NCBI GenBank assembly: GCA_013350335.1
Contig: CM023540.1
Location: forward strand, 43,693,222 to 43,757,221
DNA: 64,000 bases
Source of the DNA: Chimonanthus salicifolius
Lineage: Eukaryota; Streptophyta; Magnoliopsida; Laurales; Calycanthaceae
Reading direction: 5' to 3'
A model generated the notes under the pieces. The model was not told the origin of the DNA. It worked only from the letters and a program-made list of their open reading frames with translations, and did no database searches. How positions within the stretch are numbered: position 1 is the first letter of the stretch; each line of letters starts with the position of its first letter. Position numbers and translations under genes: made by a program. Of the stretch, positions 1-64,000 are shown piece after piece.

Positions 1-324
1 CGATAAATTCTCTCTCCTCTTTTGTATTTTTTTAAAAATATCGGTATTTTTTATTATTTTATTTTTTTGAAATTAAAAAATAAATAAAAAATCCAAAAGA
101 AAACTTTAAAAAAATAAATAAATTGAAAATGAAAGTATCGGCCGATATCAACTCAGGCCCACCATCATTTTGAATTTTTTTTTTTAAAAAAGACCGATAT
201 CATGGATATCGGCCGATATCAGACTGATATATATCATCGATATATCGGTTATATCGGTCGAGAACTATCATGTACAGTTGATACAATACGTATTGGCCGA
301 TATGACAAGGCACTTGCACCCCTG
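1..324 (-). mobile_element. hAT-like MITE, 3'-terminal part (cut by window edge)
   Basis: This piece has the TATCGGCCGATA-type palindromes (near 139-152 and 210-300) and an internal T/A-rich core, and it ends in TTGCACCCCTG at 324. That is the reverse complement of the CAGGGGTGCAA terminus seen in intact copies elsewhere in the window. The other end lies left of the window, so the target-site duplication cannot be tested. The T/A-rich core and the GGCCCACCA segment match the copy at 5148 in the opposite orientation. No protein is encoded. Confidence 0.7.
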
Positions 325-3300
325 CACCATATTTTAGCAACAAGTTTGACCATAATCAATCATCAATTATTTATTTAAATCACAACATACATGTACATTA
401 TTTTATTAGGGGTGTGATCAAAATACTAACATCAACAATAAAAAGATGTCATTGCTTAGGTACCTTAGTGAAGAAAGTTTGGGTATAAACTATAAAGTAT
501 AAACTCCCCATCTGACACGAGAAATGAAAGCAATACCAAGCCCCTCATACCTATTTATGCTGACCTTTTCTTGCAAGAGACCACACTGAAATTCTCGACC
601 CATAAAACTTGTGATTATCAACATAAATAATGATCAATTGCATTATTCTATCTAATTATTAAATTTAATTATGGTGGGTATCTTTGCATGTTCTTATTTA
701 TTTCAAACGTGATGAACAGGTGAAGAACATTCATGGCATGGCAATCATTGTCTATGGCGTGAGGGTAAGAGACTTTGCATTCACTTCTTTATTTGGAATT
801 TGGATCTTCCTGGGTTTACTGAGTCATCAATCGACTTGACTCGGACATTCAATATAGCCTATTTCGTGATTAAATATCACTTTTTTTTAAAAAAAAAAAA
901 AAAATTGTTCCGGTGGTGGGCCTAGGCCGATATTCAAAATATCGGCCGATAGTAATGATTTCAATTGCTTTTTCAAAATTGATCCTCCTTTTATTTTTTG
1001 TTTTTTTAATTCAGAAAAATAAAAAAATAAAAATTTAATTGATATTTTGAAAAAAATGAAAATGAAGCAGAGAGAATAATATCAACTTACATATGGCCGA
1101 TATCATTCCCGGCAACTCAGGCATTGATGTTGGACTGATTTTTCAACCCATTTTGATCTTTTTATTTTGGAAGAAGAACTGATACAGGTGTACTACTACA
1201 AAATTTTGAAGAACGTTCAGTTTCGATGACTTTTAATTTATATTATTAATAGAATAATAAACTGATACATTTAAGATTTGGACTGTATGAGTCAAAGAAG
1301 AAAAATTTAATGAACTGAGTAAAAATGACTCAGTTTCAAGCCAAATTTTAGAAATTAGAACCGATGGCTTAGATTTACAAGTCCTAGTTATGAACATCGA
1401 ATCGAGTTAGTTTTTTAGGTTGAGTTGACACAAGTCTTTCAACTCAGTGATTCATGAATGTTGTGTCAACCCAGGTCCACTTGGGTTGGGGGTTTTTGCA
1501 ACCTATGCCCATGTGGCCGAAGTGCCTATTTGTCCATTTAACATAGGTGTAATTTAGTTCGTAATCTTTCGCTTCAGGAGGCGAGATGTTTGTGAGAAGT
1601 TTACATTGAATTTTCTACAGTTTCCTATATGTAAATTAAAAAAAAAAAATCTTCTTAATTTTTCATAATAAATTGATAAAGTAAAAATTAGGAGATTTCT
1701 AGAAACAACCATAGTCCGATTTCTAGAAATTGATAATACATACTGCTGATCAGTTGGCTTCAACAATAGGACACCAATCATTTGATCATTAATGATTAAA
1801 TGCATTATCATGTGAGATATCTTTTCTTGTACGTTTTGCTAACAATAATGAAAAACCGCATGAAATTTGGCATGTGTGCTTTCTTGTCTATGGAGAGGAA
1901 GAAATCCAAAAACCCTATACTAGGTATTTAATGTCAATATTATCTTTAGGATATTTACGTGAAGACATTATTTATAAAAATGAAGAATGATTTTTATATT
2001 GAAACTATTTTTTATTTTTTCGTATTTTAAAAAAAAAATGATTTCTATGACTTTGTCATTTTCACAAGCCATGTATTCTTTGAGGGAGGGGTTAGCTCCT
2101 TGGATTTCAAGAATTATGATCTAATTGATGGAGTAATCATAGCCCAACCTAACCCATGACGCAAGATCCAATGCAACCATGATCCGACTCAACCAATGAC
2201 GCAAGATCCAAACCAACCATTACCCATGACTCGATTCATGACCGACAACTTGATCCATAATCATATTGACTTGATCAATTACTAAATCCATTATTAAATC
2301 CATTATTCAACCAACATAACCTATGATCTATATTAACTTAACCTAAACTATGATCCAATCAATAACTTAATACATGACCCATAAAACAACATACCAACCA
2401 CAATATCTATAAACTATTTCAAGTCATGATCCAGCCCAACTGGTATTTCATGCCTAAATATTGCCTAATCTAACCTAGTTTATGAATTTTTAGATTAAAT
2501 TAAGGTAGGTTAAGCCATGACTTGAACAATTACACTCCTTTATATATAATATGAACACTTTTAAGTAAATTATGGGTCGATTTACTATATTACAGATAAT
2601 TGTTATTGTTGTTATTATTTTGATAAGGAAGTGATTTTTGCACCGTAAGATCACATTGCACCAAATTTTTTAGAAATTCTAATTTTGTCTTTATTTTCCT
2701 TCTCTTCTCTCTTTTTTCAAAAGTAAGAGCAGAATTGAAATTTCTTTAAAATGTGGTGAACCGTGAGATAAATTAATAGTGCAAACAATACAATCCTTTT
2801 GATTATTATCATTATTATAATCATCATCGTCATGTAAAATCAAGCACGGTCGAGTTATAACCTAGAACATACCTACCTAATAATATAAAAAGTTGTCATT
2901 GATGAATGATCATGAAAGTGCTTTCATTGTACGAAACTAAAGAATATGATAACCATAAAAAAAAAATTATGGATTTCATTTTCTAAAAAATTACAAAATC
3001 ATAAAAAAATCAATTTTCCCAGAAAATGGTTGTACACAAACATGCCGTAAATGAATTTTGAACTCTACAAAATTTACTGAGGTGCATAATGAAAATTACA
3101 TAGATAAACCCTGGATTTTTTTTTTACCAGTGGTAGTCATATGAATTGGCTTTTAAATTTTAATTAACATAAGTCATTAACTTTATATAAGTGAAAAATC
3201 ACCGAAAAGTTTGATAAAATGAGGTTGAAAGTTGACATTCCCCCTAAAAATGGGCTGAGGTTCTATTTAAGGAGTAATATCATTATTAAAATTACTTTTA

Positions 3301-3796
3301 AAAATTTAATAGACTTTTTACTCAAATAAAAAAATAATATTTATCTAACGTATTATTAAAGAAACAAGAATACCACGAGGGAGAGTATTGCATGTACGAC
3401 TGAAGCCTATGAGCTGGTGAACTAACTCTGATGGGGATATATAAAATAATAAAATTATTTTTATTAAAATAACAAAATTTATTTTTTTACAGATGACATA
3501 TAATGAACTATTGATAATTAAGGCTGCATTATAAACTGTTAATTACTGAAAATTAAGTTAATACGTTTTTTTTAGACGTCGGATTAACCATGGTGCTAAA
3601 AGGGTACAGCCTTTCATCGAATTAAAACTAATATTAGATGGGATTTTAAAATTTAAATATCGATTAAAACTAATATTTTGAGTTGCATTTTTTTTTTAAA
3701 AAATTCTGATATTTTACTTTGTACAATATCTATATGCAGTATTTAGACGATATATCACATGCCGTTGGACAATATTATAGAAGTTGATAACATGTG
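325..3796. other. AT-rich spacer, no gene seen
   Basis: No exon-like reading frame or RNA gene was recognised. Around 2110-2440 there is a low-complexity stretch of repeated ATGACCCAA / GATCCA-like words, a decayed short repeat. A MITE fragment (880-1125) is annotated separately. Open frames here, such as the one on the minus strand at 1554-1811, have no protein-like composition. Confidence 0.6.
880..1125 (+). mobile_element. Decayed fragment of the TATCGGCCGATA MITE family
   Basis: It contains two palindrome motifs near 926-950, the GTGGTGGGCC segment, and the same T/A-rich core followed by GAGAGAATAATATC as the copy at 5148. Another CGGCCGATATC-like motif lies near 1095. The CAGGGGT / ACCCCTG termini have decayed or been lost, so the boundaries are approximate. 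Confidence 0.55.
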
Positions 3797-3928
3797 AAGG
3801 TTAGTTTGGCGGTCAAGAACTTGTCTGAGATATGGAAGGCTTTGGGTTCAAGTTGTTTTCAATATAAAAGAGTCACTCTCTATAGTATTACTCGCTCTAA
3901 GAGGCCTAAATACCTTATTCTTAAAAAA
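3797..3928 (+). mobile_element. tRNA-derived SINE relic (internally deleted)
   Basis: The left part reads GTTTGGCGGTCAAGAAC and is followed by a B-box-like GGGTTCAAGT (3850-3859). The right part, GCTCTAAGAGGCCTAAATACC followed by an A-rich tract, matches the 3' end of the SINE at 6030. Box spacing and the A-rich tail fit a Pol III-transcribed SINE. It is shorter than its relatives. Confidence 0.45.
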
Positions 3929-5147
3929 ATTGATATTGTAATATAGTCTTGGACTGGCCCTACGCCTTTGGGTGGCCCCCACTTTAGGCAGGCCCAGATA
4001 AATCCTTTAGCCAACAGTCCATGGAGCGACATAGTGGGCCTGGGCTTCGCTTTCAAACCATATAACCCAGTCTGACCTTTTTAGCTCCTCCATGCTCTTA
4101 ACCCTCCCTTTCGTGACCAGTATGGAATTATTGATAGGTTGATGGCAACTACTAGCTTTAAGCCTTTAAGAACAACATTAGCAAACAAAAGAAAAGAAAA
4201 CCATATTTAATGAAGAAATAGTAAATCTTACTTTAATAGGGTTGATGGCGAGAAATGTCATAAATATCTCCGATATTTTTAAACTTACCATGTTTTTATA
4301 GGCAAAATACCAATTGTAGTTAATTTCCTGAGATTTGTTGGCACTACGGTAAATTCTCGATAAATAGTAATATTGTGATAATATCCCGATAAATTTTTGA
4401 TAAACTCTGGTAAAATACCGATAAATTCTACATTGATATTTTATTTTTATATTTTAATTATTATATTTTCTGCTAGATTTTCCCAGTAAAAATCCAAGAA
4501 TTTGAAAATATCTCGATATATAGTTTAAAAACAACATTTGAAATAAAAAGGAAAATAATCTATATTTAATGGAGAACTACTAAAATGAAATTCCTTAGGG
4601 ACTTTTTGTTTAGAGAGATTACTCTTCGAAAATTAAACTAAGCCACATATTTTCTGATGGAATGTATAAAAAATAATTAAGTTATTACCTATATGAGATT
4701 TGAATATATAAAATCATTTTAGACTTTAAAAATTTAAATGTTATAAGTTGTTAATTTTTATAGACTATCTCACAAAGTTATGACGATCGAATTGAAGAGA
4801 TTCCCATGAATCATATCATTCATGAAGTCCTCTACCACCACATCAAACTATATGTGGCCTAGTCCATGATAAATGCAAAGTCTCCCCCATTGAAAATGGA
4901 TACTCCAAATTTATTAGAGCTGTTGTAAAACTTACTTGAAAATTATTTACATAGACACATTTATATTGAAGTGCCTACAAAAAAAATTGTTTGAAATATT
5001 ATTTTTCAAAAAAAAAAAATCAGTGCACCTATAAGTTATAGAGGTCTCCACATTTTGGTTCAAATTAGAAAAAATAATATTAATTTTCTCTTCAAACCTT
5101 TTGTAGTTTATTTGAGAAAACCTATTTAATCCCTTTATTATCATAAG
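3929..5147. other. AT-rich spacer, no gene seen
   Basis: Around 4255-4520 is a run of loosely repeated CCGATAAATT / ATCTCGATA words that recalls the nearby MITE family but lacks its termini. No coding potential was recognised. The minus-strand frame at 4947-5150 is not protein-like. Confidence 0.5.
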
Positions 5148-5492
5148 CAAGGGTACAGATATCGGCCGATACGAAACGTATCGGCCGATATAGCCAATAT
5201 ATCACCGAATCATATCAGTCTGATATCGGCCGATATGATTAAAATCGGTATTTTTTTTAAAAAAATCAAAACGGTGATGGGCCCGGGTCAAAATATCGGC
5301 CGATATCAGCCGATATTTACATTTTCAAATTTTTTTTTAAAAAAAGGTTTCTTTTTCAATTTTTTTATATTTTTAATTCAGAAAAAATAAAATAATAAAA
5401 TAATACCGTTATTTACAAAAAGTAAAAAATAAAAAGAGGAGAGAGAATCATATCAGCCGAATTATCGACCGGGGCGTTTTTTGCACCCCTAA
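5148..5492 (+). mobile_element. hAT-like MITE of the TATCGGCCGATA family
   Basis: The start CAAGGGTACAGATATCGG and the end TTTGCACCCCTAA are slightly decayed versions of the family termini. The flanks ATCATAAG (5140-5147) and CTCCTAAG (5493-5500) agree at 6 of 8 positions, consistent with an old 8-bp target-site duplication. TATCGGCCGATA motifs cluster at 5160-5240 and 5285-5320. The interior is T/A-rich and has no reading frame. About 345 bp. Confidence 0.75.
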
Positions 5493-7242
5493 CTCCTAAG
5501 TAGTTCAACCAAGCTTCTTTCTAAAATAAGAGTTTGACATGATTATTGGCTCTATCCAAATATAAGAAGCTAAATATCAAAATTCAATTGCATATGGAAA
5601 TTTTAACCCTCTAATGGTCAATCTCTCTCTTCCTTTTTTTTTTTTTTTCCCTTTTGTAAATTGAGAAGACTTTTTATAGAGAAGTTGAATCTAGCTTAGC
5701 CTTTCATCTTCAAACAACTTATTTTAAAGAATTTGATTGAATTAGAGCATAAAGATGCTTTAGATTGTTGCATATAAGCTAAAAAAAAAAAACTAATAAT
5801 TTGTTAGAGATAAGTTAAACTATTTATAATAAATTGATTATCTGATACCATCACTTGCATGATCCATCAATAAGAGGCTATCAAGTCAGCTCAATCTTTA
5901 GACAATTCAGTCTCTTATAACACCATCTAACTTGACAGATTATAAATTTTGAAGCTTCTTGAAATACTTTGAACTTCATTCTTCAAATATCTATACTTCA
6001 AAATAGACTTCGAACTGAGCTCATCGAAAGGTGTTGGAGTGATGGTCAGGAACCCAGTTCAGGAAGCATGAGTCTTGAGTTTGATTTCCACTTTACCCCA
6101 AAGGGTCACTTCCCATAGAGTTTACCCGGTATGTGTGGATATGGAGGTTTGCACATGCTCCGAAGATTAGTCGAGTGGTCTAAAAAACCTAGACACCTTT
6201 GTTATAAAAAAAAAAACTGAATGATTCAGCTGTTATTTAAAAAAATTAGAAAAAACAATTCAAATATCAGCCAAAGTTTTTGAAATTTGTACATTTCAAC
6301 TTGTTGTCAGATGAAAATTTTAATTATTTAAATTCTGGCCGAAATTTGTAACTTAGTCGTTGGTGATGATATGATGCCACATTGAAGTTTGAATTGACTG
6401 AAGAAGATTCAATTCAAATGGTAAAGGGTCTTATTTCTTAGGTCTGGTTGGTGGGTATCTATTTGACAGTTGACAGTTGACACATTCAAATTTCTTAGAG
6501 TCGTCACAATTGATATTAAATTGGATCTGTATATTAAATTATTAACCCAACGCCTCAACTTCTTATTTATTGTTCTTATCAACAAATTTATGACCATTTT
6601 AGTAGGATAAATTTAGTTTTATATGATAGAAGTTTGAGTTTTATGTTTCTTAAATAGGTAATTAGATCCTAAAATATTTATTATATAGCAGTTAACTTCA
6701 GATAAACATAACAAATAGCTCTAATAATGATTATTTTTTTATTGTTTTTATTTTGAAGTCTGGAGGTGTCCAAGTGTCGCACCCGAGAAGCTAATAATAA
6801 TTATTATAATGATAATGACAAGTGGATATCATAGTCAGCAATTCAGGATATAAATAGTTTATTTTTTGTCTTTAAAAATATTAGTTAAAAATTGACAAAA
6901 ATAAATGCACCTAAAATGGGAGTGAATATGTATGAGAATGAGATGTCTTATTTAAAAGATTCGATAACAAAAATTTGGTTTCACAAATTTAACATATTTA
7001 TGTACTTTCATAATTTTTCTAAAATATTTTAAACAAAAATGAATTTCTAAACTTAATTTTGTTGTAGACAAAAACTACCCTAGGGTTTGGGCGTGTGGTA
7101 CATGTTGGGGAAGCTTAGGTTTGGGTTGAGTTTGATCCAAGTGGATTTTGGATGAGTTGGGACCAATGGGCTTGGGTCTGGCCTACATGCAAAAGACAGG
7201 TGTGATTTAAATGGGCTCATTGAACTGTGGGTATGGTCCATG
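5493..7242. other. AT-rich spacer with one SINE, no gene seen
   Basis: Apart from the SINE at 6030-6214, no feature was recognised. The minus-strand open frame at 6409-6597 has no recognisable family or splice context. Confidence 0.5.
6030..6214 (+). mobile_element. SINE (family with GATTAGTCGAGTG 3' region)
   Basis: The head reads GTGTTGGAGTGATGGTCAGGA, with a B-box-like TTGAGTTTGATTTCC about 45 bp downstream. Then follow a GGGTCACTTCCCATAGAG segment, GCACATGCTCCGAAGATTAG, TCGAGTGGTCTAAAAAACC and a poly(A) run. Pieces of the same consensus recur near 3797, 27060, 30066 (reverse), 32640 and 52005, which supports a dispersed SINE family. Confidence 0.65.
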
Positions 7243-7577
7243 CAGGGGTGCAAATATCGGCCGAATAATTTTTCTCTCCTCAAAATTTCTTTTTTGGATA
7301 TCGGTGATTTTTTTTTAAAAAAAATTATGAAATTTTTTTTAAACAAAAGATCTAAAAAAGACTTGATTCTTTTTTTTTTTTTTTAAATGAAAAATCTAAA
7401 TATCAGCCGAGATATCGACTTGGACCTACAACCGATATTTTTTTTTTTTAAAATACGAATTTGGTGGATATCGGTCGATATTTGACTGAATTATCTCTGC
7501 GAGATATTGGCCATATCGGCCGATTTCCACCAAGTAAGGCCGATACAATGCGTATCGGCCGAGATTTATACCTCTAG
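7243..7577 (+). mobile_element. hAT-like MITE of the TATCGGCCGATA family
   Basis: It opens with CAGGGGTGCAAATATCGG, the best-preserved terminus in the window, and closes with GATTTATACCTCTAG. The flanks GGTCCATG and GGTCACATG differ by one inserted base, which suggests an 8-bp duplication. The palindromic CGGCCGATA motifs lie in the outer 100 bp on both sides (7257, 7498-7560), with T/A-rich DNA between. It is non-coding. Confidence 0.8.
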
Positions 7578-8757
7578 GTCACATGCATAAGACAAGTTGG
7601 CCCATTACTTTCAAGTGGGCCCAAGTCAGGCCCAATAGATTCAAGTTGGGCCCACAAACAATAAACTTCTGCCAATTTGAAATCCAAATCGGTTAATTTG
7701 CCCCTCCAACAATCTTATTTTAGAATTCTAAGTGTGATGCCCTCATCAATTTCTAATAATATCAACCCCACATCACAACAATAGATGGACAATTTCTCTA
7801 AAGGAGTCTCACAAAGCTTCTCCCTTTCTCATGTGTAAAAGTTTAAACGATAGAAAGTGGATCATTGGTCTCTCCTGCATTCACATCTACATCCATGGTC
7901 ATGAGGTTGCAATCACATATGGGTTTTGAATTTTCGAACGCTTTCTCAATTTTTTTTAAGAAGAAAATATCGACATGTGTAAACCTTTCAATCAGCACAC
8001 GCTGGGTATAGAACTAAGGGGAGTGATCCTTTTCATGTTGAGGGGAGTTTAATCACAAGACCTCCTACAAATAAACATGAGAATTAACGATCAATCTAAC
8101 TCCTCATAGTTGAACACGTTCTCAATTTACCTTATTGTTCTCTCGTCCTTTTCCATAACCAAACCCATATTTTTAACCGGTCATTTTCAAATATGTAAAA
8201 GCTTGTCTATAAGTAAACATATGTGTAATTTCGAGTTTTTTAGAGATGTAGATGGAGAGTGGTATATTAAATGAATTTATTTTAAGGATTAGGTTGAGTT
8301 TAAAGTTGGATGGCTAAGATTTTAAGTTATTTAAATTTTAGGTTAGATTTTTAACTAAAATATCATAATAAATTGTTTAAGATAAATATAGCATAAAACT
8401 ATATATTATATATGACAAACCCTTTGGTTTGAATAGAGCTCGAACTATAAATTTAGGGTTTTGGGTTGGGCGTGGCCCTTAAAATGAAGGCCCAAGATTG
8501 ACTTGATTTTAATTCAAACTCTAACCCAAGTTTAAGATTTTCAAGTTGGGCCTGCAAGTTGAACTCGACCCAAATGTCTTCCATTGTTGCCTTTATATAT
8601 TAAAATCTATCATGAACTTAGAGATATTAATTTATTTTACATTTAAAACTCTCCAATGTTGATTCTTACTATAAGATATCTTTAATGAGAAGATAGCAAC
8701 AAGCTAAGCTAATCATTGATATGTAAGCTATATGATAACTGAGTTGCTTTAGTTACA
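7578..8757. other. Spacer, no gene seen
   Basis: It holds GGGCCCA-rich words (7600-7660 and 8460-8560) of the kind found in old hAT-like repeats, and the SINE fragment at 7955-8110. No coding region was recognised. Confidence 0.4.
7955..8110 (-). mobile_element. SINE fragment, reverse orientation
   Basis: Read on the minus strand, it contains a tRNA-like head remnant (GGAGGTCTTGTGATTAAACT), a middle matching the SINE at 54522, and TTGAAAGGTTTACACATGTC, followed by a short poly(A) (poly(T) at 7950-7958 on the plus strand). It is partial and diverged. Confidence 0.4.
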
Positions 8758-8880
8758 TGGGTGTAACTCAACTGGCTGCCTCTTGGCTCAGGAAGCGGGA
8801 GGTTGCGGGTTCAAGCCCCAATGGCCTAACTTTAGTTGGTGTGCCCTCTCGCGGTTTCCCACACATAAATTAAAAAAATA
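8758..8880 (+). mobile_element. tRNA-derived SINE (3' end CACATAAATTAAAAAA)
   Basis: The head GTAACTCAACTGGC fits a Pol III A box and GGTTGCGGGTTCAAGCCCC fits a B box. They are about 40 bp apart, as in a tRNA-derived promoter. The body ends in CACACATAAATTAAAAAAA. The same tail, CA(C/T)ACGTAAATT plus poly(A), occurs at 49187 (+), 33372 (+), 10855 (+), 51606 (-) and 45988 (-). It is not a tRNA gene, because no cloverleaf acceptor stem closes around the boxes. Confidence 0.7.
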
Positions 8881-10539
8881 ATCCAACCAAATTTTGATTG
8901 ATATTTTTATTATAATAAAAATTAATAAATTTTATATTTATATTATTCTTATACATGTGCTGATTATGCATAGATTTTATTTGCTTATATAGGGATTTCA
9001 ACAGAATGCATGGATGATATTTCCACTTGAGCCTACATAGGCCTATACATTTAACTATATATTTGTTCTCCTTTCATAGTTCATGCATATAAATTGTAAA
9101 TTTGAAAATTTCAATTGTTAAAATAAATTTATATTTAACTAAATATGATATGTAGACTAAAATTTTCCAATAACCTAAATAATATATTTATTATTAATTT
9201 ACATATTATGTATTAAATTATATAAAGAAAAAAATTAAAATTTACTTATGTATCTTCTTACCGTATTTTCCATCAAATTTGCAATTAAGAAAAAGTATTA
9301 CAAATGAGATATAAACTCCACCATTTGAATTATAAATTTTTATTATCTATTTTAATATATGTATTTCTTTTTTTAATCATTAAAGCATATTTTTAAATCA
9401 TTTTTAGACATTTTATTCTAATTTTCTTTAATTTTTAATTTTATAGGATTCAAATTTTTTGTATTGGAACACATTTAAATAATTTAAATTGGCCAGCCAT
9501 ATAGATACCTAACTTTTCTTTCTCTACACACCCGGTTTCAAAAAAATTGAATAAAATTACAATTTTGCCCTTTCATCTTTTTTTTTTCCTTAATGAATAG
9601 ATAATCCATTTTACGTTCGTTCATACACTCAGAACGTCCAAATGAATGAATTTGTGGAGAGGGATTTTCAAAAGAAACTGTTTCTCGATCGATTTTTACA
9701 AACAAAGTATCAAAAATTCATTTACTATGATTTTTATGAATTTCGAGACTAATTTTAAGTAAAAAGTATATAGTTTTTCTTGTAAAAGAAAATGTCAAAA
9801 TCATAATTCTATATATGTTCAAATTTGAATCCAACAATATAATGGAGATGCCGAAATAAATCTTATTTTGGGGCTCTCTCAAGAGTTTTAAGAGGGTTAT
9901 TACCAAGGCATAAGTTGGAGTGAGTATGAAATTTCTCTTAGTTCTTAAAAAAAAAAAATTAATAAATAAATCTTATATTTAAAAATTTGATATAATACGA
10001 ATGAAAAATTGAATCTAATAATATTAAGTGAATGTAGATGCAAATATTACATGTAAACAATCTAAATCCAACTCATTTACATCCCTAATTTGTAATTGTA
10101 TTTCACTTTTTCTTCTTATGCATTACTTTTCCTAATAAAATAATTTTTTCTTAGCATCATGATTTTTAAAATTTGATAAAGCCTCAAATCCTTTTATCAT
10201 TGCCTTTTTATCTCTTTCCAATTATATTCTTCACAATGGAAAATAATATTGAATTTAATATCACTTCTTCCTAGATAACATGAATGAAACCCTAACACAA
10301 TTTTTTCATAAAACTATTTAAAAAAAAATAGAAAAATCACTGATTACTTGCTCTAAAGAAAGAGGAGCTGGTGCTCATATCAAGTCATGAACCGTCACAT
10401 ATTTTCACCACGTCGACAGTCTCTCTATTTTCTTCTGGAATTCGGAAAGTAAGAAGGAATAGAGAGATGGAATCAATCATTTTATCTATCTACAACTAGA
10501 AGAAGAAAAACTGAAGAGAAGAAGAAGAAGAAGATGGGG
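8881..10539. other. AT-rich spacer downstream of the MEI2-like gene
   Basis: It is very AT-rich with long homopolymer runs. The region next to 10539 probably holds the 3' UTR and poly(A) site of the minus-strand MEI2-like gene: AATAAAA (10134-10140 on the plus strand) and ATTTTATT-like stretches are present but not decisive. No other gene was seen. Confidence 0.4.
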
Positions 10540-12179
10540 TCAGTTTCTCCTCCTCCGGTGGAGAAACCTCCCAACTTTCCGGGATATGAAACTACACAAA
10601 CCATTACGATAGGGTTCGAACACAGTGGGTAAATAGGATTGCATCTGGCACACAAAGATTGAACCCTCAAACTGAATTTCCAATGCTTTCCTTCCCTGAA
10701 AAGTAAACCCAAAACAAATATCATTGCTTTTCTAAAAAATTAAAATTGAAAAAAAAGCATTTTTTTTTAAGTGATCTACTAATTTTTTTTTTGAAAATAT
10801 ATTCTTCCAAACTTTCAAATGATATAAACACTGTTAATAATAATAAGATATTTGAAACACGTTCAACCTCTCTTCTTAGGAATTGGGACGTTGTGGTTTC
10901 GAATCTCTCTTTATGCGGAGGTTTTACGAAGGTATCTCAGATTTTTCACACCTAAATTAAGAAAAATAAGTAAAAATTTGAAGGCTTCTTCAATGTATTA
11001 AACTTTTTCATGTATTCAGTTTTTAAAAATTAATTTTTCTACGAAAGCTATAAAATTTGTGTGTTACAAAAACACTTACATAAACTCTACTTTAAATCTG
11101 TACATTGGTGTAGATATGATGGGAATGGAAAGGAAGAGGAAACCAATCAATGAAGAATAGATAGCAGTACCTGAATTCTAGCATCAGTTATCTCACAGAC
11201 CTTGTTGGAGCTGAGAATTCCCCATCTGTACCCATGCAAGAATCGGCGGAGTCTGTCAGCACCGCTCGAGTTCGTCAAATTTACGAAAGCATAGCCCTTG
11301 TTACGCCCACAGCTGAACTCAAATTCACGACACAACCAAAACCCATTTCAGCCAAACACAAGAAAATGCAAAAGCTAAGAAAAAATTCCTCTCAGGAATA
11401 CCTGAAATCCATTGGCAGATAGACGAAATCGTAAGCGGAAGCAGAATCCAAGTGGTCAACTCCTCCATCTTTGCTCAGCTTTTTGTTCTCTTGCAGACAG
11501 TGATCATCCAAAAATTGAAGCAGCATCTCAATCCTGACAGAGAAGAAAATCATGAAACATGAAAGAGAAAAAAAACTGAAGAAGGTGAAGAAATAAATGG
11601 GGCTGTAGAACAGAGACTGAACGTGTATTTGACAGGTATGTTTCTTATCATGAGTGTCGTCTTTGCACAATCTCCACTTTCAATTACTTCATCAGATGCA
11701 ATCTTCCGAACCCATGTCTTTGCATGGCCTTCGCCGGTTCTTCGCCCCCGTCTCCGGCGGTAAAGAAACCCAATTCTAGAGTAGTTGCGAAAGGTAGGAA
11801 TCACGCCCTCTGTTTCTCCCCCCTGCTTCTGTCTTTTCCCCTTCCCTTTGATGGGGAAGTGAAGGCGTAATGAGGGGCGGGAGAGAAAGAGGTTCTTGAT
11901 ATGAATGGCGAAGATCTTCATAATCACTGTAGAATGAAGTTTTGCGACTTGGGTTCTGCCAGGGAGGAGTGACGTAGATGTAGAAATTGTTGTAACCGTT
12001 AGGATACATGGGAAGCTTCTCCTCAAGAGAGAAAGCATAGCAAAAGTGGGAAAATAATGAGTAGGAGTGAAAGAGAAAGAGGGTGGGATTGGTTTTGGAG
12101 CATTACAGAGGCGGGAGAAAGGTGAAGCAACAACTTGTATAGGCTTGAATTCACAAGCGTCCAGATTCAAAGCTGCCAT
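10540..12179 (-). CDS. MEI2-like (MCT-type) RNA-binding protein, four exons
   Basis: The protein is a small plant MEI2-like RNA-binding protein with the family's C-terminal RRM, which in MEI2 and TERMINAL EAR1 relatives acts in meiosis and organ initiation. The coding exons on the minus strand are 12179-11623, 11533-11402, 11312-11171 and 10695-10540. All introns have GT..AG borders and the joins are in phase (2, 2, 0), giving 328 residues. The start reads LNLDACEFKP, which resembles a PAM2 motif that binds poly(A)-binding protein. The RRM runs from about residue 174 to 300, with TTLMIRNIPVKYT, FLDDHC, SAYDFVYLPMDF, NKGYAFVNLTNS, HGYRW and CEITDARIQGRKAL. These are hallmark MEI2 third-RRM segments. 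The end YLPTVFEPYRNG fits the family's C-terminal tail. Residues about 55-150 look unlike the family, and another frame reads more like protein there. This may be an indel or a poorly conserved linker. The identity is confident and the exact N-terminal half is not. Confidence 0.85.
10696..11170 (-). other. Last intron of the MEI2-like gene
   Basis: The donor is CAG|GTACTG at 11170 and the acceptor TTTTCAG|GG at 10696 (minus strand). The intron separates the CEITDARIQ and GRKALEIQF codons exactly, without changing phase. It contains a SINE fragment (10855-10972). Confidence 0.8.
10855..10972 (+). mobile_element. SINE 3' fragment inside the MEI2-like gene's last intron
   Basis: A B-box-like GTGGTTTCGAATCTC (10893-10907) is followed by GGAGGTTTTACG and TTTTTCACACCTAAATTAAG. 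The tail matches the CACACGTAAATTAAA 3' end of the SINE family at 8758 and 49187. It lies antisense to the host gene. Confidence 0.45.
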
Positions 12180-12290
12180 AACAGGTAAACTGTAAATTCA
12201 GTGAGAGTGAAACCCAGAGAGAGAGATGCAGTAATGAAGAAGAAGATGGAAGGGTGAATCAGACGGAAAAGGAAACGGTGGATTTTTTTC

Positions 12291-12301
12291 GTTTTTATAG
12301 G
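12291..12301 (-). promoter_or_regulatory. TATA box of the MEI2-like gene
   Basis: On the minus strand the sequence reads CCTATAAAAACG, about 112-122 bp upstream of the ATG at 12179. That would place transcription start near 12260-12270 and leave an 80-90 nt leader. The leader region is rich in CTTCATT and CTCTCT motifs, as is usual for plant 5' UTRs. The promoter assignment is inferred from position and motif. Confidence 0.5.
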
Positions 12302-12449
12302 AAACAGTGATGAAGAGAAGAGGGGATGGATTGAATTGGGAAGGGGAAGTGCAGAGAACGATGGGAGGAGGAAGCCCAGTTATGATTACATTTACTAAAT
12401 GCATGGATTCGGAGGCCAATCGTCCCTTATCATTGAAGATTTCCTTCAT

Positions 12450-14203
12450 TATTTGTTTGACGTGACTCTCTCTCTCTCTCTCTCCATATTGTTGCAGAGG
12501 AGCCCTCTAGATTTTCTACGATGCATGCTTCACCCTAATTCATACATCACTGGTGGGACCCAACTTACAAGATGAAAACCGTTGATGGAACTTATGATTG
12601 GTGTAAACCTACAAAGTGCCATTTTTATTTGGATAAGATAGAGATCCTCATGCTTATTAACATGGCTAGTAATTCTGAAAAGGACAAAATTTGTTAGAAA
12701 CACGGGTGCAAATATCAGTCTATACGTATTGTATCGGTCGAAATGATATGGTTTACTGAATTTTGGACCTCTAGTTAAAAGACATGAGATGGAGTGAAAT
12801 TCTTATTTTATTCCTACTAGAGTACTGCTTTTCAAGTACCGGTGTACCGATAACACGTTGCTCTGTATGTATCCAGTAAGGGTATAATGGGAATTTTACT
12901 TCATTCAGTGTCTTCTAACAAATTTTGCCTGTGTTAGGATGGACAGCCTACTAATATGAGTTGAATATTATTTGTGTAAAATTTGAATCTTATTGAATGA
13001 TATTAGTTTATAATTTTAGATTACATATTTAATAGATATGAAATTATTAACTTTTTATTATTTATTTAATAAAATTATAATGATTGTATTGAAGAGTTTC
13101 TTTTCTATTATATCATCTATATTTTTTTAATTTTTTTTTATCAATTGTATACAACTATGGGAGGCATATGTTATGATAAATGTATAGTTTTCTAATTTAA
13201 AATTTATTGGTGAATTTAGGTTTCTCAATTTTTCTTTAGCCAAATTCAAATTTATCATTCAATTTTATTATTTGCATATGAGCCTTCGAAAAAAATATTT
13301 TGAGGCCTAACCTTTTTAAATAAGGCTTAGACCCCATATACCTATTTTTGGGTCATTCATTTATGAAATTTTGAACTCTGAATTTTTTTATTTCATTTAT
13401 TTATGAAATTTTTAAGGGAGCTATACAGAGTTACAGACATCCAGTTTTTTTTTTTTTCCTACATACCTTTTTTCAAAAACTTGAGTGAAATTACCCTTTT
13501 ACCCTTCCACATCAAACAACGGCCGCATCCACCGAACTCTTCCCTTTCGTTCGAAGGCCAGTACTGCCGAACCGTTTGTGAAGGGGGAGAAGAAAATCTG
13601 TGGGCCCCACCGTTGATTGAAACCTAAGGTCTTCCTTAGGTTTAGATAGGTGGGCCAAGGGCGACCATGGTGGTGTCGATCCTAGATGGAGAAGTGAATG
13701 ATCCATTTCGATCTAAGGAAAAAACCCACAACACTGAATTTCAATCGCCCCAAGCAGCAGTAGAAGAAACTGGCCAGAGGAGGATCCCATGTGAGTCCGA
13801 TCAGAGATATGATGGTACAGATGGATAGACCATAAAAATACAGAAGGGGTATGGTGAGTCCCACCGACAAAAACTTTCCCGATCACCTGATCTAAGCCGA
13901 GAAGACGATCTGGTGGCAACAGAAAAATACACGCTCACTTTTAGGGACCAGCATCCGTTCAACAACATATTTTGGGACTGAAATGGATCTCAACACAGTG
14001 CAAAATGTGTCTCATGGACCGATATTTTTTAAAAAAATCTATGTTTTTCTTGGATTAATAAAATCAACATGTGGGACCAGCTCTTTGAAAATGGGTCTAC
14101 CCTGTGCGTCACACCAGACAGAAGCATAACTAAAAGGTTTGGGAGCACTCTCTCAGTCTCTCCAAGGATCTCTTTTAAGGGTCACTTTTCTTTCACTCCA
14201 AGC
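12450..14203. other. Spacer upstream of the MEI2-like gene
   Basis: A (CT)n run lies at 12461-12483. A short MITE derivative (12701-12774) follows, then AT-rich DNA. From 13500 to 14180 is a less AT-rich stretch with CCCACCGTTG, GGGCCAAGGGCGACC and similar words. It has open frames on both strands (for example minus 13713-13919), but no protein family was recognised and they are probably repeat-derived. Confidence 0.4.
12701..12774 (+). mobile_element. Short deletion derivative of the TATCGGCCGATA MITE family
   Basis: It begins CACGGGTGCAAATATCAG and ends TTGGACCTCTAG, decayed family termini only 74 bp apart, with GTATTGTATCGGTCGA between. The flanks GTTAGAAA and TTAAAAGA are only loosely alike, so a target-site duplication is not proven. 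Confidence 0.4.
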
Positions 14204-14560
14204 CAGGGGTAGAAAAATCGACCGGCCAGAGATCTCGGCCGATTTTTCATATCAGTTGATATATCGGTTTGGCCGTTATATCGGCTGAATTTTTTCTCTC
14301 TCCTACCTTTTTTTTAAAAAAAAAAAATTTCAAAAAAATTAAAGTAAATACAGATAATTAGGGGCTTATTGAATATGTAATTTTTTCATAAAATATCGGA
14401 CATTTACCTCTTCTAATATATTTTTGAAGTTACGATAAAGGAAAATTATATAATTAGTAATAAAATTGTAAAAATTATAAGAAAATGATATAAATGAGAA
14501 AAATTTGTAGAAATAATTTTATAATTTATTTTCTTAGTCAATGAGTATTATTTTAAGTTA

Positions 14561-14889
14561 GGGTATCCCTAGGGTGTGCCGAAAACACATTTAGAAAAGT
14601 CAAAAGATCTTGAAGTCTTAAAGTATTTTTATCAGGTTATCGTAATTAGTTCGGATACTCAATTTGAGAAATTTTGAAAATATACAGTGCTTAAAAAATA
14701 ACTTTAAAGTTTTAAAGGAGATTTTATTATTTAATACACTATGCATATTATTTTTTAAGCATCGTGTATTTTCAAAATTTCTCAAATTGAATATCCGGAC
14801 TAATTATGATAACCTGATAAATATACTTTAAAACTTCAAGGTCTTTTGACACTCCTAAATGTATTTTTGGCATACCCTAGGGATACTCT
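14561..14889. repeat. Foldback element with long inverted arms, nested in the hAT-like element
   Basis: The left arm starts GGGTATCCCTAGGGTGTGCC and continues through TATTTTTATCAGGTTATCG and CAATTTGAGAAATTTTGAAA. The right arm, ending ATACCCTAGGGATACTC at about 14889, is its reverse complement with scattered differences. The arms are about 130-150 bp with a short AT-rich loop near 14715-14745. This is the layout of a MITE or foldback transposon. No internal coding sequence is present. Confidence 0.75.
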
Positions 14890-14919
14890 TATTTGTAAAA
14901 TACTGTATTTTAAATATTT

Positions 14920-15050
14920 ATGAGTGTCAAAAGGCCTTTAAGTCTTAAAGTATTTTTATCAGGTTATCGTAATTAGTCCAGATATTCAATTTGAGAAATT
15001 TTAGAAATACACAGTAATTAAAAAATAACTTTAAAATTTTAAAAGATCAA
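14920..15050 (+). repeat. Third copy of the foldback arm
   Basis: GAGTGTCAAAAGGCCTTTAA, CTTAAAGTATTTTTATCAGG and CAATTTGAGAAATTTTAGAA repeat the left arm of the neighbouring foldback in direct orientation. It lies only about 30 bp beyond the right arm, which points to a partial duplication or a second truncated insertion. Confidence 0.65.
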
Positions 15051-15576
15051 GTACACAATTTGAAAAATATCAGAGTACACACAGAATTTTCAAAGTGAAT
15101 TCTCTATGCAGCTTAGGAGAGTTACTTTTTGCCAAGTTTTCACTTAAAAACCCTAATGCTCATGTTTTAATACCCTTCTTCTCTTTCACTCTTTCTTCTC
15201 TTTCACTCTCTCTCTTAAGCCCTAGCAGCCGCCGCCACTGTGTATTTTTTCCCTTCAACGAAGAAGAGAAAGAAGAGAAAAGAAGCTCTGAAAGGTGTGT
15301 GATTTTTTTTTTTCAATCTTTTCTCCATATTTTCTTTTTTCTCTTTCCATTCTTGTCAGTTATTTTTTTTTAAAAAAAGGGGTTTTTTTTTAAAAAAAAA
15401 AACTGAATTTTTAAAATTCGACCGATATCATGACCGATAATTCAGTCATATCGGCCGAATTTTTTTTGTACGGCCGATACTATACGTATCTGCCTATATA
15501 ATTCAGTGGTCGAAAATCCGAATTATATCGGCTGATACGCACAGTATTAGTCGATATTTTGACCCCTGCTCCAAGC

Positions 15577-15999
15577 TCATCTAAGGGACCATCAAAGGCT
15601 ATAAATACCCTAGGTTTGCAAAGGAGGCGGCCTGGTTTCTTGGAATCTAAAATGGGTAAGGTTGTGCAAATTCAGATTATCAATTCGAGTCAGGTTGAGT
15701 CAGACTCATCCATTCTTAGTATGAGTTAGATTGAGTTTATTAAATCCCAACCTAACCCATTCGAGTTTCAACCCTACCAAGAGGTCCGTAGATTGTTAGA
15801 GATTATCTTATAACAAAGAAGTAATTAGGACTATAAACGGATCTGGATCTAGGCCGGCCTCGGTTATTAAGAAAACAGGTTTGATCCTAACGTTCGTTTA
15901 TCATTCGTGGATCGAGCCATTAAAGTTCGATTGTTCTCGGACGGCCTGCAAACGGACTTGGCCCACTCTGTAAGCCCAGTTGGATTTAGGTATTTATTA
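15577..15999. other. Spacer with GGTTGAGTCAG-type repeat words
   Basis: From about 15650 to 15790 the sequence is built from GAGTCAGGTTGAGTCAGACTC-like and AACCCATTCGAG-like words, similar to the strings at 34742 and 44395. These are probably a decayed hAT-type repeat. No gene was seen. Confidence 0.35.
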
Positions 16000-16172
16000 T
16001 TCCCTTTGTCATTTTAGTTGTCTCATTTGAAATGTTTATATTTTTTAAGGAACTCTTTATATAAAGCTAGCACTGCATATGATGTTATCTATTTTTAAGA
16101 CACTTTATGCTACTTCCAATGTGAATGAGACAACTATTTTGAGATAATTTCAAAATTCATGTAAGAGTGAAT
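16000..16172 (-). mobile_element. Stowaway-type MITE, decayed
   Basis: It begins TTCCCTTTGTC, a decayed form of the Stowaway terminus CTCCCTCCGTCCC, and continues with TTTTAGTTGTCTCATTTGAA, GGAACTCTTTATATAAAGCT, ACTTTATGCT and ATGAGACAAC. Segment by segment this is the reverse complement of the better-preserved copy at 59401-59590. It sits about 50 bp upstream of the HAL3 TATA-like box, so it could contribute promoter sequence. Confidence 0.7.
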
Positions 16173-16221
16173 TACTGTTTATAAATCACGATTCTTCTCG
16201 GACGGGCCTCAAAGGGAGCCC

Positions 16222-16231
16222 AGTTTATAAA
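16222..16231 (+). promoter_or_regulatory. Candidate TATA box of HAL3
   Basis: GTTTATAAATC is followed about 25-30 bp later by a long CT-rich tract (16235-16340) typical of plant leaders. No coding sequence begins in the tract, and the next convincing gene downstream on this strand is HAL3. HAL3 has a splice acceptor just before its ATG and so needs an upstream leader exon. The assignment is an inference. Confidence 0.4.
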
Positions 16232-16239
16232 TCTCTGTC

Positions 16240-16456
16240 TCTCGTGCTCTCTCTCTCCGTCCTCTTTCTCGCCGCTCTCTCCTCTTCTCTCTGTCTCCCG
16301 CCTCTCTCTGTCTCTATCCCTTTCTTTGTCTCTCTCACGACGGTTACACACAAACTCTCATTTCTCTGGATCTCGCTCGCATCTACCGGTGTTGTCTGTG
16401 CGTGACAGTGGTGGTGGAGGTTGCAGTCGAGTTCTTCAAAGCCCCTCTTCACGTAA
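16240..16456 (+). other. Probable 5'-UTR exon of HAL3
   Basis: This CT-rich leader-like sequence has higher GC than its surroundings (CTCGCCGCTCTCTCC, CTCGCTCGCATCTACCGG). A possible donor is CTTCAC|GTAATG at 16456-16457, which would pair with TACTTGCAG|TTAGAAG just before the HAL3 start. Other donors are possible, and only transcript evidence can settle the boundary. Confidence 0.35.
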
Positions 16457-16800
16457 TGGAGTGGTTCGCTTCTCAGATCCCTTGTTAATTTTGAAAGTAC
16501 TGATACACCCATTTCACTTGAATTTTTTCTTTTATAAATTAATGATATGAGTTTCGTTGGATTTTACTTCCAATGATGGATGGCTCTCCAGTTAACCAAA
16601 CTTGCAAGATCAACAGATGGCAAGGCCTTATTCCTGAATCCTCTGTGATTCCTTTCACCCCATAAGGTCGACACTGTAGCCACCCAACAGACTTTCTAGA
16701 GATGGAACAAGTTTTAGAATAGGCTAGGTTTAAATTATGATGTTTATGTGAATGTGGTACTTTGTAGAGGGGGAACATGCTGGCTTTACATGCTGCGAGC

Positions 16801-16905
16801 CCAAGCCTGGGCCTGACCATACAAGGGGGATCCTGAATCCAAGCCTGGGCCTGACCATACAAGGGGGATCCTGAATCCAAGCCTGAGCCTCAACCCAAGG
16901 GGAAG
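16801..16905 (+). repeat. 38-bp tandem repeat, 2.7 copies
   Basis: The unit CCAAGCCTGGGCCTGACCAT with its remaining 18 bp is repeated exactly at 16801 and 16839. A third, partial and altered copy starts at 16877 (CCAAGCCTGAGCC). It lies in the presumed leader intron of HAL3. Confidence 0.85.
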
Positions 16906-17474
16906 ACTGTGAGGATCCAACACAAACCTGTTAAGTTTGCATGGTTGCAGTGGGATAAATGTGTGGGTACTTTGGGTTTTTGGTCAAATATGCGAAATTC
17001 TGATCTTAGAAGTTGCAGTGTCATTTAATTAGCTACCTTGATTTAGTCTGTTTTCTCTAACAATCACAGTCAGCAATGGAACTGCTGAATTCCAAGAAGG
17101 ATCTAGATAGCCTGTTGTTGAATTTTATGATCACCCATATGGGAAAAATTAAATGTTAACAGTTCCTATTTTGATCCTGTATGGGTGGTGCATTATACAT
17201 GTTTTGCAATTTTATCTTTTTCCTTCTGAAATCACATTGGAACATTTGTTTGTTTTTGAGCGGTAACAAATGAATTTCATTAAATTGAGCATGAGGATAC
17301 ACAAAGTGTAAAAGTAAACGTGGGTTCAGGAGATGCAAACCCAAGAAAAAGAAAGAAGAATGAAGTACAAACTACAAAGTAACCCATCCCATAATTTATA
17401 TACATCAAGATATCCAAAAGCCATAATTACAAGAAAAACATCCCATCCCAAAAGAAAAACACTACCCCTGTGAG

Positions 17475-18070
17475 TCATAGATGGTAGACACCTTGGATTG
17501 CTGAATCAACTTCCTGTTTTGCAGACTTCTTCTCCGTTGGCTCACCTGCTAACTTGAGAAAACAAAATTTCTCGGCTGAGTCACTTTCGATAACAAGTTT
17601 ACCCAACCTTAGGGAATTCCAAATAGTCAATGCTCTCCTAATGCTAAAGAGTTCAGCTTCATTCGATTGTCTCCTACCTATCGACTCTAGGAAAACAACC
17701 AAAGGCTTCCGAGTGTAATCATGCAGGACTCCACTAATTCCAGTTGGACCTGGTTTTCCCCTAGCTGGTCTGTCCACATTGAACTTGAAAGATCATTGTT
17801 GTGGGGGAACCTAGGTGCTGGACTTCGTAGTCTTTTTAGAGACTCCCGACAGAACCCTTCGATGATTGATAGAAATCTATTATCTTGGACCCTATGAAGT
17901 CTTTCCCTGATAAGAAGCCAAGTGCACAATCTCCATTTTGCCTTCTGGAATAACTCCGCAGTCTCTGACTCCTTTGATTGAAAGATTCTTGCATTCCTCT
18001 CCTTCCAAATAGTTCCTAGTATTGCTGCGGAAATTGTTATGAAGAGTTTTTCCCCCTTTGTTTGACAAAT
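17475..18070 (-). pseudogene. L1-type LINE relic: RNase H domain and preceding segment
   Basis: The minus strand encodes the end of a plant LINE ORF2. First comes AAILGTIWKERNARIFQ (about 18040-17985), the conserved segment after the zf-RVT domain. An RNase H domain follows after a frame change: FNVDRPARGKPGPTGISGVL (about 17790-17730), then SNEAELFSIRRAL and LVIESDSAEK. The acidic catalytic positions D (VDR), E (NEAEL) and D (ESDS) can be seen. The frame is broken by stops and shifts, so this is a dead copy. It lies in the presumed 5'-UTR intron of HAL3, antisense to it. Confidence 0.8.
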
Positions 18071-19693
18071 ACTAGTTACTATGTAACCACAACATATGGA
18101 GAGAAATTATCCTTGTGAACCGGTTCATGATATTCCATTGTGAACTTCCAAAGATAGCCCTTGGATTGAATTATTAGCTAAATTTTAAAGTGCTTTCTCC
18201 ATATTTATCCAAAGGCTTTGATTGAAAGTTCATACTAATTTTTTGTGAAACAGTTCACAAAGTATAATTTCTCTAGCATGTGGATGCTTACTGCTAATGG
18301 AATTTTGCATCTTTGGGAAGCTCTACTATGCTTTGTGCATTAGATCCTATTCAACACATACTTGTATGCGTTGGATCTACTAGTGGATTGTTGGCTATTC
18401 CTTTAGAAATTAACAGAATCATGTAAGGGCTATCCTTCTGTGTGTAATGCATGTATCAATATTGTTCCTCAATTCATAAGTGCTGATCTAGGCTGCATGC
18501 TTGTGAATACGGATATTGATATTCCACTGGTAAGTCAATATTTATCTGATAGGAAGGCTGATATATAGGTGAATGCACTTGTGGACATGTGTGCAGATGC
18601 GTTCTTGGGTTCAAATGTCGATGCACCCTAAACTAACAGTTGTAGGACCCAACCAAATGGAACCAATCTCCCTCTTCCTCCCCTGAACTGTATCCTTATC
18701 CCATTTGACCCCATTCTAGGTTACACAGCCCATTGCCTAAAATAACAGTTGGAAAACCCAACCAAATGGAAGATTAATGCTTTGAGAAATCAAGACACTG
18801 ATGCCATCCATCATTAGAAGGTAGTATTTATGTAAGCTTTCATATTTATTTATTTTCTCATGTGTTCATGTGTTGTTTTCCACATATTGTATCATCAATG
18901 CTTTTGCTTGCACTAAGGGCACAAGGCTCAAAACTACCTCTTTAATTTGCTTTATAAGCTTGAGAAACTCACCAAGTGTGGTATAAGTGAAATATTGAAT
19001 TTCTAGGTTAAAATGGCAAATTCTTAGCTTTTAGATGGGTGTATGGGCCTAGTAAGATTTAAATTTAGATTAAAAAATGGATATTGGGCCTAGTAGCATA
19101 GAAGTTTAGCTTAAAAAGTTGGATATTGGGCCTGGTAGCATCAAAATTTGGGTAAAAATTGGTTATTGGGCCTGTTAGTATTAATTAGGGGCTATTATAT
19201 GGGTCAAAATGATGATCGGACCCTAAATGAGCTACTGGATGGTCCATTTAACTAGTTGGACAGGCTGGATCCAATTGAAAATGGATCCTATTTTACTGGG
19301 CCGGACGGATCCAGACTATTTTCTTAGTGGATCCGATTCGGACTCAGCCAAACAGGCTGGATCCAGGTTCGTTTACAGTCCTGGAAGCAGTACTGAAAAG
19401 GGTAAACGTGGATGGCTAGAATCCTTGTGCGAATATTGTCATCCACAATCTATTGTAGGGTTGCAATTGATGGTTAAGAATATGACATAGCAACAGCGCT
19501 GAAAAAGGCCAATGGTGGATTGCTACTGACCTGGAGTCACTTCATTCATGGTACTTGCATGCAAGAATTTGGCGCATCATTATAATGTGCTCATGATGCA
19601 GTATGGGACCTTAACATTTGTTATTCTGCTGCTATCTATATCATTCTATCAAGCAATTATAGTGTGGTTTAATAAGGCCTTCAGTACTTGCAG
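18071..19693. other. Presumed HAL3 leader intron, unassigned sequence
   Basis: No exon was recognised. Direct repeats of ACCCAACCAAATGGAA occur at 18650 and 18755, and a minisatellite lies at 19038-19190. The plus-strand open frame at 19227-19490 has no family resemblance. The segment ends in TACTTGCAG at 19685-19693, the acceptor before the HAL3 start codon. Confidence 0.4.
19038..19190 (+). repeat. About 41-bp minisatellite, 4 diverged units
   Basis: The core TATTGGGCCTAGTAGCAT recurs with its GGG at 19045, 19086, 19128 and 19168, so the period is 40-42 bp. AT-rich linkers containing TTTAGATTAAAAA lie between. The units have diverged by substitutions. Confidence 0.7.
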
Positions 19694-19700
19694 TTAGAAG

Positions 19701-22605
19701 ATGGCGTATGTAGAGCCTATGTCAGAAAGAGAAGCAGTACAAAATGTGGGACCTGTAAAACCAAGGATTCTGTTAGCTGCCAGTGGGAGTGTGGCTGCTA
19801 TAAAATTTGGAAGTCTTTGCCATAGCTTTTCTGAATGGGCAGAAGTTAGAGCGGTTGCCACCAAGTCTTCCTTACACTTCATCGATAAAGCATCTCTACC
19901 TAAAGATGTGATTTTTTACACGGACGATGATGAATGGTCCAGTTGGAAAAAAATTGGAGATAATGTGCTTCACATAGAGCTTCGCAAGTGGGCTGATGCA
20001 ATGGTAATTGCCCCCTTGTCAGCAAACACACTTGGAAAGGTACGCTGCCTTGTACTTCCTAAATTTGTGCAACTTTGGCTTAATTACACTGATGAAAATT
20101 GTTCATTGTCATCGGAAGCTTTATTCCATCTATCTAGAGTTTACTTTCTAACTACACCTTTCCACAACCTAAGCCATCCAACTGATAAAAGCACTTATTG
20201 TTGATTGAAGATGTTAAATTTTGATTATATTGTTCCATTCATTTTAAAAAATGCATTTACCGCTGTTTCCGTTTACACTGTTTTGTTCAGCGATGTGTGA
20301 TCACTTGTCATCATGAGTTGCGAGTGTATGGACATGTACAGATTGCAAAAATGCATAGTTTGTATTTCATTTGAAAACCATCACAAACATAGAAGGATAT
20401 CTTTCTAAAAGTTTTAAACATTTGTCTGTTTTATACCATTAATTCAGTCTTCAAATTACTAAACTTTCAAGGTGATTTGCTCAAGATCAAATGTATTTGA
20501 GTTTACTTGATTGAGTTTCAAGTTGATATCAATTTGAGCAATCTATTATGTTTTAATTGTTGTTGCTATTCTTTGTTTTGAAAACAAACTTTTACAATTT
20601 TGTTCCGCTTTGTTCTCTAGGATGCTGATGTTTCTCATTTTGATTTCTAAGACCCATGCATGGCTCTTACTGAATGCAGCCCCCTGCTGACCTGCAACAG
20701 TTGAACCTCACAATTGTTGGGGACTTGGGGCCTTGCCTTATTAGTTAATTCCTTCTCATTTTGATTTCTAAGACCCATGCATGGCTCTTAATGAATGCAG
20801 CCCCCTGCTCACCTGCAACAGTTGAACCTCACAATTGTTGGGGACTTGGGGCCTTGCCTTATTAGTTAATTCCTTCTCATTTTGATTTCTAAGACCCATG
20901 CATGGCTCTTAATGAATGCAGCCCCCTGCTGACCTGCAACAGTTGAACCTCACAATTGTTGGGGCCTTGCCTTATTAGTTAATTCCATTCTGTTCTCAGC
21001 TGGAACGTTCTGGTCCGACTAAAAAAGGGAATGGAACGGCTTGCAGTTTGGTCTTGGGTTCCATTTCATGCGAAATAGGCTGGAATGGCCCATTTTGGTC
21101 CCAGTTGTTCCACTTTATTGATTTTATATTTTTAAAAATTTATACATATAAATGTAAAATCCAATCATACAAATTAAAAGGTGGACTTGATAAGCTGCAT
21201 GTAGATGGAATTTTAGACCAAACTTACTTGATCTTAGTGGACATTTGGTGACTTTGACTATTAAAATCAAGTGGTTATAAATTGAATTTGAGGCTGAAAT
21301 TTTGTCTACTTGTAGTTTATCAAGTATATTTGAATTTCATACGGTTGATATTGTATGGATTTGATGAAAATTGAAGAAAAAAATGAAATGGGTGTGTTGT
21401 ACCTATATGCTTTGGTTTTTTTTTTGAAATGGTATATGCTTTGAGTTTTGACATTTGATTTTGAATAAAATTAGAATTCAAGTTTATTTCTTTTGGTTTT
21501 TTTTGTTTAATTGAATTTTTATTTGATTCCAATTAGAGTAAAATTCAAACTTCAGTTAGTATTTGCTAATGATGCTATAATAATTTGGGATTAGCTAAAT
21601 GAATAAGTATAAAATGATAATTTATGTTCTTATTTGTATAGCTTAATGTGAAATGATGAAAAATAATTAATTGTAACATTTTTATAAGTTTGTATTATTT
21701 TCTATATATTTTATAACCTTTTTTTCATTTTTAAATTTTTTATGCTGTCACCAAAATGGTTGAAACACCTCGGCGTTCTGCTATGATGAAAAAATCGGAA
21801 TGGGTTTTGGAACGAATCTGATAACGTGGGCCTAATAAAAAATCATGTAGTCCCATTCATTAGGTGTTTTTTTTATGACCGGTGGTGTCCGGGCATCTCA
21901 CATGTAGGGGACTTTACTTGACTAAATCCTTCGGGGCATGTGCACACCTCCCTACACACACATCGAGTCCAAACGATGAGGAATAACCTCATGGGGAGTG
22001 TCTCAGAAGGGTTTGAGCGTAAATCATGCTCAAGACCTCCCTTCATGATGGAGCTTCTTGACCATCATGCCAACCCCCTCTGGTTACTTGGAGCTTTTGT
22101 TCGCTATGTCTGATTGTCCATTTCTTTGTATCTGTTCAAATCAATTGATGACAAGACTGCTGTGTCCTTTACACAGTGAGATGGTGGGGTTCCCTTGTGC
22201 AAATCGGATATAGCACACATGCCATGTTGGAACACTGGGATTGTTATCATCTAGAGTTGTGTAATCTATAGACAGCCTTATTTGCACAGTTCTTTTCATG
22301 TTGATCGTGAGTTAATTTTACTCGTGTTCTCTTAGGTTGCTGGTGGATTATGTGATAATCTGCTAACGTGCATTGTGCGAGCATGGGACTTCAATAAGCC
22401 ACTCTTTGTTGCTCCTGCCATGAACACCTTCATGTGGAATAATCCTTTCACAGAACGCCATCTTGAATCGATCATTGAACTTGGTGTCTCTCTTATCCCT
22501 CCTATCACTAAGAGGTTGGCTTGTGGAGATTATGGAAATGGTGCAATGGCTGAACCTTCTCTGATCTACTCGACTGTGACCCGTGCACTGAATGGTAATG
22601 GTTGA
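19701..22605 (+). CDS. HAL3: HAL3 / phosphopantothenoylcysteine decarboxylase, two exons
   Basis: This FMN-dependent enzyme decarboxylates 4'-phosphopantothenoylcysteine to 4'-phosphopantetheine in coenzyme A synthesis. Plant HAL3 proteins are also linked to salt tolerance and growth. The exons are 19701-20039 and 22336-22605, with donor AAG|GTACGC, acceptor CTTAG|GTTGC and phase 0. The protein has 202 residues, and plant homologues are about 200-210. Visible motifs are LLAASGSVAAIKFG (24-37, flavin-binding start), NVLHIELRKWAD (catalytic His91), APLSANTLGK, AGGLCDNLLTC, PAMNTFMW (the PxMNxxMW motif with Asn143) and RLACGDYGNGAM (Cys176 and the substrate clamp). The ATG at 19701 is chosen because it follows a splice acceptor by seven bases and gives a normal N-terminus. 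The C-terminus ends early in ALNGNG, while many homologues extend a few residues further. There is no transit peptide, so it is probably cytosolic. All key residues are intact and the gene is likely functional. Confidence 0.96.
20632..20986 (+). repeat. 121-bp tandem repeat, three copies, in HAL3 intron
   Basis: The units start at 20632, 20753 and 20874 with TTCTCATTTTGATTTCTAAG and end with CTTATTAGTTAATTCC. The first two are nearly identical, differing at only a few bases (such as TGCTGACC versus TGCTCACC). The third lacks 8 bp around GGGGACTTGGGG. The very low divergence implies a recent duplication. Confidence 0.95.
21867..22082 (-). mobile_element. SINE in HAL3 intron, reverse orientation
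   Basis: Read on the minus strand, the head contains GGTCAAGAAGCTCCATCATG and a B-box-like GAGCATGATTTACGCTC. The 3' part is GCACATGCCCCGAAGGATTT, GATGCCCGGACACCACCGG and then poly(A) (poly(T) at 21867-21873 on the plus strand). Its middle and end resemble the elements at 54522 (-) and 6030 (+). Confidence 0.6.
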
Positions 22606-23312
22606 TTAGGTGTCAGGATAGACCACAGCCAATTATTGTTACAGAAAATTTCCAACTAGTGCAACAGATTGTATTCTTTGATGTATACACTGCACTACAT
22701 TTCAGTGTTGTTTCCTGTAATTTGGTTCATGAACATAGTCATCTTTTTCAAGAAATCACAGACACCTAGTGCTTTACATGTACATTAATCTATGCCCATT
22801 TAGGTCTGGCTTGTATCTTTTTCACTTGGCTGTATGTGAATTCAGTTGGGAGCTTATTTTTATTTTATTTTATTAATATTTTTTGCTTTCATTTATTATT
22901 GTTGTTATCATAGTTTATATATACATGGAGATTCTCTCCCTCAAAATAGTTATATATGAAATATGCGTAACCAATCTAGTTTATATGCTTGTACGCTTCC
23001 AACACAAAATGAAAAAAAGATGTTTGTGTCCTTGTGCTCTTTTATGGCCATATTTCTCAAATTACTATCACATCCTTCTCAAGAGTAGAGCCCTCTTTGA
23101 AAATCCATTCACCTCACTGATTTTAGGTCATGTCAAAGGAACCATGATTTCTTTAATCTCTTTATCTTCTTTCAGCAGATGATTCACAAACCCCTTTCCC
23201 CACTTAAAAGGATGATTACTCATTTGTCTCAAGAATCATAGAAGACGATTCGCAGGTATAATACTGATTGTGAGCATCTCCTCTCACCTTGAAAAGGGTT
23301 TTCTCCTCACTA

Positions 23313-23350
<38 letters not shown>

Positions 23351-23469
23351 CCTTGAGATGCATGCTAGTCTGACCTCGAGGATGAAAAGGTGGCACCATT
23401 CAACCTTGAGGACACCAAAGGGGCAAAGCTTAAGATGCAGAAGTGGAGGGCTTGATTTTAGGTCTTGTT
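22606..23469. other. HAL3 3' UTR and downstream spacer
   Basis: The HAL3 3' UTR probably ends within the first 250 bp; no single poly(A) signal is decisive. A (CT)n microsatellite lies at 23316-23347. The plus-strand frames at 22883-23182 and 23289-23474 show no family resemblance. Confidence 0.4.
23316..23347 (+). repeat. (CT)n microsatellite
   Basis: About 16 uninterrupted CT units, 20-50 bp downstream of CTCACCTTGAAAAGGG. Simple sequence, probably length-variable. Confidence 0.9.
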
Positions 23470-24968
23470 GCTAAGATTTAAAGAGCATTAGTATTCTTTG
23501 TTTGCAAGGTGGTGAAAGGTGTTAGCAAGTAGATTGAAGGTGCTCCTTTCGAATAATATCGGGGATTCATAGGGAGCTTTTTGTAGATAATAGATAGATC
23601 TTGGATGTTGCTCTAATCGCAAATGAAGTGATACATATGAGAAAAAGGACAAAAACTAGGCTTGTTTTTCAAAGTGGATATGGAAAAGGCATATGGTTTT
23701 GTTCCAATGGTCCTTTGCTAAAGATTTGTTTGAGAGTATGGGATTTGGCTTTGGGTGGAGAAGATGGATGAGAGCATGTGTAGAGGGCTCGATGTATTTG
23801 TTACTTGTAGATTGAGGCTCAGCGAGGTCTTAGGCAAGGGCCTATCACCTTGGTTGGAGAGGGCTTGAGTAAGTGGAGAAAGCAGGTGTAATGGGTATTG
23901 TGAGGGGTTTTTAGGTTGGGGAGACTTGACTGAAGGTAACCCACCTACAATTTGCTGATGATACTTTGTATTTTTGTGAACCTAATATGGGTGAGATGCT
24001 AGGTTATAAGACGGTCCTTAGATGTTTTGAGATGGTGTTAGGACTTGGGATGAATTTGGCGGAAAACACACTAATAGGGATTGAAGTGGATGAACCTACC
24101 CTAACAAGGTTAGCAAATGTGGTAGGCTGTGGTACTGGTAAATTACCATTCACATACTTAGGATTGGCAGTTGGGGTAACCCGAGGTCGAAAAGGTTTTG
24201 GATCCCGGTCATCGAGAGAGTGGAGAGGAGTCTAGACGGGTGGGAAAGGAATTACCCCTCCATAGAAGGTAGGACCACCCTCATTAAGGCAGTTCTAGGA
24301 AACCTTTCTATATACTACATGTCCATTTTTGAGATACCTTTGGGAATTGTCGGAAACTAGAACAATTGTTTAGGAGTTTCCTATGGGGGAGAAGGAGAAT
24401 AGGAAGATGATTCATCTCGTTGGGTGGTCGGAAGTTACTAAACCTAAGGACGGTCGAGGATTAGGGATAATGCCGCTACAAATTAGGAATCAAGCACTAT
24501 TGTGTAAATGGAGTTGGAGGTTCGGTAGAGAAAATGAAGCCTTGTGGAGAAGAGTACTTGTAGCAAGAAATGGGGTAGAGAATCTAGGGAAATGGGATTT
24601 GGATCAAAAGGTGGAGAGATATGGGTCCGCTGTGATAAAAGCTTGGTGGAGAATGGGTAGAGGTAAGGAGAATGTTAAAAATATTTACATAGAGAATCTT
24701 AGGTTCTTAGTAGAAAAGGGAGATATAACCTTCTTTTGGATTGACCTATGGGCGGGGGTAAAGACCTTTGAAAGACATTTATCCCAGGCTGTACAGTGTA
24801 GCTATGTACACAAAGCCGACAAGGTGCATGAATATCATAGGTGGGAGGATGGAGGAACCAAATGGGAGATAAGCTTTCAAAATCGCTAAGAGAATTTGAG
24901 AAGGAAAGTTTAGAACAGCTAAAGAACCTATTAGGAGAATTCCCCGTCATAGGGGAAGAGGACAATGA

Positions 24969-25047
24969 GAGAATTTGGACCAGTCATCCTTTCGGGTTAT
25001 ATACAGTGAGAATTTGGACTGGCGATCATTTCGGGTTATATACAGTG
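24969..25047 (+). repeat. 39-bp tandem duplication inside the LINE relic
   Basis: The block from GAGAATTTGGACCAGTCATC to ATATACAGT (24969-25007) is followed directly by a second copy (25008-25047) with a few substitutions. It repeats 13 codons in frame. Confidence 0.85.
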
Positions 25048-25417
25048 AAAGCGGCATTGAAGATGGCAGTATCGGATTCCTTCCAAAATTCCCATTCAGT
25101 TTTCGCTTGGAAATGTGTGGCACCCATGAGAGTTCAAACGTTGTGTGGTGTGCTTTTATGAAAGATTCAATCTAGATTGGAGCTACTTAGGAGAGGTGTT
25201 TTGAGGTCGTGGGAGGATCCTCATTGTGTGATGTGTGGTAATAGTGAGGACATGGATCATCTTTTAGCGTCGGTTGCAAGACGAGGTTGGAATTATTTTG
25301 CGGACCTTTTGGGGGGTCTTGGGTGCTCAATAAATTGTGTGAAGGGATGGTGGATAGTTGGGTGATCTTAGGTGTAGGATCAGAAGTGAAGAAAGCTTGG
25401 TACACAATACATGGGGT

Positions 25418-25497
25418 AGTGCTGTTGTTTGTTTCGAAAGAAAAGAATGCCAGGATCAGTGCTGTTGTTTATTTCGAAAGAAAGAATGCCCGGATCT
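25418..25497 (+). repeat. 40-bp tandem duplication inside the LINE relic
   Basis: AGTGCTGTTGTTTGTTTCGA through AATGCCAGGATC at 25418 is repeated at 25458 with one deleted A and a few substitutions. Both copies encode part of the FERKNARI segment. Confidence 0.85.
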
Positions 25498-25560
25498 TTG
25501 AAGACAAATCTTTAGAGAGAGAGATGGTGCGTATGTATGAGGATGTTTGTTTGTGAGGAA

Positions 25561-27307
25561 TTTAGGGGGTATTAAATGACAAATTTCTTGAATTCGTGGG
25601 AGGAGGTTGCATGAGTGGCGGCAGGCCAAGGTGGGTTTGCATGAGTGCATCTTCAAAAGGGCTGAAGTTATATGAAATCAGATTCAAATTCTGAAAAATC
25701 AATGCCCAAATATGTATTTGGATCTTGAGGCTAAGCTTCACTTACCTCAGTTTTGACTTAGTTGGATGAGATTAATGAACTGCCCCTTCAGATCTTATGC
25801 TCGGATTGATGGATGTAAAAACGGGTCTTTTGCACATGGAGGCTCATACATGTGAGTCTGGGCCCAAGTCCTTTGGGCCGCACTGGGCCCTTTATTTGGA
25901 GCCCACTTGGAACAAATTTGACTCAAAAGTCAACCCTACCAAGATGAGACGAGCACAAACAAATCTTATCTCTCTTTTCATCTCTCTTTCTTCCTCATTT
26001 GATTTTCAAACCTCACTAACCCTACCTCTCTCTCTCTCTCTTGAAATTCAAAATCAAGTTGCTTTATGCACATGGATGGAGTTTGAAGGACTCCATCTTC
26101 ATCCTTCCTCTAGATTTAGCTGACTTACAAAGAAATCTTGTAGGTTTTTTTGGTTATTTTTTGTTATCATGTGAAGGCTATAAATAAGTGCCTTATTTGA
26201 CCCATTCTTGGGGAACTCCAAATATAGGAGAAAAATAAAAACCGAGCAGAGTTCTCGATTTGGAATTATTTTGACTTGCAAGTAAATAGTTTATGAATTT
26301 CTGGTTTCCTTAAATTTGCATAAATTAAAAATATAATTCGGCTTAAAGTCTCACTTTTGCTTAATTAATTGGAATTAGTTTCTTTTCATTCTTCAATTTA
26401 TTTCATTCAAATAGAAACTAGCTTTCATCGACACTTATTCCATTAAGGATTGCCATTTGTGAAACCTTAATCGATTACATTTTGGACGGAAGTCTATTTG
26501 AACTATTGATTTATCAAATTATAAATGAAGGATGGTTTCTACACTACCTAGTCTACATCAAGATATTTGAAAAAGCTTGTATAAAAAAAGAAAATTAAGT
26601 TACATTCATACTTCATCAAGAAGATTATGGAGTAACACTTCATCAGCATATAGACCAAGTTGACCATTCTTTTGAAAAGGGCCGATTTCTTGTTGTACAG
26701 TCTTAAAAAGTTTTAAATATCAATGTAAATCATAAAATAAATAAGTTATTTACTATAATATATCATGATAAGTTGTTTAATATACTACAACACAATAAAT
26801 TATAAATTGTGCATGAGAACTTTGAGCCCCCAATTAAAAATGGGTTTCGTGTTTGGATTGAGCCAGTAGAATGCAAGACCTGAAAATGGCAATTGGGCTC
26901 ATTTGCCCAAAACCTGGGCCGAGGCCCTGGCCCAAATTGACTGAAGCTTGATTTTTCAAGTTGGGCCAAGCCGCTGTGCCGGGCCTGATATAAGTTTCAC
27001 CCGCACTACATGCGGCCTTTCACTTTGTATGAATCATCCTTAACAATATAGGATGTGAAACTGTGAGTCATGTGGCCTCCTATAAATTTACTCGGTGTAT
27101 GTAGGTAGGGAAGCTTGTACATGCTCTGAGAATTAGTCGGGTGCTCTAATGAAAGGTACTTGTTTGGTAAGTTAAGGAATGATGGCTTAGACTCAATCTC
27201 ATTTCATTGACATCATAATAGCTGATTACAAATTTATTCAACAAGAAAATTAAAACTTTATCCGATGAAGTTTCATGAAAAGCCAAATTGCAACCTTAGG
27301 TGGCAAT
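25561..27307. other. Spacer with possible LTR remnant
   Basis: From about 25800 to 26290 the layout resembles a retrotransposon LTR: GCTATAAATAAG (about 26178) as a TATA box, then AATAAAAACC (about 26235). However, no TG..CA borders or primer-binding site were found. From 26800 to 27000 is a GGGCC / TTGGGCC-rich stretch. No gene was recognised. Confidence 0.3.
27060..27165 (+). mobile_element. SINE 3' fragment
   Basis: The order CTCGGTGTATGTAGGTAGGG, GCTTGTACATGCTCTGAGAA, TTAGTCGGGTGCTCTAA matches the 3' half of the SINE at 6030. The tRNA-like head is missing. Confidence 0.45.
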
Positions 27308-29482
27308 AAGGGGTAAAAATATCGGCCGATACTGTGCGTATCGGCCGATATAATTCGGATTTTCAGCCACCGAATTATAGCGGCCGATACGTATAGTATC
27401 GGCAGTACAAAAAAAAATTCGGCCGATATGACCGATTTTTTGACCAAATTATCGGTCATCATATCGGCCGAATTTTAAAAATTCGGTTTTTTGTTTTTTT
27501 TTTTTAAAAAAAGCTTTTTTTTATAATAAATATGGGCCGAGATGACCGATATATCGGTCCAAATCTCGGCCGAATCTGGGCCGAATTTGGGCCGAAACGG
27601 CCGTTTTTTCCCCCAAAAAACAGTAAAACTCGGGCCTGGCCCAACTCAAGTCCGGCGATATTTTGCCGATATATCGGACGATATCCCATGTTCGATATAT
27701 CGGGCGAGATCTCGGACGAGATCTCACCTGTCAACCAATTTCTCCCTCTCACATCTCTGTGTACAGCGGACTGCAGGATTCGGCTGGTCCGGCATGCGTG
27801 AATATTTTATTATTTTTTTTAAATCTGAAAAATCGAACCGGTCCAATTTTTTTCTATGAATACCATTCACTTACATCTCAAATTTCACACCTTGTTTTCA
27901 AGGAAAAAACCAGATTTTACTATTTATCTTCTAAAAAAAATTCACTCTTCATTATTTGATTTAACTAAGTTCTAAACGATCCGGATTTGTTTGAAACCGA
28001 ACGATCCAGACCGTTCAAAGGTTTCTTCATTTATAGATCTACTGATCTTGTAAGTTTTGTAATTTATTTCGATCTATCTGTATGTTATTTTAATTTTTTT
28101 AGCCAAAAATGACATAAAAGTGTTAAAAAAGTTAAAAAATGCTTGAAGTTAAATAAGATATGTAGTAAATAAAAGCTTTATATAGGTATTATAATTTTTT
28201 TCCATCTGAATGTATCTGTAGTTATTTTTTATCTACTTTGTTAGTTACTTTTTTTTTCATTTATTTACTCCTTTTTGTTAACTATTTCAACATAAAATAG
28301 CATAAATGAAAAAAAAAAAAGTTAGAAAATGATAATACCTATAAAATAATAGATGAAAATTTTTCATTTGCTCTTAGTTACTGTTGCTAACATGTCAAAA
28401 TTTACAACAACATTTTTTACATTCACTTACTCTTTATTTTAATTATGGATTATGACATATAAATGTCAGTAAATAGTAAAACCTATAAAATAATACATGA
28501 ATTTTTTTTATTTGCTGTTATTTACTGTATACTAACTTCTGTTACAGGGATGTAATTTTTTCCTTTTATTTTCTTTCTTTTTGTAATTATTTCATTATTA
28601 TCTATGGACTATGACATATAAATGTTAGAAAATGGTAAAACCTATAAAATAAGATATGAAAATTTTTTATTTGCTGTTATTTAATGTATACTAACGTCTT
28701 TTACAAGGATGAAATTTTTCCTTTTATTTACTTTCTTTTTGTAATTATTTCAATATTATTTATGGACTATGACATATAAATGTTAGAAAATGGTAAAACC
28801 TATAAAATAATACATGATTTTTTTTATTTGCTGTTATTTAATGTATACTAACGTCTTTGCAGGGATGCAATTTTTTCCTTTTATTTTCTTTCTTTTTGTA
28901 ATTATTTCATTATTAACTATGGATTATGACATAAATGTAAATGGTAAAACCTATAAAATAATAAATGAAATTTTCTTATTTGCTGTTATTTTTTTATTAT
29001 AATTAAAAATGTATGACATTTGTGTGGTTATCAGTTCAAGTAATTAGGACCCCATTAGTTTCATTTTCTAATATTTTTCTACATTATTATGTAATTTTCA
29101 ATCATTTTATTATTTATTTATTTTTATTTCTATAACTTCATAACTTAAAATAACACTCATTGATTAAGAAAATAAATTATGAAATTATTTCTACAAATTT
29201 TCCTCATTTATATCCTTTTCCTTGTAATTTTCACCATTTCATTACTATTTATATAATTTCCCGCTATCGTAACTTCAAAAATATATTAGAAGATGTAAAT
29301 GTCCGATATTTTATGAAAAAATTACATATTCAATAAGCTCATAATTATCTGCATTTACTGTAAATTTTTTGGAATTTTTTTTTTTTTAAAAAAAGGGCAG
29401 GAGAGAGAAAAAGTTCGGCCGATATATCGGCCGATATGAAAAATCGGCTGGGATATCGGCCCGGCCAATTTTTCTACCCCTG
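27308..29482 (+). mobile_element. hAT-like non-autonomous element, 2.2 kb
   Basis: The start AAGGGGTAAAAATATCGG and the end AATTTTTCTACCCCTG are inverted. The flanking octamers GTGGCAAT (27300-27307) and GTGGCATC (29483-29490) agree at six positions. The first 450 bp are packed with TATCGGCCGATA motifs (27320-27480 and 27535-27725), and a second cluster lies at 29415-29470. Both ends match the element at 14204 in reverse orientation, including GTGCGTATCGGCCGATATAA and the TTATGAAAAAATTACATATT region. The core is different and contains a 158-bp tandem array. Overlapping open frames at 27504-27959 on both strands are by-products of the palindromic repeats. No transposase is visible. Confidence 0.85.
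28446..29000 (+). repeat. About 158-bp tandem array in the hAT-like element's core
   Basis: GGA(T/C)TATGACATA(TA)AATGT recurs at about 28446, 28606, 28764 and 28921. Each is followed by GGTAAAACCTATAAAATAA, a TTTGCTGTTATTTA segment and TTTTTCCTTTTATTT. The spacing is 157-160 bp over about 3.5 copies, AT-rich and non-coding. Confidence 0.85.
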
Positions 29483-29613
29483 GTGGCATCTTAATCTAGG
29501 TTCAAGAGGTGGTATAAGAAACAAAATTTTGTTCCTGCATGTAAATAGATTGACGAATCAAGGATAAACTTGACGACATCATAACTATTTTGCAGGTTGG
29601 ATAAGTCTGAATA

Positions 29614-29762
29614 CAGGAGTCAAGATATCAACCGATATCCGATATATATCAGTCGATATTAATACCTTTTTTAAAAAAAAAAAAATACCGACCGATATAT
29701 TGGCCGATAATGAGATATCGGTCGATATATCGTATCGGCCGATACCAAATTTTAAACCCCTG
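29614..29762 (+). mobile_element. hAT-like MITE, 149 bp, 7/8 TSD
   Basis: It starts CAGGAGTCAAGATATC and ends AAATTTTAAACCCCTG. The flanks TCTGAATA (29606-29613) and TTTGAATA (29763-29770) differ at one base. The inside is a T/A run flanked by CCGATAT / TATCGGTCGATA palindromes on both sides. It lies only 131 bp from the end of the 2.2-kb element. Confidence 0.85.
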
Positions 29763-29770
29763 TTTGAATA

Positions 29771-32474
29771 GAGTAAATAATTAGATAAAAAGGAATCCTA
29801 ATAATAACATGACCCTCTTGAACAGAAAGTAAAGAATGGAATGGGATATTTTCTCTCCAAGTTGGCAATTCAATTCTATTCAATTCCATAGTTAACAAAC
29901 TGTTCAATTTAAAAAATTGTCAACATGTAATGTTCAGTCTAGCTAATTTAATTCCATTCAATTAATCAAACAGCCCTTAAGTTTTTATTATTGTTTTTCT
30001 TTTTAAGCAATGTTGTATTGCTGTCTGAAGATTCATGTATGTTGCTTTGTTGACATGTAATATGGGGCATTTTTTTTTTTTTTAATGATTAAAGTGTCCA
30101 AGCCTCTAAGAGCACCCGACTAATCCTTAGGGTATGTGTTAACTTCTCTATTCACATATATTGAGTAACTCTACAGGATATGAACCTTTGAGGTGGAATG
30201 AGAATCGAAGTCAGGACTCTCGCTTCTTGACCCTTCAGATTAGGGTACTGTTGTTTGATGCCTCATTTGAAAAGATAACTGTTGTTTGTTTCACATAATC
30301 TGAAATTACACAAGAAAAAATATCTGATCGGCAAAATTAGCTTGAAAGATCTTTACATTTCTCTCTTTTCAGATTGAAATGAAGGAAAAAGAAGTTGACA
30401 GTCATACTTTAATACTAATTGGGCCACATTTTGAAGATTTGTGGGCCTATTTTCACATTATTTGGGCCTGAGCCCCATGAAATTCAATTTAAAGGGATAT
30501 AGACCCAGGATGCTTGATGTGGCATGAAATGGGCCCTGAGATTTGAACCACACCAAACTAATTTTATACTTGTCAATTTGGTCCATTATCAACTAGTTTC
30601 GAGTATGAATTTGGACCTACTCCTTGGTGTTAATAGATTTCAGTTTATGAGACCTAGTTAGATGGGCCTCTACTTTTAGTTGGGCCTTATATCTTGTATT
30701 CTGTGAGTTATGGACATCTGAACCACTGGATTGAACTTTCATTTAATGAGTACTATAGATTGACATAAAGCAATTGCTGCAGGCCTGCAGTTGGCCCAAT
30801 GGACTCGGTCTATCAAACGTTCCGTTGGACCATGTGCTTTGGCCCATTGATCCATTTTCATGGGCCGTATGAACTTAATTCAGCCCAAGGTTCAGTTTCA
30901 GGGGAAATTGAGGACTACAATGGAAAAAATAAAATTATAGATCTAATTAGGGTAATCTAAATTTAATTTTGTATTTGACAACTTTGATTTTCTAAACCTA
31001 AAAAATAAGAAATAAAGAAATAAGATGATTCAAACTATAACCTAAAAAATACATTGAAAATGATATTTATACATTGGAAATTCATCTAAAGAAAATTTGA
31101 ATTTAAATTAGGGGAAACTAGAAAGTGCCCTAGCTTTTTTTTGGTGTCCGGCCCTAGTGCTCTATTGAGACTTATTTTATATTAAATCCAAATCAATAAA
31201 ATTATTATTATTATTATTTAATTTAGATTCAACCTTTCAAAAATTCCATTTGATGCATCATCACCATTGGATTATTCAGGATAGGTCAAAATATTTATCG
31301 AATAGTTCATTTTTAATCTAAAAAATCAAGGACTAACATGATTCAATATGTTCCATTTTTAACTATATGATAGCCCAATAATAATTTATCCATCTATATA
31401 ACTTTTTTTTTTTATCATTTAAGTGAGACTCACTCTTTGACACAACTCTTTAGAACATCCGGACTTTTCAGTACAGACGTCTACGAGACCTACCCTTTAA
31501 ATTAACATAACTTAAATTTACAAGAATTAAAAAAACACATACTTCAAAAGTAAAAAAATTCTTTAATCAAAATCAGCACAATTTAAAATGGCTCTTAAAG
31601 TCCTTATTTATAAAAAAAAAAAAACCTAGTTAAAGGTTAGTGCTTTTGCACTCCTAAGTTGGCACAAAATCTTGCTAACTTAGATACACCCTTATTCATC
31701 CAATCAAATAATTACACAACATTAAATCAAGATAAACATCAAAATTAAAGAAATTCTAAAAAGGGAAACCCACGTGGGCACCCATGCATAGATGCTTCAA
31801 TGAGTTGCTTGGGAGAGAAGAAATAAGAAAAGAATCTCTATCCAAGTTTGGGATCACACTTGCTTCACCACTTGGTTGCCTCTATCTAGCATATGCTACA
31901 CGCTTCCACCTCCCTCTAATTCCCAATGATTTTTGCTAGATCCAATTAAAATGACATAAGCATTCTCAAATTCGTCCTCGAGAGAGATTTATTTTGTTTA
32001 GTGAGACATTATTTTATTATTTTTTATGAAAATAAGATTTTTGACGTAGATAAAAATAAAGACTGAGTTTTCAATGTATCGAATAATATGGATTGTACCT
32101 AAAGATAAATTTTCTTGAGAAAATAGACTAGCAAATTAATTGATTTTTCATTAAAATCTCAAGAAATTATAATGATTGGACGAAAAAGTTTTTGAATTAT
32201 CTTTATTTGATTAAGTTCTCTATCCGTCCCACTCCACATGGGGGATCCAACCCATGGTAAGTGTACAGTCTCACAGTCAATTTTTAAAATGGCAAAATGA
32301 TAATACTAAAATGGTAAAATGGAGTCAAATTTTATCCACCCATTGTCTTTACCATTAATTGTATATCAGTATGTCCCAATCAAAGATTTATAATCAACTT
32401 TAAGTTTATGACCATTCAAACCTCTTTCTTTCCAAAACACCAATGAGACTCTTTCTTAAATAGATTATTCTACC
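29771..32474. other. Spacer with one SINE, no gene seen
   Basis: From 30420 to 30890 the sequence is rich in GGGCC / GGCCCA words spaced 20-60 bp apart. From 31100 to 31650 it is AT-rich with an ATTATT run near 31200. No coding region was recognised. Confidence 0.4.
30066..30245 (-). mobile_element. SINE, reverse orientation
   Basis: On the minus strand it has a B-box-like GACTTCGATTCTCATTCC, then GTTCATATCCTGTAGAGTTA, ACCCTAAGGATTAGTCGGGT and GCTCTTAGAGGCTTGGACAC, ending in poly(A) (poly(T) at 30071-30083 on the plus strand). It belongs to the same family as 6030. Confidence 0.55.
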
Positions 32475-32602
32475 CTGGGGTAGAAATCTCGGTATCCGCT
32501 TAGATATGGGCAGATAAATTTCTCTTTCTTATTTTTTTTTTTTTAACAAAAAACACCAATATGAACTGATACATGTCGTATCAGTCGAGATTATTACCTC
32601 TG
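32475..32602 (+). mobile_element. hAT-like MITE, 128 bp, decayed
   Basis: It starts CTGGGGTAGAAATCTCGG and ends TTATTACCTCTG. The flanks ATTCTACC and GTTTTACC agree at 6 of 8 positions. CGTATCAGTCGAG near the end is a CpG-decayed version of the family palindrome. Confidence 0.6.
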
Positions 32603-32639
32603 GTTTTACCATCTTACTATTTATTTTATAGTCCACCAC

Positions 32640-32745
32640 AAAGGGCAATTGTCCATTAAATTACCGGATGTATGTAGATAAAAGAGGCTTACACATGTTT
32701 CAAAGATTAGATAAATGTTTAAAGAGGCCTACCCGGGTATTTTGG
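32640..32745 (+). mobile_element. SINE 3' fragment
   Basis: ATTACCGGATGTATGTAGAT, GGCTTACACATGTTTCAAAG, ATTAGATAAATG and GAGGCCTACCCGGGT follow the order of the 3' half of the SINE at 6030. The head is absent. Confidence 0.4.
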
Positions 32746-33371
32746 ACAGTGAGATAGATTCATTCCTTGTATGATATATCGGCTCAATCCAATGGTATCA
32801 CTGTCCGATATGTTCCGAAATATGCATCTCAAGAAGTAAATTTAAGAAATAATGGAAAGAAAACTCTATGAAGAATCCAAAGATATCTAAAATATTGGAG
32901 TGCCCATCAGTCAAATCAAGTGACTGCAATTGTTGACCAAATAACAGTGAGCAACTTAACAAGGAAAGCTTTGATTTTCTCCTGTTTGGACAGATCCATC
33001 AATTCTCAATCTCAAATACCTGGACCCACCAAGGAGGGATGTCATTCAAGAAGTCACATTAATCAGGTGATAATCAAATCAAGGGCCCCACCTATGATGG
33101 ATTCTATTAACCTTAATTATCATCAGTCTCAATCAAAAAAATGTCATTTAGATTAGGTTTTAAAACTGATAATGTGGGTTCATAGGGGCTTAATTCCCTA
33201 GTCTACATCAAAGGGCTAATGGTATCATATTAATGACCATTATTTTGTTGTTTTGTTCAGAATATTTTAATGGTATAATTTAGGAGATGGATATCTGGAG
33301 AAACTGATAAATGCTTATTTATAGAGAAATTATTTAATTAAATTATAAATGTTAAATTCAAAATAGATAGA

Positions 33372-33512
33372 ATAAATAATTTCGAGAGGTGTCAGGTTTG
33401 AACTCTCGCGAACTTACCTTAGTGTGTCTCGTGAGATCAGATGTACCACCGTGTAGGTTTTAGTAGACCTGTGTTTGAAATTTCCCATACGCAAATCTAA
33501 AAAAAATAAAAA
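33372..33512 (+). mobile_element. tRNA-derived SINE
   Basis: A B-box-like GGTTTGAACTCTC (33397-33409) is followed by a body ending TTTCCCATACGCAAATCTAA and an A-rich run. The tail matches the CACACGTAAATTAAA family (8758, 49187). Confidence 0.55.
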
Positions 33513-33740
33513 AAGAATTTGAGTGTGTCAATTTTTGAACTTAAAAGGCCAAGTTAGTCAACCCAACCAAATTATATACCTGGTCATTAGGTAAACCAAA
33601 CTAGGTTGAATTGAGTTTTTAATTTAACCGAGTCAAGCTATTATTAGTAGACTTATTAAGCCAAGTTAGCTAAGTCAGATTGTGATTAAGTTATTTCATT
33701 GATTAGGTTAAGCCTTCAAATGATAAAGCAAGTGATTATT
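33513..33740. other. Spacer
   Basis: TTAGTCAACCCAACC / GTCAAGC-type word repeats, no gene seen. Confidence 0.4.
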
Positions 33741-34102
33741 TGTTAGAATTTAAGAGTTGTTTGAATAGATATTAATAATTTTTGAGTGATGATTATGAAG
33801 TATGACTGAAACGTCATACTTATTTTGATAATTATGGTTATAGGCTTCATAGTGTTAAGATATATTGAGATATGATTGAGATTGCGACGAGAGATTATGC
33901 ATATTTGTGATTGATTATAAGAGATTATGTAATATCTTTATTAGAAAGTTAAGATTATCTGTTATTTTTTGAGAGTATCTCGAGAGCACTTCGCTCCTGA
34001 TCGAATGGATAGATACTCTGTTATCTTCTTCATGGTTTGTTCAATTACAACTACACGCACCTTTCCTTGTTTCCTCTTCTTATGTTACGGTGATTGCTCT
34101 CA
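33741..34102 (+). mobile_element. Possible Copia-type solo LTR
   Basis: It starts TGTTAGAATTTAAGAG and could end GATTGCTCTCA, with the TTAAGATTATCTG, TAGATACTCTG and CTTCTTCATGG segments typical of short Copia LTR ends. No primer-binding site follows and no 5-bp target-site duplication was found, so this is tentative. Confidence 0.3.
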
Positions 34103-34741
34103 GCAAGGACAGAAGAAGCCGATGAAAAACACTACTTGAAGTTTGAACTTATTCAACTTGATGATCCTGTTTATAAATAATGGTTTCAGTTTTGTGATTT
34201 ATTGACCTAACCCAATAATTGACTGAATCTGGGTCAAAAAATAAAATATTTAAAACATTTGAACTGACCCATCTAGTTGACCCACTGAGTCTCATGGTTG
34301 AGCCTGCCCCAGTAATTTGCTGAATCGTTGGCCAGGTCCTAGTTTAAAGACTATGGTGCTCATTTCCTTTCACTTATTCATATCTTATTCTTTCCTAAAG
34401 TTCACCCATCAGAGAATAATTGTATAGTATTCCCATGACAATTGAGATAAATTGGTGGAAGAAACCATGACTAGATTTAGTTATTAAATTCATGTCAAAA
34501 GAATTTATTGTAGATGAAACAGGTTCTCACATATAGCCAATAGTGGAAGATTTTGCACCAAATGCCAAATGAACTTAATAATATGAATTTTATCATTAGA
34601 TGATAAGAGTTAATGTGTTAACTCTAAATTATAAATGTTAATTCTAAATAGATAGGATAATGATTTTAATATTAATAATCTTATTTTTAAAATTAAAAGC
34701 CGTAATCAAGTGAGTGGACTACGTCTTGCCTTCTCCCAACC

Positions 34742-35038
34742 CAAGGGTAGGGCTAAAACTTGAGTTGGTTTGGGTCAGGTTTCAATAAATCCACCCAACC
34801 CATGTAAAAAATGATTATATCCGATTCCGACTCGAATTGCTGACCCGAGTTACTCAACAGACTCGACCCGAATTTCTGATCCAACTCAACCTGAGTGTTG
34901 TTTTATAACTTAGTGCACTTGACAACCCGACCTAACTTGAATTTTATTCGCATTTATTTTTTCTCAACCCGACATATAAAAAAAAACATAATCCAAACTC
35001 ATTAATTTCTCGAATCGAATCATACAAATTTTACCCCT
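34742..35038. repeat. GGGTC/GACCCGA-rich decayed repeat
   Basis: The outer ends CAAGGGTAGGGCTAAAAC and AAATTTTACCCCTAT resemble inverted hAT-type termini. Inside are repeated GGTTTGGGTCAGG, CCCAACCCATG and ACTCGACCCGAATTTCTGA words on both strands. No target-site duplication was identified. Confidence 0.35.
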
Positions 35039-37637
35039 ATCCGCAGGGTATGAATTCTTCTTGGGCTTGTTGTCTATTTTGAAGTATCTATGGATTCCTA
35101 GACTAAGAAGTTCATAATTGGATGGTTTGTAAAATATCCTACTGAAAAGACAACATTGGATTTCAGATGATTGGACTTAAATGGCAAAGATTATTAGTGG
35201 GTTATATCAATTAAATTTTTACTGACTTTTAAAATTGACAGAATAAATAAATTTCTTTACTTTTCTATATATAAAAGAGAAATAATTGACAGTTTAAGAT
35301 GATCATCAAATAAGTCTTAATCCATCATTCATTTAGACTTTATATTTTGTTTTCTCATGTAGGCAAGCAAAGAAAAAAATTATCTAAACAAGCTAAGATT
35401 GGAAAAATAGTAGAGAGATTTGTAAAAAAACTAAAAATAGGAAATACATTTAAAATTATGTTTGGTAAGTTGGAAGGATTAATTTGTGTAAAAATGACTA
35501 AAAATGAAAAAGATATCCTATGGTTAAATTTGGTGACTATGAAGGATTCAGCTTATATTTTTATAATTGGTATTTAAAAATAAAAAAATTGTATAATAGT
35601 TTGTAAAGAATAAAAAGAATTGTATACTAATCAATTTTTTAACCAATGTCATTTTAATTTAATGATTAATTTGCACTTAATGTGGTGTAAAATAGGCAAA
35701 GTTATTTGCCTCTTTGTTTTCATTGATTCAGAAGATTTCAGAGGTTCTAAGCTGATTTTTTATATGGCTGAGTCATGAGTCACCAATCGTGCCTCTTGTA
35801 TATAGGGATGACTCAGTGATGGAGCTGTTTACTACACTCATTCATAGCAATTGTATCATCCTTATTATTAAAAATATCGGTGTCTCTATCAATTAATACA
35901 TGCCAATTGGATGTTTTTGAACAAGTAGCTTGAGTCAGTTTATAAAAGTATTTTTTGTCTGTTAATTTAATTTTATTAGATTATCGTCATCTATTTCTCA
36001 ACTTAATTGAAGTCTTTAATTGTGCAAGAGAATTTAAAAATAGCATCTTTAGGTTTTTTTTTTTACCCCAAATAGTTGTTTTACAGACAAGATGGGCCTA
36101 AGTTGATCCACAATCATGTGTTCACAGATTAGTTTCAATAAATTTCTTTTAGTTCAACTATGACCATTTTTCTTTAGAAGCAATAACTAAAATAATCTAT
36201 AAAATAAATGATGGTAATCTAATGACATTAGAAAGACTAAAACATAACAAGACTCAATTGTATTCTTGCAACGTGTAAAAAATGAGGCCAATATGTTGCA
36301 TATCGGCCGCAACATACTGTGAAAATGAAGGTCTATATGTATCAGCTACAATCCATCAGTGCATTGCGGCCGAGTCCGGACGAGTGATGGACGGATATGC
36401 ATATTGGTCTCATGAGTGTAACGGCCGCCTGTATCAGTCAACCAATTATTTTACCCGAGTTGCAATGTGTACTCATGTTCGCCTTAGTTCAATATTTGAA
36501 TTTCTTTGAAAACCAAGTATACCCAACTGTCAAATCTTAAGACCATAACACATATATTGGCCCGGCCCATTGACATTATATGCTTTTATTTAGAAAAGTT
36601 GTATTATACTAACAATTTTTAGTTTTGTTCTCCAAATCTCTTCCACATGAGGTTGATAGCGGCCATCCACCGCCCAAAATGGGCCCATCCACCGTCCAAG
36701 GTTGATAGTGGCCCATCCACCGCCCAAAATGATGATGGACAAGAAAAAAAAAGGTCCCAATTTCATCCTTAGGACCATTTTATTGGTGAAGCATTAACAA
36801 CATATCACCATCACCATTATGTTTTGATACATGGAAGATACAGTTCTGCTTCTCCTAAAGTTAAAATTGGATTGATGGACATTATCTAATCTTCCATATT
36901 TTCCGGAATTTAGATCTACAAAGATGATTACTAAACCAAAAAATCATAAAAAAATGAGGACTTGTCCACCCTAGATTTCTTGTTCATTGCACCTCTTGTT
37001 TTGTGATGATGAAGCTAACCTCTTAATGATTCAAATTGTTCCATCAATCACAACTTTCATGATAGACCTTTCTCAAATCCACACTTCTCATTTCATTTGG
37101 GAGTTTAATCACAATTTTAGAAGCAAGTAATCATTTCCATTGCACATGTAACTCTTATTTTTCAATCTAACATTATGTATTTAAACAGTTAATTTTGACA
37201 TAAGAATGATAATTTATGGGTCGCCGAGAATCATTCGAACATCAAATGCAGTTAATAATGGATTTTTTTTCTCAATTGCCAATTTTCTGGAATATGAATA
37301 AAGAGTTCAGACAGAATTGGTAAGCGCTTATTGTTGCAACTAGACAATTGGTTCGTAAAAAAGAGAAATATGCTAAATTCAATTGAAGATGCCAATCCAA
37401 GATTGGTGAATAGATAACTTTGATGATGATGAATTTGCTGGTCACCAAATCATGGTGTTAAGGTAAAATATTACTATATCAGAAAGTGATATAAGCATAA
37501 AAAAATTCGTTGTTCGTTACGAAAATTTTCATTTAATCGATAGGGCTTATCTCTTAAAAATTCAAACCGTTTCGTGAAACACTTTGTCAAATTCACCAGG
37601 CTGGAAAGAAGGGTCTAAACGGAAAAAAATCAACCTT
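35039..37637. other. Spacer, no gene seen
   Basis: The plus-strand frame at 35347-35577 is lysine-rich AT-driven sequence without family resemblance. From 36280 to 36440 is a locally GC-richer stretch with CGGCCGC and GCATATTGG words. Its plus-strand frame (36282-36509) is not recognisable. At 36650-36730 TCCACCGCCCAAAATG is repeated twice. From about 37200 to 37637 the minus strand may be the interior of the retrotransposon whose LTR follows. Confidence 0.4.
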
Positions 37638-37649
37638 AGCGTGATACCA
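37638..37649 (-). other. Primer-binding site (initiator Met tRNA), Copia-type element
   Basis: On the minus strand TGGTATCACGC directly follows the LTR end TTTGACA. The canonical plant site is TGGTATCAGAGC, so the first eight bases match and the rest has decayed. Confidence 0.5.
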
Positions 37650-37760
37650 TGTCAAAGTCATACAAGATTTGTTCTCTCTTCTGTGTGTTAGAGAGATGAA
37701 AAATAAATCACTATATTAATAGAATAATTACAAGAGATCAAAGACGCAAGAATATACAAT

Positions 37761-37795
<35 letters not shown>

Positions 37796-38050
37796 AATGA
37801 AAATTAAGCACAAATTATGTTCCCCGAAATTAGCGATGCTGATTTGAAGGAGGTCAACTCTAATACACTTTAGTGAGCACACGTGATGGAAGATGTGGAG
37901 TCCATGAATCTCTTTTTCATTTTAAAAGTGGAATCATCATTTTTTATAAGTAATAATTCTAATAGTAGATATGATGTTGATTTTTACATCTAACATTAAC
38001 CAACTGATTATTGATCCATGGGCCACTAATTGAACTTCCAAGCTTTAACA
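37650..38050 (-). mobile_element. LTR of a Copia-type retrotransposon
   Basis: On the minus strand it starts TGTTAAAGCTTGGAAG and ends GTATGACTTTGACA (TG..CA borders, 401 bp), immediately before a primer-binding-like TGGTATCA. A GTAATTATTCTATTAATATA segment close to the end fits a polyadenylation region. It contains an (AT)n microsatellite (37763-37793). The interior of the element toward lower coordinates shows no recognisable gag or pol, so it is deleted or decayed. Confidence 0.55.
37763..37793. repeat. (AT)n microsatellite
   Basis: About 15 uninterrupted AT units within the LTR-like segment. Confidence 0.9.
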
Positions 38051-39529
38051 TTTATTGCCCGGATTCAATCCATTTAGTTGGACAACATTAATACCATGAT
38101 CCAATTGTCAACAAAGATATGGTTAAAGTCAATTTTAACAGTAAAGATCCTATTAAGGAACCAAGTCACCCACTCACCTTTGATTGGATGTGCTTCCAAA
38201 AAATATGGGCAGGTAAAATTATAGAGAAAATGGTCTTTGGTAGAAATTTGAAGAATGTGCTCATCTAACATTAGGTCTCACATTATTTGGTACAACAATT
38301 TTTTTTTTTAATTTACGTATGGAAAACTACGGAATACCCAACATAAAACCCCCATGGATGAGCTCACTACCCCTAGGATGACTTCAAATAACTTAGATAC
38401 AACTTAGAAATAGCCGAATGGCATCGAAGATGTCCTTTGCCACCTCTCAATATTAAACAATAACTTAGAAACAATTTAGCCAACTTTTAAACAACTTAGA
38501 AACACAGGACAACCAAAATGTCACAAGATCTTTCGCTCTTCGAGGATGTCCTTTGCCACCTCTCAATATACATCAAGCAATAGCCGAAACCAACCGTGCT
38601 TTTGGTGAACGAAGTTGGGATCAATGACTGGCACAACAATTTATCGAATACATCCAATTTGGCATCCTACCGTAGTTCTTCTATTATGTCCATGCGGTAA
38701 GAGGGCCATGTCTATGGGACCTCAGCTTCTCTTAGTGCTTTTGCAAATCTAATCTATTTTTAATGAACTTTAAAATAAACTACGGATAAATGAAAATTTT
38801 GGTATTTCAAAAAGTTAGGATGAAAGTCTCTCATCATCCCATCATGATAAGTTAAAATCGTATCTATTTGGAGTCAAATTTACGGAATTCATGAAATAGA
38901 ACTTGTGCTTCTAGTCAAAGGATCTCTCCCTTGAGAAGCTTATATTATATTTTGGAGGGAATTCATGAACCCTCAAGGAAAATAAATCCTATCACTCCTA
39001 ATTTCCTACATTAATTTTGAATTTTTATTTTATTTAATTAGAGAAGCAATGTTTAGAAAATGTATTTAAAGCAAATGGATAACTAGAATAGTCCTAAAAC
39101 ACAATTATTAGATGATATAATTAGATGAATATGTAGGAGGCCAAATGAATAAAAGTTTGGTTAAACTTTCATTAAAATATAATCATCCTACCTCATTATG
39201 TGGCAATGAAAATCAAAGTGTATGACTTTTGAAATTTTTGAAGACCAAGGCTTACAATAATCAGGATTCCATCTACTTCCTCTTCACATGGTTCCTACAA
39301 ATGCCACCTAATCATGTGATTAATAGATAACTTTAAAAAGCCATTTTTCCTAATTCATTCTCCTTTATCTATTCTTGGTATCACTTTATGACAAGCTTAT
39401 CTACTTGGGTACAATTATTGAACCAAATGGATAGATTTAGATATAGAGAAAATTCTATAAAACAAAAATTAGGTCAAGAGTGGGTTTATGGAGCCAAGTG
39501 TTGAACAATAAAGATATAAAAAGTGGACA
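38051..39529. other. Spacer, no gene seen
   Basis: At 38300-38360 is a poly(T) and TTTACGTATGGAAAAC sequence that fits the reversed 3' end of the SINE at 8758. GATGTCCTTTGCCACCTCTC appears twice (about 38430 and 38546). The upstream part of the RTE-type LINE may extend leftward from 39530, but nothing certain was read. Confidence 0.4.
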
Positions 39530-39835
39530 AAATAATGGTTACAAAAATGCATATTCTAAAATGGATGAATAGAATTTCATTGAAAGATAGAATTTGAATT
39601 GAATACATTAGAAATTTTTTTAGAGTAAGTTCAAGTAGAAAGGCCAATAATATCTCCTATTAAAAAAATTGAAAACATGCAAGTCGAAGAGATGAGAAGG
39701 AGAGGAGGACCCTTAAAAACTTGATTGAAAGTGGTGAGAACTAAGAAAAGATATTAGTGATTATGGAGCAACAGAGGATATGACTTTTGATAGAACAAAG
39801 TGAAAGAAATTAGATTCAATTGCGATGATTCTTCT
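39530..39835 (+). pseudogene. RTE-type LINE relic, C-terminal end
   Basis: Plus-strand fragments match the conserved tail of RTE-clade LINE ORF2. They are KMHILKWMNRISLKDRI (about 39546-39600), then PIKKIENMQVEEMRRRGGPL (39655-39720), LKVVRTKK, and after a frameshift DYGATEDMTFDRTK (about 39758-39800). The order and spacing fit the RTE C-terminus, whose usual form has RRRGRPKKTW and a TEDM-like segment. Stops and frameshifts throughout show that it is dead. This LINE type differs from the L1-type copies at 17475 and 23470. Confidence 0.72.
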
Positions 39836-41734
39836 TTTTTCTATTCTCTCCTGGTTTGTAAACGATAAAAGCCTCATACTAACTGAGTTATTCCCAAGAT
39901 TTTGGGTAATATAGGCAATTTGTTTCGAATAATTTGGACTATTTTTATAGATTCAACAGTCAAACCTAACGTGAAATAAATTTTGAATTAATTTGATGCG
40001 TCAATTCAAAGGCATAATTTGCGAATATTTGATTGCCAGAAAGATAGTTGAACAGTAAGAGAGAATCATTGTACATGTATAAATATAATAACAAAATATT
40101 GCAAAATAAGTTGTTTCATGTATCTCATCTTCTTTTTTCCATATAGTTGTGTTTGGATGAGAAGAACTTGAAATAGGAAAAGTTTTCTTAGTTCCCTTGG
40201 ATAAGAGAAGTTTTGAGAACTTCTAAGTCTGGAGGTTCTCTTGGAAACTATTCATTTGAAAATTTTAGTAAGTCTATAGCTTTTGTGTCAGGTCTTAATT
40301 AAGAAAACTTTTGATCTCATACATGGTACTTCAACTAGCAGACACTTTGGATCAGAATTATAAATTTTAGATTTGAATCCCATAATTACTCGATACCCAT
40401 AACTTGTAAGAGATTGAGCGCATTGAGAGTTTTACCCAGTAAACTCGTACTTGAAAAGAAGAGTTTTATACTAAAAAATTTAAAAGAACTTTTGTCACTT
40501 CTTGAGAGAGGAAAAGAAGACGACAATGTCATCTTCTTTTTGTTTGGGTGGGGAACCCTCTCTATCAGGGAAATTGGTCCGCACGTGGGATCACTTTTTC
40601 TAGTAGTTCATAATCGAAAGGGTCCTACACTAGACTTTTGGAAAGGCACTGCATCCTAATTGGATGGACATGTCAATAGAACTACGCAACTTAGCCATTG
40701 AGAGATTAAAAAGTGTTCTAGAATATGTCTGTGAGAATTTTTTTTTTTTATGGACAAAATATTTTTTATTATTAAGTAAGGGAGATATAACAAAAATAAT
40801 AATATAAATTAAATACATTAATAGTTAATTGATATTTTATTTAAAAGAGATAACATTATATAATAAGAAGTCTATTAGGTGGTCAATCATATTATAGGTT
40901 TAGTTAGGTTGGTCATGGGTCATGGGCTGGGTTTGTTGAGTCACATATTGGGTCACAAGTAATAGATGGGTTAGACATTTGGTAATAGGTCAAATTAGGT
41001 CATGGTTAATTCATGGGTTGGGCCATAAATCTTGAAACTCATAATTTCTAAAATTTACTTTTCAACCCCTCTCTCTAGAAATCATTTTTCACAAAATATG
41101 CAACATGAGTACATGACCAAGTTGCAGAAATAATTTTCTACTGAGGGTGCTCACGGGCTGGGTTCTAGCCAGGCTATGAATACTGGAAGCTCTAGCCCAT
41201 TTATACAACGGAAGCTTGAACCTGTTTTCAAAGTCAAAGCCCAAGTTGCCCAAGTTGCCCATTTTGAAATACTATGCCTGAGCCCGCTTATTTGAGATTG
41301 TTAAAAATCTAACGGTTAAGATTGAAGAAAAAGATGGTGAACGATAAGAAAATTAAATTTGAATTAAAAAAATTAATTATTTAGTTATTTGATCTTAATG
41401 GTCAAAGTCACCAGGTATCCTTGACTTGGTAGTTTTAAGGATGCCCGATGAATTTGACCACTAAGAACAACTGGCCAAAAATTGAGTTTTTAGCTCAATT
41501 TCGCTCTAACTGTATTTCACCATATCTACTTTTAATTTGAATGATTAATTTTTCAATTAAATTTAAAATAAATTTAGAAAAGGGAAAATTACATATACAC
41601 ACATAATGTCTAAAGAGGCAAAAAAAGCAGACGAGCTTTCGCGGACTTCTTATCAAAGTTTGAGCTTGAGCATTTCTTAAAATGGATTGAAGAATTTAGC
41701 TCGAGTATGGCATGACTAGTTGGTATTATAGATT
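39836..41734. other. Spacer with GGGTCA-type repeat words, no gene seen
   Basis: From 40890 to 41030 the sequence is built from GGGTCATGGG / GGTTGGGCC words, and from 41150 to 41290 from GGCTGGG / AGCCC words. Both resemble decayed hAT-type repeats. The plus-strand frame at 40414-40659 has no family resemblance. Confidence 0.4.
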
Positions 41735-42725
41735 CAAAAAATAGTTAGGCAATACGTATCGTCGATACAGTTTTTCTCTCTTCCATTTTTTATTTTTTGG
41801 GAAAATACAAAAATATTTAAAAAATAGAAAAATAGAAAACCAAGGGTGAGCATATTTTTGTTAAAAAGTGTCAGCCATTTTTATGGAATATTAGACTTTT
41901 GAAAGTCAAAAGTTTGATACGAATAAGGTATGTCTTAAAAATATGAAAAATGTCCTAAAAATTTGGAAGATGTTATCGCTATAAAAAAAAAAATTGGAAG
42001 ATGTCTAAAAATTTTAGAAAATAGGAAACTAATACGAGGAAATACCTAATATGAAGTTTATACTCTCAAATATGCCCTGTTGACATGTACCTTTCATTAC
42101 AACTCATAAATTTTTTATTTTAAAAAATTCTAAATTTCATAAAAATGTTGGAATATTAGAAAAATTACACAAAGACCCTAGAAAGACCCTAGAAACTATA
42201 CCAATAACATTGAGGGCTCTTAATTTAATTATAGAACCATTTGTATATCATTTGATTCATTTTTTCCACAAGAAACTTGAAAAGGGAAACTATATTAAAA
42301 ACCTAGCTTTAATTATTTTTCAATTTTTGAAAAATTACACAAACACCATACTAAACTATGTCAATCACGTTAGCACATCTTTATTGAAATTTATAAGCAT
42401 TAAATATTATTTCATTAAATTATATTAATTTTTTTTGTAATTTGACATTATCTTAGAGCAAAAATTTGAAACAATGACAAAAATAACTCATATGGTCAAA
42501 TTTTAATGTAAAAATGCTTGAAAATGACAAATACCTTCAATGTTTAAACTTGAATAGCTTACTTCTAAACCTTTTTAAAAACACACTCAACACAAGATTC
42601 AACTCGAAACATGGTCAAAACTATTTTTTTTTAAGTAAGAAATATTCATTGACCTATATTTCTATAGGGCTCAGGTTGATATGTATCGACCAATTTTAAT
42701 ACCGTTGGTTGATACATGTGCTTAA
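41735..42725 (+). repeat. About 1-kb dispersed repeat, copy 1
   Basis: It shares ordered blocks with 46850-47835: a GGCAATA..GTATC start, GGGTGAGCAT, a TATTAGA block, TTCATAAAAATGTTG and ATTAGAAAAATTACACAAA. TTTCCACAAGAAACT, ATTATCTTAGAGCAAAAATT and ACAAGATTCAACTCG follow. The ends contain short GATA / TATCG motifs but no clear inverted termini or target-site duplication. No protein is encoded and the class is unknown. Confidence 0.65.
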
Positions 42726-44394
42726 CCCCGTTCATTATGACAGATTTGGGTGGATTTAGGGTTGGATTCATGACTGAGGAACAACTATATTTTCTAAAAA
42801 AAAATAAAGATTTGCACAAAATAATAAAAAACAATTATAATATAAAAATAAATTTTCATTTTAAAGTTTTTTTTTTTGCATAAATATTTTCTAAAGTTAG
42901 TAAAGTCCATATTTCAAATATTTTATGCTGCCTATTTCTCAATAAAAGACTTTGGAAAGTGTAGGGGGGCCTCATTTTTCAAGAGGTAGCAAATGGGGCA
43001 AGCAAGAACACGCAGTTGAGGCCCGAGGCAAAAAGGTAAGACACAAGTTCACATTTTATGGTACTTTGTTACTTTTACGTATCAAAAGCTAACACGTTAC
43101 ATGGAATTAGACAATTCAGGGCATCATTTTCAGCACTATTTTGATGCAATCCGTACATCAAGTGGACCCTGTGATTATTAGTTTGTGGGGTGATTATTAT
43201 CCAAGGGACTAATTTGTAAAGTCAAAAGAAATTTAGATGAGTGAGTGAAAAGGCTCACCCTCAATTATAGTGGTCAGTATTTACATTGTGATTTTATCAT
43301 TTCCATGAATGTCAAATTTGAAATTAATATCAATGATATATATCGTCGAGATAAAAAATAATTTAAATTTGTGATGTAGCCTAACTTCAAATCAAATACA
43401 AAGAATTAGTGTGACCGTTTAAAGTGAAATAGAAATTGAACTCAATACTCTCATTTTTTGAAATGGATTCGATTCCTATTAGAGTTAAGTTGAGGTTTCC
43501 TTTATATATTTGAGGTTTAACGAGGCCTTCAAAGGCCTATTGGTGATCCCACTCTGCTATTGGTACTAATGTGTGTCCCAACATTGTTGGCGGTGCTAAA
43601 ATGGGTTTCAAGAAGCCAATTTTATTTATTTCTATGCCTAAGATGGGGATAACCAATTCTCAAATGGGTTAACCCACCAAAAAATGGGTTTCACATTTTA
43701 CCTTTTGATTGTTCTAAAAATTGGACCAATGTCTTGTATGGGTGAGGCCAAAGTGGAACTTATTTCATGTGAATCGTGAAATTAGTTTCACCTCCAATGT
43801 GGTATTAAAAAAAAGTATGACTTTTTATGTGTTAAACGAGACCTATTAATGAATTACTAAAGTTTAAGATGGTCCAATTTTCTCTAACAAAGAAGTGGAA
43901 TCTGGATCAATTGAAAGTAAACTTCGATAGAGCATCCTCTCCTATTGATTGAAGAGTATGCTATTCAACTCCGGTGGAAATCTACTTCTTGTGGTTGTAT
44001 AAATACTTTGGTCTTGCAAAATATTTAGATTTTGACTTATTTAATTCTATTTAAGAAACTAATCTAATCACAATTCTTTAAGGATATTGAGTTATACGCA
44101 CAGATTTTTCTCCTGAGAAGAAATTGTAACATCATAAATAGGAGATTCATGGTTTATTTTTTTATTCAACACAAATTTTGTAGGAATCCATCGTATTGAT
44201 TATAGAATTTAGAGGAGAAAGAGATAAAATTCATAGATCAATTTAAGCCGTTGATTAAAAGGCATCTCAAATTTAAATGGGTGATCTAGATCATAATTGG
44301 GAAGGTCTCAAGTTGTACATTAACACTCAGGCCTTGGATCATCATCAATATGGGTCGTGGTATGGAATGCTTGATTATTGAGATTAATATCATG
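42726..44394. other. Spacer, no gene seen
   Basis: AT-rich sequence with no recognised repeat ends or coding potential. Confidence 0.5.
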
Positions 44395-44710
44395 TAGCCT
44401 AGAGCCAACATCCGGCATGTATTGACCCGACCCGAGATATCATAGGGGTCGGGTCAATGGGTCGGGTTGGGTTGAGAAGATAAAAAACTCTTATGGAATT
44501 TGGGTCGAGTTGAGTTGAGGAATTTACAAGTTAACCTAACCCGACCCGATCCAATCTGGCTAAAATAGATTAAAATGGATTCAGAATGCGGGTTAGGATC
44601 AGAATTCAAGTTAAGTCGGGTTAGTATTTGAGTGGGGTCGGATTCGATAATTTCGGGATTAGTAACTCGGATCGGGTTGGGTCAGGCCGACCCGATTTTA
44701 GCCCTAAATC
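44395..44710. repeat. GACCCGACCC-rich decayed repeat
   Basis: Both strands carry many GGGTCGGGT / ACCCGACCC words (44425-44480, 44535-44560, 44630-44695). The layout resembles the repeat at 34742. The ends are not well defined: GCATGTATTGACCCGACC on the left, CCGATTTTAGCCCTAAATC on the right. Confidence 0.4.
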
Positions 44711-45987
44711 TACTAAACCACAAAAAATATGGAGTGAAAACTACAATCGAATTTAGGTGCCCACTACAGTGCAATGCCCAATTATGGAGAGAATAGCGAT
44801 AGAAGAGGATGTGGATGGTTAAATAGTCACCCGCATCTAATAACCCCAAGCTCTGTTTTAATGGCTCCAACTTTAAGAATTTTTAAGGAGTATTTCCAAA
44901 TTCAATAGTTTATATTAGTCCTACAGGTGTCAATTTGATCAATGGGTTAGCTCGGGCTTTTAAGCCCAACTACAGCTAAGGACGAGCCCAACGGGCCTCG
45001 ACAAACCTTAAGTAAAAGCCCAAGCTCAACCCAAACCTAAATAAAAGGATTTCGACAAAGATTTTTTTGATCGAAGGGTCAGGCTCAAGCTTTTACGCAC
45101 ATCAGGCTTATACCTAACTATGCTTGTTCTTAAAAGCCTGAGCCCAACCTGTCGAACAATTTTTTTTTCTCTAAGTCCATTTATTTAGATCAGGCTAAGA
45201 CAAATGAACAATTACTCATTTTTTTCAAAAAAATGAAGAGAGGGTAAAATGAATAAATAATAATTATCAACAAAATTTGAACCCAAGTCACTAAAATGAG
45301 TAAAACGTATCTTTACCACTGTACTACAATAGCTTTCATTTTTTTTAAACTATAAATAATATTTATAGAAGAAAAACTACTGCATGCGCTAGCACCAATA
45401 TTGATAAATCTAGTGTGTACAGTCATAGTTGTCATCCGTGAAATGGAGGCAATTTGATCTAAGAAAAGTCTGATTAGTCGTATGAGGTACTTAATCCAAT
45501 TTCAATTTCTAAAGGTTTACTAATCCAAATTCACCACTTTTGAAGTATTTCTTGTTAAAAATCCCTATAATTTCAATTAAAATTTACTGATATAAATACT
45601 CAAATTTATAACTGAGAGAGAGCTTTCTTCCAATAGAATACTATACAAATATTTAACGGTGCAGCTGTGATTGCCTAATGAGTCTAATCTCTCTAGTCAA
45701 TTATTTGTTAGCATGAATATCATGAGAACTTTTGGCTGCTTATGACTCTAATTTGTCTTTCAAAGGCTGCCAAGTCAGATTACAATTTTAAGGTCATCTA
45801 CCTAACACGCATGTTTACATCAAACAAAACCGTGCCCCAGCCTACACGTCTGTCTAAATAAAAGAAAATACCTTTGAATAGTGTAGTCAAACATAGAGCT
45901 GTGGATAAGCTGACTTGCAAATCGCCCTCAATTATTCCAATGGGAATGGAGAGTAGATCTTTTATTAACAATAAGTCACAATCCAAT
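44711..45987. other. Spacer, no gene seen
   Basis: From 44920 to 45160 are AAGCCC / GGGCTTT words of a decayed repeat beginning ACAGGTGTCAATTTGATC. Nothing else was recognised. Confidence 0.4.
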
Positions 45988-46157
45988 TTTATTTTTATCT
46001 TTTTGAGTTTACGTGTGAGAAATTATGAAAAACTCAGTGTAAAAATTCTCACAGGGTGATACCCATTATTGTCTTTAGGGTACACTAGGAGAGATTATGT
46101 AGTTCGAACTTGAAACCTCTTATTTCGTGAGACGGAAGATCACCGTTGAATTGCATT
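45988..46157 (-). mobile_element. SINE, reverse orientation
   Basis: On the minus strand it has a tRNA-like head, a B-box-like GGTTTCAAGTTCGAAC, a CCCTAAAGACAATAATGGGT block, and the tail TCTCACACGTAAACTCAAAA. It is closely parallel to the SINE at 51606. Confidence 0.65.
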
Positions 46158-46849
46158 GGGTTATTCCGATGTGAATGGAGAGTGGAGCTTCTGATAATAA
46201 GTGACAATCCACTTGATTTTTTATTCTCTTTTTTCTCATTTGTTATTATCATGAAAGTTGTTTATTATTTTTTAGCTCATGAAAAATAAAATAATAGTCT
46301 TTTTCTTCTATAGAATAAGATCTTTTTACTAAGAATATAGATATGAGACAGTTTCTTCTTTTTGTAAAGAATCTATAGAATATAGAGAAGATATAAAAAA
46401 TTTATAAGAAAAAGAGAAAATTTTCTCTCTCAGTGAGACAACATCTCACTCATTTTTGTAAAATATTTTTTTATGCAAAAAAAAATATAAACATTGTCCT
46501 TTCATGGCCGGACATGATGTCCTAGCATGTGTCGGACAACATAGATTGTATACAAAAATAATTTTTTTTTGTAAAATTTAATTTTTCAAAGAAATTAACG
46601 AACAACTCCTTAAAGTGGTAAAATAGTACATTGATATCTCTTAATATAAAATACATCGAAGTCCCTGTCAATTATCTATTTTGATTAGTTTTAAGTTCAA
46701 ACTTAGGTGGTGATTAATTAAATTTAAATTGATTCTGACTTAATTAGATAAAATTCAAGCTGCCACTCAATTAGGTCTTCTTGATTCAAGTGGTGTATAC
46801 ATGCATATTTTGTGGGTATTTAATGTTATATATCGATGTGTGTACAGCA
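46158..46849. other. AT-rich spacer, no gene seen
   Basis: No repeat ends or coding potential were recognised. Confidence 0.5.
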
Positions 46850-47159
46850 AGGCAAAAAACGACCGGGCAATAAGTATCAGTGATAGCAAGTATCAACAAT
46901 AGAATGCCGATAAAGACTCACTTTCTTTTTCTTTTCTTTTTTTAATTTTTTTTTAGAAAAAATACAAAAGATATCAAAAAATAGGATTTTTCTTTGAAAA
47001 CCTAGTGTGAGCATGCTTTTATTAGAAGAAGATCATTTTTATACAGTATTAGACCCAGCCGAAATTTCAATACGCATAAAGTATGTCCTAACAATTTAGA
47101 AAATAGAAAAACAATAAGAAAACATCTCATATGAAATTCATATTCTCTAGTATCTAATA

Positions 47160-47210
<51 letters not shown>

Positions 47211-47835
47211 TCATAAATCTATTGTCATTAAAAAATCCAAATTTCATAAAAATATTGAACTATTAAAAAAAATTACACAAACACTCTAAAACTAAATCAA
47301 TCATATTAACAGGCTTTTCATTTAATTCTATAAATATATGTATATCATTTCATTATTTTTTCTCCACAAGAAACTCCAAAACGGGAATTATCTTAGAAAA
47401 CTTGAATTTCATTAATATACAAACTTGAAAAATAACGACACCCTATAAACTATATCAATCACACATCCATTCAATTCAATAGGCAGTCAATATTATTTCA
47501 TTAAATTATTTTTACAAAAAAAATCCCAAAAATCGAGATTATCTTAGAACAAAAATTCAAAAAAAAATGATGAAAACAAATTGGCAATTTTAAGAGTAAA
47601 AAGTTTGGAATTGACAAGTACCTTTGACACTTAAGAATTTGGTTTTAAACTTTCCTAAAATCATAACCAATGCAAGATTTAACCCAGGAAACAGTCAATA
47701 CAATATTTTTTTCTGAAAAATAGTAAATTATAATAAAGGCCAGTACTAAACTGTATTGGTCTATACAGGCCGATATGCCAAATTATCGGTCATATCGGCC
47801 GACACACTAACTGTACGGACGACATACATGTATTA
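46850..47835 (+). repeat. About 1-kb dispersed repeat, copy 2
   Basis: It is a direct-oriented counterpart of 41735-42725, with the same order of blocks (GTGAGCATG, TATTAGA, TTTCATAAAAATATTG, AAAAATTACACAAACAC, TCTCCACAAGAAACT, GATTATCTTAGAACAAAAAT, GCAAGATTTAACCC). It contains an (AT)n expansion absent from copy 1. The right end has a TATCGGTCATATCGGCCGA motif, the same palindrome that marks the hAT-like MITEs. Confidence 0.65.
47162..47205. repeat. (AT)n microsatellite
   Basis: About 21 uninterrupted AT units inside the 1-kb repeat copy 2, not expanded in copy 1. Confidence 0.95.
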
Positions 47836-48560
47836 GCCATATTTTATACTTCATTGTGTATATGTATTGCATTATATTATAAATATTGTATAAATATTTT
47901 ATATTGTTTAAACCAAATTTGAGTGAAGTATGTGTTTGAAATGTATTTAAGAGAGTTAATAAATTATTTTTTAATAAATTGGCACATTTATGCAGTCTAA
48001 AGTCCAAAGAAGAGAAGTTTAAACCACAATGGGATTTTTTAGACCTAGGTTAGCGTGATCTAGATCTAAGGGAAATCAATTGTAGGCTCAAGCAAATTGA
48101 GGAAATTTTAATTCAATTCTAGGGTTTGGAAGAATTTCTACTAGTTTTCACCGAAAGGAAATATCCCTAGGAATTTGGCTCTAGAAAAATGGAATCAAGT
48201 TCTATGATGAACCTATAGTCAAATTTCACTTTAAAAGACAATTTAACAAAGGTCAAAAGTGAAAGTCCTTTCATTTTCACTTCATTCCAAATAATCATTC
48301 TCCATAGAATTACTCAATGTTTGTGAAAAGAAAGGCATGATCATACTCCAAAAATCAATAGAGAAGACATCAAGCCAAAGTAGGCAACTCTTGTTGTCAT
48401 ATGATGTTATCTATGACATCACACCCTTATGCACCACTATCATGTTGCCACATCATCATCCAATTTTAGTCTCCAATCACAAATTAACAAATGGAAATTA
48501 AGAAAATAGGAAGAAATTCTTGCAAACAAAACTATCCACAATCTTGCATGATAGTGGTAC
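47836..48560. other. Spacer, no gene seen
   Basis: No repeat ends or coding potential were recognised. Confidence 0.5.
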
Positions 48561-48791
48561 CAGCGGTAGAAATATTGCCAGAGATATCTGGTATTGGCTC
48601 AGATATTTCAAGTATTGGACGCCCGATATATCTTAGCTGATATGAGATATATTGTCTGTACGGGTGAAATCTCGATTGATACAGGCAAGATCTCGGTTTA
48701 TACGACCGAAATTTGACAAAAAAGAAAGAGAGAAATATCAGCCGATATTTGTGGAACTGAAATATCAAGCCCAATGTTTTTTTTACCCCTC
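48561..48791 (+). mobile_element. hAT-like MITE, decayed
   Basis: It starts CAGCGGTAGAAATATTG and ends TTTTTTTACCCCTC. Inside are decayed palindromes such as CCCGATATATC, ATCAGCCGATATTT and CTCGATTGATA. No matching octamer was found at the flanks, so the exact ends are uncertain. Confidence 0.55.
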
Positions 48792-49186
48792 TCCTCCTTA
48801 AAAGTGGTAAAAAATTCTTTTGCAGAAAAAAGTAAAAATTCAGATTGGACAAATAAGCCCAAATAAGAGAAAATGGGCTTGGACCCATATGCCATAGCAC
48901 TAGGGCTTTCATGATTTGAAACTCTATTAATGATATCCTCATCATGCTTAATAATCAACAAAGTATTCACAAGCTAAATTAGTGCTTGATGATATATGTT
49001 TGAAAGTAAACCTCAAATAACTTTCAAACTAAGCTCAAACTTGCTTTAATTGAACTAAGCTAGACCCATTTACGTGTCAAATCAAACAGTTCCAAGAAGC
49101 AAGAGTTTTTTTAAAAGACAGGTTGATATTTCAAAAGGAAAGCATAAAAAAAAGTCCAGTGTACTTGATCTTGGGTTGAAAAATCA
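48792..49186. other. Spacer, no gene seen
   Basis: The overlapping minus-strand frames at 48532-48970 are by-products of the MITE and its flank. Confidence 0.4.
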
Positions 49187-49352
49187 GGCGTAGTTCAATT
49201 GGTTATCTCCTGTTTTAAGAAGTAAGAAGTTGTGGGTTTAAGCTCCCATAATCTAACTTTTGTATACTCTAGAGGTAGTGGGCTCACTTGTGGGAGTTTT
49301 ACGCTGAGTATCATACAGTTTTTCATACGTAAATTAAAAAAAAAAAAAAGAA
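49187..49352 (+). mobile_element. tRNA-derived SINE, near full length
   Basis: A-box-like GCGTAGTTCAATTGG (49188-49202) and B-box-like GTGGGTTTAAGCTCCC (49232-49247) head the element. The body includes TGGGAGTTTTACGCTGAGTA and ends TTTTTCATACGTAAATT followed by a long poly(A). It is a member of the CACACGTAAATTAAA family. Confidence 0.75.
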
Positions 49353-50319
49353 TTAGTCACGTGAGACGCTAGAAAAATTCAGATGAAACGTTTGAATATC
49401 TTGATCTTCAAATTTTTTTTTTTTAAGATTTATTTGAGTAGGGGATTCTCTTATTAGGAGATTCCCTTTCATCTTCCTTAATAATCCATATGTGAAAAAT
49501 TACTAAGGGAGCAGAGGAAAGAGCTAGTGAAGGTGGAGAATCATAGTTAAAAGATAAATGAATTTTCTACTTAATAGAGGGTATGAGGGAAAAGTGAAGA
49601 CTCACTTCTCTCCTATTTAATAAACATTAAACATGTGAAGGAGGACAATTCTGCGATTTCTCTTCAATTTTCATAAAATAAACGTTGGACATGAAAAAAA
49701 AAATTTTACTAATTACTCAACTCGACTCGACTCATATAATAATAAATAGTTAGATCCAACATAAATATTTATTGTATTTATCTAATTATTATTACGTCTA
49801 TTTATAACATATCTATACCTCACATTTAAAAAAAAAAAAAAAAAAATTCTGCTAGTTTACTGTGGATCAATCATCAACTAGTTGAATTTCAAAATTAGCT
49901 GTTCCCAAGACTAGAATATTATAGAAGAGTTGGGACGCGAGTGCAATGAGGAATGAAAATGGATCCCAACTCGAAAGGTGTCACATGGTGTCAAAAATTA
50001 TAATAGTAGCTACAACTTACCATCAAAAATTATTATAGTAGCTCCAACTTTATAGTGTTGGGTACAATACAAAAAAAAAAATATTCATTTGTGTCATATC
50101 TTGCCTCTTACATCATTTCTACGTTCCCTCTTTGTACAAGTAATTCATAAATGCACTCTTAAAGCCTATGACTGGCTAAAGTGATGCACCCCTCAAAGGA
50201 GTAATCTGACCTATGAACAACCATCCATTACTCTATTATAGACAATCATGTGAATTTCCAACAAAATAGGACTAGAGAATGAGCACTCATCTCACTGTAG
50301 AGGTCTGAACTAGCAATGA
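49353..50319. other. Spacer, no gene seen
   Basis: At 49960-50050 there is a short direct repeat (AAAAATTATAATAGTAGCT and AAAAATTATTATAGTAGCT). No coding region was recognised. Confidence 0.45.
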
Positions 50320-50940
50320 GTGAGTTGTATTGGTTTTGAGTAGTGTTTTATTTGAATTCGAATAATCATATTCAATCTATTACTAATTTATTTATTAAAT
50401 GCAGTTTTAAACTTATTTTAAATTTCGGTCACAAAATTTTAAATCCATCTTTATTTAAATTGCTTATGTTAGATTTGGATAATCGAGTTAGGTCAAGTTT
50501 TGTCGATTCTAATTTAAAGTAGATTTGGTAATGAGTTATACGGGTTGTGTCAGCTTTAGATTCATGTCAATGATTCTCAATCTATTACTTATATGTTTAT
50601 TTAATGGATTAGTCAGTTCGGAGTCTATTTCGGGTTTGCGTCACAAAATTCTAAATCATTTAAATTGTTCAGGTTCGGTTTTGGATAATCAGGCCGGATC
50701 AGATTTTGTCAATTTTAGTTCAAGGTAAACTTGGCAACGGGTTGGTCGAGTCGGATCAGTTTCGGATTCAGATCAACAAATCTCAATCCATTACTTACTT
50801 GTTTATTAAATGGTTTAGTCAGTTTAAATCTATTTCGAATTTCCGTCACAAATTTTAGACCCATATCCTTTTAAAATGCTCGGGTTCGGTTCAAATAATC
50901 ATATTGGGTTAAATTTTACCGGGTCTAGTTGAACTAATTG
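50320..50940 (+). repeat. About 206-bp tandem repeat, three units
   Basis: The unit contains CAATCTATTACTTATATGTT, GAGTCTATTTCGGGTTTGCG, TCACAAAATTCTAAATC and GGTTCGGTTTTGGATAATCA. The corresponding blocks lie near 50375, 50585 and 50791, which gives spacings of about 206-210 bp. A further partial unit lies at 51117-51225. The units are diverged and non-coding. Confidence 0.75.
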
Positions 50941-51605
50941 ATAAAACTTTCCTCCATATAAAATCTCAAAATATCATAGTTTTCAATAAATTTTAGACTT
51001 AGAGTTATGTTAGTTACAGAAGATTTTGAAAGATTAAAATATTCAATTTTCATGAGTATATTAAAAGTAAATATGTAGAAAAATAGAAGATTCTAAGAAA
51101 CGAGAGACATCATGTATAAATGGTCTAGTCGGTTCAAGCCTATTTGAAGTTTGCATCACAAATTTTAAATCTATACCCTATTTAAAATGTTTTGTTTCAG
51201 ATAATAAGATCGGGTTAAATTAGGACATACAATATACTTAGATTATCAAAATTATGGCTTTATCTTGATCAAGTATTCAAGAACCTCGTTAATCATACAA
51301 TCTCATCTCTCCAAATTTTGGATTAAGTAACAAGCATTCAAGAGCACAAATTCCACATTGAAGATACTTGATGTTTGTTGATGAAGAAATGAATCAAGTC
51401 CAACAAATTCTACTATTACAACTACTCTTGTTCCTTTAACAACAATAACGTATTTTAGATTATCAAGTCTCTTATAACTTAAAATGCATATTGAATAATT
51501 AGGTAAGGAGACTTTAGGGTTTGATTTGATTTTATTGTGACAACCATCTCTAGAGGGCATAAAGACTTCAATCCAACCATTCATTTAATGTTCATAGTTT
51601 ATACT
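50941..51605. other. Spacer, no gene seen
   Basis: It contains one detached partial unit of the preceding tandem repeat (51117-51225). The minus-strand frame at 51303-51584 has no family resemblance. Confidence 0.45.
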
Positions 51606-51745
51606 CTTTTTTTTTGAATTTACGTGTGGAAAAACCGTGGGAAACACAGCGTAAAATCCCCATGGGCGATACCCATTGCCTTAGGGTACACCAGATTAGG
51701 CTATGAGAGCTCGAACTTGGCACCTCCCGCTTCTTGAGGTCATAG
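51606..51745 (-). mobile_element. SINE, reverse orientation
   Basis: On the minus strand it reads AAGAAGCGGGAGGTGCCAAG, B-box-like AAGTTCGAGCTC, TGTACCCTAAGGCAATGGGT, CCCATGGGGATTTTACGCTG, CCACACGTAAATTC and poly(A). It is the best-preserved 3' half of the family that includes 8758, 45988 and 49187. Confidence 0.75.
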
Positions 51746-52004
51746 TTCATATTTATGACTTGAAAATAGATAAAAACTTCTATCATATATAATGCTATCA
51801 AACATTTTAACTATCTAATAAATATATACTTGGATTAAGTATCGATTCACTTATTTGTGACTATTCCTCATAATGAGAAATGGTCAAGTATAATAGATCT
51901 GACTATAATAACTTTAGATCATCTATCTTCACCGTTGATCGGTGAATTTCGAAATTAGAGAATATTAAAATAAATGATAATGATAGAACACCATACCCGG
52001 TGTT

Positions 52005-52125
52005 AGAAGTGGGAGTCCTGATTCTCACTTCACTCTTTAGGGTCACTGTACGTAAAGTTATCCGGTATATAAATTGAAGGCTTGCACATATCTCGAAAAT
52101 TAGTCGAGTGCTCTAAAAAACCAGA
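52005..52125 (+). mobile_element. SINE fragment
   Basis: B-box-like GTCCTGATTCTCACTTC is followed by TTTAGGGTCACTGTACGTAA, GTTATCCGGTATATAAATTG and ATTAGTCGAGTGCTCTAAAA. It is in the same order as the SINE at 6030. Confidence 0.5.
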
Positions 52126-52520
52126 GCAAAACATCCGACTCATAAACCAGTTCAATTTATATTATACTACAAAAAATACCACATGTAAATCCTCCTTGTA
52201 CATGCTGTTTGCATTTGCATCATTTGGGTTAATGGACTAGGAGATATAAAGTCTAGCTGAACTAACAATGAAAATTAAATATAAATGAAAATTCAGATTT
52301 AGAAAAGTTAACACACTTAGAAGTTTACATAAAGAATCTCTATTCAAGTCAAATATTTCATATTTCAAAAAGAAATTTCTGATTATTAAATCATTATCAT
52401 TTATCATGTTAATTTGAAGTTTGCATTTATATTTAAATTTGATAAATTATTTTTTTATGGACTACCTACTTTTCAGATTATGCTTTTAAATTATAACAAT
52501 AAGTCTTTACGAATTGTATT
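52126..52520. other. AT-rich spacer, no gene seen
   Basis: Nothing recognised. Confidence 0.5.
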
Positions 52521-52905
52521 CAAGGGTGAAGATCTCGTTCTGGCCGAGATATCGGCTGATATGGTCATATCGGTGATACGATTCTCTCCTTTTTAAAATT
52601 TTTTTTTTCAAAATATCAGTCATTTTTTATTTTTTCTGAATTGAAATAAAAATAAAAAATTGAAAGAATGATCATTTTTGAAAAAAAAATTAATCAGAAA
52701 TATCGGCCGATATCAAAACCGATATTTGATCGATATCGGTTAGGCCCATGAACAAATCAAATTTTTTTTTTTAAAAAAGGATTGATATTTAATGATATTA
52801 GCCAATATATTAGCCATATCAACCGAGATCATCAAAGTAAAGCCGATACGTATCGTATCGACCGAGACTATTACCCATACATATCGGCCGAGAATATTAC
52901 CCATG
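52521..52905 (+). mobile_element. hAT-like MITE, 385 bp, perfect 8-bp TSD
   Basis: It starts CAAGGGTGAAGATCTCG and ends GAATATTACCCATG. It is flanked by identical octamers ATTGTATT (52513-52520 and 52906-52913). TATCGGCCGATATC lies at about 52701 and decayed CGTATCGTATCGACCGAG motifs near the right end. The T/A-rich core with GGCCCATGAA matches the 5148 subtype in reverse. The open frames in it are not genes. Confidence 0.88.
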
Positions 52906-52913
52906 ATTGTATT

Positions 52914-53399
52914 ACATGTTTCTTCGGATAGAATTGCATTCATGGGCATGTAGGTGACTACCATCATACATTCTTTTATTTATGTGTGAATAATTTATGT
53001 TTACTGTTGAAATTGTCATTGTCTTAAGTAGAAAGGAATAATATATAAATTTATTGATATGAAATAGAAGGCCACCTTCATTCAAATATTCTGGTTGTTG
53101 TCTAGCTAAATATCTTAGAAAGGAAATGACCCACATGCCTACTTCCTCTAGACAACTTTGTTTGGAGCTATAACTAAATAAATGAGACCATAGGGTCCAT
53201 GGCCCTCTTCAACTTACCACATGTGAAAGAGAGAGCCTAACATATATATACCTTTAGACCATCTTATATCTTCTCACAAGTAACTATATCTCAATTCAAC
53301 TTATTTAATAAATAATTTAATTTAATTTAAACTCATTTATAAATGGATGAATTCTACTGATCCAACTATTGTTACGTTTATATAACATGTAAGCATATA
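52914..53399. other. Spacer between two MITEs
   Basis: Nothing recognised. Confidence 0.5.
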
Positions 53400-53407
53400 A
53401 GGTCTAT

Positions 53408-53684
53408 CAGGGGTTGAAATATCGGCCAATACGTATCGTATCGGCTGATATATATCGGTTTTGGATATGTGAATATCGGCCGATATGTATCGTATCGGCC
53501 GATATTCACAATATCGGCCTTGATATCGGCCGTATTATATCGGCCCGATATCAAAATATCGGCTGATATCGGCCGATATTTAAAAAAACAAGGAAGAAAG
53601 AGAAAAATATCAGCCGATAACGATATATCGGTCGACATATCGTATCGGCCGATATATCGGCCAATACCGATTTTTAAACCCCTG
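53408..53684 (+). mobile_element. hAT-like MITE, 277 bp, perfect 8-bp TSD, richest in the palindrome
   Basis: It starts CAGGGGTTGAAATATCGG and ends CGATTTTTAAACCCCTG. It is flanked by identical octamers AGGTCTAT (53400-53407 and 53685-53692). About ten TATCGGCCGATA or one-base variants lie inside, most of them in the first 170 bp, with a short A-rich gap near 53580-53610. The symmetry produces overlapping open frames on both strands (53378-53638 minus and 53469-53777 plus) that are artefacts. This looks like the youngest copy in the window. Confidence 0.92.
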
Positions 53685-53979
53685 AGGTCTATATCTATTT
53701 GTGAGGCAATTTTCGTTTATGCTACGATTCTCATTAAAAAAAACTTTATATATTTAGAATCAACAAAACTGGAGTGAGAAAGTGGAAAATGTTTATGAAG
53801 ATTAAATAATTCTTTTAAATAAATATTCGAATTTGAGAGATTGATATATAACTCATAATTTCCTATTTTTTTTATATATTTACTTGTAATCTACTTCCTC
53901 CTCAATTCATAGATTGTAATCTCAGATTTTAATATTGAGAATTCTAATACACAGTCATGGTTGCAATGTAAAGTACTAA

Positions 53980-54182
53980 TTTTTTTTTTAAGATCCAGGG
54001 AAATCTAGAGCCCACATTGGCGGTATGTAGTCATGTTGACTAGGTGTGCTTACGCCTCGCCCTCCTTAAATCCTGGGAAGGACACCCCATACCTACATAG
54101 AGTGCCCCAGTACACCACCAGGGATTGAACCTGCTACCTCTCACTAAAAGTGTGGGAGGCAACCAGTTGAGATACCCAGTGT
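53980..54182 (-). mobile_element. tRNA-derived SINE, reverse orientation, near full length
   Basis: On the minus strand it has A-box-like TATCTCAACTGGTTGCC and B-box-like GCAGGTTCAATCCCTGG about 40 bp downstream. The body includes GGTATGGGGTGTCCTTCCCA and GGCGAGGCGTAAGCACACC and ends CCCTGGATCTT plus poly(A). The body and tail differ from the other SINEs here, so this is a separate family. Confidence 0.72.
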
Positions 54183-54521
54183 TGAATATTATAGTTGCTA
54201 GCGTTGTTGGTTTATTAGAAAAAAAACGAATTGTATAAACATCTATTTGACGACGACATGACGGTTGGTTGAGACTTCAGAGTAAAACTTAATTTTGTGT
54301 ATATTAATTTTTTTCCTTTTACACATCACGCATACCAGTCATCAATTAAAAGCAAAAACTTAATTCTAATTAATTTTCAAATATCAAGATAAAATTACAA
54401 TTATTGAAAATTTGGAGATTTTTTAAAATTAAATAAAAAGTAGAGACCCATATAAAAATTCTCCTTTTTTATACAAACTATCTTATATCTCACATTAGAC
54501 TTAATCTAGGTAAGATTACAA

Positions 54522-54700
54522 TTTTTTTTTTTAATATGGGTATTCCCACCTCACGTTGAAGGTGAGACTAATCCCACGAGCATGTGTAAACCTCCCAATC
54601 AATATACACTGATAAGTCAATGAGAAGTAACTCTATACAGAGTGGCCTAGAGGAGTTTGAGTATAAATCGAATCCAAGACCTCCCTTTATGAGGAGTTTG
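54522..54700 (-). mobile_element. SINE, reverse orientation
   Basis: On the minus strand it has GGTCTTGGATTCGATTTATA as the B-box region, then CACTCTGTATAGAGTTACTT, GGTTTACACATGCTCGTGGG, TTAGTCTCACCTTCAACGTG, AATACCCATATT and poly(A). Its 3' half recurs in direct orientation inside the tandem units at 55599-56300. Confidence 0.65.
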
Positions 54701-54962
54701 AATATGAATAGAATCCAAGATCTTCAAAATTTGAAATAGATCAGGATCTGAACAAATGATCATTTACGAATCTTAATTATTTTTTACATGAATCTATGCT
54801 GATTGGAATTTGTATTGTTAGTGTTTATTAGTAAAAACAAAGACACCCTTGCTATTGTATTATGGCTCCTATTTCCACGGCAGCAATTGCCTTATTAAAC
54901 TCACCGTCTCCATCTCAATTAACTTTTTACCTGGTCAAGAAGAGATGGGCTCACAAGTGACT

Positions 54963-55274
54963 TTGGGGATGAAAAATCGGCCTTCTCGATATTTCAGTCT
55001 ATTTTTTATATCGGTCGAGATCTTGGTTTGGCCGACATTTTTTCTCTCTCTTCCAATTTTTTTTAAAATCTTGGTGGCTTTTTTTTTGAAAAAAATTATT
55101 TAAAAAAATAAAAAAGACTGTTTTTTAAAATAAAAAAATATAAATATCGGTCGAAATATCAACCGGACCTACAACCGATATTCTTATTATTTTTTTTTTA
55201 AAAAGAAATTAGCCAATTTATTTTTTTTCTCTAGCCGATACGCCCAATACAATCGACCGAGATTTATACCCATG
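54963..55274 (-). mobile_element. hAT-like MITE, decayed
   Basis: It starts TTGGGGATGAAAAATCGGCC and ends CGAGATTTATACCCATG. Both subterminal regions contain CGGTCGAGAT / CCGATACG-type motifs around a T/A-rich core with ACCTACAACCGATATT. That segment is shared with the copy at 7243. No matching flanking octamers were found. Confidence 0.65.
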
Positions 55275-55478
55275 GCCGTATCCCATCCAAATTTCACCCC
55301 ACTAAATTATTTTGATTTGTCAAGGTAAAAATTTGTTAAAAATATTGAAAATACACAAATGTGAGGGTTAAAACTTCACTCTCAAGCTTTTTAGATGCCA
55401 CGTGTGCAAGAGATAGGAGAGGAAAAGCTTTGGAAGTGAGTAAGAACGAGAGGCGGGAGTCCCTTTGGTAGAAAGAGT

Positions 55479-55570
55479 GCCAGAAGTAAAAAAGTGGGAT
55501 ACAGCATCCAACACTACTTACCTTGCCAGAAGTAAAAAAGTGGGACAAAGCATCCAACACTACTTACCAA
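55479..55570 (+). repeat. 46-bp tandem duplication
   Basis: GCCAGAAGTAAAAAAGTGGG through ACTACTTACCTT at 55479-55524 is repeated at 55525-55570 with two substitutions. Confidence 0.95.
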
Positions 55571-55598
55571 AGCTATCTTACACATGAAGCAGACACAC

Positions 55599-56429
55599 AT
55601 GATAGAGACACTATGTATATGAAACTGTTAGGAGGTACACTTTATAAAGTGTTTCTATGGTAAAAGTTTTAAAGGAAGTTCACCTCTGGTGATGAGTTTG
55701 ATTGGGTTGAAATGATTTATTTTTATATATAGAGTTTAAAAATTAAGGGTGAGTTGGCTTTACAATCAAGAAATCTATCTTATAAAGTGGGATTTGAAGT
55801 TCGAATCATAATCAATTTCAACGGACTACACTTTGTAAACTTAATTGATGTGTGTAGATTAGAAGATATACATATGTTTGTGGGATTAGTCTCACCTTAA
55901 ATGTGGGAAGTGGATACCTATGTTTTCAGAAAAAAAAAAGAAGTAAAAGACAAATGATAGAGACACTATATATATCTATGAAAGTGGTAGGAGGTACACT
56001 TCATAAAGACTTTTTATGGTAAAAGTCTTACAGGAGGTTCACCTGTGTGATGGGCTTGATTGGGTTGAAATGATTTAATTTTATATATAGGGTTTAAAAA
56101 ATTAAGGGTATGGTTGGCTTGATGGTCAAGAAATCTGTCTTATAAAGTGGGGTTTGGAGTTCGATTCGCACTCAACTCCAACGGATCACTTTTCGTAGAC
56201 TTAATTGGTGTATAGATTGGAAAGTTTACATATGTCAGTTGGATTAGTCTCACTCTGAATATGGGAAGTGGATACTCATGTTATCAGGAAAAAGTTTTAT
56301 ATGATACTGTTATGAGGTACACTTCATAAAGTGTTTCTATGGTAAAAGTTTTATAGGGAGTTCATTTGTGGCAATGAACTTAATTGGGTTGAAATGATTT
56401 ATTTTTACATATAGTGTTTAAAAAATAAC
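55599..56429 (+). repeat. About 350-bp tandem repeat, 2.4 copies, carrying a SINE tail
   Basis: The units start at 55599, 55953 and 56301 with ATGATAGAGACAC or ATGATACTG. They share GGAGGTACACTTCATAAAG, TATGGTAAAAGT, TTGATTGGGTTGAAATGATT and TATATAGGGTTTAAAAA. Units 1 and 2 continue with a SINE-like stretch (GGTCAAGAAATCTGTCTTAT, TTCGATTCGCACTC, GGATTAGTCTCAC). Unit 3 stops before it. The amplified segment therefore captured an older SINE insertion. Confidence 0.85.
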
Positions 56430-56623
56430 GGCACATACCGGGTGCAATTTTATTAAATTTAATTTATACTTAAAAATATTCAATTATATTTAATCTTTTG
56501 TAGTATAATTTTTTTTTAACTTATTCATATCTATAATCATAAGTGGACTCCAAGTAGAACTCTTGTTATAGTAGGATAATGATATGGGAAGCTCTACTAA
56601 GGAGACTCATCTTTAACATAGGA
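56430..56623. other. Spacer
   Basis: AT-rich, nothing recognised. Confidence 0.5.
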
Positions 56624-57482
56624 TGTTACTTATATCCAGGATCCAACAACTTCCACATGCATTGTGGGATAAGTTCCACTACAACCCCCGCGCCAACACT
56701 GATGAAATTCTCTCTTCTGTACATTCACGCCCAGTGGAGTTTTCCACCCTCCTCCACTGGCGAATTCCTCTCTCTATCAATCCACAGACATTGAGTTTCC
56801 CACCCTACTTGATCTTGTGCAGGCCATCACAATTCTCCCACCTGAGACTAGAGCCGTCTTCGGCTCTCATACTATCTGTAACGACCATGCCTCGCCAAAT
56901 ACAATATTGTTCTCTTCGGGCATCACACGCCATCACAGTTTTGCATTGGGATGTGCGCCCATACGCACACCCCAATAAGCATTGTCTGATATTAGAGTAC
57001 GCAGCGGTGATATTGACTTGTTTGGGAGCTCCATGGGCCCTTGGACTCCAACTGGACCACCGTCAAGGTTTTGTTCCTATTACGTGGCCCTCAGAATCCG
57101 AACCGGGAACAACACCTAGGAGGCCTCATTCGAGCATCAGAGTACGTAGCGACATGATATCCTATTTGGGCCCTCAGGCTACGACCTGGCAACCCACGAG
57201 GTTTTGTTCCCATCACGTGGCTCCGACCACGTGTGAAAGATCTCATGCTGAGAGATGAAGGATGTTATTTATATCCATGATCAGACAACTTCCACGATTG
57301 ATGTGGCACAAATTCCACAACAATCGCAATGCCAATACTAGAGAAATTCTCTCTTCTGTGCATTCACGCACAGTGGAGCTTCCCACCCTCCTCTACCAGC
57401 GAACTCCTCTCCCTATCGATCTATGCACATGGAGTTTCGCACTCTCCTCCATCTGTTGCGGGCCATCACACCATCCTCTCGC
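56624..57482 (+). mobile_element. TRIM-like element: two terminal repeats around a 420-bp non-coding core
   Basis: Two direct repeats of about 217-220 bp begin TGTTACTTATATCCAGG (56624) and TGTTATTTATATCCATG (57263). They share CTCTCTTCTGTACATTCACG, CAGTGGAG, CACCCTCCTC and GGCCATCACA. A purine-rich GAGAGATGAAGGA lies immediately before the second repeat, as a polypurine tract should. The start TGTTA fits an LTR. No gag or pol is present. The core has reading frames (plus 56623-57258) but no recognised protein. No primer-binding site was recognised after the first repeat, which leaves the assignment tentative. Confidence 0.5.
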
Positions 57483-57540
57483 AATCAATTTCTAGAATAG
57501 ATGTTTGTACGCAAGTGTCCAAGAACTCTCACTAGAACAG

Positions 57541-58708
57541 AAATAACATTTCCTTGCTAAAGAAAGCAACACCAGTCCAAAAATAAAAAGTGCTAAAAAT
57601 AACAGGTTCCAAAAATAACCGATTACTAAATTTAAAACTTCAAGTTCAACAGATCCAATTAAGTAGACAATCTCCGTCTTTCTAAAAATAGAAACTTTCC
57701 AAATTTAAAAACATTCTCGATTAATTAGATGGTGTCAAAAAATGCAAGCTTCTAAATTCAACAAGTATCAGAAATTAGCAGGTGCCGCAAGATACAAGCA
57801 CTTGTCACAAATTGATGATGGCCAAGATTTTAAGTGCAATGAATTTGCACACTTCCAAGAACCTTCAGTGGAATAAAATTTAGATCTGTGTTCTACAATT
57901 CTCATAAATAAATTCAAATCTTAGAATCCGTGAAAATCAACTCTACTTTGGCATGAATTACGAGAGAATCCAAAAGTTAGAAGGCTCGTCCAATTTAAAT
58001 TCACTGAATGAAAAATTAAATTCGACTTAAATCTCATTATGTTTGTTATCACTATGCAATAACTCACTAATGAAATTGACATTCAAAGGAATTAAATTGA
58101 AGAATAGAATTGAAATTCCAACATGCTATGGTCGGTGATGCGAGAATTGTACTTCTTTGCTCAGTTCTTACGTGTCCAATGCAAGTGTTGACCACTCCAA
58201 ATTATTAGACTAGAATTGGAGAAAAACTAGGGAAGAAAATTAAAATAAAAATAAAAATTACAATGCCCTAGCCATGAAGACTTGCATGCCCAAGCATGCT
58301 TATTGTAGCTTAATCACTATTTGGTCTCCTCAAGGGCATGAAGTCCTGTGGAATTATTATATCATTCATGAAAAAATAAAAATAAAAATTAAAAAAATTA
58401 CATCATATTATCTTTCAAGCATCGGGCGAATTTGGCTTTGGCTAGCATCTTTGGTATTAAATCTCCACCATTCAATTTGAATTGTCGCTTGATATGTGAG
58501 CTTCCCAATCTTGCCAAACCTCATCCACACACCCTCAACCAAGGATTTATTTCTATCTTAAGTTTCCAAAATCAAACTTGTGGTCCATAGTGGTGTACAC
58601 GCCTAAACCGTGCCATATTGGAAAGATTCCATGCCATGTTAGTGATGACATGGCTTCCACATGTGCAATGAGGTGGATGATGTGAACGTTTGTCGATTCA
58701 GACTCCAC
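57541..58708. other. Spacer, no gene seen
   Basis: No coding region or repeat ends were recognised. Confidence 0.5.
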
Positions 58709-58877
58709 ACGGAGTAGCTCAGCTGGTAATATTCCATCTCAGGAAGCGAGATGGTGTGAGTTCAAGTCCGAGAGCATAATCGAGTGGCTATTTTGTGGGG
58801 TGTGGGATGTTATACGAAAGGGGTTTTAATAGGGTTGTACTTGAGGTTCCCCCTCCGTCATAAAAAATAAAAAAAAA
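58709..58877 (+). mobile_element. tRNA-derived SINE
   Basis: A-box-like GGAGTAGCTCAGCTGGTAA (58711-58729) is very close to a tRNA A box, and B-box-like GTGTGAGTTCAAGTCCGAG (58754-58772) follows at the expected distance. The body contains GGGGTGTGGGATGTTATACG and ends CCCCCTCCGTCATAAAAAAT with an A-rich tail. The tail differs from the other SINEs, so it is another family. Confidence 0.75.
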
Positions 58878-59400
58878 GTTTGTCCATTCAGTTCCATGCA
58901 GTAAATGGACCTTCTAAAGTGGATTTTGAAGGCCCTAAACATGCCAAAGCAATCCCAAACCCATAACTTGATAATTTGGGGTTAGAATGGAGTGAAATTA
59001 GGTTCATTGGAAAGCTTACGAGGCCCGCTCTTTCCTTTATCAATTTTTTCTAGGAATTTGAGTACAATTTCTTTCACTTAATCAAGTTGGGCCCTGCCAC
59101 CTTAAATTGAATCTTCAATGGATTGGATGGCCACATAAGTGTCAAGTTAAACATGACTGACGTAGTTCAAAATGCGGCTAGGCTAACCCAATCCTTTTAA
59201 ATATAAGTTGAGGGCCAAGCTAAAAAAACTTGGTATATGTGTGTGCAGGTAAAGTTGTTTTTAAGGGATTTATTGTGAAATTAATTAAACAAAAAAGTAT
59301 AACTGCTACAAATATACTTACTTTCTTAAAACAGTTCATCAAAATGAACACAGTAGGGGCCTAATAATTTGTTCATTTATTTCGTGGACTAAACTTATTA
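58878..59400. other. Spacer, no gene seen
   Basis: Nothing recognised. Confidence 0.5.
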
Positions 59401-59590
59401 CTCTTTCTGTCTCAATTTAGTTGTCTTATATGGATTTCGAAATTGTCCCAAATAGTTGTCTCATTTATATTAGAGCAGCATAAAGTGTGTTGAAAATTGA
59501 TAAGATCATATGGAGTACTAGCTTTATATAGAGAGTTCCTTAAAAAATGTAAATGTTTCAAATGAGAAAATTAAAATGGGACGGAGGGAG
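59401..59590 (-). mobile_element. Stowaway-type MITE
   Basis: The right end reads GGGACGGAGGGAG|TA, the classic Stowaway terminus (CTCCCTCCGTCCC in reverse). The left end TA|CTCTTTCTGTCTCAATTT is its decayed inverted partner, and both sides carry the TA target dinucleotide. Inside are AGTTGTCTTA, TTATATAGAGAGTTCCTTAA and GTAAATGTTTCAAATGAG. Stowaway MITEs are mobilised by mariner-like transposases. A second copy in the opposite orientation lies at 16000-16172. Confidence 0.9.
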
Positions 59591-60904
59591 TACTATACAT
59601 GAATGTGCCCAGATTAACTAGGTCAATTAAAAATGGATCATGGTTTTTGTAATGGGTCAGGTCAACGAAATAGTTATGGGAATAAGAGGATATAAGAATC
59701 GTACGATTTTACGATTTTCGATTCACACTCATTTACCGATTTCAATACGATTCGATTTCGATAACATTAGGTAAAATTGGATAATGCCATACACTTGGAG
59801 CATTGAGAATATTTGTAAAATTCCATACTCAGAAGGTGTGTGATAATATGTTTGAGTGAATATTGCTTTGTGCACATTCCAATGCATAGTTGTGTAAGGT
59901 TATGGTTTGACTTCCGTATGTGCCTATGTGTGATTAATGTGAATATATTGTATCAGATACATATGTATGATTTTTCCAAGTTCACTATGATTAGATGTTT
60001 ACTATAATTGAGAATTAATAGATTTATGATGTGTTAAAGTATGATAAAATGTATGGTAAATCAAAATTTCCCAAGATGTGTAATGTAACCTTAATAACTT
60101 CCTATGCTTGTGTATGGTTATGAGTAATGTATGTATCAAATGAATTCTTATGATTGTGATTAGAATTTTTAGATGGGTAACTCATATAATAAGAATGATG
60201 AATGTGTTTTAATGCCATGCTTGGATTTTATGATGATGTGTACATCACTAGTGGGTACCTGTGTTGATAATGGATGTGGTGGATCGACCTAACCATGTGT
60301 AGAACTAATTTTCATGATTTGAAGAGGAACTTGATAAAGGGTTAGACTAAGTGATATAGGTGAGTTAAGGTCAAGTATCTTAGAACCCAAGGGGGTTAAC
60401 TTGTGCTACAATGGGGATGAGGTAGTATGATTGAGAATATATGGAATGCAATGTAAATGCTAAGAAAGTCTTATTTGATTTTCCTAAAGTAAAAGTATTA
60501 CCACTCCCCAATGTCAACCCAAATGTGAAAATGATGAACTACGGTTGATCTGATCCACTATGTGGTACGTAGGGAACTGAGAGCATTGTGCCTCAGCTCG
60601 ATCAAAAAGTGCATTGTGTCATCCATTTATATTTAGGATGATGTAAAATGTTGAGCAAATTGTGAAGGGTATAAAGGGATTGGTGGGATATACATTCCCT
60701 AATATAAACCCTAATGTTAAATGGTGGATCTCTCGAAGGCGGCTCGAAGAGGTTATGGTGCCTTAGGAGTCCCGATATGATGAGACATATATGTTTGTTA
60801 CTCGAATAAAGCCTAGAGTAGCTAGAGAACTATGAAAATTCTCAAGATGGACAGATGAGGACTTTAGCACTGAGATGTATATAACTAGGTCACTTTATTA
60901 TATT

Positions 60905-61078
60905 AAGGTGTGGTATGGGTGTGTCTTTCACGTGATATTGTTGATTGAGACGTGGTATGGGTGCGTCCTTCACGTGATATTGATTATATTGAGACGTGGT
61001 ATGGGTGTGTCCCTCACGTGATATTGATGATTGAGACGTGGTATGGATATGTCCCTCATGTGATATTGATAACGTTAT
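60905..61078 (+). repeat. About 43-48-bp minisatellite in the LTR, four units
   Basis: ACGTGGTATGGGTGTGTCCC followed by TCACGTGATATTGATGATTG is repeated four times with small length changes. A lone related unit appears near 61266. The CACGTG core (a G-box) recurs in each unit. Confidence 0.85.
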
Positions 61079-61639
61079 ACTTTAGTCCGTTGAAATAGGA
61101 AATTGTCTGATCAGTAAATCATTATGTCTCACCTTTGTTTAGTTAAAATGATGAGATAAATATATAGATTCCATGATTAAGGCCTAGAGTAGCCGTGTGA
61201 CTGTGGGAGCCTCGATATGAATATAAAGAAACTGTGGCATTGAGATGTATATGTGACTTGGTCACTTGATATTGAGACGTGGTATGGATACGTCCCTCTC
61301 GTGCCTATGATGGTTGACTGACCGTTCCAGAGAGGTATTCGGGATGGTAGGTATTTCCTGCTTATTAAGCCCCTAAGTCTTGCTAGGGGTCATGGTATAT
61401 CTATGATATGATATGAAAATTTGATATTATTGCCACAGTCACGTAGTGATTCATTCAAGTGTTGTTTCTACGGATAGAAGATCTCATGGTGAATGATGTG
61501 CTCCTAGATTAGTTATGCCCATGGAGGAATTATATTCATAGATGGTTATTATCCATGGATAGATGATACTCACTGATATAGTGTTACAAGGGATGGATGT
61601 GTATACCCATGGATAATGGTTCCCATGCTGGTGCTTGAA

Positions 61640-61930
61640 TGTTGGTCTTAGGTTAACTTGTTGGTCACATGGTAGACGTATCGGTCTTATGTTAGACGTG
61701 TTGGTCCCGTGGTAGACGTATTGGTATTATGGTAGATATGTTGGTCTCATAGTAGACGTATTGGTCTTATGTTAGACATGTTAGTCCCGTGGTAGACATA
61801 TTGGTATTATGGTGAATATGTTGGTTCTATGGTACACGTATTGGTATTATGGTGGACATGTTGGTCCCATAGTAGGCGTATTGGTCTTATGTTAGACATG
61901 TTGGTTCTTTGATATACATATTTGTTCTAC
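61640..61930 (+). repeat. About 24-bp minisatellite in the LTR
   Basis: The unit TGTTGGTC(C/T)(C/T)(A/G)TGGTAGACGTA alternates with ATTGGT(A/C)TTATGGTAGA-type units over about twelve repeats. An alternating two-unit pattern is visible. Single units also occur near 62065-62175. Confidence 0.85.
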
Positions 61931-62772
61931 GAATGTATGAGTTATGCCCATAGATGGATTATACCCATGGAGTGATTATATTCATGGATGGTTATTACCC
62001 ATGGATAGATGATACTCACTGATGGAGAGTTACCAGGGATAGATGATGAATCCCATGGATGTTGTTCATATGGTAGACATATTGGATTTATGCCTAGATA
62101 TTAATTATATGGTGGGCATATTAACCCCATGGTAGATATGGTGGTCTCATGGTAGACATATTGGTCTCATGATGGACGTGACGATTCTATGGATAGATAT
62201 TATTTTCGCATGGATGGTTATTCCCATGGAGAGGTTTGTGACCATGGATGAGTATTGTATACTGTGGATAAATATTCCCACGGAGGGCATTGATTCCATA
62301 GAGGATTGGACACATATTTAGAGTATTGTCCCCGATGATGGATGTATTTATGTTCGAGTGTAGGTCCCACGGTTGATGTTTATCCCATGTGTGACATTAA
62401 CCCTATGGTTGACGGTGTTCCCATGGTTGGTATAGACTGGCTATTGGTTAGACCCGTGATAGATGAAATCTATTCTATTGATCAGGCCCATGATAAGGTA
62501 ATTAGAATGTCTTGATGTGACATCTTGAATGGCACGGGTTAGTGCCATGAAATAAATGAATTGAGAATTAAGCAGGATCTGATCTCCATTGTGGTATGTA
62601 AGCAGTTGATAATTCAGTTCGATCAAATCAAAGGTCCAATAAGTCCTACGATCCGTAGGGATCTCGGAACACGTGTAGGTTTCACGTGTTTGGACTATGA
62701 GTTATGCATGCTTCAGAGTTAAAAAAAAATAATATTATTTCTAACGTGTTCGTTAGGTCGGGGTGTGACAGT

Positions 62773-62784
62773 TGGTATCAGAGC
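62773..62784 (+). other. Primer-binding site for initiator Met tRNA
   Basis: TGGTATCAGAGC is the exact complement of the plant initiator methionine tRNA 3' end, used to prime minus-strand synthesis by LTR retrotransposons. It lies two bases after the LTR end. Confidence 0.9.
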
Positions 62785-64000
62785 TTAGGCTCAATTTCCC
62801 CGAGAATTGTGTGTATGGAGTTTGAAACTCTGATGAAAGCATGAGATTGTTTTGAGTCACAATGGGGTGAGCAAGATTTTGAGTGAGGCTGGGACCTCCT
62901 CTTGCCACCAGATTTAAGCAACTAATGTTTAGACCGTACTTCGGATGGGATGACAAGAGTGATATTACAGCATTAGCTGGACCAATGAGGGTTGCACTCA
63001 CGTGGACCCTGAGTTGTGTAGTGCTGGATCTGGTTGGACTTGGAAAGGTCACGAAGAAATGATTAAACTCCATGAGTGGAAAACTTTGGAATTTCCTTAG
63101 AATCATATGCAAACCACCTTGTGAGGTGTAGATGAACCTGTCTTCCCAGGAAGTAGAAGTGAGACCATTAGGCCGAGGGTCCTGTGATGGGGGTTTGATA
63201 GACCGGGTGATGATACGCTGGCAGGTAACCACCCAACAGACATCGGTGAGGTGAGTTTGTCACTGTTACCACGTTGGAGAAAGACTAGAAGGACATGTGT
63301 ATTTGTGTCATCGGTTGCAAATGACTGGTATTGTAAACCAGAATTTGCTTGAAATGCGACTTTTAGTCCAGACCAAGAGGTTGAGGCCTATAGTTGGTTA
63401 TAAAAAGTGGTAATGGTAGACCATTAAGTTTGTTTAGAAACGGTCTTTGACGACAGAGGGCATCCTCGTGAAGTGAGTCAGATTTGATTTATGACTCTAG
63501 AAGTCTGAGCCAAGGATTGTTGACTCGAAGGACTCAGGAGAGGTCGATAAAACCTTCAAGTGTGGTCCCTGAGGAAATGATGAATGGGTACAAGAGGCCA
63601 GACATATATACATATTTTCTAAGGAGAGTTCTCCTATGATGAGAGGGATTGTTTTCCCCAAATCTTTGAACACAGAGTACGTTGGCCCATGATATCAACG
63701 ATAGCGATGACCAGGCAATGTGATGCATTGTACTACAAGGCTTAATGTAGTGCACTTGGGTAAATCGTTTGAATACCCCTCATGTAGTGAGTAAGTGTTT
63801 AGAGCCTAGTTGCTCGTGTGAAAAATGCTAGCACCTTGTATGGATGGTTGTGGGCTAGTAAGATATCTTGGAATCCTTGGATTATTTATGCTCTCAATTG
63901 CACGATGGTTGGGATTGTTACTTCATGCCTTATGAGTAAAAAAATTGTATTTGTATATGGATTCCATTTTGTTTAATAATGTAATTATGATGTGAAAGGT
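62785..64000 (+). mobile_element. Retrotransposon interior, leader only
   Basis: The 1.2 kb after the primer-binding site shows no gag reading frame on the plus strand. The minus-strand frame at 62753-63232 is a shadow. Either the leader is long or this is a gene-less (LARD-like) derivative. The element continues past the window. Confidence 0.5.

Follow-up and report, generated by a model that had tools for sequence, protein, structure and literature searches.

A large non-autonomous hAT-like family with a tip-phased palindrome in the genome of Chimonanthus salicifolius

The locus and its elements

The window, by which we mean the whole 64-kb stretch of DNA analyzed here (C9:43693222-43757221), belongs to an 852.6 Mb assembly of Chimonanthus salicifolius comprising 591 contigs, of which C1 to C11 exceed 50 Mb each. 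An exon of a phosphopantothenoylcysteine decarboxylase (HAL3/PPCDC) gene occupies 19698-20204, with a second weak Flavoprotein match further downstream. Among the named matches of this exon, Persea americana and Cinnamomum ranked at the top, followed by Pistacia, Nelumbo, Macadamia, and Magnolia, and the highest local identities were those of Asimina (93% over 57%) and Tasmannia (90% over 58%). On the minus strand, 11168-11335 and 11550-12197 gave a weak RRM_2 match that fell short of the curated cut-off, next to ORF KTTLMIRNIPVKYT, a combination that we take to be the look of a Mei2-type gene. ORF fragments at 17475-18106 and 23930-25556 resembled, by eye, LINE reverse transcriptase and RNase H. 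Six-frame Pfam searches of the window except 25000-27307 and 59483-64000 detected no transposase.

A 277-bp element lies at 53408-53684. Its ends read CAGGGGTTGAAATATCGG on the left and CAGGGGTTTAAAAATCGG on the right (reading inward) and form an inverted repeat of 19 nt with 89% complementarity; as a single strand, the element folds much better than its shuffles (z -12.6). A preliminary description of this DNA had reported inverted ends of the CAGGGGT type here, together with a perfect duplication of 8 bp, and both were confirmed, the flanks agreeing at 8/8 positions. The same description counted about ten copies of a 12-bp palindrome, TATCGGCCGATA, within the 277 bp, which holds when near-copies are included (nine at ≤1 mismatch, 12 at ≤3 mismatches) but not for exact copies, of which there are four. 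Palindrome positions are given below as offsets from the tip; L denotes the end carrying a palindrome at +13 and R the other end.

53408..53684, plus strand: 277-bp element of subfamily C; L end at the left; target-site duplication AGGTCTAT, 8/8
53400..53407, no strand: left target-site duplication AGGTCTAT of the 277-bp element
53685..53692, no strand: right target-site duplication AGGTCTAT of the 277-bp element
53420..53431, plus strand: first L-end palindrome of the 277-bp element, at +13, TATCGGCCAATA, 1 mismatch
53439..53450, plus strand: second L-end palindrome of the 277-bp element, at +32, TATCGGCTGATA, 1 mismatch

Nine family members, 53408-53684 included, were delimited in the window and cover 8.2% of it. 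The other eight are given here with a member truncated by the window start and a degraded member.

1..324, minus strand: member truncated by the window start; CAGGGGT tip at 324
5148..5491, plus strand: 344-bp member; L end at the left, carrying two exact palindromes; no recognizable duplication (2/8 ungapped)
7243..7576, minus strand: 334-bp member; L end at 7576; flanks GGTCCATG/GGTCACATG, whose match needs a 1-bp indel (4/8 ungapped)
12701..12773, plus strand: 73-bp old member; L end at the left; duplication GTTAGAAA/GTTAAAAG, 6/8
14204..15568, minus strand: 1,365-bp member of subfamily A; L end at 15568; duplication CTCCAAGC, 8/8
27308..29482, plus strand: 2,175-bp member of subfamily A; L end at 27308; duplication GTGGCAAT/GTGGCATC, 6/8
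29614..29762, plus strand: 149-bp member; L end at the left; duplication TCTGAATA/TTTGAATA, 7/8
32475..32602, minus strand: 128-bp old member; L end at 32602; duplication ATTCTACC/GTTTTACC, 6/8
48561..48786, plus strand: degraded member; L-type end at the left, right tip approximate; without a clean duplication
52521..52905, minus strand: 385-bp member; L end at 52905, its terminus duplicated (26 bp); target-site duplication ATTGTATT, 8/8

The two subfamily A members were joined by end similarity to a 2.04-kb type found elsewhere in the genome (see below). Members of 1.4-2.2 kb are longer than usual MITEs and, with the 2.04-kb type, the family is not all miniature. The 2,175-bp member, which contains an internal tandem array (28439-28991, unit 158-159 bp), gave no Pfam match in any of its six frames; in 2.04-kb copies, matches spaced 159 bp likewise precede the R end. 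The 1,365-bp member holds a nested long inverted repeat (14549-15028, 359 nt, 82%). In the 385-bp member, the L terminus is present as a tandem duplicate (26 bp, 52880-52905), and the target duplication lies outside the outer copy.

Near-exact palindromes (≤1 mismatch) occur at 35 sites in the window, against 0.04 expected from shuffles. Sixteen of the 35 fall in the four elements recovered by an automatic duplication scan. Of the six outside the nine delimited elements, three belong to the start-truncated member and the others lie at 940, 47793, and 48736, the last of these in the degraded member.

Genome-wide copies

The exact palindrome was found 32,934 times in the genome, and its reversed control three times. 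CAGGGGT followed by an exact palindrome within 30 bp gave 5,817 matches, in which one tip may be counted twice, and none for the reversed control. With 29 of the 35 window sites inside delimited elements and this number of tip-linked matches genome-wide, the palindrome as sampled lies mostly inside elements rather than outside CAGGGGT ends, in line with the association drawn in the preliminary description. Going by the tip count, the sequence points to thousands of elements in the genome.

The best 40 of 2,921 candidates for the 277-bp element, the element itself included, align over positions 1-277 with 93-100% identity; because these copies match end to end, its boundaries are recurrent. The 277-bp type is short, non-coding, and high in copy number, with uniform subfamily ends, as is typical of MITEs. 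For the two ends of the 2.04-kb type, the best 40 of 1,995 and 40 of 1,731 candidates were scored, giving 41 and 40 matches that were 98-100% identical. This near-identity and the perfect duplications described below indicate that the family moved recently, with an apparent youth flattered by the comparison of best-scoring copies. Methylation-driven decay was considered for the 277-bp subfamily and dropped, because CG sites change no faster than A/T sites (0.0112 vs 0.0132 changes per site per copy) among 21 copies; these are the closest ones, which limits the test. At ~5.03-5.15 Mb on contig C1, the tip CAGGGGTACAAATATCGGCCGATA recurs seven times on the same strand, with four of the six gaps measuring ~25 kb; these recurring tips look like a tandem segmental array. 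A search of viral contigs gave no match.

Target-site duplications and target preference

In the window, a scan for paired CAGGGGT-like tips, each accompanied by a nearby palindrome and the pair flanked by a duplication at ≤1 mismatch, returned four elements, while 53 displaced-flank controls gave eight hits in total. Across the nine window elements (four from this automatic scan and five partly chosen by eye), flank identity reached 0.76 for a duplication length of 8 bp and did not exceed 0.37 for any of the other lengths scored, which ran from 4 to 12 bp. When the ends of the nine elements were re-paired, the observed sum was reached in 0 of 100,000 shuffles. A clean duplication is absent in two of the nine (7243 and 5148). 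Mutator elements make 9-bp duplications, PIF/Harbinger elements 3-bp duplications, and Tc1/mariner elements TA duplications. Over the lengths scored, from 4 bp upward, the window flanks do not follow such patterns: identity is 0.76 at 8 bp but falls to 0.37 for 9 bp and to 0.19-0.33 for lengths of 4-7 bp.

Beyond the window, 14 of 19 palindrome regions sampled on contig C1 contained one or more delimited elements, 19 in total at ≤1 mismatch, of which 15 have perfect duplications; the other five regions held no delimited element, and displaced-flank controls produced three hits across ten shifts. Three element pairs in this sample appear to be copied loci, so that independent insertions number 16. 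For the 277-bp type, the 20 best copies other than the element itself include 16 with a perfect duplication and 19 with one at ≤1 mismatch. The right tip of the 2.04-kb type stands at its predicted position in 20/20 copies, and 17 of these carry perfect 8-bp duplications (16 by script and one after tip correction); of the remaining three, one shows an indel and two show no duplication. Consistent 8-bp duplications, on which the preliminary description had staked its reading, are thus a property of the C1 sample and of both copy types.

Pooling yielded 56 duplications after one of each copied-locus pair (L041/L045, L042/L044, L052/L053) and the copies without a duplication at ≤1 mismatch (3/20 of the 2.04-kb type and 1/20 of the 277-bp type) had been omitted. 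T occupies position 2 in 34/56 and A position 7 in 31/56, which together make 65/112 against 0.266 at other positions (p 3e-12). T is nearly absent from position 1 (two cases), T occurs 26 times at position 3, and A 30 times at position 6. The target preference of the family is nTTnnAAn/nTnnnnAn, and nTnnnnAn is also that described for Hermes (PMC10368747).

Palindrome phase and end asymmetry

Palindromes sit at preferred distances from the tips. In the window, the commonest offsets from a CAGGGGT-like tip are +13 (nine) and +32 (five), compared with a mean of 0.70 per offset, and the first 100 listed of the 5,817 genome matches place 37 at +13, 20 at +32, 19 at +19, and nine at +30, where a uniform distribution would give 3.2. 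Because family elements share offsets by descent, phasing alone is no proof of constraint.

The two ends of an element differ. In all 23 elements compared (19 from the C1 sample and four from the window, all with duplications), a +13 palindrome with 0-3 mismatches is present at exactly one end, and the other end shows 4-11 mismatches; the cut of three mismatches was picked post hoc, and at the script's initial cut of four, 2/23 score two L ends. A second L-end palindrome at +32 (≤3 mismatches) accompanies the first in 12/23. At the R end, the full +13 copy is missing, the outer half-site at +13-18 (≤2 mismatches) is retained in 13/23, and the best palindrome within the first 50 bp lies at +19 in 9/23 and at +30 in 7/23. 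Across nine L ends, conservation is 0.73 and 0.70 for the palindromes, 0.48 for the 7-bp spacer, and 0.37 for the inner sequence, a comparison biased by the selection of these ends by their palindrome. As far as can be read from the sequence, the tip-phased palindrome is a distinctive feature of the family, and its arrangement, with the analogy to Hermes considered below, suggests a candidate transposase-binding site.

Search for an autonomous partner

The hAT dimer domain (PF05699) has 1,904 candidate places in the genome, of which 150 were scored. Within 1.5 kb on either side of 30 such loci, which form only four sequence clusters, 29 showed no palindrome at ≤1 mismatch; the exception, L016, has one in a degenerate array. 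Palindrome-like units of this array recur ~170 bp apart at L016:1-450, a locus that also holds a hAT dimer domain, and sequence like the 14549-15028 inverted repeat of the 1,365-bp window member is also found at L016 beside that domain. For another 12 places (11 PF05699 and one PF14372, the latter from 150 scored of 262 candidate places), the 900 bp on the downstream side contained no palindrome at ≤2 mismatches. The partner transposase was therefore not found at these 42 loci (41 with the dimer domain and one with the RNase-H domain), which represent few families, nor at three DUF4371 places from 150 scored of 259 candidates. Around the places of L010, L012, and L027, another ~4 kb was read in each direction: L010 and L012 copies diverge at TAGGGCTGCAACTCGGGTCGGG, and palindromes appeared in two of these flanks (one in L063, four in L067), beyond the stretch common to the copies. 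An end-like sequence near L034, TAGGGGTGTAAACGGACC, is a candidate only.

DUF4371 (PF14291) was considered as the autonomous copy, since two matches on C1 lie 3.56 and 3.57 kb inside palindromic tips. This link was rejected: at the match whose surroundings were read, the palindromic tip is part of an independent 131-bp element that has its own duplication, ATAGTAGT. The aligned DUF4371 transposase unit has CAGGGCCGGCCCTG on one side and no matching tip on the other. Both the L010-type family and the DUF4371-type family (L109) have hAT transposase domains and share the genome with the CAGGGGT family, but, judged from one boundary each, they end in TAGGGCTGCAACTCGGGTCGGG and CAGGGCCGGCCCTG, unlike the elements described here; hAT families of different end motifs thus appear to coexist. 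A hAT family other than the CAGGGGT one (L007-L015, L017-L020) has many copies that are 97-99% identical, several with a 720-aa open frame, and at three DUF4371 places an 849-aa frame runs uninterrupted. Given near-identical copies and long open frames, other hAT lineages also look recently active.

Discussion

We consider it probable that these elements form a large, recently mobile, non-autonomous hAT family, whose transposase, supplied in trans, would use the L-end palindrome. The hAT-like assignment made in the preliminary description is supported by CAGGGGT tips and 8-bp duplications in the copies sampled elsewhere in the genome, and the nTnnnnAn target preference, which was added here, strengthens it. 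Two further proposals of that description, a palindrome that binds the transposase and mobilization by a hAT transposase encoded elsewhere, stay putative, with phasing and end asymmetry favoring the first. The elements combine the features of hAT members, namely an 8-bp duplication, short CAGGG inverted ends, and an nTnnnnAn target, with subterminal palindromes that are clustered and tip-phased (putative transposase sites). This is a new family of a known kind, that of non-autonomous hAT elements. A text search of the papers covered did not find TATCGGCCGATA, and searches with ATCGGCCGAT and five tip strings returned no title on this family among the matches listed (titles only). The main text of a MITE survey of 207 plant genomes does not mention Chimonanthus. 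The comparison covered the literature, and the family may already have a name in a database such as Repbase or P-MITE.

One alternative accepts the hAT type and takes the palindrome not as a transposase site but as a sequence spread by local duplication, a hairpin or host-factor feature if anything. Consistent with it are the strong single-stranded fold of the 277-bp element, the irregular spacing of internal copies, some in tandem-like arrays, and the joining of two GATA/TATC boxes in the palindrome. We regard it as unlikely, however, given a palindrome that is phased to the tip (+13 for one end, in most cases +19 or +30 for the opposite one) and the greater conservation of L-end palindromes than of the spacer and the inside, with the ends palindrome-picked. 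Far less probable still is membership of another superfamily with 8-bp duplications, such as a P-like one. Elements outside hAT can also have an 8-bp duplication and CA..G tips, and the loci examined held no hAT transposase with CAGGGGT-family ends. P-element MITEs have, moreover, been listed for plants (PMC7385995). Against this stand the CAGGGGT tips, the nTnnnnAn preference, and the clustered subterminal repeats, which jointly match hAT, as well as the abundance of hAT dimer-domain places.

The family could also be extinct or orphaned, with its autonomous partner lost and only fossils remaining. This deserves somewhat more weight, although we doubt it: the partner was absent from the 42 loci examined and old window members have eroded duplications, yet copies that are 98-100% identical and carry perfect duplications speak for recent movement, and the hAT candidates examined are a small part of the total, from few families.

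On the preferred reading of a recently mobile family served in trans, a hAT transposase would place paired BED zinc fingers on the L-end palindrome, one per half-site TATCG(G). The L end would be located first, as the loading end, and the R end would then be captured, mainly via its tip, before cut and paste across an 8-bp staggered target, as in the Hermes model. Inner palindromes may serve as extra or accessory binding sites. If movement needs only the ends, internal sequence would be free to be lost or replaced.

Hermes is close to this arrangement in several respects. At its left end, two BED domains sit on a quasi-palindrome at bp 11-27, a one-base shift of which relative to the tip impairs cleavage, and its right end is described as having no BED domain contact (PMC10368747). 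The 8-bp duplication, the nTnnnnAn target, and a subterminal (quasi-)palindrome at one end only are common to both systems, the phase to the tip being critical in Hermes (PMC10368747), and the center of the site lies 19 bp from the tip in Hermes and 18.5 bp in the present family. A fixed-phase palindrome at one end only, which is the Hermes-like architecture, was found in 23/23 elements at the post hoc cut of three mismatches. The motifs differ, the Hermes BED motif being AAGT with AT-rich DNA (PMC10368747) and the putative site here the 12-bp TATCGGCCGATA at +13-24. Unlike in Hermes, this palindrome is repeated at +32-43 in about half of the elements and is also scattered inside them.

Other systems offer partial parallels. 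Maize Ac/Ds is likewise a hAT system in which non-autonomous copies of varied size keep the tips and transposase-binding subterminal repeats around foreign filler, but the Ac hexamer AAACGG is non-palindromic (PMC3260210). In the mosquito hAT element Herves, the ends differ in transposase binding and a short subterminal motif suffices; binding to its motif, CG/AATTCAT, was demonstrated biochemically (PMC3143072), whereas for the present family we infer it. Among plants, Brassica nigra has the hAT MITEs BniHAT-1 (434 copies, 673 bp) and BniHAT-2 (331 copies, 666 bp), which make 8-bp duplications and went through a burst specific to their lineage (PMC7385995), compared with the thousands indicated here by 5,817 tip matches and with the phased motif of this family. 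The BED-finger proteins DREF and ZBED1 bind TATCGATA and TGTCG(C/T)GA(C/T)A, and the TATCG half-site is half of the DREF element (PMC6179265). These are animal host transcription factors; the likeness is limited to the half-site and could be chance.

More tentatively, and by analogy with Hermes, it is possible that very many natural copies keep a geometry that the Hermes model predicts: a BED-dimer palindrome 18.5 bp from one tip, perfect in the consensus, doubled at 19-bp spacing in about half, and absent from +13 at the other end. If so, the genome would amount to a saturation experiment on hAT end recognition. If the BED finger of the partner reads TATCG, the match to TATCGATA would point to BED recognition conserved between plants and animals. 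The tip consensus can be used for finding the partner transposase and for annotating a large, recently mobile repeat family. Asymmetric, phased recognition of hAT ends has been solved structurally in the insect element Hermes, and tens of thousands of plant sites seem to follow a similar geometry; as the palindromic motif in the plant is a different one, the generality of the Hermes model becomes testable.
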